Assembly (NCBI GenBank): GCA_021234155.1
Contig: JAJEKV010000053.1
Location: 6,277,424-6,341,423, forward strand
Direction: 5' to 3'
Length of the DNA stretch: 64,000 nucleotides
DNA from: Isoetes taiwanensis
Taxonomy: Eukaryota; Streptophyta; Lycopodiopsida; Isoetales; Isoetaceae
The notes under the pieces are model-generated. The model saw only the letters and a list, made by a program, of their open reading frames with translations. It did not search any database and was not told the origin of the DNA. The stretch's first letter is position 1, and each line of letters starts with the position of its first letter. Position numbers and translations under genes: made by a program. Positions 1-64,000 of this stretch are shown here, one piece after another.

Positions 1-2305
1 GGGGTTACGTATTGCCTGCGGTGAGCTTGCAGGCAGTGGTGCGTGCTCAGAAGAAGCAAAGGCGGCTGGATTGCCCAAAGAAGGAAATGACCATCATCAA
101 TTTGAGGAGATGCAGTGGGTTCACCGGCTACGTAATTACTTAGAACAAGCCTGCAAAAGGTGGTGGATAAGGAGTTCACACTGGAAGAAAATGGAAGGAG
201 CTGGCAGCATAACCATTGCTGCCTTTCACTCTGAATTCTCGTCTGTGATAATGTAAAGAATTTAGTGGTCCTGAACAGCTGTGACCGACATCCAGAGGTA
301 TCTCCTGCACACGCTCTCTCTTAGTATTCTGCATCACACCTTTACTCCTTGAGTCAATGAAAACGATTCTCGAATACACACCTAACTTGTTTGCACAGAG
401 AAGTGTATTCCATCACACTTTCGCTTCTTTTCTTTGAGAAGCAGCAGATTCTCGAATACATCATAACAAGAAAAATATTGATTACAATACTTTGTATTCT
501 AGAATAACTTTAGGTGGCGCGTGAAGATAGTTTACTCATGCTTTTCTTTCCAGAATCGGGCTAAAAGGTTGTGTTTTTCTTTTCTAGCCAAAAAATGTTA
601 TCACCGCTGACATAGTCTCTGATGGAGCAACTCAACGTGGAGACGTGAGGTGCAAGGCTTTTATCCCATAGCTACATCCGACGAGCGAGATAAGCCAAGA
701 CGCATCTAAATTTTAGCGATGGCGGTCACCGACCAAACACGCTATACTTACTTGCCCCGCTCTAATCTCCCTTTGTTTGCGTATCAAGAAGAAAATATGA
801 CCCGCCGTAAGGTTTGGCACCTTTGTCGATCGCACGAAGAAAGAACACCTGGCAGAGGAGAACTTAGATGTGGAGCCTGATTATGAAAAGTTTAATTTAT
901 TTGACTAAAAATAATTTGTTTTCCATCATCATTCACGGATCGACTTAATTTATTAGACAAGAAAGCCACAAGATTTCACACCGTGATTGCGGACCTTCCT
1001 TATGGCTTTAACCAGCGATCACTCACACGACGACTAGCCTTAATAATTGGGGAGTTTAACGCCACGACCAGATCAACAGTCACAACCCGCTAAGATCAAG
1101 GTCGGTCGTGGTTTCACTCGAGTAGCTTAATCCGCCCTCGTGGAGTCCACGCTTAAACTCACTTCGGATCCCCAGTAAGCTGGTTAAGTGAGGAATCGGT
1201 TTTGGTGAGTGTTTTATTCGTTGGGGCCGAGTTTTTGTTTTAGTTTCTATTCCGTATTATAATTGCCTTCACTTGTTCTCGAGCCATTTCTTGTTCCTGC
1301 TTTTCATAGTGACACTCACCATTTCGCTGGTGTGCAAACAAATATAAACTACCATGGCGGGCGGGCCGAGATTGCCGAAAGGCGCTGAATACCCATGTTG
1401 CTTATCGGAGTTTCGTTTGAAAAACGACCATGGAGCATTTTGAACACAAAGAAAGATGCTGCACTTTTCTAATGTGTTGAATTTCCACCGTGTTTGTGTT
1501 ACGTGACCCAGTGCATGGTAGAATTGTTAATCACTACCGTAAGCCCTGTGTGTTGATCAACCATCTCCTAGATATGCTTTTTACCGCCCAGAGATTGGCG
1601 CTTTGATGGCCTGCTCTTGTGGCAATAATAGCTTGTAATTTAGAAGGGCTTAATTGTGTGTGAAGAAAGGATATTGATAAAGGTTGCAGTAATTCATCAA
1701 GATGAGACTGCAGCCTTGGTTTACCCTACCAGATGAGTACTAAGAGTTAGGGGGCCAAATCATCCGATTTTTGCTAAGTCGACTCTTCCGAGATACAGCC
1801 TCCATTCACTAGCTCTTTTTAGAGGATGAAGTTTACTTTTGCGAGTCGAAAGAAGTGGCACTAGCTACCATTCCTGAAGACATCAGATAAGTAGAGATAT
1901 GGGTAAGGCATGTTAAAAGGATCGACCGAATCCACAATCAAGCAAAAAGCATGATGAAGACTTTGATTTGACCTTACCGGCTCCTTTCCAAAAACACACA
2001 TCGACTAATTATGTGATGTTACAATTGTATCATTGAAACACTCTTCATTATATAATAATTATTTTATTCACTACATCTGTGTTTTCAGATAGTACTTTTG
2101 AGAATACAGCATGTCTAATTCCTTCCTTTCTATGTTATTTTGGTAAATTCCGTTATTTTATACACTAGGCCAAAAATGAGGTAAAAAAAATTGCTTCATT
2201 GAATTCTAATTGTAGTGAAAAAGTGTCATTTTCTAGATCAGCTGTTTTTTCTAAGTGAATTTTGAACGGAGGCTGCACACTTGCTGACCTGGTAATCGTG
2301 TTCTC
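1..2305. other. Non-genic stretch, nothing recognised
   Basis: I read both strands and found only short open frames with no recognisable motif. The one at 71-256 (+) would encode 61 residues of ordinary composition but has no family I know. The sequence is AT-rich and not repetitive at the scale I can see by eye. It may be old transposon remains, but nothing supports a specific call. Confidence 0.5.
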
Positions 2306-3008
2306 GCTTATTCTATTCCTTTTCTATTTTCTTTATGTTTCCATTTTCCTTTCTCCTTCTCTTCCTTCCTCTTAATTTTCCTTTATTCCTTTCCTTTCTT
2401 TTTCCTTCCTTTCCACTGCTTTTTCCTCCTTTTCCCTTCTCCCTTCCCTTCCCCTTCCTTCCCCCATCGCTTCCTTTCCCTTCCCTCTTCCTTTTCCCCT
2501 TCATCGTTTTTCCCTTCCTTCCTTTTCCCTTCCTTTCCCTTTCATCGTTTTTCCTTTTCCTTCTTTCCTTTTCCCTTTCCCTTTTTCCCTTTCTATATCG
2601 TTTTTCCTTTTTCCCTTCCTTTTCCCTTTTCCCTTCCCTTTTCCCTTTCATCATTTTTCATTTTCCTTCCCCTTCCGCTTCCTTTTCCTTTCATCGCTTT
2701 TTTTTCTCCTTTTTCCTCATCTCCTTTCCTTTTTCCCCTTTCCCTTCCTTCCAGTCGATTTTCCCTTCCGCTTCCTTTTCCTTTCATTTTTTCCTTTTTC
2801 CTTCCCTCTTTCCTTTTTCCCTTTCCCTCTATAGTTTTCCTCTCCTTTTCCTGAATGGTTTTCCCTTCCCTTCTTTGCTTTTCCTTCCCCTTCATCATGC
2901 CTTTCCCTTCCCTTCCCTTCCCTTTTTCCCTTTCCCTTTCCCTTTTCCTTCTCCTTTTCCTTCCTTTTCCTTTTCCTTCCTTTCCTCTTTCCTTTTCCCT
3001 TTCATATT
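2306..3008 (+). repeat. Polypyrimidine tract (CCTTT/CCCTTT-like)
   Basis: About 700 bases are almost pure C and T on the plus strand, built from variants of TTTCC, CCCTT and TTCCCTTT. Rare interruptions such as CATCG or CATGCC recur at intervals. Long open frames on both strands (Phe/Pro/Ser-rich on plus, Lys/Arg/Glu/Gly-rich on minus) are a by-product of a stop-poor simple repeat and should not be annotated as genes. Such tracts can adopt triplex (H-DNA) forms. Confidence 0.9.
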
Positions 3009-3245
3009 GAAGTTTGCTAGTCAAGATGAAATTTTATGAAGACACGCACACATCATCTCCACCACATTATCAATCAACCTCGACCGTCCGACGAGGTGCT
3101 ATCCATTACACACACATACTCAGTAATGGTACCCAAATATTGTTGGGCATAAGTTAAACCTGTAGACGAAAATATCTATCTCGGGACCCTTTCATAAATC
3201 CATGAACAGAAACCATGTCCCATTGCCAACAGATGAGTTTTGAGA
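3009..3245. other. Unique spacer between pyrimidine tracts
   Basis: A short mixed-composition stretch interrupts the pyrimidine tract. It has no open frame or motif I recognise. Confidence 0.5.
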
Positions 3246-4672
3246 CCACACCCTTCCTTCCGCTGTCTTTGCTCCATCCCACGTTTCTTTATTCCCCATC
3301 ATTCTCTTACGCCTTTCTTCTTTTCCCCTTTTTCCTTATTCCCATTTCTTTCCCAGGCCCGCCTCTTTTCCCCCTTCTTTTTAACTCTTTCTCCTTCCAT
3401 TCCTTTCTTTCTTTTCCGCTTTTTTTCCTTTTCCTTTTTTAATGGACTTTTTCCTTCCTTTTCAAATTTTTCCCCTTCTTCCTAATTTTTCTATGTGCCC
3501 TTTTTTTCCTTTTTCCCTTTCCTCTTCCTTTTCATTTTCTTCCTTTTCCTTTCCTTTTCCCATGCCTTTTTGCCTTTTTTCCATATTTTCATGTGCCCTT
3601 TTCTTCCTTTCTCCCAATCTCTCCTCTTTTATCCCATGTTCTCCGCTTACATTTTCTCCCTTTTACCCTTTTTATTTCTTTCCCTCCTCCTCCCTCCATT
3701 CCATTTTCCTTCCTTTTATCCTTTCTTACCCTCTTCCCTTTTTCCTGCGGTTTTTTTCCCATTTCCCGCCTCTTCCTTCTCCCTTTTCTTTTTTTTCCTT
3801 TCCATTTTCCCGCGACCTTTTTTCCATTCCTTTTTTTTCCCACTTTTTTTTTTACGGTCCCATTTCCTCCTTCTTACTCCTCTTCCTTTTCCCTTTTCTC
3901 TTTTCCCTTATCTCTCTTTTTCTTTTTTTTTCTTTTTTCATTTCCATGCTCATTTTCCCTTGCTTTCTTTTCCTTTCCTCACTTTTCTATTCTTCCATTT
4001 TTCTCTCTATGCCTTCCTTCCTCTCCTCCCTTTTCTCGCTACTTTTTCCTTCCTTTTTCCTCCCTTGTCTCCTTTTCCTTTTTCTTGCCTTCCTTTTCAT
4101 CCCTTCCTTTCCATGTGTCATTTTTCCTTCCTTCTTTCCTTCCTTTCCATTTCTATTTCCATTTTTATTTTTAACACCTTCCATCCTTTCCCACCTTTCA
4201 CGGCTCCCTCCTTTCCCACCCTCTTCCCCTTCCATTTTCCATTCCATCTCTCTTTCCTTCCCATGCCCTTTTCCTTTTTTCCCAAATCTCTTTCCTTTTT
4301 CATAAATTTTTCCCATGTTCTTCGCCCTTCTTTCCATTTTCCTCTCTCTGTCAGGTTTTTCCTTCCCTTCGCCTCCTTTGCTTTTTCCTTTCCCTTTTAT
4401 TCCCCATGTCTTTTCTTCATCTCCACCATTTGTTTTTCCCTTTTCCCTTCCCTTTTCCTCCTTTCCTCACCCTTCACCTTTTTTCGTTGTCTTTCCTTCC
4501 TTCCTCCTCCCCTTTCTTTTACCTATTTTATCCTTCCCATACCATTTTCCCTTTCCTCACTCTTTTCCTCCCTTTTTCCCATAAACATTTTCCTTCCTTC
4601 CCCTTCCCCCTTCCCCTTCCTGCGGCCTTTATCCTTCCATTTTCCCCTGATCCTCCTCCTTCTTCCTTCTTC
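3246..4672 (+). repeat. Second polypyrimidine tract
   Basis: About 1.4 kb of C/T-rich sequence resembles the 2306-3008 tract but is more degenerate, with recurrent ATG-containing interruptions such as CCATG and CATTTCC. Hydrophobic Phe/Ser/Pro-rich frames of up to about 400 codons run through it in all three forward frames. That three-frame openness is the signature of low complexity, not of coding. Confidence 0.9.
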
Positions 4673-4954
4673 TTCAAGATCAAAGCTGCGACCATTCCAC
4701 AGCAGGAAATGCGGGCGATAAACTTTGACTGGCGTAACCTGATGATCTAAAACCATCCAAATTCAGGGTTTCATTCATGATACTTACGCTTATAACATTA
4801 TAATCTTATATTATAAAAGTTTTAGAAGCGATAGTTCAAATCAAACCCTAATTTAGATAGTTAGACGCCCGATTGCATTTGAAGGCCGAGATTTATCGTG
4901 ACAACTTCCCACCACCATGATTGGCTGCGCTCGATCTCTTAAGAGGAAAGCGGA
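4673..4954. other. Spacer between opposite-polarity tracts
   Basis: This 280-bp mixed-sequence spacer separates the pyrimidine tract on its left from the purine tract on its right. It would form the loop if the two tracts paired as inverted arms. No gene is visible. Confidence 0.6.
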
Positions 4955-6276
4955 AAATGGCGTAGCGCAAAAGTGAGAGGCAAAAAGGCACGGGCAAAAA
5001 AGGGAAAGACTGAAGGAAAAGGAAAGGGAAAAAGAGTACCTAAAAGGGAAAGAAAAGAAAGGGAGAAAAGAAGGAAAAAAGACACTATGAAAAGGAAAAA
5101 GGGGGAAAGGAGACTTGAGAAGGAAAAGGAAAGGGAAAAGAGCACCAAAAGGAAAGAAAAGAAAGGGAGAAAGGAAGGAAAAAGATTATGAAAAGGAAAA
5201 AGGGTGAGGACAAATAAGGAAAGAAAAGGGAAAGGAGGAAAAGGAAGAAAAAAAGGGGCAACGTAAAAAAATGGAATGGAAAAAAGTGTGAAAATGGAAA
5301 GGAAAAAAGAGAAGGAAAAAAAGGGTGGAAAAGAAAGAGGAAAAGGGGTATGGAAAAAGAGAAAAGGATGAAAAAAAGAAGGAAAAGGAAAAGGAAATGG
5401 AGGCTAAAAGGGAAAGTGGGGAAAGAAAAAAGAACACTGGAATAAGGAGGGAAAATGGAAAAGAGGAAGGAAAAAGGGCAACTAAAAACCTGAAGAGGGA
5501 AAGGTGAGGAAAGGGTAAAAATAAAGGGAAAAAGAGCATGAGGAAAGGGAAAAGAAAAAAAGAAAAAAGGGGAATAGGACGGGAAAAGGGGAAAGGGTAA
5601 GGAAAGGCGAAGAAAAGGCAAGTAAAAAAGTGAAAAAAAGGGAATGGAAAAAAATACATGGGAAAAAAGGGAAAAGGAAAAAGGGAAAGGAAAGGGAAAG
5701 GGAAAGGGAAAGGGAAAGGAAAGGGAAAGGAAAAGGAAAGGGAAAAGAGAAAAGGAAAGGGGAAGGAAAGAGGAAAAGGCACCTGAAAAAAATGGAAAGG
5801 GTGGGGAAAATGATGAAAAAAAGAAGGAAAAGGAAAAGTAAAAAGGAGGCGGAAAGGGGGGGAAGGAAAGGAAAAAAGGCATGAGAAAAAAAGAAAGAAG
5901 AAAATGGGAAAAAAAAGAGACATGAGATAAAGAAGAAGAGGGTGAGGGAGAGGAAGAAAACATAAAAAAAGGCGGGAAAAGGGAATGCAAAACGGCATGA
6001 GAAAGTTTGGAAGGGAAAAGAGAAAAGCAAAAGGAATGGGAAAAGGAAAGGGAAAAAAGATTATGAGAAAATGGGAAGGGTGGAGAAAGGTGAAAAGGGA
6101 AGGAAAAACCGCAAAAAAGGGGAAAGGGAAAGGAAAAAAATGAGAAGGAGAAAAGGAAGAAAAGAGGAGGGAGAAGAGGGTAAAAAAAAAGAGAGAGGGA
6201 GAAAAGTAAAATGTGCAGGAAAATAAGAAAAGGGAAAAAAAGAAAGTGTGTAAGAAAAATGAGGAAAAAGGATATG
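4955..6276 (+). repeat. Polypurine tract (GGGAAA/GGAAAA-like)
   Basis: About 1.3 kb are almost entirely A and G on the plus strand. The most regular part is a run of AAAGGG units near 5680-5760. The polarity is opposite to the tracts at 2306-4672, so read on the minus strand it is the same kind of sequence. Interruptions such as ATGAGAAA recur and mirror CAT interruptions in the other tract. Lys/Glu/Arg frames on plus and Phe/Ser/Pro frames on minus are artefacts of composition. Confidence 0.9.
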
Positions 6277-7880
6277 CGTGATAGAGCAAAAGGGAAGATT
6301 TATCAAATGCACAAAAACCTTATAGCCTAGCAATGATGGACTTGGTTTCTATTATATTAGATGTATAAAAATGAGTCCGAAATTCAATAGGTTTTCCACC
6401 ATTAAATGCTCTTAACATTTACCCAAAGAACGCCGGGCAACCATTACTAGTATAAGATAAGATGTTGCATGGTCACTTTTGGCATTGGCAATTTGTAGAA
6501 ATTTGGCATTTTGGGACATTTGCTAACAGCTCAAGCCTATTTTCTTATTTTGACGCTTATGTTACCGAGATGAACAATAGTAGTGCCAAAGAAACACGAG
6601 TAGTGGGATTATTTACTGTGTCGAGCATTCATCTTCAACTTCATCTTCTTCGGCCCTTCGTGGAAGGTACAGAAAAAGAGCTAGAAATAACCCCGTTGAA
6701 GCTTCCATATCGCCATCGCGGAAAGTTGTTGGTGCAATAAGTGTCGGGAGTTGCCACGCTCTTTATCATGTGCGATAAACAACACGCATAACTATATGGT
6801 ATGTGGGGCTTAAATAGGCCCCAACAAAAGTTTATCGGTAGGAATGCCAACGGAACAACGGTAAGAAAATGAGGTATGCTACATATATACCCCTCTAGGC
6901 ATTTAAACTAATTAGTTGACATGTGCATTTAGTTATTTTAAATGTTTGAATATGTACAATCATTATGTCGTGAACAAATAGTGGATGCCTATTTTTACAC
7001 ATATGACTAACCTAACGTCAGAAAGGTTAACACAATTCAACCACAAACTTCTAATGAGGAGCATACTCGTTTGCGCTATAGAGTGTGTTGAATTGCTTTT
7101 ATGTACATTTTAATATCTTATTTATTGTGTTGTTATTCCAATTGTATAATGTAATAGAAATTGTACAATGTGATGGATTTATATTTGTATAATGCATATG
7201 GTGTTCATATAATTGTTTCATAATATATCAAGTGTATGATCTTTAAATTACCACCTAACATAAAATAGCAACCGACATCTATATGTTCAGTCCCTCGTGA
7301 TGAATCATTGGATGAAGTTCAAACATCAAGTTCAAAGAATACTTTGTTTTGTGCGATGCTGGATACATGAAAACACCACAAATTATTTTCCAGCAGTTCA
7401 ACACCCTCGAAATGAGAACAATGGTGACAAGGTTGAATTCTACACAACGAGGCAACAACCCCATTGTTTCCAAATGCACGGTATCTCGCCTTTGCTGCGA
7501 TGTTTGTTAATTTTGAACCTCCCAACATAAAGCCGGCTGGAGCAACAATAGTGTTTCGAAGTTTTTCGTGTATGTACATATGCTCTTATAGATTTTTGTT
7601 TTTACAATGTTGCTACTAACAATATTAAAATATGAGACATGTACTCTAGTTTGCTAGACAAAATACTACCGTAAGGGCATTGCCTTCCAAAGTCAAGAAG
7701 AGAGGCAAGAGAATTGTTAAGCAGCATTAGGCTAGAATACACCAGTATACATGCATGCTGAATGATTGCATACTATTGATAGAACGCATTGGCGCGGGAA
7801 CCAATCATGCCCGAAGTGAAATGAGCCACTGTGATGAGGAAGGAAGAAGGTCAAAAGTGGCAAGGAAAACATTGGCGCCC
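6277..7880. other. AT-rich flank, no confident gene
   Basis: This stretch lies upstream of TNP2 copy 1. Short frames at 6462-6740 (+) and 7297-7530 (+) have no recognisable motif. By position they could be decayed N-terminal exons of the downstream element, but I could not align them to the family from memory. Confidence 0.4.
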
Positions 7881-7889
7881 ATATGCCTA

Positions 7890-10570
7890 TAATCCCCCCC
7901 TTTTACGCTATATGTTTCGATCTCCTTCCATTGCCTTTTATGGATTACCATGCAAAAATCAGAGCATAGATGGAAAATGAGGATGCCCGCACAGATGGAG
8001 AGTCTTGGAAGAATGTCAAGAAAAGTGGCCACAATTTAAAAACGTGAGCCCCGCAACATTAGGCTTGGGCTAGGCTTGATGGAATATGTCCATGGGGAAC
8101 TATGTCATCATCACATAGCTGTGATGGCCGAAGTTGTTGTAAACTACAATATTCCACCATGGATGGCTATCAAACCCGGTCATATCATGTTGACATTGAT
8201 TGTTCCGTGTATTATGTTATGGTCATATCTTGCTGTATGAACATGTAAACAAAGTGGAAAAAATGTTTCTTTAAGGAAAATACCAAGTAAAAAATATGGA
8301 TGTTTACATGGAACCTTTGGTAGAGGAACTAGAAATATTGTGGAAGGGGATTCACATGTATGACATTGCAAGAGAGCCACATGATTTCACACTACATGGG
8401 ATGCTATGTTTCACAATTCATGATTATCCGTGCTTTTCTGTGGGATCGCAAGTATATCACTACAAAATTATATAAGCTAAAAATCTAGTTGCTTGTAAAC
8501 CATGATCCTAAAAATCAAGTGCTTACTTTGTGATGTAACAGTGTCTACGTGACAAGTGGGAGCATATGGATGTCCCTCATGCGGAACTAGCCTAACATCA
8601 TACGCATCCAAACATCTCAAGAAGCAAATTTTACATTGGCCACAAAATATCTCCTGCCTGGCACCATGCACGCATGCGAGGTGACACCCCCACCAAAGCG
8701 ATGGACAACTAGGGATTGGCTCCATGCATGGAAAGATGCAAATCCAAATTTGGATTACTTGGCTAATATTGAGAAGGCACAGCACACTCCCCCTTGGTAT
8801 GAAACGCTTATCTATATTTTATAGATTGGAGCACCGGGTAGACTTGAGGTCGACACTTGTTTTGATCCAATGCATATATTAAAAAATATTGCACATTCTT
8901 TATGGAAGCATTTAACCGGGTGAGTGGGAGATATTAGGAGCCCGAGAAGACCTTTAAAGAAAGAAACATAAAAGAGAATATTGGCCAATTGAGAGGGTCG
9001 GAAGACTCAAATGGAAAAGGGTAAAGTTTGGGTGTTAGAGAAACAAATGCTTTGCCACAAAGGCATAGGAGAATACAAAATATTCGCAGACAATCGACCG
9101 ACATGGTGCTTTCTACAAAAAAGCATTTACAAAAGATGAAAAACTCGGGCCGCCTCAAGACACATGACCGCATAAGTTTTCGAGGTATTTTATCATGAGT
9201 TTTGTTGCATGACTATTGAAAATATTTTCATGTATTAAACCATTGTTTGTTGTGGATGTAGCATGTGCTTCCTTTGTGCCATTGGAAGCTATCCGACACC
9301 AGCTATAAGGAATATTATATATCGCTTAGGCAAATTTGTGAGATGGGTGTCTTTGAAGGAAATTCGATATCCGACATTCCAAAGATGGAGGAGGAGGCCA
9401 TTTTACTATTATGTGATATTGAGAAAGAGTTTCCTACGAGCTTCTTAGATCTACAAGTATTATATTGTCCTTTCCTTAAATCTTTCTCACTATGCTTCTT
9501 TTTCTTATATTATGTATAGATTTGATGATATTAATGCAATGATATTATTGGCATAGGTGCACCTATTAATTCATATTCCAAATGAGATCAAATTAGCGTG
9601 TCCCGCCCCTCGACGATGGATGTTCTTTCTCGAAATATATATGAAAGTGCTCAAGGGGTTTGTCCGCCAAATGGCTAGGCCGTAGGGTGTATAGCGTAGG
9701 GCCATCTCATACAAGAAACACTTTATTTCCTCGAATGATGTGACGCATTGCATGCAATCCGATGGCCTTAAAATGTGGAGGAAAAGAGCCCATGAGATTA
9801 TAGCACGTAAGTTCTACAAGGCAAAGGGTGGAAAGGAATCTAAAATGATGAGATGTTTCGCCATAAATACATTTGTCTTGAATAACACAACGAAGTCCGC
9901 AATCTTTGCAGACATGTATGAAATTGCAAAGGAGAAGCACGAAGAAATAGCTCACATATGGTTCAATAATTGAAGAATGCACCTTGCCGCTATTACCAAT
10001 GAGCAATGATTGGTTATTAGCTCGCATGGATGAAGCAAGAGATGGTGGACAAACTGTTCCGATGATGATTATGAGCTTGCCATTGGATGCAATAGAAAGG
10101 TATGTAATTTAAATGTTTTTATACAATAAACTATATAATTCACTAAAATGCTTTCATATTAGGGCGATTTCATACATCCATGTGGGCATATGGGCAACAC
10201 TTGAGATTAGTAAGGTTGATAAATGGAGAATCACCTTTGACCTCGAATCATGGCACAATTTGAACAAAGGAGTCAAGCAAGCAAGAGGGATCAGAACCCC
10301 ATTATATTATGTTGGAACCATATCGATATCATTGAGTTAAACTATCGAACCTCGTAAATGTATTGAAAGCACAAAGGTTCAAGGTTGTGTACAGAGGTCT
10401 GGAAAAATAATTAGACACATGCTTCGATTTGTAGAGACCGATTCCACAAAAGTGCTACCCGACATGGACGCAGCCATTTGTTTTCCCAAATCGTTGGAGC
10501 AAGTCTTTTTCCATCCAAATCAATTACAACAATGATTGGTGGATTGTGATACATTCCCACCTAGGTCGCC
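7890..10570 (+). pseudogene. CACTA (En/Spm) TNP2-type transposase, copy 1
   Basis: This reads as a decayed TNP2-family transposase, the protein that cuts and moves CACTA elements by a DDE-type reaction. In order I see a KWPQFKN segment near 8020, YNIPPW near 8145, and the family signature DPMHILKN at about 8863, matching the D-x-MHI-x-KN block of TNP2 catalytic regions. A DUF4218-like block follows in two exons: EEAILLLCDIEKEFPTSF, then VHLLIHIPNE and RRWMFFLEIY, ending in KGFVRQMARP. The intron at 9457-9556 has GT-AG ends and joins these in frame exactly where the family reads continuously. A DUF4216-like tail (RFKVVYRGLEK, WTQPFVFPN, DWWIVIHSHL) runs from about 10315 to 10570. Frameshifts and stops break it in many places, so it is probably non-functional, or the sequence carries indel errors. 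The next feature downstream is a palindromic GC-rich array, as expected near an element end. Confidence 0.85.
9457..9556 (+). other. Preserved GT-AG intron in TNP2 copy 1
   Basis: The intron starts GTATTATA and ends GGCATAG. Removing it fuses SFLDLQ to VHLLIH, the expected DUF4218 sequence continuity. It is one of the few undamaged splice junctions in this gene and shows that the gene was once spliced. Confidence 0.75.
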
Positions 10571-10639
10571 TGCGGTGATTGGAATTCTTACATCCAAGAA
10601 CAATATCGAGCCAACATCCGATGACGGCGATGGACAATC

Positions 10640-11092
10640 AAATCATGTACACTATTGGGGATCGCCGACGCCCAACGACGCCGCTAAGGTTGCCGATGAA
10701 CGACGATCGCCGCCGTTGATCGACGCATATCGCTGCTCAACGACGACGACAACGCCGCTTCGACGCCGCTCAACGACGGCCATCGTGGTCGACGTGAGCC
10801 CGGATTTGCCTTCGCTATGGTATGGGTACCGGCCGCAGCAGGCTCAAGGTGGTCAAACACGCGGGCTAAACGCCGCTCAACGACGCTTCACGAGTTTCCG
10901 ACGCCATTACGCGTGGAAATGGGCAGCTTGTTGCCGGCAAACAAAGTGGTCAAGATCGCCGCCAGCCGCGGCCGCCGTTGAACGACGTTGTATCAACGCC
11001 GACGCGGTCACGCCCGTCAAGGTGGCATGGTGCTGGTGCTGTCACCGCCATGCGGTGTGACATCGCCAGCCTTTAAACGCCGTTAAACGACG
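10640..11092 (+). repeat. GC-rich subterminal array of CGACGCCG / AAACGACG units
   Basis: The block is rich in CGACGCCGCT, TCAACGACG and CCGTTAAACGACG, often arranged as imperfect palindromes (CGNCGTTNAACGACG). En/Spm elements carry arrays of short subterminal motifs bound by their TNPA-type protein. Position just downstream of TNP2 copy 1 suits that role. A 174-codon open frame through this block (10536-11060) reflects GC-rich repeat composition. I found no CACTA or TAGTG end beside the array, so the element end is missing or altered. Confidence 0.65.
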
Positions 11093-11098
11093 TGGGGA

Positions 11099-11122
11099 TT
11101 TTTTTTTTTTTTTTTTTTTTTT
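11099..11122 (+). repeat. Homopolymer T tract (24 T)
   Basis: An uninterrupted run of 24 T follows the palindrome array directly. It could be a reverse-strand poly(A) or simple slippage; the length itself is prone to sequencing error. Confidence 0.8.
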
Positions 11123-11133
11123 GCCAAATAAAA

Positions 11134-11157
11134 ACCCTAACCCTAACCCTAACCCTA
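11134..11157 (+). repeat. Interstitial telomere-like repeat, CCCTAA x ~3.7
   Basis: The unit is six bases (CCCTAA, or TTAGGG on the other strand), not the seven-base plant-typical CCCTAAA. It sits about 80 bases before the open frame at 11234, and such telo-box-like runs are common in plant 5' leaders. It is not evidence of a chromosome end here. Confidence 0.6.
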
Positions 11158-11233
11158 CATCCACGTTATAAGTGGATCCATCAGTAGCTGCTGTTATTCT
11201 TATTTTTTGAGTGTTCTTCCCTATCTTGCTATA

Positions 11234-11525
11234 ATGGTCCGGCAGTTGAAGACCACCTTCGCGCGATATGTTCCTTCTAGCAGTAATCCTCCTCCTCCAA
11301 GGGAAGACAACTCCAGCAACCCCCCTGCTTCTCCCGCTGAGAACCCTCCCTTCACCATCGTGGCAAAGATGAGTGAAAAGGAGCTTTCGATTGCACTAAC
11401 ATCCGGGCGCTCCATGCGGGAACGATCGGTAGAATGGCTCACCGAAAGCCAAACAAAGAGAAAACGACATTAATGGTGCGATAATGATGCAAATGGTTGC
11501 ATCAAACCTGCCACGCCCCTCATGA
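11234..11525 (+). pseudogene. C-terminal part of an unrecognised element gene (gene X)
   Basis: An ATG at 11234 opens a frame of 79 codons to 11473 with a Pro/Ser/Asn-rich segment followed by a charged stretch (SEKELSIALTSGRSMRE, ESQTKRKRH). A shifted frame then gives INGAIMMQMVASNL and a stop at 11523-11525. The final segment is conserved in the inverted copy at the right edge of the window, where the minus strand reads TMMQVVASN. Conservation between two copies suggests a real coding end belonging to the transposon, perhaps its second, DNA-binding protein. I do not recognise the family. Confidence 0.45.
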
Positions 11526-11692
11526 TGGACATAAGTAATGTATAAGTTTTTTTATGAATGGAAACAATAAGTTTTTTATCTATTTGTGTTGTCGCTAGTA
11601 TAAGCTTATTTTATGAATGGGAACAATCAAGATTTTTATTTATTTGTGTTATTTGTATTGTATGTTGTTTCGCGTATGTTAAACAATCGCAG
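11526..11692 (+). other. AT-rich 3' flank of gene X with duplicated motif
   Basis: Two imperfect copies of a motif built around TATGAATGGGAACAAT and TATCTATTTGTGTT lie in tandem here. The same duplicated motif is present in inverted orientation at about 63820-63950, showing homology of the two regions. Confidence 0.6.
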
Positions 11693-11882
11693 CTTGGTCG
11701 CTTAACGACGCTATGTATCATTTGACGCCGTTAAACGACGCTATGATCATCCGGACGCGGCATATGAGGGGCATCGACGCGCAGCTAAGCCGATGTGGCA
11801 TGCCTAGGTGTCGACGACGCCAGCTTGGCGCCGTTAAACGACGCCATTACTGCACGCCGATAAACGACGCCAATATATGAAC
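11693..11882 (+). repeat. Palindromic ACGACG array upstream of the TNP2-2 leader
   Basis: There are at least five copies of CGCCGTTAAACGACG-type imperfect palindromes, mixed with GACGCGGCAT and GGCATGCCTAGGTGTC stretches. The same order (gene X end, array, leader) occurs inverted at 63470-63710. The array may hold binding sites for an element-encoded protein and serve as promoter for the downstream gene; this is inference. Confidence 0.6.
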
Positions 11883-11904
11883 CTACCGCCGGGTTATTTA
11901 CTTG

Positions 11905-12240
11905 TTATTTTCACCGCTTGTTTCGGATTTTTGCTCGCGGGTCTTCATAAGGTAAGATCTCCTTTTAATCTTTGTGTTAGAGTTAAACACCTCCAAATGC
12001 TAATAGATTAGAAGATTGAATCTTGAAAGTATGTTAAAACTCGAGGGATGCATGATCAAGGTATCGGGTCGGCTCCATCCCTAATGGAGAAGACTAGATG
12101 TATCGGGTTTATGCACCTCGTAACGTAAGTTTCAATCTTCATAGATTACAAAAGATTTGAAAGGTTGCGCGGAATATAAGGTAACCGGGTCTACTCCATT
12201 TCAAATGGAGAGGACTAGATGTATCGTTCAGCACCCTTCA
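11905..12240 (+). promoter_or_regulatory. Leader and probable first intron with repeated hairpin motif
   Basis: CTTCATAAG followed by GTAAGATC looks like a splice donor and is matched in the inverted copy near 63350. Downstream there are two copies of a hairpin motif. The first (12067-12107) has GGCTCC and GGAGAAGACTAG flanking a short loop, with ATGGAG pairing to CTCCAT. The second (12187-12226) reads CTACTCCATTTCAAATGGAG then AGGACTAGATGTATCG. No open frame of note lies here, consistent with an intron or untranslated leader. Confidence 0.5.
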
Positions 12241-12379
12241 ATCAAATGCTTTCTAAATATCATAAACGCTTGTATGAATCAATCTTAAGAATAAACATTT
12301 GATAAAATCATGAAAAAAAACATGGATATTTATATTTATTATATTATTACATGGTTTTTATTAATATTTTTATTGTTTA

Positions 12380-13265
12380 CTAGAAAACAACATGGACCTA
12401 ACGTAAGGAATTTGAACGTGAAAGTGAGACGTAAAGCTTTGAGAAAGTTACACGGCTTAATTTTGCGCAAGAATGTTACCCCAACAATTGCCACAAATAG
12501 TCCAATTAGACCCAAAGGGACCTAGTCTTCCTAGAGGTCGGGTGGTGTGCATGAAATGAATGTCACATGTATGTACATATAAACATGTTTCAATGATTAG
12601 TTAACTTTATATCTTGATGTTACTTTTTTTTGCGCTTGTACTTGACAGTCGTTATATTGCAATTGTTCATGTGCAAAGGACAAATAAAACGGATGAGAAA
12701 GACTGCCCTCACCATGTTGACAAATATGGTGAATGCCCGACAAATCCAAAGGTTTCTGATGCATTATGTGGGTATTCCAACGAGGTATAATACACTAATC
12801 TTATGAACGATAATCAACTACTCTCATGTATTTGAATCGATGTCTTAACTTAGTTTTGTTTGTATTTTGTTAGGAAGAAATTGAGAATGAAGTGAGCTCG
12901 GCAAAAGATATAGATTTTGGGGTTATGTTGTCATTGGAAGTAGATGATGTTGATACTATGAATGTGTTCATAGAAAAACCCTAAAAAAAAGAAAGCCATC
13001 AACTTCCTCAAAGAGTATCCCATTACGCGATAGAACTCGCCGCGGCAAATGGCCGCTGCCAAGATTGGAGGGAATGACAATGTTCATCAAAATTGGAATG
13101 TACTAGATCATGTCGAAGAAAATAATCTTCCACCTTCACTAGTCCATTTGGTCCAGCCCTTTACGTGATAAAGATCGTAAGAAATTCAATGCATGGCCTA
13201 GAGGCAAGCCAATTATTTATGGGGAGCAATTTACATATTGGGGTAGGCAGCATGATTAAAAATAG
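12380..13265 (+). pseudogene. Possible upstream exons of the SET-like gene, unrecognised
   Basis: Short coding-looking pieces appear in the plus strand: a basic segment near 12400-12520 (RRKALRKLHGLILRK), a Cys/His-containing segment near 12690-12780 (PHHVDKYGECPTNPK), and an acidic segment near 12870-12985 (EEEIENEVSSAKDIDFG). They are separated by AT-rich spacers with splice-like ends. They could be the N-terminal part of the gene whose SET-like end follows, or of the element's own gene. No family was recognised. Confidence 0.3.
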
Positions 13266-13309
13266 TCGGGTCCCCTTGCCGGCCTCGATTATATATTATG
13301 ACTAGTGTG

Positions 13310-13715
13310 AAAGTCAAAGATGGTACGATCGTCCTTTAATGCCATATGTAGGTCCCGAATATAACTCGCATTAATTTGGCATAAATTGAGTAAGCATCGC
13401 TGGCGATGCTCATCTATGGCCTAAATTCAAATGCACTAACAATATCCAAGCTCAGCTGACCACACTAAAGCTTCACATATATTGATGGTCGCCCCCGCTT
13501 GCATGGAAACCTTGTCGCTTTTATTAATAGCTCTATCGAGAAACCCGAAGTTACCAATTGTGAATTTGTCGAGGCAAACAAAGACCAAGAAGATTTTTTA
13601 GCCGTAAAATTGACTCGAGATATATCATGGTTTATGCTATAAAAACTTTGTGTATTGGTGATGAATTGTTCATTGAATATGAATACAGAGACCAATACCG
13701 AGAGGTCCTTTGATG
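13310..13715 (+). pseudogene. SET-domain-like gene fragment
   Basis: SET domains transfer methyl groups from S-adenosylmethionine to lysines, typically on histones. Here the plus strand reads RPLMPYVGPEYNSH then GDAHLWPKFKCTNN, followed by DGRPRLHGNLVAFINSS. The last matches the SET pattern in which a GN-x-x-x-FIN-[HS]S block forms part of the cofactor pocket. After about 30 residues and a frameshift comes YAIKTLCIGDELFIEYEY, matching the C-terminal G-x-EL-x-x-x-Y motif. The usual NHSC is replaced by NSS, and stops and a frameshift interrupt the reading, so it is probably non-functional. It lies between the leader and TNP2 copy 2, in the same orientation, and looks like a captured or element-carried gene. 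Confidence 0.65.
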
Positions 13716-13739
13716 ATGTACTCAAATTACTCATATAAT

Positions 13740-14125
13740 TTTTGTCGAATGCACCATTTTTCTTCTTCTTCTAATTCTTCTTCTTCTTCTTTGGAATGAG
13801 ATTGCACATATTGAAGATAAATGTGTATTATATCTTCAATATATGCTTTTGATTATGACATAAAATTTTATATTTCGCTCGCTATTAAATGCTTAAAATT
13901 TAACAAACACGCCTCAATGTATGTATCAATCACGATATATTTCGCTTTTAATATGATAAAAGTGGTAGGCAAGTGGATATAAGACCACATCCGCCGCATC
14001 GAATTGGCTTACATCAAAAGTCATTATGATAGCGTAATTAGAATACATTGAGCAAAGATGGTACAAACATGGGCACAACGATACCGAAGAGTACAATGAT
14101 GAAGATGAACAGAATACGATGATGA
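13740..14125. other. AT-rich spacer with CTT microsatellite
   Basis: A short TTC-rich run near 13760-13795 is followed by AT-rich sequence without motifs, probably an intron or decayed intergenic spacer between the SET-like fragment and TNP2 copy 2. Confidence 0.4.
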
Positions 14126-14129
14126 AGAT

Positions 14130-17100
14130 GATGACAATGCCCCTATGGATGACTTCATGGAAGTTGAGGAACCCATAGCACATGTTAGATGCATTTGGCC
14201 CAATCTTCATTAAATCCACCTAGATGACGATATAAATACTCCTAACGATGGTCATGAAGATCACGCTTTTATTGGAGGAGGCGATAAAGCATTATATCCA
14301 GTGCAAGCATATCTAGATTGACGACATCTTTATTGATATTAAACCTTCAAGCCAAATTAAATGGAGCAATGCTGTTACGTTTTGTTAGAGTAAGTACAAT
14401 TGCAATCACTTGACTTTATTGAATTTGTAGTTGAATGTATAACGAAAGGTCCGTTTTATGTTGTGTTATTGCAAGAGAAAATACTCCCACAAGGGAACAC
14501 TATGCCCAAAAGTCGACTGAAATAAAAAAAATATATTGCAGCCATCGGTTTAGGGCTACCATAAGATTCACGCTTTGTCCAAATGATTGCATGGTATATT
14601 ATCCCGATGACATCTACAAGAACACGTAAACATGCCCTAAATGTGGTGCCTCTAGGTACAATGCAGATGCCAAGGGAAAGACCGCCCGATGAAGGTGGTT
14701 CGCTACTTTCCATTGATCCCCGCGATAAGGCTATTGTTTCGATGTGAATCTCTAGCTTCGGCCATGGGTTGGTGTGCTTCACGCGCCGAAAGTGACAATG
14801 TAATTCCGCGTGGTTAGTGACCGCAAAGCAATGGAAGCATATTGATGAAACATGGCCGGAATTTGAAGAGAGCCACTAAATCTCGATTAGGGTTGGCAAC
14901 CGGATGGTGTTAATTATGGACGCCAATCACCAGCTGGTCAATCCCAAAAGAGTGTTGATCAACTATAATTTACCACCGTGGTTACTCATGAAGACTAGCC
15001 ATTTAATGGTAGTACTATTAGTTCCAGGACCAAGAAGCCGGAAAAAGTCTAGATCCATATCCGAAAATAGTTATTGATGAGCTTTTGACATTGTGGAGTG
15101 AAGGTATTGAAGTTTACGATGTCTCAAGAGAACTGCGGCCGAACTAAGATTTACCTTTGAGAGCAATCTTAATGTGGACAACGAAATGCATTGGCCTGGT
15201 TTGTATGAACTCTCTCGACTCCAAGTGTCCGATATGCGATGTCACTTGTGTGGGTTTGAACAGTTGAACTCTCACGGCCAATCCGCATTGCACAAAAAAT
15301 GTCTATGCAAACTTCAAGAGATATCCGCCAATGGAAAATCGACTTCGATAATGAGGTCCAAGAGAAAAACATTTGCAATCAAGAGCCTCCCAAAAGGTTG
15401 ACAATGAGAGATTGGGGTAACATGTGGGATGCCAAGGAAATAAGGTTAAGGGAATGAAGTGGAAAGCATCCTTCTTCCTTCTACCCTATTGGACAGAATT
15501 GAAGATCCATCATCTTCTTGATCCCATGCACATCTTTAAAAACGTTTTGCGCCTATTTGGAAGCATGTCACCGGATGAAGGACACGATGCAAAGACGAAG
15601 ATCTACAAGAAGTTGGATCAAAATCTAAAGCATGGTTAAATGTCAAGAAGGAATAAGGCCACAAGTGGATTGATCGCGCCTAGAAAATGTATGAAACCCG
15701 CTCGAGAAGTTTATCAAGGCAATAAAGACCCTGGACAGATATATGCATTCGCTATGCATTGTTTCTCTAACGGGGGAGTTAACCGGGTTGAAATCTCATG
15801 ATTGGCATAAGATGTTGCAGTTTGTTATGCCTATTGTTCGAGGGGTCGCCTCGGCCGACGGTCCACTACATGCAATATGTCTCCTATCGAAGTTTTCCGT
15901 GTTCAGACGGATTTAGAAAACACCGATGCTGAACTCTCACTTAACTTTTTTCTTTCTTAAATGATATTTAGATGGATTACAAGGAAGGAGATACCGACAA
16001 ATGAAATTGGCGGACATGCTGTAACTAAGGTCGCTTGAGGCATGTTGTATACTAGAGAAAGAATTCCCAACAAGTTTTTTCTCGACATACAAACTCACTT
16101 ACTAGTGCATTTAGTGGATCTAAGTAGAGCTTTGAGGTGCACAACAAATCCTAGATGGATGTTTTTATAGAACGCTCAAGGTCCTCAAGGACTTCAGACG
16201 TACAAGGCAAGGCCGAGGGTTGCATGGCCGAGGGTTGGTTAGCACGAGTCATTATTCTATGTCACCGAAGTTCTGGCCGATCTACACCCCAATGCTCCAC
16301 GATTATGGACCGATGAAGACACTCCAACTATAATTGGAGAAGTTCCCAAGGAAGACCACGTAAGAAATTGTTCACACTAGAAGAAACAAAAAGTCAATAA
16401 GTTTTCATCTACAACTCCACCCCATGGAGAAATGGATAAAAAAATACGAGGAAGAAAAAAATAAAGAGAGATGAGGAGAGAAGACGCCATCGACAAAAGA
16501 ATCGCAAAACAACCACTTCCGTGATCATCTAGGGTCCCGCCAAGTGAGATAAACAATAAATGGCTGCTCAACAACTAGAGATGGCAAGGCAACGCGGCTT
16601 AACATGTTTCTAGAATAAGAATTTGCATATGCTAAAGGCGTCACTATTTGTCGCTGCAACTTAATAGCATATAATTCACGAAATTTCGCCTGCTATTTTG
16701 AACATTTGTTCCTTTACTTTGTAGTATAATTCATATGCATCAATATGGTCTTCTCGGGTGCTCACTTTTCGGAATACAAAGTGTGGATCATGGCAAACGC
16801 ACTTATGATTGTGGTTAGTATATCAGCAAAGTTTAGTACAGTTTGCCGACCGGTAGTGCACTCCAAACCCAATCGAGGCAATGTTGGAATGGATTGGTAC
16901 TATAAAGACTATCATGGAGGTTGATGTCGGTGAGTGCATTCAAAACAATGTTGTTTGATGCCGAATGGTTTGATCTTTGTGTGTACTGGTGCTCATGCCA
17001 CGATACGCAAAGATCCGAGTGGCATGTATTCACTAGATTCAACTTGCTGCATCGCGGGTCAAGACACACTCGTGAGGGTTGAGCAATGTGAACAAGCATG

Positions 17101-17330
17101 TTTACTTGGATGCAATAAAAATTTAAAATTCTAACAAAGGAACTAATGTAATAGAGGTTTTGTAGGTCACCTTTGTTCCGCATCCTTTGCAAGATCGCTG
17201 GTGGTTCAGAGTTCCATGTAAGGCTCGCCTCACGCATTATATTTGAAGGTGAAGAAGAGATGGTATTAATAGGGAGGTTGGGAGGGGCTAGACTATTGTC
17301 ATGATAGAAGACTACCATCATTGAACCTTC
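14130..17330 (+). pseudogene. CACTA (En/Spm) TNP2-type transposase, copy 2
   Basis: This is the more complete TNP2 reading. An acidic N-terminal piece (MDDFMEVEEP, about 14149) is followed by LTTSLLILNLQAKLNGA near 14320. Then comes the zinc-ribbon-like block CPNDCMVYYPDDIY (about 14577) and CPKCGASRYN (about 14632). The PMKVVRYFPLIP segment, YNLPPWLLMK (about 14963), LLVPGP and RCHLCGFEQL (about 15240) lead to LPYW and DPMHIFKNV (about 15520), the catalytic-region signature. Further on are LTGLKSHDWHKMLQF (about 15785) and a DUF4216-like end (MLFDAEWFDLCVYW near 16950, DRWWFRVPCKARL near 17200). Several frames must be combined, so the gene is broken or the sequence has indel errors. It differs clearly from copy 1 and is a separate lineage. 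Confidence 0.88.
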
Positions 17331-17706
17331 ATTACTTTATTATGATTATATTTTCTTCCCACATATGAATAAGAAAAATACTTTGGCATTTTAATTTGTG
17401 TATACTACAAACCATATTAGGCAACATTAGTATTGCAACTTCGGTTATCATAGACATTTATGCCAAGTTAATTGGCATCCTAGTATAGACCTTATGGCTT
17501 GCAAACTGATCGTGGGCGCTTCTACATACGCTTGAGTACACGCTTTATGTTTAATTAATCATAAAATGTGAAGATTCCCTTCAAATGCAAGATTCATATA
17601 AAAAAATCATATGTATTCCCCTTCAAAATACAAAATTCATATAAAACCCATACACAATTCAAATACATAAAACAAAGTGGATGCCGTTGCACATCTAGCA
17701 GATATA
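17331..17706. other. AT-rich 3' region of element 2, no gene seen
   Basis: The sequence is AT-rich with two variants of an AAATTCATATAAAA motif near 17580-17650. I see no gene. Confidence 0.4.
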
Positions 17707-18226
17707 TCAGATCCAAGTAGATCCACTGCGCAGTTTCAAGGTGCTCGACCTGCGATTTCCCTCCACCTCACGGCCAACCTCCAAGCATGGAACTAAGCCC
17801 TCCCTAAAAGGTGTCCGTTTCCCCAAGGAATTCATGTACCAGCACTTCCCGCATGCCCCGGGTTGGTCTCGGAAAAACTTTTGAAAGTAGGGCTTCAAAG
17901 AATGTTACCCTTCCCGCCCTCTCCCCTCTAGCATACCGGGCCAAGCACAACGGAAGCTCACCATGCATTTCTTTCAGGCACTCGAGTCTCAGATTGAGGG
18001 GAAGGTTTCTGGCTCCCAAAGAATGCTTAACGCAGGTCTTTCTTTGCCCCCATCACGCCAGCCTTGGTCATGGCTTGCTTGAACTCCCCGCCTTCTTGGG
18101 TTAGGTTCATCTCTAGCCACCGTGACCGAGGCGCTTCAGTGCTCCAGCAGTGACGTGACGCCTCCGGTGCAAGATCGCTCTGCATGCATCGAGAAGCGCC
18201 ATGGCGTATGTAGGTGAGGAGCCTCA
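17707..18226 (-). pseudogene. Coding-like minus-strand exon(s), unrecognised; possible captured host fragment
   Basis: The minus strand has two overlapping frames of normal protein-like composition. One (18226-18027) reads through MNLTQEGGEFKQAMTKAG. The other (18019-17707) continues with LECLKEMHGELPLCLARYA, EALLSKVFPRPTRG and REVLVHEFLGETDTF. A single shift near 18020 would join them. GC content is much higher than in the flanks, and orientation is opposite to the TNP2 gene, which fits a captured gene fragment inside the element. I recognise no domain; part of it may be spurious. Confidence 0.35.
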
Positions 18227-18349
18227 CGACGGTGAGGAGGAGGAGGAAGTCGAGGGCCAGGAGCAGCAGGGACGGAGGGCTGGAGAAGTCGGAGGACTAA
18301 TAGGGCAATATATATATGGCAATAAAGATGCGAAAAACAAAACAAATTT

Positions 18350-18452
18350 CAGACGACGCCGTTATAGCGAACGCCGTTATAGACGCCAAGTAAATCCATC
18401 TTAAACGCCGCAAACGACGCCTTATAAATGTAAACGACGCTCGTTTTTAAAA
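18350..18452 (+). repeat. Short ACGACGCC array, probable distal subterminal region of element 2
   Basis: Motifs GACGACGCCGTTATAG, GAACGCCGTTATAGACG and AAACGACGCCTTATAA occur within 100 bases, the same vocabulary as the arrays at 10640 and 11693. Together with the 11693 array it brackets TNP2 copy 2, as subterminal arrays bracket En/Spm genes. No clear CACTA terminus follows. Confidence 0.55.
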
Positions 18453-19544
18453 AGTCATCGGGCCGGCCATTTTTTGAGTATTTTTTTATGATTTGAGAAC
18501 CATCCCTGATCCTAGTTTTCATTGCGCTATTGTGAGAGTTTTTTCTTTTTATTGCTTTTGGGATACATGGCCATGGAAGGTATGCTTCGACGCTTTGAAC
18601 CATTCGTGAGGAGATGAGGATTCAAGAGCAGAGAGATATGGAACCTGCCTTCACAAGTAAGGCTACACTCAGAGTTTATACACTTTATTGTATTTTTATC
18701 TATTTTCTAATCTATAGCTTGGTAGGAGCCGCCGAGGGCATGAGAAGGAAGGGAATCCTCCGCGGAACCCCTCCACTCAAGATGAGGACTATGAAACAAC
18801 GATCCATCGGATGAAAGTGTTAAAGAAGTATGTGATTGGTGAGAAGCAGACAGACCAAATTGCTAGGAACCAGTTGAGTCGCCTAGCATGATGAGGGTGC
18901 TCTTGAAAAGATGGTCGTGGTTTGAAGCACCACAGAAAAACAAAGATTAACATGATAATTAGCTGCCGACATATGCATGGTCGACGCCGCATACTTGACA
19001 TGGAGCTGTATGGTTCAAAGGGATGGACAAGTGGAGGACTTCACGATAGAAACCATAAGCCAAACTCAGAGGAGGAGTATGCTGAATTGTTCAAGTGATC
19101 TTTTGTTCAATAAACCTATGTTTTGTACATTGTTATATTTTCTCTCGGGTACAATCTAGCATTGATACATATGTATGAACATGATCCTCAAGACTTCTTG
19201 AAGATATTTTGCATTCTTTCTGTTGGATATCGCTTTCTTCGGGGCCGATGCGGGATTTGCCATTTTGAGCCCTCCCGAGGTTTCGCGACATTTCGACGGA
19301 CTGGTAGAACCGCCTTTTCCGAGATTATTTGTGGTTTGACTCTCCCCAGAGTTCTTACAAATGGGACACTTCCATGTTCTAAATCTTTCAAATGCACATT
19401 CTTAGAAGTTTAGATGGGAAATGCCTGGATTTTTTCCTCCAACCCTGATGATAGAAGCAGCCACTAAATTTATGTTTTTGTGGCTTGAAGTCAACCGTGA
19501 TCTTCCAAATCTTCCAAATCAGCTTCTGCCTGTTCTTGTAACCC
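18453..19544. other. Region between element 2 and the satellite, no confident gene
   Basis: Short plus-strand frames occur at 18614-18814 and 18977-19159 without recognisable motifs. Weak similarity of 19240-19330 to satellite-unit vocabulary is not convincing. Confidence 0.4.
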
Positions 19545-22036
19545 GCCGCCCGATTCGGCCTAATGCTAACCTTTGACCTAGACTTTCTCCAAAAATTCAA
19601 AAATTGGGCCGTAGGCCGAGATGAATTAGGATCCGGCAAAAAATCAGAATTTATTTTCGCAGGCAATGCATTAATTGCGAATTTTTTCATGTGTTGCCAT
19701 CGAAAAGATGACTTCTAATCGCCATTATCGAGGAGGACAGTCCAAACTCCGCTCCGATTTATGCGCTTCTCGCCGCAGCCGCCAATGCCTAATTGCAATG
19801 ACCAGGACTCGTTTCAAAACGTAAAACCTTCTAGAGCCCGCAACTCGGGCCGTGGTTTACGCCGCTTTCTGAGGCCCTCTCCTGTCGATTCGCCGACCTT
19901 TCCAGACGCATGGTCTTTGAAGTGGAGTTGGGGGTGTTGACGGAGGAGGACCTAAAATCTCCTCCCGAGGTCGCTGCCCAAATTTCTCTCCCTAAGGCCC
20001 TCGGGAAGAACCTCCCCCTCCATCATCTGTAATGGACTCTATTTCGGGAACTCCGCGGGCCAAGCCACTCCTCGCCCCCAAAGTAGAAACCTTGACTCCA
20101 TCAACACTCGCCGAATCGTCTAGGACATTGCGATAACCAAGTTGGACGTGCTTAAGAGCAAAAAACGTAACTTTGCTCATTTCAAAATGAACCTCCTTCT
20201 AGAGCCCGGCAACAAGGCCGATGTGGTTTGCGATTCGGAGGCCCGCGCCGTAAGATTCGCCGACTTTCGCCGCCAGCCATGTCTTGAAGTTTTTGGGGTG
20301 TTGACGCCCCGAGTCCTAACACTAAAATCCTCCTAAGCCGCTTTGCCTCGTCCTCTCCCAAGGCCCCCGGGGAAGGATCCGCAACCTCCCTCTAACCGAA
20401 CCTTTTGATTTGCTCGCCAATGGACGTAATCGGAGATGAATTGATCGGGATTAAGTTCCTCAGGCTTAAGAAGGATCGCCCCCAAAACGTAAAACCCTTC
20501 TGAAGCCCGGCAAACTCCGGCCTGGCTTCTTGCGTGATTTGAGGCTTTTTCTTTGTCAGATTCAAATGTAGGCCGACCTTTGCGCCCGGGTCTTGAAGTG
20601 GAGTTGGGGGTGTTGACGTGAGCCGGACCCTAAAATCTCCCGAGGTCGCTTTTGCTTAAATTTCCTCTCCCTCAAGGCCCCCGATGGACGGGCCACCTCC
20701 CTCCGAACAAGGGACCGACTCGCCAATGGACTCAGAACGCCGACATTGCCCTGGGGACCAAGTTCCGCGGGCCGTAAGACCACCAACTCCAAGAAGCGCC
20801 AAAGTAGCTCACTTCCATCACACTCAGAGTCAATTGGCCTAGGATGTGCATGGATACCGGCTGTGGAGGGCGGAGTGTTTTTCTTTTTCAAAACCGACCG
20901 CGGTAACTTGCTCCCTAGGGTAATTTCGCCATTCCCGACGATTTGGTGGTCTATTTGCCATTCCCGAGCATCCCTGCGTCCGAAACGACAAAAATGCTAT
21001 GGTTTCTACAAGGCCGACATCGATGCCCCGCGGTTTGACAAGTTCTCCCGGACCGATCTGAATCTTTTTGACCTTCCCAAGAGGGGCCCCTGAACGGAGG
21101 ATCCAACTGGCCGGATAGGGGAACCGCCCGGGAGGGTGGTCATTAGCGCGGTACCGGGAGCCGCCAGAAGGGTCGCCTTCGAACTTTTTTTGATCCCGCC
21201 CCCCGGGTCCGGACTCTCCTCTTGTGAGGGATCCCCGCAAGGTCCTGGCCTCGTTTGACTTGGGAAGGGTGCCACTCGGTTGTTCCCGCAACGGCTGCCC
21301 CGACCGTTCTAATGCTAACCCTTTGACCTAGACCTTCTCCGAAAATTCAAAATTGGGCCGTGCCGAGATGAATTAGGGATCCCACGACGGCAAAAAACCG
21401 GAATTTATTTTCGCAATGCATTAATTGCGTAATTTACGAATGTCTTGCCATCGGCAAAGCCCCGACTTCTACTTGCCACATCGGGAGGAGGGAAAGGCCC
21501 AAACTCCGCCCGCCGGGCCTCTTGTTCGTATTCTGGCGCCGCTTCTGGCCAGGTCCCAAGTGCAATTTGTAGACCAGACTCGGCCCCAAAAACGCAAAAC
21601 CCTTCTAGAGCCCGGCAACCCACGTGGTTTACGCCGCGGGAGGCCCTCTCCTTGTCGATTCTACGGACTTGGCGCCGCGGTCTTGAAGTGGAGTTGGGGT
21701 GTTGACGCCGACTAAGGTGGACCCTAAAATCCCTCCTGAGGTCGCTTGCCCCAAATTTCTCTCCCCAAGGCCCCGGGGACGGACGGGCGACCTCCCTCTC
21801 CTCCCCGGGGACCGACTGACTCGCCAATGGACTCGAACGCCGACATTGCCTCGGGGACCAAGTTCCGCGGGCCGTAAGACCACCCAACTCCAAGAAGCCA
21901 AAGTAGCTCACTTCCATCACACTCGTAGTCAATTGGCCTAGGATGTGCATGCGGGATACTGTCGTGGAGGGCGTGAGTGTTTCCTTCTTTCGCAAAACCG
22001 ACCGTGTAACTTGCTCCCTAGGGTAATTTCGCCATT
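19545..22036 (+). repeat. Satellite array, left block (divergent edge units)
   Basis: This block holds about two and a half units of the same GC-rich satellite as 31592-55662. Shared landmarks include GCTAACCTTTGACCTAGAC (19563 and, with variation, 21310), AATGCATTAATTGCGAATTT, AAAACGTAAAACCCTTCTAG and GTTTACGC, GGAGTTGGGGTGTTGACG, and TAGCTCACTTCCATCACACT. The leftmost unit is much more diverged and is rearranged, with an extra partial copy near 20460, as expected at an array edge. It stops abruptly inside a unit, after GGGTAATTTCGCCATT, at the transposon insertion. Confidence 0.85.
22033..22036 (+). repeat. Target-site duplication CATT, left copy
   Basis: The satellite unit reads GCCATT up to the element. 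The same CATT reappears after the element at 31588-31591 and leads into CCTGACGATTTGG, the normal continuation of the unit. This shows a 4-bp duplication created on insertion. Confidence 0.8.
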
Positions 22037-22067
22037 AACAACGTCTTAAATTAAACGCACTTATTTT
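22037..22067 (+). repeat. Left terminal inverted repeat
   Basis: The terminus begins AACAACGTCTTAAATT and includes GCACTTATTTT. It is followed by an internal stem GCACTT / AAGTGC (22056-22076). About 77% of the 31 positions match the inverted right end. Confidence 0.7.
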
Positions 22068-22069
22068 AA

Positions 22070-22860
22070 AAGTGCATTTAAAAGATTCCTTAGAAAAAAC
22101 TGAATGAAGTCAGAAAAAGGCTCTTTTTTTCAAGACTTTAAATTGTTAATGCATGGCAGTATAAATTTGAGCACGTTTTAGCCTATTTTAATCATTGCAC
22201 GAAATTATTGATGAATAGAAGCTTAAAATTATGCATTTTTAGTATGCTTTTTCTATCTACATGATCACTCCAATAAAGAACATCTTACGACGTAGCAACT
22301 TTTACAAGAATTTCGTTAATGCATGAAGTTGCTAAAGAAAAATAGCATTGACAAAGGATCTTAAAGCGCATTCATCTCTATTAAAACTTCATTTGTAGAT
22401 TTACAAGCATGCAATCGAATTATTCTTCTTTAAGATTACTTAATTTGTTCACTTATAACCAAATAATCGAAGTGCTAGTCTCTTTCAAATAGTTTTTTAG
22501 GATTAAATGGTTGTTCTTGTCCCTTTTTTTTTAAAGAGTAGGATTCAAACAATAACCAATAAAAATTATCAATTTTAAGCTTCTACTAGTTGAAAGATGA
22601 CTGACAAAAAACATAAGGTTTAAAAATTATTCAACTAAAAGCACAAGACAATTCTTAAAACAAAAAGATCATAAGCATAATACTAAAGGAAAAAAACAAT
22701 CACAAAATAAATGACAAATTAATTCACAACAATAGTTCTTAAACTTCATATCTCAAGCAAATGACAAAATAGTAAAACGACTACCAAAGAAATAGAAATT
22801 TATAAGTTCTTAAACTTCGTGTCTCAAGCAAATATTAAACTACTTCAGTAATCAATGGGT
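22070..22860. other. AT-rich subterminal region of the transposon
   Basis: No gene is seen. A segment with AATGACAAA and TTCTTAAACTTC...TCTCAAGCAAAT is repeated near 22735-22765 and 22805-22835, a short direct duplication. Confidence 0.45.
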
Positions 22861-23105
22861 TCTTCTTCATCGGGGTTCCATTCTTTCTTTCTCCTCTTCA
22901 AGACCAATGTTTACTAAAGGAATTGTTGATGAAGCCTTAGGAGTTTCTTCAGAATTACAAAGAGCGTGATCAAGCTCGCAAAATCAACTCGCCATCGCCT
23001 ACCACTAGGTGGTGGCTGAATTTCGTGAGAAAGTTTCGCTAGATTTCCAATCAAGCTTTTGTCGCCTAACTCCCCGATTTTCATCAGGCAAGGACTCACA
23101 AGAAC

Positions 23106-23790
23106 TTATTCTTGTTTTATAAAACTAACATTATCCGGATCAATATCAATGGAGATAACATTTCTTCCTTTCTTAAGAGCACAAACCGCAGCTTGTCCCC
23201 GATCCAAAATGCATCCAAAGACCAACCACCGGTCTTGAAAACCAACTAATAAGCTTTAGAAATTAACTTCGGGCTTTTGATAATGTGACACTATTTGTCC
23301 CTCCTCTCGAGGATCTTTCAACTTTGAAGCATGTACCGGATAACAAAACACGTTGTTTGGTGGTTGAGTTTCATCCGCTGTGTTGTAATGCCGCATACCC
23401 CTTTACCATCAACACTATAATATCCAATATGGAGATGCTCAAACTTACTAACTAGACGAAGCTCCACCACCATTGCCTTTAACATTTGTTTTTATCCCGC
23501 AAGAACTTGAAATCGTAAACGTGAACCGTGATATTTCAAAATGAAGAAAAGTTTAAACTTACCACACACAACCCTCAAAACCAAAGATTGCATATTGTAG
23601 ACAATGGCTTTATCACGTATATTGTTTGAACATCCGAATGAAATAAAATTATTTCTCCAATAGGAGGAGGTGGTGACCTCTTTAAATCCTTCCGTAAATG
23701 ACTCCACCTCCTTCCAAGTAAAAGCCTTGTCATCAAAGCGATCGGCCCTTTTATCTTGAAGCCATAAGGTATATCAGCTATGCACAATGT
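23106..23790 (-). other. Methyltransferase catalytic segment (motifs IV, X/I)
   Basis: The domain part of the previous gene. Motif IV lies at about 23785-23761. Next comes WKEVESFTEGF and a Ser/Thr-rich segment to about 23640, then VFCYPVHASKLKD near 23345. The final part carries KPEVNF and the glycine-poor motif-I-like LDRGQAA, then VISIDIDPD. Compared with typical DPFxGSGT motifs the glycines are mostly lost, so the cofactor site may be degraded or divergent. Confidence 0.6.
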
Positions 23791-24665
23791 GAAGTTACGT
23801 GGTTGAATAACTTGTTTCAAGAACCCAGCCTCCAACTACGACTTTATATAATGCATCTTGATTGAAAAGATAGAAACTCTCAAGATCATTAGTCAAAAAC
23901 CTAGAGCGGCTTGACCTTCCTCGCTTGTGCTTTAAGCTTTTGCCTTTCTTCTTTACACCTTCTTACAAGGTTTAAAAATCCAAAGCAGTAATCCACTAGA
24001 CTTTTCTACGTAAAGAAGTTATTCTTTAATACTTAAATTGATATATTATGAAGTTCAAAAAAAAACATTGTAGTATAGAACTTATCTATGAAATTTGAAG
24101 TACTAACCCATTTGTCGGGTTAGGGGCATATTCTTTTATCAAAGCATCCGTGGTTGTCGGGCCGATAATTTGCTCTCATAGCCTTCCCAAGCATCCAGAT
24201 TAAGTGCTTTCAAAGAGCTCTAACCGGCAAGTTACAATATCTTTTTGTCTGTATGTAACAATAAAATATTTTAGAACATCTCTACCGATTAATCACAAAA
24301 ACAAACACCTTATCGCTTTGTTTCATTTGCCATTTCTTCTAAAGTAAACTCCTTAGCCACACGACTCTCTCAGAGAAGATGGACTAGTAGCTCTTTGTCC
24401 TTAATTCCTTGAAGAGAAATCCAAGGAACAATAGTCATCTCCTTCACCTTAGCAGGTTTAGATAATTTCTTGCTTGCCTTAGGCGCTTTTTCCACTACAG
24501 ATTTTGTCTTTAGCTGGTTGTCTTGAAACATGGAAAAAAAATTTTCTTGAAGTTCCCATATCTGAAAAAGCAAACTATTAGTGCCAGAAGTTGCCATTTG
24601 TTTAACTACAATAAGAAAACACTGGATGGCAACATCCACAAAACTATGCACTTATTTCTAAGATT

Positions 24666-24995
24666 TTATGACAAGTAACGTAACTAAGTGCACGCAGTAT
24701 GAATTCATACACTAGTTTTTTAACACAAGCAATAAACATGCCAACTTCAGTTTTGAATGCATACCTTTTGTAAGATTTTTTGACAAGTAAGTACTGTAAA
24801 TGAGTGCACGCAGTATGAATTCATACACTAGCTTTTTAACACAAGCAATAAACATGCCAACTTGAGTTTAAATGCGCACCTTTTGTAAGATTTTTGACAA
24901 CTAGTACTATAAATGAGTGCACGCAGTATGAATTCATACTAGCTTTTAAACACAAACACTAAACATGCCATCTTGAGTTTAGATGCAGACCTTTC
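24666..24995 (-). repeat. ~115-bp tandem triplication within a methyltransferase-gene intron
   Basis: Three copies (about 24666-24765, 24770-24880, 24883-24993) share AAACATGCCA, GTGCACGCAGTATGAATTCA and TTGTAAGATTTTTGACAA. Each contains one perfect 14-bp palindrome GTATGAATTCATAC. On the minus strand each copy starts with a donor-like AGGTxTGCAT or AGGTGCGCAT, so the intron start may itself be duplicated. It lies between the ParB-like exons and the linker exon. Confidence 0.8.
24697..24939. promoter_or_regulatory. Three palindromic sites GTATGAATTCATAC in the intron repeats
   Basis: Exact 14-bp perfect palindromes occur at 24697-24710, 24813-24826 and 24926-24939; the last extends to 16 bp (AGTATGAATTCATACT). 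They match the palindromes in the intergenic centre of the element, arguing for a recognised site rather than chance. Confidence 0.6.
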
Positions 24996-25999
24996 CACTT
25001 CTGAAGGCTAGTTGAAAATAGTTGTCAAACTTTTAAAGCACCCGGTGGGTGATGATCACTATCATACCGAGGCAACATTCGCTACACAAGTTTCCCCGAG
25101 CTCAAGGAGTGTACCATTCTTTCTAAAGTCTTCACCGTGAGGTCTGCTCAAAGTTTATAAATTCTCGATGCATAAAGCGATCCGATCAATGAAACTCATT
25201 TGAGGCGTGACTCATTATCAACATTATGAGAAATGGCTAGAACTTTTGCTTCTTCATCCGTTAGACCAACATAAACCTTAGCTTCTACCACTTTCCAAGC
25301 GGTGATTTTTGTCGCCTTCTTTCATTAGTTCCTTTCTTGCTTTGTAACCGCGGTGTTCCACCCAAGACATAATACCGATAGTACTCAAAGTCAGCCTTAT
25401 TGTACTCTTTTTAGAGATGTACATTGATTTGGGTCAACCATAACAATCATAGGAGTGACTATCGCTTCTTGGTTAGCCCTCATTCTATCTTTTAGAATGT
25501 CAACGCAGAGGCATATAACTTCCTAACTTGCAGAGGCCTTTGCCCGTAAGCCGCCTTTGGGAGGTCTTTGATTGTAGCTGTAGAGAGCCTCATCAGATCA
25601 ACAACACGCTTGGTTGCATTGACATAATTCAACAAACTTTGTGCTCCTATCAACTTCCTTACTTTTAATCACACATCCAGAGCTCTTTTTTCTCCTTGGG
25701 CACTTCGATCCCTCAATGCGCTTGTACCTTCCTCTTCCTTTGCACAACAATTTCTTTGACATGTTTTTTTTGTTTTTAAGCAAGTCCTTATCCAAAGGTT
25801 TCTATCTAATTCTCCACCATCATCTCCGCCCTCTTCCTCTTGACCGCTTGCTTCTTCGCCTTCTTCCCCACTCAATTGTTCTTTCTCCACTTTTCACTCC
25901 TCTCGATTCATCATCTGGGTAGACTTTACCTACCTTAAGTATCACCGCTGAATTACAAGCTTTAACATTTTGGAGGACATCAATAATATCCTCGTTGCA

Positions 26000-27200
26000 C
26001 AAAGTTATCGGGCTTGAACATTAAAGTAAACAAACTAAATTGACAAGATTTTACAAAAGTTTTAACACCGCACGGATGTACTCCTTCAAATCAGCAGAAA
26101 ACACAATGACATCTTCATGAAAACACTATTTAAAACAATTACGCCTCTTTACCGCTTAATTATCCAAATACCACTTGGTTTGCGTAATCATTCCTCTTAA
26201 TCGAAAAATTCTTCCGTGGACATAAAAGTCATCCTTCTTTAAAGTTTCTCTCGCCAGAGATGGTCGTTGTCCAAAGAAATAAGTCGTATGGATGCTTGTC
26301 TTGAAATCCTCTAGAAAGAAACCATCGGTGATTTAACATTTTGTATCCTTTCAAATTTTCTCCGTATGATTTTAAACTTCATTTTAGGCGCTTTTATCGC
26401 ACAACAAAGCTTTTGTTATGCAAACTAATTTTGCGTAAGATATTTGATTCAACAAAACCAGCCAAGTGTTAAAATCAATCATCAAGTCCTTTTGCCGAAA
26501 AAAATGTGGAAAAGCTACTAAAAGTGCAAAGAAAACCGGGCCGATTTCATCACTTTTTCATAATTTCCTTGTTGTTCAGACGCCAAAATATCTACTCTTA
26601 TTAAGTACAAAGATGTGCCAAATTAACAGTGAATTGGCTTATTCTACTACCGATTTTGCTATTTCTACAACAGATTTTTATGATTCTACAGCCGATTTTT
26701 CAACTTCTCATCTGATTTTTCAATTGTTCAGTCCGTTGTCGATTTCCTGGAAAATATTGCTGATGTTTGTAATCTAGTCTACAGCTGCAAAAGAACGGCC
26801 AATTTTGATTGTTTTAATTACGCTTTTGGAGATTTTGCTGTTCTACATGAAGTCTGGCACAGAACAATTTTTAAGTTGCAAAATCGATTTCTTTGTCGCT
26901 TCGGATTTCTTTTTCAAAAAAATCGATTTCTCGCTGCACGTTTCGTTTCTAACGCCGATTCGCTGCTTTTAACCTGGCGCTTGAAATCGAATCCTCGCTT
27001 TAACCGGGCCGATTTGGCCTGCTGCCGATTCGGCCGATTCTCACGAGGACGCTTGATTCTCGGCCGTTGTTGGTTTCCTTTAACGCCTGGCCTTAAACCA
27101 AGAGTTTAATTGCAAGGAAAAGGGACGGTTGTTGTTGCACAACGTCCAACATGTTAGGAAATTTAAAAAGATAGAATGTTTTTAGCAATTGAGATGTTAT
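26000..27200. other. Upstream region of the methyltransferase-like gene, unclear
   Basis: The only repetition is a CTAC(A/T)(A/G)CCGATTTT-like motif three times near 26640-26705 and scattered CGATTTC motifs to 27020. On the minus strand the repeats would read KSVVE/KSAVE, similar to the KSVVEKAPK piece in the linker exon near 24500, so further N-terminal exons may lie here. I cannot resolve them. Confidence 0.3.
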
Positions 27201-27234
27201 TTTAAGGATGGCACTTTGAGAAAGAAAAGGAACC

Positions 27235-27952
27235 GTATGAATTCATACCATACAACATTTTGCCTTCTAATCTAAGACAGAGAAACTTCTAGAAATGCAC
27301 TTTTTGGGATTAATTAATCCCGCTTTTACTCTCTCTCTTGGAAAGAGACTCAGATGAATTTATACCGGGCCATCTACGCCTTAAGGGTGTCAATGCCTTA
27401 AAGTTGTGAGCAGAATATTCAATAACACATGATGGTATAAATTAATACCACCACTAAGATAAATTCATACCACAAACTTATTCTTGAAAACCTCAAAGGT
27501 ACAAGTATAAATTTAAAAAGGAATATTCTGAAGAAAAAATGAAAAACGCAAAGAACATTAAGAGTAAATAGGTCGGCGCGACGTGGCTCACTCCGGTCAT
27601 GTCCCAGATATCGGCTTTTTATAGGTCCACTTCTATGGTGAAGAAGACTATTCAATGAGATGCCGTTTTGGTGAAATTTTATGATGTAAGAAATGAGAGA
27701 GAGTTAAAGTATTTTGGTATGTTTTTTCATCTCGATTTTAATTGTGCATTGCCATAGAGTTGCGTGATACGGGAAGTTGTTTACAATTGTTGAAATTGCT
27801 ATTTGTATTTGGGATTGGTATGAATTCATACCGCTTTGCTCTACTTAACCCTTCTAGGATCAGGGTTTGAGTGTAGCATTGGTATAAATTTATACCGCCG
27901 CTTGTACTTGTTCGTCGGGCCTAAAACAAAGGATCTGGTAGAAATTCAAACC
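27235..27952. promoter_or_regulatory. Cluster of palindromic sites GGTATGAATTCATACC and variants
   Basis: Sites: 27235-27248 (GTATGAATTCATAC), 27434-27449 (GGTATAAATTAATACC), 27817-27832 (GGTATGAATTCATACC, perfect 16 bp), 27881-27896 (GGTATAAATTTATACC, perfect 16 bp) and a degenerate one at 27937-27952. Half-sites occur near 27353-27366 and 27461-27471, and an unrelated perfect palindrome GGGATTAATTAATCCC is at 27306-27321. They occupy the gap between the two divergent genes. A ParB-like or other element protein could bind them to regulate both promoters; that is inference. Confidence 0.6.
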
Positions 27953-27990
27953 AATGCTTTTTAAGGAGATGGAGACATCACATTCTACTA

Positions 27991-28345
27991 GATTTCCACC
28001 TCCAATGCGGTGTCACCCCCTCCACAAAATTGCACATTCCACCTCCAATGCAGATAACACTGATACACACAACCGCCAAAATTCCGCCTCCCATGCAAAT
28101 CACTCCTGCATAATAGCTTTTGTTACCCTCAATGGAATTCACTCCACCACGTTGTATTAAAATTCCACCCCCATGCAATTTACTCCGTGACGAGACAATT
28201 TTTGCTTGTAAAGGCACACTTGACAAAACAAAGTATTCCAAGCAATTCTTCTTTGCCACTTCTACCGCTTTGGCACACTACATCGATGCAATGTCTTTTT
28301 TGCCACCACCAATGCAAGTTACTCCAGACAATCCAACATGAATCC
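27991..28345 (+). repeat. Irregular direct-repeat array ATTCCACCTCCAATGCA
   Basis: At least five copies (27991-28008, 28036-28053, 28081-28098, 28161-28177, 28298-28316) of a TTCCACCTCCAATGCA-type motif, often followed by TTACTCC or CACTCC, lie on the plus strand immediately before the transposase-like gene. Spacing is uneven (45-130 bp), so this is not a CRISPR. It may be the promoter or transposase-binding region. Confidence 0.6.
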
Positions 28346-28479
28346 ACCCCCCTCAGATTCCACTCGATTGATACAATTGACATCTTAGAATCCCTTGAGA
28401 AGGAACCCTCAAAATGAAGCAGATGTTGCCACAAATTCCTTTTGTAATCCTAGTCGGGCCGAGCAACGCCATCCTTTAA

Positions 28480-31130
28480 TGGCTTTCCAGTGTGCTTCAG
28501 ACTTTCGAGTCCTTCCAAGGTCGCTTTTTCCGAGGGTGGACGCCTCAACAAGGTAATCAACCTACACAATTTGAAGTACCGTAGCGGGGCCATTTCAGAT
28601 GAAGATGATTTAGAAGAGGATTCGTAACATCGTGGCAAACCGCTTGAATTCAAAGAACCTAGGAGCAACAACTTTAAGAGAAATCAGACAAAAGGTTTAC
28701 TCACTACCTGAGACGCCACGACTCATGGATGAGGCAAACTTAAGGAAGTCGCGACATCCAACATTGTTGTAAGAATAATTGTATTTCAAAGATAAGTTTG
28801 AGAGAGTTGAGGTTACTACGCGGATCACTATAAAGGTAAATGACTTTTAAGGACCAAAGAGGTTATCCGCATACAATATAAGGCCCGACAGAGGAGACAA
28901 GTTTTTTTATTATCAGAAGGAATTGAAGTTTGTCGACAAAGATTCAAAAATCATCCATTGTTTAGGAAGGTGAGACTAACAAGGTTGAAAAAAAGGCTCG
29001 ATAAGAATCCACTAATTAATGATTACCGCCAATCCGAAATGTTGTGACTACTCATGCTCTAGAATGTGTAGCTTGATGGAAAACTTCTTCAAAGAATCTT
29101 GTGAAAAGTTGCCCAATAGTCCAATGTACCATTTGAATGATAATTTCACAAAACGTGAAGTCTACAACAACTACAAAGAAACATGCCTAGAATCCGTGTG
29201 CGCCAAGTTTCTTATTCACATTTCACGCTTTTGTGGAAGAAAGAATTCGCCGTGTAAGGATTCCAAGAAAGCATCAGATGTCGGGCTTGTCCACACATAC
29301 CGAAGTTGAAGGCTAAGAGGCAAAGTGCAAAAACTTTACATGTTAAAAGTAAGATAACAAGAATCCTTTTTATTTTTGTATTCTCCTAGAAGTTTGTCCG
29401 ACAACTATTTTATGTGTAGATGCACTCAAGGAGCAACTTAATAAATAATGTGGAGCGGATACAATTGTTAGAAAGAAGAAAATTGTCCAAGCACGTAAAA
29501 AGTCGCTAGAGAAGCCCCTTCAAGATCTTCAGCTTGTAATAGATGGCATGGATCAAAAGAAAACGACGATACTTCACTTTGTGAATGTGCCTAAGGATCT
29601 TCCAGAGCAAGACTTCATTCACCTACATGTTGTTGGCGCTAATGATTTTTTTCTCGTAAGCTTCGTTGTAAAGCTTTTCTCAATTATCCAAATCTTCAAA
29701 GTTGATCCAAATCTTGTAGTTACAATTTTGCACAAGATTCTTTGTAGCTTGAAAATTTACCGCCAAGTGTTATACCTTCAACCGACAACACTACAAGAGA
29801 AAATAAAATCAAGTGGTCTTTGCTTATTGTGCCATGTTGGTCGAGAAACAAATCTTTAAGAAAGTAAAGATTGGTTTTCTACTAGTTGGGCACACGCATC
29901 CACCAAATTGATCGATGTTCAGCAGATTCTCCAAACGCCTTGCTAGAAAAAGGCGTTTACTTTGCCAACAATGGTTGAAGTTATCAAAGATTCTTATAAT
30001 CCCTCAACCGTAAGTTGAGCTAATCGAGGAGACTTTTGATTTTAGAGAGTTTGTATTTCGCAAAGATGGAGATGGTTGTGCTATTGAGCCGTTAAGGAAC
30101 ATCACATTTCAGCACCATGCAAAGTTCTTCTTACAAAATAGCAAGACCTTATTACAAGGGAAGAAATATGCTACATCACGAGAATGGTTACCAAAGGATG
30201 GTCTACGCTTATTCGCTATATTCCCGATCCTAATACTATGATGTTGGCAAGAGCAAATGCCCCTCAAGAATCTATTTGAGATAACCAAGAGTCACAAGGA
30301 AAAAAGAGCATTTGATCCAAAAAAATCCTTAGATGCATTTGAAAGAAGTATTAAGCTTTGTTATAATCACTTTGATGAAGCAGCTTGTTTGTGGTGGAGT
30401 TCTTTCTTTAGTAAGCAAGGCAACCTTTCCAAAAGATGGCACTAGGGCCAACAACAATTGCATTCCAAGTGGGCCGTGAGAAAAGATCTCATATGCTTGC
30501 AACCGATGATGTAGCAATAGACTAAGTTGAACAAGTTCTCACCAGACGAGGAAGGTCGTGGTAATCGCATACTGTGCCCCTAGAAGAACAAAGACAACAA
30601 GAAGCTAGAGTATCTGGAAATACTTCAGAAATACAAAAGGGAATGCTAGTTGCTGTTTTGGCAGATGATGATGAGGAAGGCCGAATGTTTTGGTTGGCAA
30701 AAGTCCTTGATGTTGTTCGCGAGGAGGGATTACCCACACAATTAAAGGTGCATTGGATGAGAACTACATCAAAAAATGCATTTGATGGACTGTGATGACT
30801 TTGAGATGTTGAACTAATAGAGGCAAAAAGAGCAAGAAGCACAAAGAAGAACGGATATGCTTCATCTCTCAGAAGTAAAAATCCTTGCATATGACTTTAC
30901 CCTGAAAGCCAACAACAGACTGCGCGAGACTACTAAAAAGCTACTAAAATCTGCTTGTGGTCTAGGTGAGTCGTCAAAAAATGTTGACAATGTTGTCGAT
31001 GAGAAGATGACATTTTACTAGTGGATGCTGATGAGGAGGACCGCTCCAAAGACATCCACCTCCTCGATAGCGAGGCACTAGACACAAACAAAGGATAATA
31101 CCGACCACCTGTCAACTAACCGATGATGAG
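28480..31130 (+). pseudogene. Transposase-like protein with probable D-D-D core (DUF7869-like family)
   Basis: The plus strand encodes an interrupted protein. A Cys/His-rich N-terminal piece (KCCDYSCSRMCSLMENFF, REVYNNYKETCLESVCAKF, about 29040-29260) is followed by IDGMDQKKT (first candidate Asp, 29539-29562). Next come IHLHVVGA and DPNLVVTILHKIL, then DNTTRENK (second Asp, about 29784-29807), and a GHTH...QID...MFSRFS block (about 29887-29935, third Asp in a shifted frame). RNase H-like transposases use such a triad for strand transfer. I recall this D...LDN...ENKN...GHTH-x-x-ID pattern from an uncharacterised family in eukaryotic genomes listed as DUF7869, but could not verify it. After ITFQHHAKFFLQ and EWLPKDGLRLFAIF, a C-terminal module FWLAKVLDVV...LKVHWM (about 30690-30760) resembles a small SH3/chromo-like barrel, then an acidic tail. 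Several frameshifts and stops are present. Confidence 0.65.
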
Positions 31131-31134
31131 ATAG

Positions 31135-31555
31135 ATCCCGTGACTAGCAAAGAAAGTCAAATTATGTTAGATAACGCTTATTTTCAAGATATAGTTTATT
31201 CTTGATAATTGCAAAGTCGCATACATTTCATAATTAATATGTTTTGTGTAATCTTGTAGTGTCTCTTATAAATTTCTATTTAAAACTACTTTGTGCCACA
31301 CATCTTTACTTATAGATTTGAGATATTTTCATTTTACTACCATTAGAGTTAGGGTGCTTTTTATTTTTTTGTTCCATATTTAGTTTTACAATTTAGGTTA
31401 GGAACAAAAAAATATGCCTTCAAGTTTTTACACAAACCCAAAATAGGGTAAAAAATTTGTAAAATGTCTAAATTATCAATATTACCACAAAAAATAGCAA
31501 GAAATTTCTTGTTTTCGTGGGGAATCTTTGAATATTCCTTTGAAGTGCATTTCAT
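31135..31555. other. AT-rich right subterminal region of the transposon
   Basis: No gene is seen. AGTGCATT occurs twice near the end (about 31544 and 31563), resembling the AAGTGCATTT in the left subterminal region. Confidence 0.5.
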
Positions 31556-31556
31556 C

Positions 31557-31587
31557 AAAATTAGTGCATTCAATTTTGAACGCTGTT
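31557..31587 (-). repeat. Right terminal inverted repeat
   Basis: Complement of the end reads AACAGCGTTCAAAATTGAAT..., matching the left terminus at about 24 of 31 positions. The element ends in CGCTGTT and is followed at once by the CATT duplication. Confidence 0.7.
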
Positions 31588-31591
31588 CATT
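31588..31591 (+). repeat. Target-site duplication CATT, right copy
   Basis: CATT followed by CCTGACGATTTGGTGG restores the satellite unit exactly where the left block stopped. Confidence 0.8.
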
Positions 31592-34500
31592 CCTGACGAT
31601 TTGGTGGTCTATTTGCCATTCCTCGAGCATCCCTGCGTCTCGAACGACAAAAAAAGGCAAGGCTTTTACAAGGCCGACATCAGACGCCCGCGGGTTTGAC
31701 AAGTTCTCCCGACCGATCTGGAATCTTTTGACCTTCCCCAAGAGGGGCCCCCGAACGGAGGATCCAACTGGCCGGATAGAGGAACCGGCTCCCGGAGGGT
31801 GGTCATTAGCGCAGCCCCGGGAGCGCCGCCGCCAGAAGGGTCTGCCTCGAACGCTTTTTGGATCCCGGCCCCCGGGTCCCGGGACTCTCCCCCTCTTGTG
31901 AGGGATCCCCGCAAGGTCCCCGGCCTCGCTTTGACTTGGGGGAAGGGTGCTGCCTCTGCTGTCCCCGCAACCCGCTGCCCCGACCGCTCTAATGCTAACC
32001 CTTTGACCTAGACCTTCTCCGAAAATTCAAAATTGGGCCGTAGGCTGGAGATGAATTAGGGATCCTACCGGGCAAAACCGGAATTTATTTTCGCAATGCA
32101 TTAATTGCGAATTTATTTAATGTCTTGCCATCGCAAAAGCGCCCCCGACTTCTACTTGCCACATCGGAGGGAGGAAAGGCCCAAACTCCGGCCCGCTGGC
32201 CCCTTGTTCAGATTCTCGGGCTGCCGCCGCCAGGTCCCAGTGCAACAGATCAGATTCTCGCCCCCAAAACGTAAAACCCTTCTAGAGCCCGGGCAACCCA
32301 CGTGGTTTACGCCGCCGAGGCCCTCTCCTTGTCGATTCGGGCCTGACCTTGCGCCATGTCTTGAAGTGGAGTTGGGGTGTTGACGCCAGAAAGCTGACCC
32401 TAAATCCTCCCGAGGTCGCTTTGCCCCAAATTTCCTCTCCCCCAAGGCCCCGGGACGGGACGGGCGACCTCCCCTCCCTGAATCGCGATCCGACTCGCCA
32501 ATGGACTCAGAACGCCGACATTGCCCTGGGGACCAAGTTCCGCGGGCCGAAGACCACCCAACTCCAAGAAGCCAAAGTAGCTCACTTCCATCACACTCGT
32601 GAGTCAATTGGCCTAGGATGTGCATGCTGGATAACCGGCGTGGAGGGTGTGAGTGTTTCCTTCTTTCGCGAAAAACCCACCGCGGTAACTTGCTCCCTAG
32701 GGTAATTTCGCCATTCCCGACGATTTGGTGGTCTATTTGCCATTCCGGAGCATCCCTGCCCAACGACAAAAAAAGGCGGTTTCTACAAGGCCGACATCGA
32801 CGCTTCCGGGTTTGACAAGTTCTCCCGACCGACTGAATCTTTTGACCTTCCCCAAGAGGGGCCCCCCGAATCCGGAGGATCCAACGGCCGGATAGGGGAA
32901 CCGCCCGGAGGGTGGTCATTAGCGCAGCCCCGGGAGCCGCCAGAAGGGGCTGCCTCTGAACTTTTTGATCCCCGCCTCCCGGGTCCTGGACTCTCCCCCT
33001 TGTGAGGGATCCCCGCAAGGTCCCGGGCCTCGCTTTGACTTGGGAAGGGTGCCAGCCTCTGCTGCCCCCGCAACCCGCTGCCCCGACCGCTCTAATGCTA
33101 ACCCTTTGACCTAGACCTTCTCCAAAAATTCAAAATTGGGCCGTAGGCCGAGATGAATTAGGGATCCTACGGGCAAAACCGGAATTTATTTTCGGCAATG
33201 CATTAATTGGCGAATTTATTTAATGTCTTGCCATCGCGAAAAGCTACTCGACTTCTACTTGCCACATCGGGAGGAGGAAAGGCCCAAACTCCGCCCGGCC
33301 GGGCCTCTTGTTCCGTGATTCTGGGCTGGCCGCTGGCCAGTCCCAGTGCAACAGATCAGACCTCGCCCCCAAAACGTAAACCCTTCTAGAGCCCGGGCAA
33401 CCCACGTGGTTTACGCCGGGAGGCCCCCTCTCTTGTCGATTCTACGGGACCTTGCGCCGCGGTCTTGAAGTGGAGTTGGGGTGTTGACGCCAGAGCGCTG
33501 ACCCTAAAATCCTCCCGAGGTCGCTGCCCCAAATTTCCTCTCCCCAAGGCCCTGGGACTGACGGGCCACCTCCCCTCTCCGGAATCGCTGACCGACCGCC
33601 AATGGACTCAGAACGCCGACATTGCCCCTCGGGGACCAAGTTCCGCGGGCCGTAAGACCACCAACTCCAAGAAGCGCCAAAGTAGCTCACTTCCATCACA
33701 CTCAGAGTCAATTGGCCTAGGATGCATGCTGGATACCGCCGTGGAGGGCGCGGAGTGTTTCCTTCTTTTCGCAAAACCGACCGCGGTAACTTGCTCCCTA
33801 GGGTAATTTCGCCATTCCTGGACGATTTTGGTGGTCTATTTGCCATTCCCGAGCATCCCCGCGTCCCGAACGACAAAACAAAGGCGGTTTCTACAAGGCC
33901 GACATCGACCCACGGTTTGACAAGTTCTCCCGACCGACTCGAATCTTTTGACCTTCCCCAAGAGGGGCCCCGAACGGAGGATCCAACTGGCCGGATAGGG
34001 GAACCTGCCCGGAGGGTGGTCATTAGCGTGCCTCGGGAGCGCCGCCAGAAGGGCTGCCTCGAACTTTTTTGATCCCGCCCCGGGTCCGGACTCTCCCCTC
34101 TTGTGAGGGATCCCCGCAAGGTCCCCGGGCCTCGTTTGACTTGGGAAGGGTGCCGCCGGGTTCCCCCGCAACCCGCTGCCCCGACCGCTCTAATGCTAAC
34201 CCTTTGACCTAGACCTTCTCCTAAAATTCAAAATTGGGCCGCGGGCCGGAGATGAATTAGGATCCCACCGGCAAAAACCGAATTTATTTTCGCGGCAATG
34301 CATTAATTGCGAATTTACTTAATGTCTTGCCATCGCAAAGCGCCCGACTTCTACTTGCCACATCGGGAGGAGGAAAGGCCCAAACTCCGGCCCGCCGGGC
34401 CTCTTGTCCGTGATTCTCGGCTGCCGCTTCTGGCCAGGTCCCAGTGCAACAGACCAGACTCGCCCCCAAAACGTAAACCCTTCTAGAGCCCGCAACCCAC

Positions 34501-37500
34501 TGTGGTTTACGCCGGGAGGCCCTCTCCTTGTCGATTTCGCCGACCTTGCGCCGCGGTCTTGAAGTGGAGTTGGGGTGTTGACGCCAGAGCTGGACTCCTA
34601 AAATCCTCCGGAGGTCGCTTGCCCCAAATTTCCTCTCCCCAAGGCCCGGGACCTGACGGGCGACCTCCCCCTCCTGAATCGCTGACCGACTCGCCAATGG
34701 ACTTAACGCCGACATTGCCATGGGGACCAAGTTCCGCGGGCCAGAAGACCACCCCAACTCCAAGAAGCGCCAAAGTAGCTCACTTCCATCACACTCGTAG
34801 TCAATTGGCCTAGGATGTGCATGCGGGATACCGCCGCGGGAGGGCGGAGTGTTTCCTTCTTTCGCAAAACCGACGCGTAACTTGCTCCCTAGGGTAATTT
34901 CGGCCATTCCTGACGATTTGGCAGGGTCTATTTGCCATTCCCGAGCATCCCCTGCGTCCGAACGACAAAACAAGGCGGGTTTCTACAAGGCCGACATCGT
35001 GATTTCCGCTGGTTTGACAAGTTCTCCTGACCGATCTGGAATCTTTTGGACCTTCCCCAAGAGGGGCCCCCGAATCCGAGGATCCAACGGCCGGATAGGG
35101 GAACCGCCCGGAGGGTGGTCATTAGCGCAGCCCCGGGAGCCGCCAGAAGGGCTGCCGAACTTTTTTGGATCCCGGCCCCGGGTCCTGGGACTCTCCCCTC
35201 TTGTGAGGGATCCCCGCAAGGTCCCGGGCCTCGCTTGACTTTGGGGAAGGGTGCCGCCTGCTGTCCCCGCAATCCGCTGCCCCCACCGCTCTAATGCTAA
35301 CCCTTTGACCTAGACCTTCTCCTAAAATTCAAAATTGGGCCGCAGGCCGAGATGAATTAGGGATCCTACCGGCAAAAAAACCGAATTTATTTTCGCAATG
35401 CATTAATTGCGAATTTATTTAATGTCTTGCCACCGCAAAGCGCCCCCCCGACTTCTACTTGCCACATCGGGAGGAGGAAAGGCCCAAACTCCGCCCCGCC
35501 GGCCCCTTGCTCCAGATTCCTGGCCGGCCGCCTGGGCCAGTCCCAGTGCAACAGATCAGACTCGCCCCCAAAACGTAAACCCTTCTAGAGCCCGGCAACC
35601 CACGTGGTTTACGCTTCGAGGCCCTCTCCTTGTCGATTCGCCGGACCTTGCGCGCAGGTCTTGAAGTGGGTTGGGGTGTTGACGCCAGAGCGCGGACCCT
35701 AAAATCCTCCCGAGGTCGCTTGCCCCAAATTTTCTCTCCCCAAGGCCCCGGGACGGACGGGCGACCTCTCCGCCTCCGGAATCAAGGACCGACCGCCAAT
35801 GGACTTTAACGTCGACATTGCCCCGGGACCAAGTTCCGGGCCAGAAGACCACCCAACTCCAAGAAGCCAAAGTAGCTCACTTCCATCACACTCAGAGTCA
35901 ATTGGCCTAGGATGTGCATGGATACCGGCGCGGGAGGGCGGAGTGTTTCTTCTTTTTTCGCAAAACCGACCGCGGTAACTTGCTCCCTAGGGTAATTTCG
36001 CCATTCCTGACGCATTTGGGGTGGTCTATTTGCCATTCCCGAGCATCCCTGCGTCCCGAACGACAAAAACAAGGCGGTTTCTACAAGGCCGACATCGACG
36101 CCGCCGGTTTGACAAGTTCTCCTGACCGATCTGGAATCTTTTGACCTTCCCCAAGAGGGGCCCCCGAACGGAGGATCCAACGGCCGGATAGGGGAACCGG
36201 CCCGGAGGGTGGTCATTAGCTGCAGCCCGGGGGAGCGCCGCCAGAAGGGGCCTCGGGAACTTTTTGGATCCCGCCCCGGGTCCGGACTCTCCCCTCTTGT
36301 GAGGGATCCCCGCAAGGTCCCGGGCCTCGCTTTGACTTGGGGAAGGGTGCCAGCTGCTGTTCCCCCGAATCCGCTGCCCCGACCGCTCTAATGCTAACCC
36401 TTTGACCTAGACCTTCTCCCAAAATTCAAAATTGGGCCGCAGGCCGGAGATGAATTAGGATCCTACTGGCAAAACCGAATTTATTTTCGCGGCAATGCAT
36501 TAATTGCGAATTTATTAATGTCTTGCCATCGCAAAAAAGCCCCGACTTCTACTTGCCACATCGGGAGGAGGAAAGGCCCAAACCCGCCCGCCGGGCCCTT
36601 TTGTCCTCAGATTTCTGGCTGCCGCTTCCGGCCAGTCCCAAGTGCAACAGACCAGACTCGCCCCCAAAACGTAAACCCTTCTAGAGCCCGGCAACCCACG
36701 TGGTTTACGCCGGAGGCCCTCTCCTTGTCGATTCGGCCGGACCTTGCGCCGTGGTCTTGAAGTGGAGTTGGGGTGTTGACGCCAGAGCGCTGACCCTAAA
36801 ATCCTCTCCGAGGTCGCTTGCCCCAAATTTCCTCTCCCCAAGGCCCCGGGACGGACGGGCACCTCCCCTCCTCCGAATCAAGGACCGACTCGCCAATGGA
36901 CTTAACGCCGACATTGCCCCGGGGACCAAGTTCGCGGGCCGTAAGACCACCCAACTCCAAGAAGCCAAAGTAGCTCACTTCCATCACACTCGTAGTCAAT
37001 TGGCCTAGGATGTGCATGCGGATACCGCCGCGGGAGGGCGGAGTGTTTCCTTCTTTCGCAAAACCTAATCGCGGTAACTTGCTCCCTAGGGTAATTTCGC
37101 CATTCCCTGACGATTTGGTGGTCTATTTGCCATTCCCGAGCATCCTGCGTCCGAACGACAAAACAAAGGCGGTTTCTACAAGGTCGACATCGACGCCCCG
37201 CCGGGTTTGACAAGTTCTCCTGACCGATCTGGAATCTTTTGGACCTTCCCCAAGAGGGGCCCCCCGAACGGAGGATCCAACGGCCGGATAGGGGAACCGG
37301 CCCGGAGGGTGGTCATTAGCGCAGCCCCGGGAGCCGCCAGAAGGGCTGCCCGAACTTTTTTGATCCCGCCCCGGGTCCGGACTCTCCCCTCTTGTGAGGG
37401 ATCCCCGCAAGGTCCCCGGGCCTCGCTTTGACTTGGGAAGGGTGCCACTCTGTTGTTCCCCGCAACGGGCTGCCCCGACCGCTCTAATGCTAACCCTTTG

Positions 37501-40500
37501 ACCTAGACCTTCTCCTCAAAAATTCAAAATTGGGCCGCAGCCGAGATGAATTAGGATCCTACCGGCAAAAACCGAATTTATTTTCGCAATGCATTAATTG
37601 TAATTTATTTAATGTCTTGCCATCGCAAAAGCGCCCCACTTCTACTTGCCACATCGGGAGGAGGAAAGGCCCAAACTCCGCCCCGCCGGGCCTCCTTGCT
37701 CTCAGATTCTCTGGCCCTTGCCGCCAGGTCCAGTGCAATGTATCAGACTCTCGCCCCCAAAACGCAAACCCTTCTAGAGCCCGGCAACCCAATGTGGTTT
37801 ACGCTGCCGGAGGCCCTCCTTGTCGATTCGCCGACCTTGGCGCCGTCTTGAAGTGGAGTTGGGGTGTTGACGCCAGAGCTGACCCTAAAATCCTCCCGAG
37901 GTCGCTTGCCCCAAATTTCCTCTCCCCAAGGCCCCCTCGGGACGGCCACCTCCCCCTCCGAATCGCTGACCGACTCTCGCCAATGGACTCTAACGCCGAC
38001 ATTGCCCGGGGACCAAGTTCCGCGGGCCGTAAGACCACCCAACTCCAAGAAGCCAAAGTAGCTCACTTCCATCACACTCGAAGTAATTGGCCTAGGATGT
38101 GCATGGATACCGGCCGTGGAGGGCGGAGTGTTTCCTTCTTTCGCAAAACCGACCGTAACTTGCTCCCTAGGGTAATTTCGCCATTCCGGACGATTTGGCA
38201 GTGGTCTATTTGCCATTCCGAGCATCCCCCGCGTGCCCGAACGACAAAACAAGGCGGTTTCTACAAGGCCGACATCGACCCCTCCGGGTTTGACAAGTTC
38301 TCCCGACCGATTCGAATCTTTTGGACCTTCCCCAAGAGGGGCCCTCGAACGGAGGATCCAACGGTCGGATAGGGGAACCGGCCCGGAGGGTGGTCATTAG
38401 CGCAGCCCCGGGAGCGCCGCCAGAAGGGGTGCCGGGAACTTTTTTGATCCCGCCCCGGGTCCGGACTCTCCCTCTTGTGAGGGATCCCCGCAAGGTCCCG
38501 GGCCTCGCTTGACTTGGGAAGGGTGCCACCGGTTGCCCCAAGAACCCGGGCTGCCCCGACCGCTCTAATGCTAACCCTTTGACCTAGACCTTCTCCTAAA
38601 AATTCAAAATTGGGCCGCAGGCCGAGATGAATTAGGGATCCTACCGGCAAAACCGGAATTTATTTTCGCGGCAATGCATTAATTGCGAATTTATTTAATG
38701 TCTTGCCATCAGAAAAGCCCTCGACTTCTACTTGCCACATCGGGAGGAGGAAAGGCCCAAACTCCGCCCGCGGGCCTCCCTTGTTCAGATTCTGGCCGGC
38801 CGGTTTCCGCCAGTCCCAAGTGCGTAACATCAGACTCGCCCCCAAAACGTAAACCCTTCTAGAGCCCGGCAACCCATGTGGTTTACGCTTCGAGGCCCTC
38901 TCCTTGTCGATTCGGGCCGACCTTTGCGCCGTGGTCTTGAAGTGGAGTTGGGGTGTTGACGCCGAAGAGCTGGACCCTAAAATCCCGAGGTCGCTTGCCC
39001 CAAATTTCTCTCCCCAAGGCCCGGGGGACGGACGGGCGACCTCCCCTCTCCGAATCAAGGACCGACTCGCCAATGGACTCTAACGCCGACATTGCCCTGG
39101 GACCAAGTTCCGCGGGCCGTAAGACCACCCAACTCCAAGAAGCCAAAGTAGCTCACTTCCATCACACTCAGAGTCAATTGGCCTAGGATGTGCATGCATG
39201 GATACCGCCGTGGAGGGCGGAGTGTTTCCTTCTTTCGCAAAACCGACCGGTAACTTGCTCCCTAGGGTAATTTCGCCATTCCTGACGATTTGGTGGTCTA
39301 TTTGCCATTCCGAGCATCCCTGCGTCTCGAACGACAAAACAAAGGCGTTTCTACAAGGCCGACATCGATGCCCCGCGGGTTTGACAAGTTCTCCTGACCG
39401 ATCTGGAATCTTTTGACCTTCCCCAAGAGGGGCTCCCCCCGAACGGAGGATCCAACGGCCGGATAGGGGAACCGGCCCGGAGGGTGGTCATTAGCTGCAG
39501 CCCCGGGAGCGCCGCCAGAAGGGCTGCCCGGGAACTTTTTGATCCCGCCCCCGGGTCCTGGACTCTCCCTCTTGTGAGGGATCCCCGCAAGGTCCCTGGC
39601 CTCGCTTTGACTTGGGAAGGGTGCAGCCTCGGCTGTTCCCGCAACGGGCTGCCCCGACCGCTCTAATGCTAACCCTTTGACCTAGACCTTCTCCTAAAAT
39701 TCAAAATTGGGCCGCAGGCCGGAGATGAATTAGGGATCCCACCGGGCAAAAAAACCGAATTTATTTTCGCGGCAATGCATTAATTGCGAATTTATTTAAT
39801 GTCTTGCCACCGCAAAAGCCCCCGACTTCTACTTGCCACATCGGGAGGAGGAAAGGCCCAAACTCCGGCCCGGCGGGCCTCCCCTTGTTCAGATTCTCTG
39901 GCCTGCCGCTTCTGGCCAGGTCCAGTGCAACATTCAGACTCGCCCCCAAAACGTAAACCCTTCTAGAGCCCCGCAACCCACGTGGTTTACGCCGAGGCCC
40001 TCTCCTTGTCGATTCGGCCGGACCTTTGCGCCGCGGTCTTGAAGTGGAGTTGGGGTGTTGACGCCAGAGCGGACTCCTAAAATCCCTCCCGAGGTCGCTT
40101 GCCCCAAATTTCCTCTCCCCAAGGCCCCGGGACGACGGGCGAACCTCCCCCTCTCCCGAATCGCTGATCCGACTCGCCAATGGACTCGTAACGCCGACAT
40201 TGCCCCGGGGACCAAGTTCCGCGGGCCGTAAGACCACCAACTCCAAGAAGCCAAAGTAGCTCACTTCCATCACACTCGTAGTCAATTGGCCTAGGATGTG
40301 CATGCTGGATACCGCCGTGGAGGGCGGAGTGTTTCCTTCTTTCGCAAAACCGACCGTGTAACTTGCTCCCTAGGGTAATTTCGCCATTCCGACGATTTGG
40401 GTGGTCTATTTGCCATTCCCGAGCATCCCTGCGTCCGAACGACAAAAACAAGGCGGGTTTCTACAAGGCCGACATCGATGCCCCGCTGGGTTTGACAAGT

Positions 40501-43500
40501 TCTCCCGACCGATCTGGAATCTTTTGACCTTCCCCAAGAGGGGCCCCCGAACGGAGGATCCAACGGCCGGATAGGGGAACCGCCCGGAGGGTGGTCATTA
40601 GCGCAGCCCCGGGAGCGCCGCCAGAAGGGCTGCCGGGAACTTTTTTGATCCCGGCCCCGGGTCCGGGACTCTCCCCTCTTGTGAGGGATCCCCGCAAGGT
40701 CCCCGGGCCTCGCTTTGACTTGGGGAAGGGTGCCACCGGTTGCCCCCGCAAAACGGGCTGCCCCGACCGCTCTAATGCTAACCCTTTGACCTAGACCTTC
40801 TCCTAAAAATTCAAAATTGGGCCGCAGGCCGAGATGAATTAGGGATCCCGCTGGCAAAACCGAATTTATTTTCGCGGCAATGCATTAATTGCGAATTTAT
40901 TTAATGTCTTGCCATCGCAAAAAGCTGCCCCGACTTCTACTTGCCACATCGGGAGGAGGAAAGGCCCAAACTCCGGGCCCGCCGGGCCTCCTTGTCCGTG
41001 ATTTCTGGGTTGCCGCCGGCCAGGTCCCAAGTGCAACAGACCAGACTCGCCCCCAAAACGTAAACCCTTCTAGAGCCCGGCAACCCAATGTGGTTTACGC
41101 TTCGAGGCCCTCTCCTTGTCGATTCGGCCGACCTTGCGCCGCGGTCTTGAAGTGGAGTTGGGGTGTTGACGCCGAGCTGGACCCTAAAATCCTCCCGAGG
41201 TCGCTTTGCCCCAAATTTCTCTCCCCAAGGCCCTCGGGGACGACGGGCGCACCTCCCCTCCGAATCAGGACCGACTCGCCAATGGACTCTTTAACGCCGA
41301 CATTGCCCTCGGGACCAAGTTCCGCGGGCCGAAGACCACCCAACTCCAAGAAGCGCCAAAGTAGCTCACTTCCATCACACTCGTGAGTCAATTGGCCTAG
41401 GATGTGCATGCGGATACCGGCCGCGGAGGGGCGGAGTGTTTCCTTCTTTCGCAAAACCGACCGCGGTAACTTGCTCCCTAGGGTAATTTCGCCATTCCGA
41501 CGATTTTTGGTGGTCTATTTGCCATTCCCGAGCATCCCCGTGCCCGAACGACAAAACAAGGCGGTTTCTACAAGGCCGACATCGACGCCCCGCTGGGTTT
41601 GACAAGTTCTCCTGACCGATCTCGAATCTTTTGACCTTCCCCAAGAGGGGCCCTCGAACGGAGGATCCAACGGCCGGATAGGGGAACCGGCCCGGAGGGT
41701 GGTCATTAGCGCAGCCCGGGAGCCGCCAGAAGGGCTGCCTCGAACTTTTTTGATCCCGGGCCCCGGGTCCGGACTCTCCCTCTTGTGAGGGATCCCCGCA
41801 AGGTCCCCGCCTCGTTTGACTTGGGGAAGGGTGCCACCGGTTGCCCCGCAGAACGGGCTGCCCCGACCGCTCTAATGCTAACCCTTTGACCTAGACCTTC
41901 TCCTAAAATTCAAAATTGGGCCGTAGGCCGGAGATGAATTAGGGATCCTACTTGGCAAAAACCGAATTTATTTTCGCGGCAATGCATTAATTGCGTAATT
42001 TATTTAATGTCTTGCCATCGCAAAAGCGCCCCTCGACTTCTACTTGCCACATCGGGAGGAGGAAAGGCCCAAACTCCGCCCCGCATTGCAGGCCTCTTGC
42101 TCCAGATTCTGGCCGCCGCTTCGCCAGTCCCAAGTGCAACAGACCAGACTCGGGGCCCCCAAAACGTAAACCCTTCTAGAGCCCGGCAACCCACTGTGGT
42201 TTACGCTTCGGAGGCCCTCTCCTTGTCGATTCGGGCCGACCTTTGCGCCGCGGTCTTGAAGTGGAGTGGGGGTGTTGACGCCAGAGCTGACCCTAAAATC
42301 CTCCCGAGGTCGCTTGCCCCAAATTTCCTCTCCCCAAGGCCCCGGGACGGACGGGCGACCTCCCTCTCCCGAATCGCTGATCCGACTCGCCAATGGACTC
42401 AGAACGCCGACATTGCCCCCGGGGACCAAGTTCCGCGGGCAGAAGACCACCCCAACTCCAAGAAGCGCCAAAGTAGCTCACTTCCATCACACTCGTAGTC
42501 AATTGGCCTAGGATGTGCATGGATACCGTCGTGGAGGGCGCGGAGTGTTTCCTTCTTTCGCAAAACCGACCGCGGTAACTTGCTCCCTAGGGTAATTTCG
42601 CCATTCCTGACGATTTGGCAGTGGTCTATTTGCCATTCCGAGCATCCTGCGTCCGAACGACAAAAAACAAGGCGGTTTCTACAAGGCCGACATCGACGCC
42701 TCCGCTGGTTTGACAAGTTCTCCCCGACCGATCTGGAATCTTTTGGACCTTCCCAAGAGGGGCCCCTGAACGGAGGATCCAACGGCCGGATAGGGGAACC
42801 GGGCCCGGAGGGTGGTCATTAGCGCAGCCCCGGGAGCGCCGCCAGAAGGGCTGCCTCGGGAACTTTTTGGATCCCGCCCCGGGTCCCGGACTCTCCCCTC
42901 TTGTGAGGGATCCCCGCAAGGTCCCGGCCTCGCTTGACTTGGGGAAGGGTGCACTGCCCCCGCAAACGGGCTGCCCCGACCGCTCTAATGCTAACCCTTT
43001 GACCTAGACCTTCTCCCAAAATTCAAAATTGGGCCGTAGGCCGAGATGAATTAGGGATCCTACCGGCAAAAACCGAATTTATTTTCGCGGCAATGCATTA
43101 ATTGCGAATTTATTTAATGTCTTGCCATCGCAAAAAGCCCCCGACTTCTACTTGCCACATCGGGAGGAGGAAAGGCCCAAACTCCGCCCGCCGGGCCCCT
43201 TGCCCAGATTCTCGGCTGCCGCCGCCAGTCCCAAGTGCAATGTAGACAGACTCGCCCCCAAAACGTAAACCCTTCTAGAGCCCGGGCAACCCATGTGGTT
43301 TACGCCGAGAGGCCCCTCCTTGTCGATTCGGCCGGACCTTGGCGCCGCGGTCTTGAAGTGGAGTTGGGGTGTTGACGCCGTGAGCTGACCTAAAATCCTC
43401 CTGAGGTCTTGCCCCAAATTTCCTCTCCCCAAGGCCCCGGGACGGGACGGGCGACCTCCCCTCCGAATCGCGATTCGACTCGCCAATGGACTCCTAACGC

Positions 43501-46500
43501 CGACATTGCCCCGGGACCAAGTTCCGCGGGCCGTAAGACCACCAACTCCAAGAAAGCCAAAGTAGCTCACTTCCATCACACTCGTGAGTCAATTGGCCTA
43601 GGATGTGCATGGGATACCGCCGTGGAGGGCGGAGTGTTTCCTTCTTTCGCAAAACCGACCGTGTAACTTGCTCCCTAGGGTAATTTCGCCATTCCGGACG
43701 ATTTGGCAGTGGTCTATTTGCCATTCCGAGCATCCCTGCGTCCCGAACGACAAAAAAAGGCGGTTTCTACAAGGCCGACATCGATGCCCCGCGGTTTGAC
43801 AAGTTCTCCCGGACCGATCTGGAATCTTTTGACCTTCCCCAAGAAGGGGCCCCATGAACGGAGGATCCAACGGCCGGATAGGGGAACCGGCCCGAGGGAG
43901 GGTGGTCATTAGCGCAGCCCCCGGGAGCGCCGCCAGAAGGGCTGCCTCGGGAACTTTTTGGATCCCGGCCCCGGGTCCTGGACTCTCCCTCTTGTGAGGG
44001 ATCCCCGCAAGGTCCCGGGCCTCGCTTGACTTGGGAAGGGTGCCACCGGCTGTTGCCAGCAACGGGCTGCCCCGACCGCTCTAATGCTAACCCTTTGACC
44101 TAGACCTTCTCCTCCAAAATTCAAAATTGGGCCGCAGGCCGGAGATGAATTAGGGATCCTACCGGGCAAAAACCGAATTTATTTTCGCGGCAATGCATTA
44201 ATTGCGAATTTACTTAATGTCTTGCCATCTAAAAGCTCTAATTTCTACTTGCCACATCGGGAGGAGGAAAGGCCCAAACTCCGCCCGCCGGGCCTCCCCT
44301 TGCTCAGATTCTACCTGGCCGCTTCCGCCAGTCCCAAGTGCAACAGACAGATGACTCGGGCCCCAAAACGTAAACCCTTCTAGAGCCCCCGGCAACCCAC
44401 TGTGGTTTACGTTTCGAGGCCCTCTCCTTGTCGATTCGGCGGGACCTTGCGCCAGGTCTTGAAGTGGAGTTGGGGTGTTGACGCCAGAGCGGACCCTAAA
44501 ATCCTCCCGAGGAGGCTTTTGCCCCAAATTTCCTCTCCCCAAGGCCGGGGGGACGGGGGGCGACCTCCCTCTCCTGAATCGCTGACTGACTCGCCAATGG
44601 ACTTTAACGCCGACATTGCCCCCGGGACCAAGTTCCGGGCCAGAAGACCACCCGAACTCCAAGAAGCGCCAAAGTAGCTCACTTCCATCACACTCGTAGT
44701 CAATTGGCCTAGGATGTGCATGCGGGATAATGGCCGCGGGAGGGCGGAGTGTTTCCTTCTTTCGCAAAACCGACCGCGGTAACTTGCTCCCTAGGGTAAT
44801 TTCGCCATTCCTGACGATTTGGGTGGTCTATTTGCCATTCCGAGCATCCCTGCGTCCCGAACGACAAAACAAAGGCGGTTTCTACAAGGCCGACATCGAT
44901 GCCCCGCGGTTTGACAAGTTCTCCGACCGATCTGGAATCTTTTGACCTCCCCAAGAGGGGGCCCCGAACGGAGGATCCAACGGCCGGATAGGGGAACCGG
45001 CCCGGAGGGTGGTCATTAGCGCAGCCCCGGGAGGAGCCGCCAGAAGGGCTGCCTCGGGAACTTTTTGGATCCCGCCCCCGGGTCCTGGACTCTCCCTCTT
45101 GTGAGGGATCCCCGCAAGGTCCTGGCCTCGCTTGACTTGGGGAAGGGTGCTGCTGGTTGTTCCCCGCAACGGGCTGCCCCGACCGCTCTAATGCTAACCC
45201 TTTGACCTAGACCTTCTCCGAAAATTCAAAATTGGGCCGTAGGCGGAGATGAATTAGGGATCCCACCGGCAAAAAACCGAATTTATTTTCGCAATGCATT
45301 AATTGCGAATTTATTTAATGTCTTGCCATCGCAAAAGCCCCGACTTCTACTTGCCACATCGGGAGGAGGAAAGGCCCAAACTCCGCCCGCGGGTTCCCCT
45401 TGTCCGTGATTCTTCCGGCTGCTTCGCCAGGTCCCAGTGCAACAGACAGACTCGCCCCCAAAACGTAAACCCTTCTAGAGCCCGGCAACCCACGTGGTTT
45501 ACGCTTTGAGGCCCTCTCCTTGTCGATTCGCCCGGACCTTGCGCCGCGGTCTTGAAGTGGAGTTGGGGTGTTGACGCCAGAGCCGGACCCTAAAAATCCT
45601 CCCGAGGTCGCTTGCCCCAAATTTCCTCTCCCAAGGCCCCGGGGACGGACGGGCAACCTCCCTCTCCGAATCGCGATCCGACCGCCAATGGACTCCTAAC
45701 GCCGACATTGCCCCCGGGGACCAAGTTCCGCGGGCCGTAAGACCACCAACTCCAAGAAGCCAAAGTAGCTCACTTCCATCACACTCGTAGTCAATTGGCC
45801 TAGGATGTGCATGGATACCGCCGTGGAGGGGCGGAGTGTTTCCTTCTTTCGCAAAAACCGACGCGGTAACTTGCTCCCTAGGGTAATTTCGCCATTCCTG
45901 ACGATTTGGCAGGGTCTATTTGCCATTCCGGAGCATCCGGTGCCCGAACGACAAAACAAGTGCGCGGTTTCTACAAGGCCGACATCGACGCCCGGGTTTG
46001 ACAAGTTCTCCGGACCGATCTGGAATCTTTTTGACCTTCCCGAAGAGGGGCCCCCGAATCCGGAGAGGATCCAACGGCCGGATAGGGGAACCGGGCCCGG
46101 AGGGTGGTCATTAGCGCAGCCCCGGGAGCCGCCAGAAGGGCTGCCTCGGGAACTTTTTGGATCCCGCCTCCGGGTCCTGGACTCTCCCTCTTGTGAGGGA
46201 TCCCCGCAAGGTCCCCGCCTCGCTTGACTTGGGGAAGGGTGCCGCCGGTTGCCCCGCGAACGGGCTGCCCCGACCGCTCTAATGCTAACCCTTTGACCTA
46301 GACCTTCTCCCGAAAATTCAAAATTGGGCCGCAGGCCGGAGATGAATTAGGGATCCACCGGCAAAAACCGAATTTATTTTCGGCAATGCATTAATTGCGA
46401 ATTTACTTAATGTCTTGCCATCAAGAAAAGCGCCCGACTTCTACTTGCCACATCGGGAGGAGGAAAGGCCCAAACTCCGCGTCCCCGCCCCTTGCTCCCA

Positions 46501-49500
46501 GATTCTGCTTGCCGCCGCCGGCCAGGTCCCAAGTGCAACAGACTGTGACTCGCCCCCAAAACGTAAACCCTTCTAGAGCCCGGCAACCCACTGTGGTTTA
46601 CGCCGGAGGCCCTCTCCTTGTCGATTCGTAGGGACCTTGCGCCGCGGTCTTGAAGTGGAGTTGGGGTGTTGACGCCTGAGCTGACCCTAAAATCCTCCGA
46701 GGTCGCTTTTGCCCCAAATTTCCTCTCCCCAAGGCCCTGGGGACGACGGGCGACCTCCCTCTCCGAATCGCTGACCGACCGCCAATGGACTCAGAACGCC
46801 GACATTGCCCCGGGACCAAGTTCCGCGGGCCGTAAGACCACCCAACTCCAAGAAGCCAAAGTAGCTCACTTCCATCACACTCGTAGTCAATTGGCCTAGG
46901 ATGTGCATGCGGGATACCGCCGTGGAGGGCGGAGTGTTTCTTCTTTCGCAAAACCGACCGCGGTAACTTGCTCCCCTAGGGTAATTTCGGCCATTCCTGA
47001 CGATTTTGTGGTCTATTTGCCATTCCGAGCATCCCTGCGTGCCCGAACGACAAAACAGAGGCGGTTTCTACAAGGCCGACATCGACGCTCACGGGTTTGA
47101 CAAGTTCTCCCGGACCGATCTGGAATCTTTTGGACCTTCCCCAAGAGGGGCCCCTCGAACGGAGGATCCAACGGCCGGATAGGGGAACCGGCCCGGAGGG
47201 TGGTCATTAGCGCAGCAGCCCCGGGAGCGCCGCCAGAAGGGCTGCCTCGGGAACTTTTTGGATCCCGCCCCCCGGGTCCGGACTCTCCCCTCTTGTGAGG
47301 GATCCCCGCAAGGTCCCGGGCCTCGCTTTGACTTGGGAAGGGTGCCACCTGCTCCTCCGCAACAACGGCTGCCCCGACCGCTCTAATGCTAACCCTTTGA
47401 CCTAGACCTTCTCCAAAAATTCAAAATTGGGCCGCAGGCCGGAGATGAATTAGGGATCCTACCGGCAAAACCGAATTTATTTTCGCGGCAATGCATTAAT
47501 TGCGAATTTATTTAATGTCTTGCCATCGCAAAAGCGCCCGACTTCTACTTGCCACATCGGGAGGAGGAAAGGCCCAAACTCCGCTCCGCCGGTTCCCTTG
47601 TTCAGTATTCTCGGTTGCCGCTTCGGCCAGTCCAAGTGCGCAGACCAGACTCGCCCCCAAAACGTAAACCCTTCTAGAGCCGGCAACCCACGTGGTTTAC
47701 GTTTGAGGCCCTCTCCTTGTCGATTCGGCCGGGACCTTTGCGCCGTGGGTCTTGAAGTGGGAGTGGGGTGTTGACGCGTGGCCGGACCCTAAAATCCCTC
47801 CGGGAGGCCTGCTTGCCCCAAATTTCCTCTCCCAAGGCCCCCGGGACGGACCAGGCGACCTCCCTCTCCGAATCGCGATCTGACTCGCCAATGGACTCTT
47901 TAACGTCGACATTGCCCCTGGGGACCAAGTTCCGTGGCCGTAAGACCACCCTAACTCCAAGAAGCCAAAGTAGCTCACTTCCATCACACTCGTAGTCAAT
48001 TGGCCTAGGATGTGCATGCTGATAATCTTGTGGAGGGCGTGAGTGTTTCCTTCTTTTTTCAAAACCCACCGTAATAACTTGCTCCCTAGGGTAATTTCGC
48101 CATTCCGACGATTTGGTGGTCTATTTGCCATTCCGAGCATCCCCGTGCCCGAACGACAAAACAAAGCGGTTTCTACAAGGCCGACATCGACGCTCCGCTG
48201 GTTTGACAAGTTCTCCCGGACCGATCTCGAATCTTTTGACCTCCCCAAGAGGGGGCCCCCGAACGGAGGATCCAACGGCCGGATAGGGGAACCGGCCCGG
48301 AGGGTGGTCATTAGCTGCAGTACCGGGAGCCGCCAGAAGGGCTGCCTCGAACTTTTTTGGATCCCCGCCCGGGTCCTGGACTCTCCCTCTTGTGAGGGAT
48401 CCCCGCAAGGTCCCCTGGCCTCGCTTTGACTTGGGAAGGGTGCCAGCTGTTGCCCCGCAACGGGCTGCCCCCGACCGCTCTAATGCTAACCCTTTGACCT
48501 AGACCTTCTCCGAAAAATTCAAAATTGGGCCGTAGGCCGGAGATGAATTAGGATCCCAAACTGGCAAAAACCGAATTTATTTTCGTGCAATGCATTAATT
48601 GCGAATTTACTTAATGTCTTACCATCATTCCAAAAGCAGCCTAATGCCCCTTGCCCCCGACTTCTACTTGCCACATCGGGAGGAGGAAAGGCCCAAACTC
48701 CGCCCGCCGGTTCCCCTTGCTCAGATTCTCTCATTGCCGCTTCCGGCCGTGTCCCAGTGTACGGGCAGACCAGGACTCGCCCCCAAAACGTAAACCCTTC
48801 TAGAGCCTCGGCAACCCACTGTGGTTTACGTTGGGGGAGGCCCCTCTCCTTGTCGATTCTTCTAGGGACCTTTGCGCCGCGGTCTTGAAGTGGAGTGGGG
48901 GTGTTGACGCCAGAGCAGTATGGACCCTAAAATCCTCCTGAGGCTGCTTGCCCCAAATTTCCTCTCCCCAAGGCCCCGGGCCGGACGGGCGACCTCCCTC
49001 TCGGAATCGCACGACCGACTCTGCCAATGGACTTAGAACGTCGACATTGCCCAGGGACCAAGTTCCGCGGGCGTAAGACCACCAACTCCAAGAAGCGCCA
49101 AAGTAGCTCACTTCCATCACACTCGTAGTCAATTGGCCTAGGATGTGCATGGATACCGTCGTGGAGGGCGGAGTGTTTCCTTCTTCGCAAAACCCACCGC
49201 GGTAACTTGCTCCCTAGGGTAATTTCGCCATTCCTGACGATTTGGCAGTGGTCTATTTGCCATTCCCGAGCATCCCTGCCCGAACGACAAAACAAGGCGG
49301 TTTCTACAAGGCCGACATCGACGCCCGCTGGGTTTGACAAGTTCTCCGGACCGATCTGGAATCTTTTGGACCTTCCCCAAGAGGGGCCCCCGAACGGAGG
49401 ATCCAACGGCCGGATAGGGGAACGGGCCCGGAGGGTGGTCATTAGCGCAGCCCCGGGAGCGCCGCCAGAAGGGCTGCCTCGGGAACTTTTTTGATCCCGG

Positions 49501-52500
49501 CCCCGGGTCCGGACTCTCCCCTCTTGTGAGGGATCCCCGCAAGGTCCCCGCCTCGCTTGACTTGGGGAAGGGTGCCAGCTGGTTGCCCCGCAACAATGGG
49601 CTGCCCCGACCGCTCTAATGCTAACCCTTTGACCTAGACCTTCTCCTAAAAATTCCAAAATTGGGCCGTAGGCCGGAGATGAATTAGGATCCTACCGCAA
49701 AAACCGGAATTTATTTTCGCGGCAATGCATTAATTGCGAATTTACTTAATGTCTTGCCATCGCAAAAGCCCGACTTCTACTTTGCCACATCGGGAGGAGG
49801 AAAGGCCCAAACTCCGCCTCCGCCGGGCCTCCCCTTGCTCCGTATTGATTCTCGGTTGCCGCTTTCGGCCAGTCCAAAGTGCAATGACAGGGACTCGCCC
49901 CCAAAACGTAAACCCTTCTAGAGCCCGGCAACCCACTGTGGTTTACGCTTCGGAGGCCCCTCCTTGTCGATTCGGCCGACCTTGCGCCGTGTCTTGAAGT
50001 GGAGTTGGGGTGTTGACGCCCAGCTGACCCTAAAATCCTCCGAGGTGCTTTGCCCCAAATTTCTCTCCCAAGGCCCCGGGGGACGGACGGGCGACCTCCC
50101 CCTCCCGAATCGCGATCCGACTCGCCAATGGACTCTTTAACGCCGACATTGCCCCCGGGGACCAAGTTCCGCGGCCGTAAGACCACCAACTCCAAGAAGC
50201 GCCAAAGTAGCTCACTTCCATCACACTCGTAGTCAATTGGCCTAGGATGTGCATGCGGGATACCGTCGTGGGAGGGCGGAGTGTTTCCTTCTTTTCGCAA
50301 AACCGACCGCGGTAACTTGCTCCCTAGGGTAATTTCGCCATTCCGACGATTTGGCAGTGGTCTATTTGCCATTCCTGAGCATCCCTGCGTCTCAACGACA
50401 AAACAAAGGCGGTTTCTACAAGGCCGACATCGACGCCCCGCGGTTTGACAAGTTCTCCCGACCGATCTGAATCTTTTGACCTTCCCCAAGAGGGGCCCCC
50501 GAACGGAGGATCCAACGGCCGGATAGGGGAACCGGGCCCCGGAGGGTGGTCATTAGCGCAGTACCGGGAGCCGCCAGAAGGGTCGCCGAACTTTTTTGAT
50601 CCCGCCTCCCGGGTCCGGACTCTCCCCTCTTGTGAGGGATCCCCGCAAGGTCCCCGGGCCTCGCTTTGACTTGGGGAAGGGTGCCGCTCGGTTCCCGCAA
50701 CGGGCTGCCCCGACCGTTCTAATGCTAACCCTTTGACCTAGACCTTCTCCCAAAATTCAAAATTGGGCCGTAGGCCGGAGATGAATTAGGGATCCTACCG
50801 GCAAAACCGAATTTATTTTCGTGGCAATGCATTAATTGCGAATTTATTTAATGTCTTGCCATCAAAAAGCCCCGACTTCTACTTGCCACATCGGGAGGAG
50901 GAAAGGCCCAAACTCCGCCCGTCGGCCTCCCCTTGTTCAGATTCTGGGCTGCCGCCGGGCCAGGTCCCAGTGCAATGAGACCAGACTCGCCCCCAAAACG
51001 TAAACCCTTCTAGAGCCCGGCAACCCATGTGGTTTACGTTTCTCGAGGCCCTCCTTGTCGATTCGGCCGGACCTTTGCGCTCGCGGTCTTGAAGTGGAGT
51101 TGGGGTGTTGACGCCAGAGCGCGGACCCTACCCAAATTTCCTCTCCCCAAGGCCCTGGGGACGGACGGGCAACCTCCCCTCTCCGGAATCGCGATCTGAC
51201 TCTGCCAATGGACTCAGAACGTCGACATTGCCCTGGGGACCAAGTTCCGTGGCCAGAAGACCACCCGAACTCCAAGAAGCGCCAAAGTAGCTCACTTCCA
51301 TCACACTCGTAGTCAATTGGCCTAGGATGTGCATGCGGGATACTGTCGTGGAGGGCGTGAGTGTTTCCTTCTTTCGCAAAACCGACCGTGTAACTTGCTC
51401 CCTAGGGTAATTTCGCCATTCCGGACGATTTGGCAGGGTCTATTTGCCATTCCGGAGCATCCCCGGTGCCCGAACGACAAAACAGTGCGGTTTCTACAAG
51501 GCCGACATCAGGACGCCCCGCGGTTTGACAAGTTCTCCCGGACCGATCTGGAATCTTTTGGACCTTCCCGAAGAGGGGCCCCTGAACGGAGGATCCAACG
51601 GTCGGATAGGGGAACCGGGCCCGGAGGGTGGTCATTAGTGTACCGGGGGAGCCGCCAGAAGGGTCGCCTTGAACTTTTTGATCCCGCCTCCCCGGGTCCT
51701 GGACTCTCCCTCTTGTGAGGGATCCCCGCAAGGTCCCTGGCCTCGCTTGACTTGGGGAAGGGTGCCGCCTCTGCTGTCCCGCAACGGGCTGCCCCGACCG
51801 CTCTAATGCTAACCCTTTGACCTAGACCTTCTCCTAAAATTCAAAATTGGGCCGTAGGCCGGAGATGAATTAGGGATCCAAACCGGGCAAAAACGGAATT
51901 TATTTTCGCGGCAATGCATTAATTGCGAATTTACTTAATGTCTTGCCACCGCAAAAGCTGCCCCCGACTTCTACTTGCCACATCGGGAGGAGGAAAGGCC
52001 CAAACTCCGGCCCGCCGGGCCTCTTGCTCCAGATTTCTACGGCTGCCGCTTCAGGCCAGTCCCAAGTGCAATGTATCAGACTCCGCCCCCAAAACGTAAA
52101 CCCCTTTCTAGAGCCCGCAACCCACTGTGGTTTACGCTTTGGAGGCCCTCTCCTTGTCGTGATTCGGCCGGACCTTGCGCCGCGGTCTTGAAGTGGAGTT
52201 GGGGTGTTGACGCCGAGCGCGGACCCTAAAATCCCTCCCGAGGCTGCTTGCCCCAAATTTCCTCTCCCAAGGCCCTCGGGACGGACGGGCGACCTCCCTC
52301 TCCCGGATCACCGGACTGACTTGCCAATGGACTCCTAACGCCGACATTGCCCCCGGGGACCAAGTTCCGTGGGCCGAAGACCACCCGAACTCCAAGAAGC
52401 GCCAAAGTAGCTCACTTCCATCACACCCGTAGTCAATTGGCCTAGGATGTGCATGGATACCGGCGCGGGAGGGCGGAGTGTTTCCTTCTTTCAAAACCGA

Positions 52501-55500
52501 CCGCGGTAACTTGCTCCCTAGGGTAATTTCGCCATTCCCGACGATTTGGCGGTGGTCTATTTGCCATTCCGAGCATCCCCGGTGTCTCGAACGACAAAAA
52601 AGGCGGTTTCTACAAGGTCGACATCGACGCTTCCGCGGGTTTGACAAGTTCTCCGGACCGATCTGGAATCTTTTTGACCTTTCCCAAGAGGGGCCCCCCG
52701 AACGGAGGATCCAACGGCCGGATAGGGGAACCGGGCCCGGAGGGTGGTCATTAGCGCAGCCCCGGGAGCCGCCAGAAGGGTGCCTCGAACTTTTTTGATC
52801 CCGGCCCCGGGTCCCGGACTCTCCCTCTTGTGAGGGATCCCCGCAAGGTCCCCGGGCCTCGCTTGACTTGGGAAGGGTGCCGCCTGTTGCCCCCGCAACG
52901 GGCTGCCCCGACCGCTCTAATGCTAACCCTTTGACCTAGACCTTCTCCCAAAATTCAAAAATTGGGCCGTAGGCCGGAGATGAATTAGGGATCCTACTGG
53001 CAAAAACCGAATTTATTTTCGGGCAATGCATTAATTGCGAATTTATTTAATGTCTTGCCATCGCAAAAGCGCCCCCGACTTCTACTTGCCACATCGGGAG
53101 GAGGAAAGGCCCAAACTCCGCCCGTCGGGTTCCCCTTGTTCGTGATTTCTGGCCGCCGCTTCTCGGCCAGTCCCTGTGCAACGTCATCAGACCTTCGCCC
53201 CCAAGGCGTAAACCCTTCTAGAGCCCCGGGCAACCCACGTGGTTTACGTTTGAGGCCCTCTCCTTGTCGATTCGGCGGGACCTTTGCTCGCGGTCTTGAA
53301 GTGGAGTTGGGGTGTTGACGCCGTGAGCGCCGGACCCTAAAATCCCTCCGGAAGCTGCTTGCCCCAAATTTCCTCTCCCCAAGGCCCTGGGGACGGACGG
53401 GCGACCTCCCCTCTCCGAATCGCTGATCGACTCGCCAATGGACTCGGAACGCCGACATTGCCCCGGGACCAAGTTCCATTGCCTGGGCCGAAGACCACCC
53501 AAACTCAAGAAGCGCCAAAGTAGCTCACTTCCATCACACTCAGAGTCAATTGGCCTAGGATGTGCATGGATCTTGCCGTGGAGGGCGGAGTGTTTCCTTC
53601 TTTTCGCAAAACCGACCGTGTAACTTGCTCCCTAGGGTAATTTCGCCATTCCCGGACGATTTAAGGTGGTCTATTTGCCATTCCGAGCATCCCGCGTCCG
53701 AACGACAAAACAAAGGCGGTTTCTACAAGGTCGACATCGTGACGCCCTGTTTGACAAGTTCTCCGGACCGATCTGGAATCTTTTGACCTTCCCCAAGAGG
53801 GCCCCTCGAATCCGGAGGATCCAACGGCCGGATAGGGGAACCGGCCCGGAGGGTGGTCATTAGCGCAGCCCCCGGGAGCCGCCAGAAGGGCTGCCTCGGG
53901 AACTTTTTTTGATCCCGCCCCCGGGTCCGGACTCTCCCCTCTTGTGAGGGATCCCCGCAAGGTCCCCGGGCCCTGCTTGACTTGGGGAAGGGTGGCCTGG
54001 TTGCTCCCGCGAACGGGCTGCCCCGACCGCTCTAATGCTAACCCTTTGACCTAGACCTTCTCCAAAAATTCAAAATTGGGCCGTGGTGGCCGAGATGAAT
54101 TAGGATCCCACTGGCAAAAACCGAATTTATTTTCGGTGCAATGCATTAATTGCGAATTTATTTAATGTCTTGCCATCGCAGCCCCCGACTTCTACTTGCC
54201 ACATCGGGAGGAGGAAAGGCCCAAACTCCGCCCGCCGGTTCCCCTTGCTCCAGATTCTCTGGCCGCTTGCCGCCAGTCCTGTGTCCTGCAGACCAGGACT
54301 CTCGGCCCCCAAAACGTAAACCCTTCTAGAGCCCGCAACCCACGTGGTTTACGTTTGAGGCCCTCCTTGTCGATTCGGCCGGACCTTTGTGCCGCGGTCT
54401 TGAAGTGGAGTTGGGGTGTTGACGCGAGAGCGGACCCTAAAATCCCTCCGGAGGTCGCTTGCCCCCAAATTTCCCTCTCCCCAAAGGCCCCTGGGACCGG
54501 ACGGGCGACCTCCCTCCTCCGAATCGCGACCGACTCGCCAATGGACTCGAATGTCGACATTGCCCCGGGGACTAAGTTCGTGGCCGTAAGACCACCCAAA
54601 CTCCAAGAAGCCAAAGTAGCTCACTTCCATCACACTCGTAGTCAATTGGCCTAGGATGTGCATGCGGGATACCGCCGTGGAGGGCGGAGTGTTTCCTTCT
54701 TTTTCGCAAAACCGACCGTGTAACTTTCTCCCTAGGGTAATTTCGCCATTCCTGACGATTTGGGTGGTCTATTTGCCATTCAGGAGCATCCCTGTGTCCG
54801 AACGACAAAACAAGGCGTTTTTACAAGGCCGACATCGACGCCCGCGGTTTGACAAGTTCTCCCGGACCGATCGGGAATCTTTTGACCTTCCCGAAGAGGG
54901 GCCCTGAATGGAGGATCCAACGGCCGGATAGGGGAACCGGCCCGGAGGGTGGTCATTAGCGCAGCCCCGGGAGCGCCGCCAGAAGGGCTGCCTCGGGAAC
55001 TTTTTGATCCCGCCTCCCTCGGGTCCGGACTCTCCCCTCTTGTGAGGGATCCCCGCAAGGTCCCTGGCCTCGCTTTGACTTGGGGAAGGGTGCCAGCCTC
55101 GCTGTTCCGCAACGCGGGCTGCCCCACCGCTCTAATGCTAACCCTTTGACCTAGACCTTCTCCGAAAAATTCAAAATTGGGCCGTAGGCTGGAGATGAAT
55201 TAGGGATCCGGCCGGCAAAAACCGAATTTATTTTTCGTGCAATGCATTAATTGCGAATTTCTTAATGACTTACCCACGCAAAAGCGCCCGACTTCTACTT
55301 GCCACATCGGGAGGAGGAAAGGCCCAAACTCCGCTCCGTCGGTTCCCTTGCTCCGTATTTCTGGCCTTTTCTCGGCCAGGTCCCAATGCAACAGACAGAC
55401 TCGCCCCAAAACGTAAACCCTTCTAGAGCCCGGCAACCCACGTGGTTTACGCTTCAAGAAGGAGGCCCTCTCCTTGTCGATTCGGGGGGACCTTGTGCCG

Positions 55501-55662
55501 CGGTCTTGAAGTGGAGTTGGGGTGTTGACGCCCGAGCGCTGGACCCTAAAATCCCTCCCGAGGTCGCTTTGCCCCAAATTTCCTCTCCCAAGGCCCCAGG
55601 GGACGGGACGGGCGACCTCCCCTCCGGAATCAAGGATCCGACCGCCAATGGACTCAGAACGT
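31592..55662 (+). repeat. GC-rich satellite array, ~22 tandem units of ~1.1 kb
   Basis: The landmark GCTAACCCTTTGACCTAG recurs near 31990, 33096, 34192, 35294, 36389, 37486, 38568, 39666, 40776, 41875, 42988, 44085, 45189, 46284, 47385, 48484, 49619, 50724, 51809, 52921, 54030 and 55133, a mean period of about 1,102 bp. Each unit has a GC-rich part of about 900 bp and an AT-richer part of about 170 bp around AATTTATTTTCG...AATGCATTAATTGCGAATTT. Units carry three GGATCC or GATCC-type landmarks. All units are in the same orientation. They differ mainly by one- to three-base indels or C/T, G/A changes at CG-rich spots. Long frames occur on the minus strand (for example 32152-33018) and on the plus strand (37530-38372), but they shift from unit to unit and are not conserved as proteins. 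No rRNA sequence was recognised, so this is not an rDNA repeat as far as I can tell. Confidence 0.92.
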
Positions 55663-56236
55663 CGACTGAAGTGGCTGGCAAGCTTGATTTAGTATGAAAG
55701 TATGCAAGTGAAGCTCAATGGTGCACAAGTCTGGTTTATTAAAGTGGATAGATAAACAAGGATGGAGAGAAATCTAAGTGGATACATAAACAAGAATAGA
55801 TAAAATACATAAGTAATGAAACAAATCTAAGTTGCTAATAATATTAACTTAAAAAAAAAGGACACGTCGATATAAACCAAAAAGTCGTCAAATGAAAGCA
55901 TAGGGCGGGCTCTAGAATAGGTATAGCTTAACTGTCCAAATCCGGTACTGACAACAAATTAATTGCCGTGGCGGTCACATTCATATGGACTCATTATGGA
56001 GTGTACGAAATTGAATATCTCGAACTCGAAATTCAAGGTGAGACGTCGTTGAACCCCAAGCCGCGGTCCAAAACCCTTAGCAGTAATCTATGAAGAGGCT
56101 GCAACCATATATGAAGTTGTATGTGATCATGCATGAGAGAATATGGCAAATCAAAGAAGCTCTTCTTGCATGCCTTGTGTAGATTGTATGCAGAAGAGCA
56201 ACCTGGTGAGCCATATGTTTGCACTGCTACAGTCAT
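55663..56236 (+). repeat. Segmental duplication, first copy
   Basis: The satellite ends at AACGTCGAC. From 55669 a sequence starting GAAGTGGCTGGCAAGCTTGA is repeated almost exactly from 56240. The block also contains a GGACACGTCGATATAAACC and AAAGCATAGGGCGGGCTC segment that recurs at about 56540. No gene is seen. Confidence 0.75.
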
Positions 56237-56735
56237 GACTGAAGTGATTGGCAAGCTTGATTTAGTATGAAAGTATGCAAGTGAAGCTCAATGGTGCACA
56301 AGTCTGGTTTATTAAAGTGGATAGATAAACAAGGATGGAGAGAAATCTAAGTGGATAGATAAAGAAGGATAGATAAAATACATAAGTAATGAAACAAATC
56401 TAAGTTGCTAATAATATTAACTTAAAAAAAAGGACACGTTCATTTGGAACCGAAACATCGTTATAAACGCCGCTCAACGAAAAATTACGGACGCCGATAA
56501 AAAAAAAGATTGCTAATAATAATAACTTAATAAAAAAAAGACACGTCGTTATAAACCAAAACGTCGCCAAATGAAAGCATAGGGCGGGCTCTAGAATAGG
56601 TATAGCTTAACCTGGGTCCAAATCCGGTGATCGACAACAAATTAATTGCCGCGGGCGGTCACATTCGTGATGGACTCATTATGGAGGTAATGAAATTAAA
56701 TATCTCGAACTCGAAATTCAAGGTGAGTAGGATAT
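56237..56735 (+). repeat. Segmental duplication, second copy
   Basis: This repeats the 55669 segment at an offset of 573 bp, then the 55861 segment at an offset of 679 bp. The difference is an insertion near 56440-56510 that contains AACATCGTTATAAACGCCG, a CACTA-array-type motif. Minor indels separate the copies. Confidence 0.75.
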
Positions 56736-57190
56736 GTTATATTAAGGTGAAGGGTCTATCTTGTGCCACCACAATATAGATAAAAAACATAAGTAATAAA
56801 ACAAATAGATCTAAGTTGGTAACTTAATAAAAAAAAAAAAGACACGCTTCGGCAGATACAAATTGGCGGTCATTCCCGCAAATACGGCCCACCTCTTTTC
56901 TCTCGCTCTGTTTATGCAGATCGAATATTGCACCAGATCCATCGGTGAAAAGTCATTTTTTAATCATCTAAGTTCGCCGAAAGATAAAAATTTGAGTTTG
57001 ATTTCTACATTTTCTATCACAAAATAAACCGAGGTGGAGGCAAACGGGACTTTCAACATCCCTGTTCAAGAGCGGCTTCTTTCGAAGTTAGATTTCGCGA
57101 TAAATGATGACCCTCCACGGGTAACAATCCTTCTTTGTATAATAATTATAATTATAATAATAACTTATAATTATAACTTAATAAAAAAAA
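56736..57190. other. Spacer with further AACTTAATAAAAA...ACACGTCG copies
   Basis: Partial copies of the motif AACTTAATAAAAAAAA followed by ACACG occur near 56825 and 57175. A frame at 57034-57225 has no recognisable content. Confidence 0.4.
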
Positions 57191-57193
57191 AGG

Positions 57194-57288
57194 GCACGTC
57201 GTTTAACACAAAGACGTCGTTATAGACGTCGTTTAACGACTATTGCACGCCGTTAACGACCTCACGACGCCGTCGTTCAACGACGCGT
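57194..57288 (+). repeat. ACGTCGTTTAACGACG palindrome array
   Basis: CACGTCGTTTAAC, GACGTCGTTATAGACG, TCGTTTAACGAC, GCCGTTAACGACC and CGTCGTTCAACGACG are packed in under 100 bases. These match the array at 62705-63180 and may be the left subterminal or internal promoter array of the same CACTA element. Confidence 0.6.
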
Positions 57289-57900
57289 CAGAACTTTTTA
57301 TCGTAAAGCGAAGCCGGCTTTTCCGCCGCCTAGTTTTTTTTGGTTCTAAGCGGCCGGAGGTTTTTTTTGGGCGATTTTTGGCGCGGATCATCCTTGCGGT
57401 CCTTTCCAAGCTTCAAGCAAGCATCCAAAGGTATTTCAATGGATCAATCAACTCTATTTTTGAATTAGGCTTGTTGTTTGATAGATTTAGGGCTTCTTGT
57501 TTTTTCTTGTTTGTTTTCAATCCATCCCATTTCTATCCTCCTCTTCTTTCCATCCTTGTTTTTCTTCAATCCATTTCGCCTCTTATTAGTATGAATCGAA
57601 TCCTCCTCCTTCTTCTTCCAATCATCTTCCAATCATTGGTTTCTTCCTTCTAATCTTCCGTTCTTCCAATCTTCTATTCATTTTCTTCTTCTTCTTCTTC
57701 ACCACTTTCTCATTCTATTCAATCTTTCTTTCCTATCTCCCCTTTCTTCTTCTTCTTCTTCTTCTTCTTCTTCTTCCTCTTCTATTTTTTTTCCATGGAA
57801 GAAGGACGTCGTTGAAAGACGAGGCCCATTCTTCCTCTATTTTTTATTACAAGAAGGGGACGTCGTTGAAAGACGAGGCCCCTTCTTTTTATGTTCTTCC
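57289..57900 (+). other. Pyrimidine-rich region with CTT microsatellite and GACGTCGTTGAAAGACG pair
   Basis: A plus-strand frame (57243-57653) is hydrophobic and pyrimidine-driven and not convincing as a gene. A (CTT)n run spans about 57680-57785. Two copies of GGACGTCGTTGAAAGACGAG lie near 57804 and 57856, separated by about 52 bp. The layout could be a transcribed leader downstream of the palindrome array. Confidence 0.45.
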
Positions 57901-57998
57901 TTTTTTTTTATTTTCATTTTTTACATGTCAATATATAGTTCTTTTTAATTAACAATGTAAATAGTTTTAATGTCAATGATCTTTTCAACGTGAATGGT

Positions 57999-58021
57999 CT
58001 TTTTTTTTTTTTTTTTTTTTA
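57999..58021 (+). repeat. Homopolymer T tract
   Basis: A run of about 22 T in an AT-rich region; no function inferred. Confidence 0.75.
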
Positions 58022-58203
58022 TTTATTTCTTTATTTATGTAAGTTTTCTAATTATTGAATGCCTTTATTTTTTTGCATGTACACTAATAACAAAATGCGT
58101 CGCTCTTGGAAATCGATTTTCGCAGCTCGAAGACATTCTAGGTAAGAATTTGAGTTTGAGTAGGAGAATAAAATTTTAATGTTTTATTTAGGTTAAAAAA
58201 AAA

Positions 58204-58580
58204 CTTGGGGAGACTTGGACAAGGGCATGGTCGGCCCGCCTTTGAGTGGAGAAGACTAGGTGTTCGAGGTCCAAGCTCACCGCTTACTCTTTGTAATTTT
58301 ATTGATTAATGTATTTAGTTTAGAAAAATTGGGGAGACTTGGACAAGGGGCATGGTCGGCTCCGCCTTTTGAGTGGAGAAGACTAGGTGTTCGGGTCCAA
58401 GCTCACCGCTTACTCTTGTAATTTTATTGATTAATGTATTTAGTTTAGAAAAATTTGGGGAGACTTGGACAAGGGCATGGTCTATCCGCCTTGAGTGGAG
58501 AAGACTAGGTGTTCCCGGTCCAAGCTCACCCACTCTTTGTTTTTTTTTTTATTAATATATCAATAAATAGAAATCTTTAC
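58204..58580 (+). repeat. ~125-bp tandem repeat (three copies and a remnant) with hairpin motif
   Basis: Copies begin near 58204, 58329 and 58455 with TTGGGGAGACTTGGACAAGG, and a remnant (TTGGACAAGGGCGGTGG) lies near 58583. Each copy carries GGTCGGCTCCGCC...GAGTGGAG then AAGACTAGGTGTTC and GGTCCAAGCTCACC. The motif closely resembles the hairpins in the leader at 12067-12226 (GGTCGGCTCC...GGAGAAGACTAGATGTATCGGG), linking two otherwise different elements. Confidence 0.8.
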
Positions 58581-58799
58581 TGGATTGGACAAGGGCGGTG
58601 GTTTTTGAAAAAAATTGCATTATTGATTTTCGGGTTTCTAGTTAAGAATGTTGTTTTTAAAGATGTTAGGGATGTCAAAGAAACACCGATGTGGAGTGGT
58701 TAAGAGCAAGAAAAATTTAAATAGTTGGTTTTAAAAAAAAAAAAAAAATTAAAAGGGAAACTAACTCTTAAGAAAGTAGGTAAAGATTCATAATGAAGG

Positions 58800-60400
58800 T
58801 TTGAAAAAAAGTCACAAAGCAAGATTAATGAATCTAAATTGGTTTGTAGGTATGGCCCCATTTGTGAAGACACTAATGATTAGTGAGATTAGACGCATGG
58901 TCATAAATGAGATATGTGCTAACGAAAGTCCCGGCCGGGAGATGCAACCGGTCAACGGTCGACCATTTTGTCGACATGTGAAAAGGAAGTGCCAATTTGA
59001 GTTAGCACAAAATGGCCGTGTCAAGAAGAAATGTTGACTTCTCTCCTTGACACACATGTAAAGCCAATGATTGGAAACCCCATGGATGAACTGAAGACAT
59101 GTTTGAAGCATTCTGCGCGACTTAAAAGTCCCAATGCCGAGGCTCGTGTCAAGGAATGGGTAGCTTCATGGAATTCCTCAAAGAAGCGGACGTTTGGATC
59201 ACAAGAACATCATTGCGGATATCAATGCACGCCGGTTGGAGGTAATTAAAAATGCTTTGCATCGTGGGGAAGCTCTAGTGGGCGGTGGCCTAGCAAGGCC
59301 CACTTTTCTTTGGAGAATCACATGAACACATCAATCTTTGTTGATCCCATGCCCGTAGAGGCCGTGGATGTGATCGCCTTTATTGAGGAGAAACCAACAC
59401 ATCGCATCGTATCAAATCAAGATCAACGGAACACAACACTTCCAAGATGATGAGCTATACAGTGGATGGGTTTTCAAGGGCAAAGATAGGGCGTAGACGT
59501 ATGAGATGGCTCAAAGATACATACGCTTCAAGAGCCCCAGAGATCCCGCTTTGGCTACATCCATTGGACTTGCATATGAAGTTGCTAGCTCTAGTGGGGA
59601 TACCATAGGGCCAATGGTGATTCTACCTTTCATGAATGGAGAGACACTTGCACACTTGTTTGACTATTTACCTAATAACTTGTCACGTTTTAGAAGATGG
59701 TCAAATGCAATTGCTAGCGCCAAGAAGAACCGACAAACACATAGGCGCTGAACTTAGGAGCAAAATGCGAGTTGTATATCAAGATGTTCCGAGGAGATAG
59801 CTCTTGCCCCAGCGTAAGGTGTCGTTGAGATCCACAAAGGCCACTTCACTCACACAAAGCTTAATTGCAAAGAGAGTCAAATTACATTTTGATGATGAGT
59901 ACCAAAATGTGTGGGTGGCCATTGGTGATTGGGACAATGCAATTCATTTTACGCCAAAGAGCCGCCGTCCCTTGTTGAAGTGTCGGTACTTACTTTCTGG
60001 ATGGACAAGCAAAATATCCATGGTTAGAGGAAAGCGTGTTTGAGAAATCAAAGGATGATGATCGCGGTATGGGGACACGAAATTCATGATGTCTATGCAT
60101 TGGGATATATTTATGAGATGCTTCGGATTTCGCGTGCAAGCTATCGCTACATTTAATGGAGTGGTTTAATAATAACAACAATGCCCAATGGATTAATCCA
60201 ACCCATATGTACCAACGACGCCTTGACAAGTTGGAGGAGCAAAAACAAGAATGATGTGCCCACGTGAAGACGTATTCTCATCACGACCCAAAGCTTCCGG
60301 GTTGTTGAAGCCTTACAAAGTGTTGGAATATCTTCTACCATGGTTGTGAGACAAAGACGACACATGAAGTGCATGGATGCCTTGAGATGTCAAAATTGTT
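58800..60400 (+). pseudogene. Coding-like segment of the CACTA element, family not recognised
   Basis: Several plus-strand frames have protein-like composition and follow one another: VNEICANESPGREMQ with PFCRHVKRKCQFELA (58801-59037), KTCLKHSARLKSPNAEAR (59031-59249), NARRLEVIKNALHRGEALV (about 59225-59285), YIRFKSPRDPALATSIG (59506-59751), FDDEYQNVWVAIGDWDN (59804-60043) and QRRLDKLEEQKQE (about 60210). Breaks between them could be introns or frameshifts. No DDE, protease or zinc-finger signature was certain, though Cys/His pairs are present. By position it should be a gene of the element ending at 63199. I do not assign a function. Confidence 0.4.
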
Positions 60401-60930
60401 GTTGTCACAACTCAAATAATGAATACAATATTGTATATCTTGCCATGTTTAAGAGTATTAAATTTTTTAATTGTCTAATAACCAAATATATAAAGACACT
60501 TTTAATTATTCAAATCCCAATGTTTTGTAATGAACTTCCCATGTTGCTAACATTTGTTGCTTTCCTACTATGTTATTCATCGACTCCATATAAATAACTT
60601 GCAAGTTTTTGCACATGTCCAAAGAACCATGGGATGCGCACGATGGCATATCTATTGTTCACAACTTTACTTCGCGTGGCTTGGTAGCCTTATTGACACC
60701 CTAAACCTCGCAAAGGCCTTTAAGAGGCGAAGTTGGTCGATTCGGGTTTAGCTCGCCACCACCGCCACCTCCACCATTGTGTGGATTTGGTATGGATTTT
60801 TTTTTCTAGGATAAAATGTAAGTTAACCATTTATTTTAACGTTCTAATGTTTTTAAATGTAAGCGTGTAAATGCGGTCGCGTCCTTCTTTTTCCTATACA
60901 TAATGTTCGCCGTTGTGGTTATGGGCGGAT
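60401..60930. other. AT-rich spacer, possible intron
   Basis: No protein-like frame with recognisable content is visible; a poly-T-rich stretch near 60790-60810 precedes the next coding-like block. Confidence 0.4.
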
Positions 60931-62320
60931 CTTCTTCTCACTCCCCAAGAGAGGCAGGGAAAAGGACCTCGTGATCCAGCCAGAAGACGAAGAGCGTGGA
61001 ACTCCGAGATATCAACGAGGCGATAACCCCGAAGATAGGTGGAATGCCTTGCAATTCGGGATGTCGCCCGCAGAAATGGAGATTGCGGCGCCAGTCGTTG
61101 AACAAAGTAGGCGGAGGTTTGCGCCCATGACCCTCCACGCCATAGCTCATACACTCCTTCGTAATTCAATCTTGGGCCCGTTGTTAACGCAGGAGAATGA
61201 ACCCCCAAAGGAGGCGCCGACCGTCGTTTACGCCTGAGTGGGATAATTCCTCTTCAAGCTCGTTAAAGATCGTGCACCACCCGCACCACCTCCACGAAGG
61301 CATCTCTTTCAATATGAGTGAGTTCATCTTGAATTATGCCCTTTTTTGTTCACTAACACATATTCATTTGTTAGTCGTGATGTTGAGTGTAGTAGCAAGA
61401 GTTGCCGCTACCACAAAGACCTTTGCAGATGGCGACAATTTTTGGAAGATGGCTAATAGTGTCACAAATAGCGTTTGCCATAACGTCCACAAGGGTGAAT
61501 GGAACTCGGGAGCCTATGATGAGGAAAAGAGAGGATCAAGGAGCTTTTAGAAGCAGAATATCCCGAGCTCAAGTCAGGAGAGATCTCATGGAGGGAGGTT
61601 TGTTCAAAGCGGTGGTAAACATGTTAAATCCACCGTGTATTAGGCTCTTTCGTTCTTCATTATAACCTCATTGTACTCATATTTTATTTATATTTTGCAG
61701 AGGTAATCGAAGAGCAAAACAAAGCTCTTGCCAAAGCTACTGAGGAGTCCCGATAGAGGGAAGTGGGCACCTATCCGTTGACTAATGAGGCATTTCAAGT
61801 ACATCATCTCTCCCATGAGTCGATAATTAGATGATGCCATGTGGACTAAGTCCTTGTATTGCATTGTAGTGTTTGAAGGCCAACATATTATCAAAGAAAG
61901 GGGAAGCTAGAACAAAGGCAGCGCTCTTTGGACGCGAGGTACGACGAAGCAAGTGGCAGCCATAGTGCCAATAAGACTGGGTCTGGCGGTTATGGCTTTC
62001 TGAATAAGCTATTTGTAAGTATAAATTTGGTTTATAATGTAGGTTCTCGAGTTGAACACTAACATTAGTTTTGGTGCTCATTCTCAATAGGCGTCATTTC
62101 TTTGGTCGCCCGGCTGCTAAAGATGAACGCGAAAGGGCCTTCAAAAAAGGCAGTCATGCGGCCATCCAGTACGCCGCTGCGCGTGAAAGGGGGGATGAAG
62201 TGTGTATCATTCATTAGATAATTATTTGTGACTACAATGAACTAATTGTTGCGATACAATATAATGCAGGTAAATGAAGACGAAGCCAATGAAGAAGAAG
62301 AAGAAGAGAGCAACAACTAA
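60931..62320 (+). CDS. C-terminal exons of an element gene with acidic tail (uncharacterised)
   Basis: Coding-like pieces on the plus strand are PEDRWNALQFGMSPAEMEI (60971-61237), TTKTFADGDNFWKMANSV (about 61400-61550), EVIEEQNKALAKATEESR after an AG acceptor at 61699-61700, and NKTGSGGYGFLNKLF ending at a GTAAGT donor at 62015. The last part is GRPAAKDERERAFKKGS (exon 62091-62199). The final intron (62200-62269) has GT-AG ends and joins RERGDE to VNEDEANEEEEEESNN in frame, with a stop at 62318-62320. The clean last junction suggests a once-functional spliced gene. The charged, Lys/Glu-rich C-terminus would suit a DNA-binding accessory protein such as those of En/Spm elements, but I see no diagnostic domain. 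The start is not identified and other exons may be broken. Confidence 0.45.
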
Positions 62321-62704
62321 AGACTTAATATATTTTGTAATGTGCAAATTACATTGTGAAATATATTAATTGAATTCAATTTAAATTTTTTATGCTTTGT
62401 TCTTATTATTTGTGATTTTTTTGTTATGTTAATTTTATGCTCGATTCTATTTTTTTATTCTTAGATTTATTAAACATTTAATTACATATTAAACAATAAT
62501 GCTTAAATATTTATTCTCGATTTATTTTGTTCATATTTAATATTTATTAATACTATTAATATTATTGATAATATTAATATTAATAAATATTACTAAATAT
62601 TTATTTATATTAAATATTTGTTAATTTTGAATATGAATATTAACTGTCCGTTAAATCATATTGAATAATATTAAATAAATATTTTTTTTTAATCAAAATT
62701 CCTT
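62321..62704. other. Very AT-rich 3' flank
   Basis: The stretch is dominated by ATTAATATT and TAAATATT-type sequence, including the self-complementary TATTAATACTATTAATATTA area near 62545-62600. No gene is visible. It separates the gene from the terminal array. Confidence 0.5.
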
Positions 62705-63168
62705 AATCGTCGTTGAACGACGTTGTCTGCGTGGCCGCCATGTCAGCAGCGTCGTTGAACGACGTTGTCTGCGTGGCGCCAGGCCAGCAGACAGGTGACA
62801 GCCACGCCAGCAACGTCGTTGAACGACGTTTCACACGCGGCAGCCACGTCAGTGCTACGCGCTGGCAACGCCACGCTGGACGGACATGATGACGTGTACT
62901 TGTCGTCGTTGAACGACGTTGCCAGGTCATCTGCCACGCCAGCCGGCCGCGCTGGCGCGGTCACTCTGGCAGCAGTGCCGCGTGGCTGACCCACGTGTAC
63001 GCAACGACGTTGAACGACGTCAGGTCGTCGCTTAAAGACGCCGCGGTTGCGACGCGTATAGCGACGCATAAATGTCGTTTATCGACGGTCCGACGTCGAA
63101 ATAGACGTCGTTTATCGACGTTTTGACGTCGATCATCGACGTGCAAACGACGTCTGGACGTCGTAATA
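62705..63168 (-). repeat. Subterminal palindrome array of the CACTA element (right end)
   Basis: CGTCGTTGAACGACGTT occurs at 62708-62724, 62750-62766 and 62814-62830 and again near 62905. Variants such as CAACGACGTTGAACGACGT, CGTCGTTTATCGACGTT and GACGTCGATCATCGACG follow to the terminus. The units are near-perfect palindromes with an unpaired centre, interspersed with GGCCACGTCAG-type stretches. In En/Spm elements, subterminal motifs are bound by TNPA; this is the likely role here. Confidence 0.75.
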
Positions 63169-63199
63169 GACGTCGTAACAGGGCTTTGGTTTTGTAGTG
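63169..63199 (-). repeat. CACTA terminal sequence (right end)
   Basis: On the complementary strand the terminus reads CACTACAAAACCAAAGCCC and continues into the GTTACGACGTC array. CACTACAA is the hallmark end of En/Spm elements. It abuts a 3-bp AGT that is explained as target duplication. Confidence 0.85.
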
Positions 63200-63202
63200 A
63201 GT
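63200..63202 (+). repeat. 3-bp target-site duplication AGT
   Basis: In the homologous uninterrupted sequence at about 12085-12100 the site reads GGAGAAGACTAGATG. In the inverted right copy it reads GGAGAGGACT then CACTACAA. ACT (AGT on plus) is therefore the duplicated target, of the length typical for CACTA elements. The matching left copy was not found in this window. Confidence 0.65.
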
Positions 63203-63425
63203 CCTCTCCATTCGGAATGGAGCCGACTCATACCTTGAACATGCATCCCTCAAGTTTTTAACATACTTTGAAGATTCAATCTTCTAATCTATTAGCATTT
63301 GGAGGTGTTTAACTCCAAAACCACAAAGATTAACAAAATAGCAAAGATCCTACCTTATGAAGATAGACAAAACCCTCGGGCGCCAAAAACTCCAAAGGGA
63401 ATGGGACAAAATAACAATGGAATGG
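63201..63425 (-). mobile_element. Inverted copy of the 11.9-12.1 kb leader, truncated by the CACTA insertion
   Basis: Read on the minus strand this is CTTCATAAGGTAGGATC, then GAGTTAAACACCTCCAAATG, TAGATTAGAAGATTGAATCTT, GAGGGATGCATG and GTCGGCTCCATTC...GAATGGAGAGGACT. This matches 11946-12096 closely. Homology stops exactly where the CACTA end begins. Confidence 0.88.
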
Positions 63426-63469
63426 AAAAATAAACTGAGCGCGTTCCCGCCATAATTGGACATCATTTA

Positions 63470-63715
63470 TCGACGCCATAACGTCGTTGAACGACATCCC
63501 GCTGACGTGGCTTGACACCCAGGCATGCCACGTCAGCTGGAGGGCGTCAGATGCCCCGTCAGATGCCACGTCAGATCCCAAGACGTCGTTGATCGACATG
63601 TGGCTGATATGGCTTGATACCCAGGCGTGTCATGTCAGCTCGCACACGTCAGCTCTGCCCCGTCAAATGCCCATAACATCGTTAAACGACGTTCTTTGCG
63701 TCGTTAAACGACGTA
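63470..63715 (-). repeat. Palindrome array of the inverted copy
   Basis: Motifs CGTCGTTGAACGACAT, CGTCGTTGATCGACAT, ATCGTTAAACGACGTT and GCGTCGTTAAACGACGTA are mixed with four or more variants of CACGTCAG and GGCATGCC/GGCGTGTC stretches. The order relative to the leader and gene X end is the same as at 11693-11882. Confidence 0.75.
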
Positions 63716-63759
63716 TTGTGCTTGTTTGATTTGTAGAAACTTGTTAGTTGGTTTTATTT

Positions 63760-64000
63760 CTATAAGAAATTGTAGGTAACAATTCTAGCACGTTCCCCAT
63801 AAGACAAACAACATAAAATACAAACAACACAAATAGATAAACAAACTTATTGTTTCCATTCATAGAAAAAGCTTATACATTACAACACAAATAGATAAAC
63901 AAACTTATTGTTTCCATTCATACAAAAAGATTATACATTATTTATATCCATCCTGAGGATATGACAATTTGATGCAACCACTTGCATCATTGTCTGCACG
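63760..64000 (-). pseudogene. Inverted copy of gene X 3' end, cut by the window edge
   Basis: The minus strand reads MMQVVASN from the window edge, then the duplicated TATGAATGGAAACAATAAG / TATCTATTTGTGTT flank, as at 11475-11665 on plus. Only the last residues of the gene lie inside the window. The two copies match well over about 200 bases. Confidence 0.7.

Follow-up and report, generated by a model that had tools for sequence, protein, structure and literature searches.

The stretch of DNA analysed here (the window) comprises 64,000 nucleotides of the Isoetes taiwanensis genome (C1060:6277424-6341423), and the genome searched amounted to 1,658,258,908 bases in 1,110 contigs. Between positions 22037 and 31587 the window holds a DNA transposon of 9,551 bp that splits a 1.1-kb satellite in register. 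Comparison with uninterrupted satellite units showed that the two satellite halves end at an identical phase and that the tetranucleotide CATT is duplicated, at 22033-22036 on the left and at 31588-31591 on the right, where it was also read directly from the sequence. The satellite comparison also placed two imperfect terminal inverted repeats, one at 22037-22084 on the plus strand (beginning AACAACGT) and one at 31538-31587 on the minus strand (beginning AACAGCGT). A matching unit is present in contigs C1037, C919 and C924 (the left end of the C924 copy lies outside the sequence compared), and the ends in C1037 and C919 are identical in kind to those of the window element. Among the copies compared, those in C1037, C919, C924, C1034 and C829 align across most of the element at ~81-93% (the last three each covered without one element end), while the remaining copies are shorter or interrupted. 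Gene content is common to the long copies. Target site duplications of 4 bp flank all three copies in which both ends are visible (CATT in the window, ATTG and AACT in C1037 and C919) and, because of these duplications and of the shared content of the long copies, the gene described below is carried within a cut-and-paste-type element, as the preliminary description had proposed in calling it a cargo or accessory gene. A target site duplication of 4 bp is a feature of the Sola superfamily, with which the three copies would agree. PMC9033089 includes land plants among the hosts of Sola elements and names Physcomitrella Sola1 as an example.

The interrupted satellite consists of tandem 1.1-kb units, GC-rich (~58% GC) and ~84-90% alike, at 20476-22036 and 31588-55667. 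Elsewhere in the window, the region 2300-6300 has a T/C-rich first half and an A/G-rich second half, which gives an inverted-like polypyrimidine/polypurine block, and ACGTCGTT-type motifs, partly in tandem units of 33-54 bp, recur at positions 57200-63180. Outside the window, we observed a pair of full-length open rbcL-like genes (L047 in C1052 and L048 in C840) that differ from each other. The solved chains nearest to the Rubisco large subunits of this genome are green-type Rubiscos, in line with a photosynthetic host.

The element contains two divergent genes. The one on the minus strand has five exons, whose splice sites were read from several copies. Exon 1 (24991-26020, with a provisional start) encodes a ParB-like domain at about 25640-25150 and is homologous to natural open reading frames of 335-371 amino acids in C1034, C1037 and C1059, its frames being broken in the window. 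Exon 2 (24314-24561), with a putative helix-turn-helix recognized by eye, and exon 3 (24108-24248) were delimited from where the motifs fall in the window and in better-preserved copies. Exon 4 (23563-24005) carries the motif IV region of a methyltransferase (CIADIPYGF) and corresponds to natural 147-amino-acid reading frames in C1034 and C919, and exon 5 (22845-23496) carries the motif I region, which reads AFSGSGT and DIDPD in better-preserved copies. Intron 1 (24655-24994) is built of three tandem 116-bp units with one GTATGAATTCATAC palindrome each. The gene on the plus strand is transposase-like: its exon a (27969-29348, start placed by eye) matches a 494-amino-acid natural reading frame in C1034, and its exon b (29420-31174), which contains DUF7869, matches one of 600 amino acids in the same contig.

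The window copy of the ParB-methyltransferase gene shows stops, frameshifts and altered splice sites, and none of its 10 single-frame pieces gave a relevant match against Pfam. Since the assembly was made from polished nanopore reads, according to the accessible text of PMC8566536, some of these defects may be sequencing errors. The six peptide strings on which the gene was originally recognized all lie on the minus strand in the order claimed, in different reading frames owing to the broken copy and the introns. In better-preserved copies of the same genome the pieces become continuous: L009 is a 371-amino-acid natural reading frame with the ParB-like part, and L002 one of 231 amino acids with the C-terminal half of the methyltransferase. 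The layout is also constant, as the 10 of 150 listed ParB matches that have a listed methyltransferase match within 6 kb always have it 1.8-2.2 kb downstream on the same strand. Because spacing and strand are constant, the ParB-like and methyltransferase parts are supported as one gene region, in agreement with the preliminary description, and we rejected the possibility of two unrelated genes. In L054, a Copia-like polyprotein fragment, identified by eye, occupies positions 1979-2345 (minus strand), at the expected place of the upstream ParB-methyltransferase exons.

The methyltransferase assignment rests on the L002 exon, the homologue of exon 5, which matches PF01555 with E=6.9e-18 and 65.8 bits (cut-off 26.7), and which retrieved the solved enzymes MboIIA (1.2e-8) and CcrM (1.3e-8). 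Motif IV lies N-terminal to motif I, the former in exon 4 and the latter in exon 5, so that the motif IV-first amino-methyltransferase recognized by the first reading is upheld. It resembles the beta-class enzymes CcrM and MboIIA in this motif order and in the PF01555 match of its C-terminal half, but differs from them in that the domain is split over two exons of a eukaryotic gene and in its motif IV tetrapeptide, which is DIPY in the copies read. The usual catalytic forms are DPPY or SPPY, and catalytic activity is for this reason uncertain. The motif I region is kept in most of seven aligned methyltransferase exons. An alignment of the methyltransferase exon yielded 29 pattern stretches in genome contigs and 64 in viral contigs, and for the ParB exon 3 pattern stretches were found in viral contigs; none of them was upheld by tblastn. 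These searches gave no confirmed relatives, and thus identified no bacterial donor.

The ParB-like domain is assigned with moderate strength. The preliminary description had read the order and spacing of a ParB N-terminal domain and proposed a check against PF02195, which matched neither in the genome-wide family search nor in the ParB exons scanned; L009, the ParB exon of the window family, matched no ParB model in Pfam, PHROGs or NCBIfam. The similarity to ParB came instead from the diverged exon L057, clearly homologous to L009, whose sole NCBIfam match was TIGR03764, the ParB of PFGI-1-type integrative elements (E=1.4e-4, at 21.6 bits far under the curated cut-off of 143.75). In PHROGs an unknown-function family came first for L057 (4.7e-4), followed by ParB-like families in second and third place (0.0057 and 0.31). 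A tblastn search of L057 against plasmids returned 10 records, mutually related and with E from 0.04 to 6, of which all 10 are annotated as ParB family protein, and a profile comparison with three plasmid ParBs gave E 3e-4 with a probability of 40, while the methyltransferase control gave E 0.21. The similarity to TIGR03764 and to the plasmid ParBs is weak and collinear over ~107 residues, and the three plasmid genes differ from the Isoetes gene in being annotated as ParB only, with no fused methyltransferase. Structure models of the ParB exon were too poor for reading a fold (mean pLDDT 38.5 for the exon alone and 46.0 with 11 rows), and a fold search with such a low-pLDDT model as query gave no significant match. 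Against phages, tblastn with the ParB part gave two weak matches for L009 (E 7) and none for L057, and a sequence search of the PDB with the ParB part found chance matches only.

The 600-amino-acid reading frame of C1034 matches DUF7869 (PF25273) with E=2.5e-54 and 184.3 bits (cut-off 26), while the window fragment does so with E=0.017; a literature search found no publication on this domain. Among 300 listed ParB or methyltransferase matches, 51 have a DUF7869 match, out of 150 listed, no more than 15 kb away (some elements entering this count twice), and 50 of these 51 are divergent from their DUF7869 neighbour. Counted in reverse, 45 of the 150 DUF7869 matches have a ParB or methyltransferase neighbour. 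Under random placement, using rough contig extents, the average number of the 300 that fell near DUF7869 was 2.15 and the highest was 7. An element with both genes in divergent linkage is therefore demonstrated in the sample examined.

The gene family is very large. A DNA search with the window gene gave at least 57 matches with 40 of 322 candidates scored. At the protein level, all 150 candidates scored matched both for the methyltransferase exon (of 3,159) and for the L057 ParB exon (of 3,283), and in the DUF7869 search 150 were scored of 9,902 candidates, so that the copy counts of ParB, methyltransferase and DUF7869 are lower bounds. Identities to the methyltransferase range from 52 to 100% among the matches listed, and 122 of the 150 listed ParB matches are stop-free by hand count. 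The window copy is a decayed member of a very large two-gene DNA transposon family.

Comparison of copies revealed purifying selection between them. Between C1034 and C1037, omega (Nei-Gojobori) was 0.18 for ParB (369 codons), 0.10 for the methyltransferase (127 codons) and 0.15 for the transposase (599 codons), while in shifted frames ParB and transposase gave 1.0-3.8 and the methyltransferase had no computable value. In the set of open exons chosen from the L loci, from which pairs under 80 codons and poorly aligned columns were removed and in which pairs with saturated dS have no omega, values among L053, L054 and L055 were 0.10-0.11. Some exon pairs had higher values, namely 0.50-0.51 (methyltransferase and ParB), 0.63, 0.65 and 0.82 (the last with only 4 changes). 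Comparisons with C919 gave 0.40-0.47 in frame and 0.59-1.00 shifted, and those with the window copy 0.38-0.68 in frame and 0.53-1.11 shifted. For the window methyltransferase exon one shifted frame (0.53) falls under the true frame (0.68), in keeping with a copy in decay.

The element also contains clustered 16-bp palindromes. Allowing up to 3 mismatches, and with the element end set at 31584, three bases short, we counted 11 GGTATRAATTYATACC sites in the element and 0 in the remaining 54,452 bp of the window; 100 shuffles gave a mean of 0.11 and a maximum of 2. Four of them lie in intron 1, one at 24696-24711 and others starting at 24750, 24812 and 24925, and seven form a cluster between the divergent genes (27234-27952, with starts at 27234, 27351, 27434, 27456, 27817, 27881 and 27937), of which those at 27817 and 27881 are exact. 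In the five copies compared (C924 and C1034 being incomplete at one end, and the window element again taken to end at 31584), the outer parts of the element, 2.6 kb at its start and 3.6 kb at its end, have no palindromes, which argues against terminal transposase sites. A ParB-like protein gene and clustered 16-bp palindromes, which are candidate sites, are thus present on the same mobile DNA.

Related elements have their own arrays. In L053, a subfamily with 60-66% identity in the ParB part, 4 kb of sequence contain 14 sites with up to 2 mismatches, mostly intronic and often 28-29 bp apart, and GGTATRAATTYATACC-type sites number 5 in L054, 7 in L056 and 3 in L055. At L053:2063-2186 the spacers between palindromes are partly palindromic too (CCGTGCCCTGGCACGG), and intron 1 of the L053 subfamily consists for the most part of inverted repeats strung together. 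In L057, with a ParB part 50-59% identical to that of the window family, the 1.5 kb examined held no GGTATRAATTYATACC-type site, and the second intron contains three TGTATTCCAGAATACA-type palindromes ~41 bp apart.

Genome-wide, where the pattern counts are complete and the lists of places partial, GGTATRAATTYATACC has 7,350 exact sites (0 for the reversed control) and TGTATTCYRGAATACA, the palindrome of the diverged L057-type subfamily, 6,021 (2 for the control). At 98 places (53 on one strand and 45 on the other; 0 for the control) the exon-2 donor anchor of the L057 type has the core of its own palindrome 30-60 bases further on; the core of the other subfamily's palindrome follows this anchor 0 times in the whole genome. 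For 17 of these 98 anchored sites a neighbouring L057-type ParB exon is among the 150 listed. Each of the 17 shares the strand of its exon and is 0.4-0.9 kb away, measured from the exon's lower coordinate, with distances consistent per strand. On contig C1, a listed L057-type ParB exon has five TGTATTCYRGAATACA-type sites within 0.6 kb and two more ~5 kb upstream, and the matches listed for this contig include no GGTATRAATTYATACC site. Different ParB-methyltransferase subfamilies therefore carry different 16-bp palindromes alongside the gene, and subfamily specificity is shown in one direction of the cross-test, that of the L057-type anchor.

On these grounds a prokaryotic-type gene for a ParB-like protein and a beta-class amino-methyltransferase is supported, from sequence comparison, as an accessory gene of the transposon. 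We consider it somewhat probable (about 55%) that the palindromes are parS-like self-recognition sites of a self-marking ParB-methyltransferase in this two-gene transposon. The ParB half would recognize the 16-bp palindrome arrays in the element's own introns and in the divergent promoter region, and the tethered methyltransferase would add 6mA or 4mC to element DNA. Such methylation would keep the element expressed or tune its own transcription or transposition, with feedback on the divergent promoter; binding by ParB, catalysis and a benefit to the element are all predictions from the sequence. A wider version, to which we give somewhat less than even odds, is a eukaryotic self-recognition of the ParB-parS kind in which the ParB-methyltransferase of each subfamily is matched to its own arrays, enzyme and site co-diverging, and in which the subfamilies together would seed heritable 6mA or 4mC at thousands of sites in a vascular plant genome, either to counter 5mC silencing or to serve as a switch of copy number.

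The strongest competitor, which we regard as rather unlikely, is that the transposase, or a DNA-binding protein of the host, uses the palindromes as its sites, the ParB-methyltransferase acting elsewhere. Seven of the 11 sites lie between both genes, a natural position for a transposase or host regulator, and the transposase may also vary by subfamily, in which case ParB is not the only protein to which the subfamily specificity could point. However, sites occur inside the ParB-methyltransferase introns in the three ParB types examined (the window family, L053/L056 and L057), the ends of the window-family element have no palindromes, and ParB proteins are known for binding to arrays of palindromes. 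Less probable still would be a protein with a catalytically dead methyltransferase half that does no more than repress or activate the divergent promoter through its ParB-like part: the unusual DIPY of motif IV speaks for it, but the conservation of the motif I region in most of the aligned exons and the low omega among L053, L054 and L055 speak against it.

That the gene is a non-functional passenger dragged along by the transposon seems very improbable. Many copies, that of the window included, are broken, and omega is near 0.4-0.8 in some comparisons, but it is 0.1-0.3 in many and well under 1 for both exons in several, and most of the listed ParB matches are free of stops. Bacterial contamination or an assembly artefact has next to no probability; the source plants were non-axenic, according to the accessible text of PMC8566536, but the introns, the insertion in a satellite array and the presence of copies on many megabase-scale scaffolds led us to reject contamination. 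The reading of the palindromes as self-recognition sites of the transposon's own ParB-methyltransferase can then be compared with what is described in other systems.

The closest of these is Sola1-1_Ec32 of the brown alga Ectocarpus, in which, following the available text of PMC12477816, the transposase is accompanied on the other strand by an accessory gene, whose product combines a ParB-like domain with a DNA methyltransferase predicted to produce 4mC or 6mA. Its authors suggested that proteins of this kind act on the transposon that encodes them, by binding and modifying it, and similar proteins are reported there from green and red algal transposons. As in Isoetes, where the gene is known from DNA only, both domains occupy one gene region inside the element and divergent from the transposase. 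Compared by description only, and as far as the available text goes, Sola1-1_Ec32 differs in its algal host and in its size (21.5 kb vs 9.55 kb), and its description in PMC12477816 mentions no palindrome arrays. A mobile DNA that has clustered palindromes and also encodes a ParB-like protein recalls ParB-parS partition as well, but here the partner domain is a methyltransferase and binding is predicted. A further parallel is VANDAL/VANC in Arabidopsis anti-silencing, where a transposon encodes a sequence-specific protein that changes how its own copies are marked epigenetically; VANC belongs to a different protein family, and the ParB-methyltransferase would, in contrast, add a mark. A literature search, thin on subscription journals, found no ParB-methyltransferase transposon of vascular or land plants and no matched palindromes, and the plant and family terms looked for were not found in PMC12695648, a survey of eukaryotic 6mA. 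ParB-methyltransferase transposon genes are thus already known from algae, and what is new here is the palindrome arrays with their subfamily match.

Self-marking is something that we infer, and the subfamily-specific palindromes give it a concrete, testable form. If true, it would be a natural case of sequence-guided DNA methylation in a vascular plant, with target sites that can be read from the sequence, and the speculation about self-marking by algal transposons would become a directly testable claim. It would also predict the locations of 6mA or 4mC in a land-plant genome, a contested subject, and would supply ParB variants together with their matching sites for work on the evolution of recognition.
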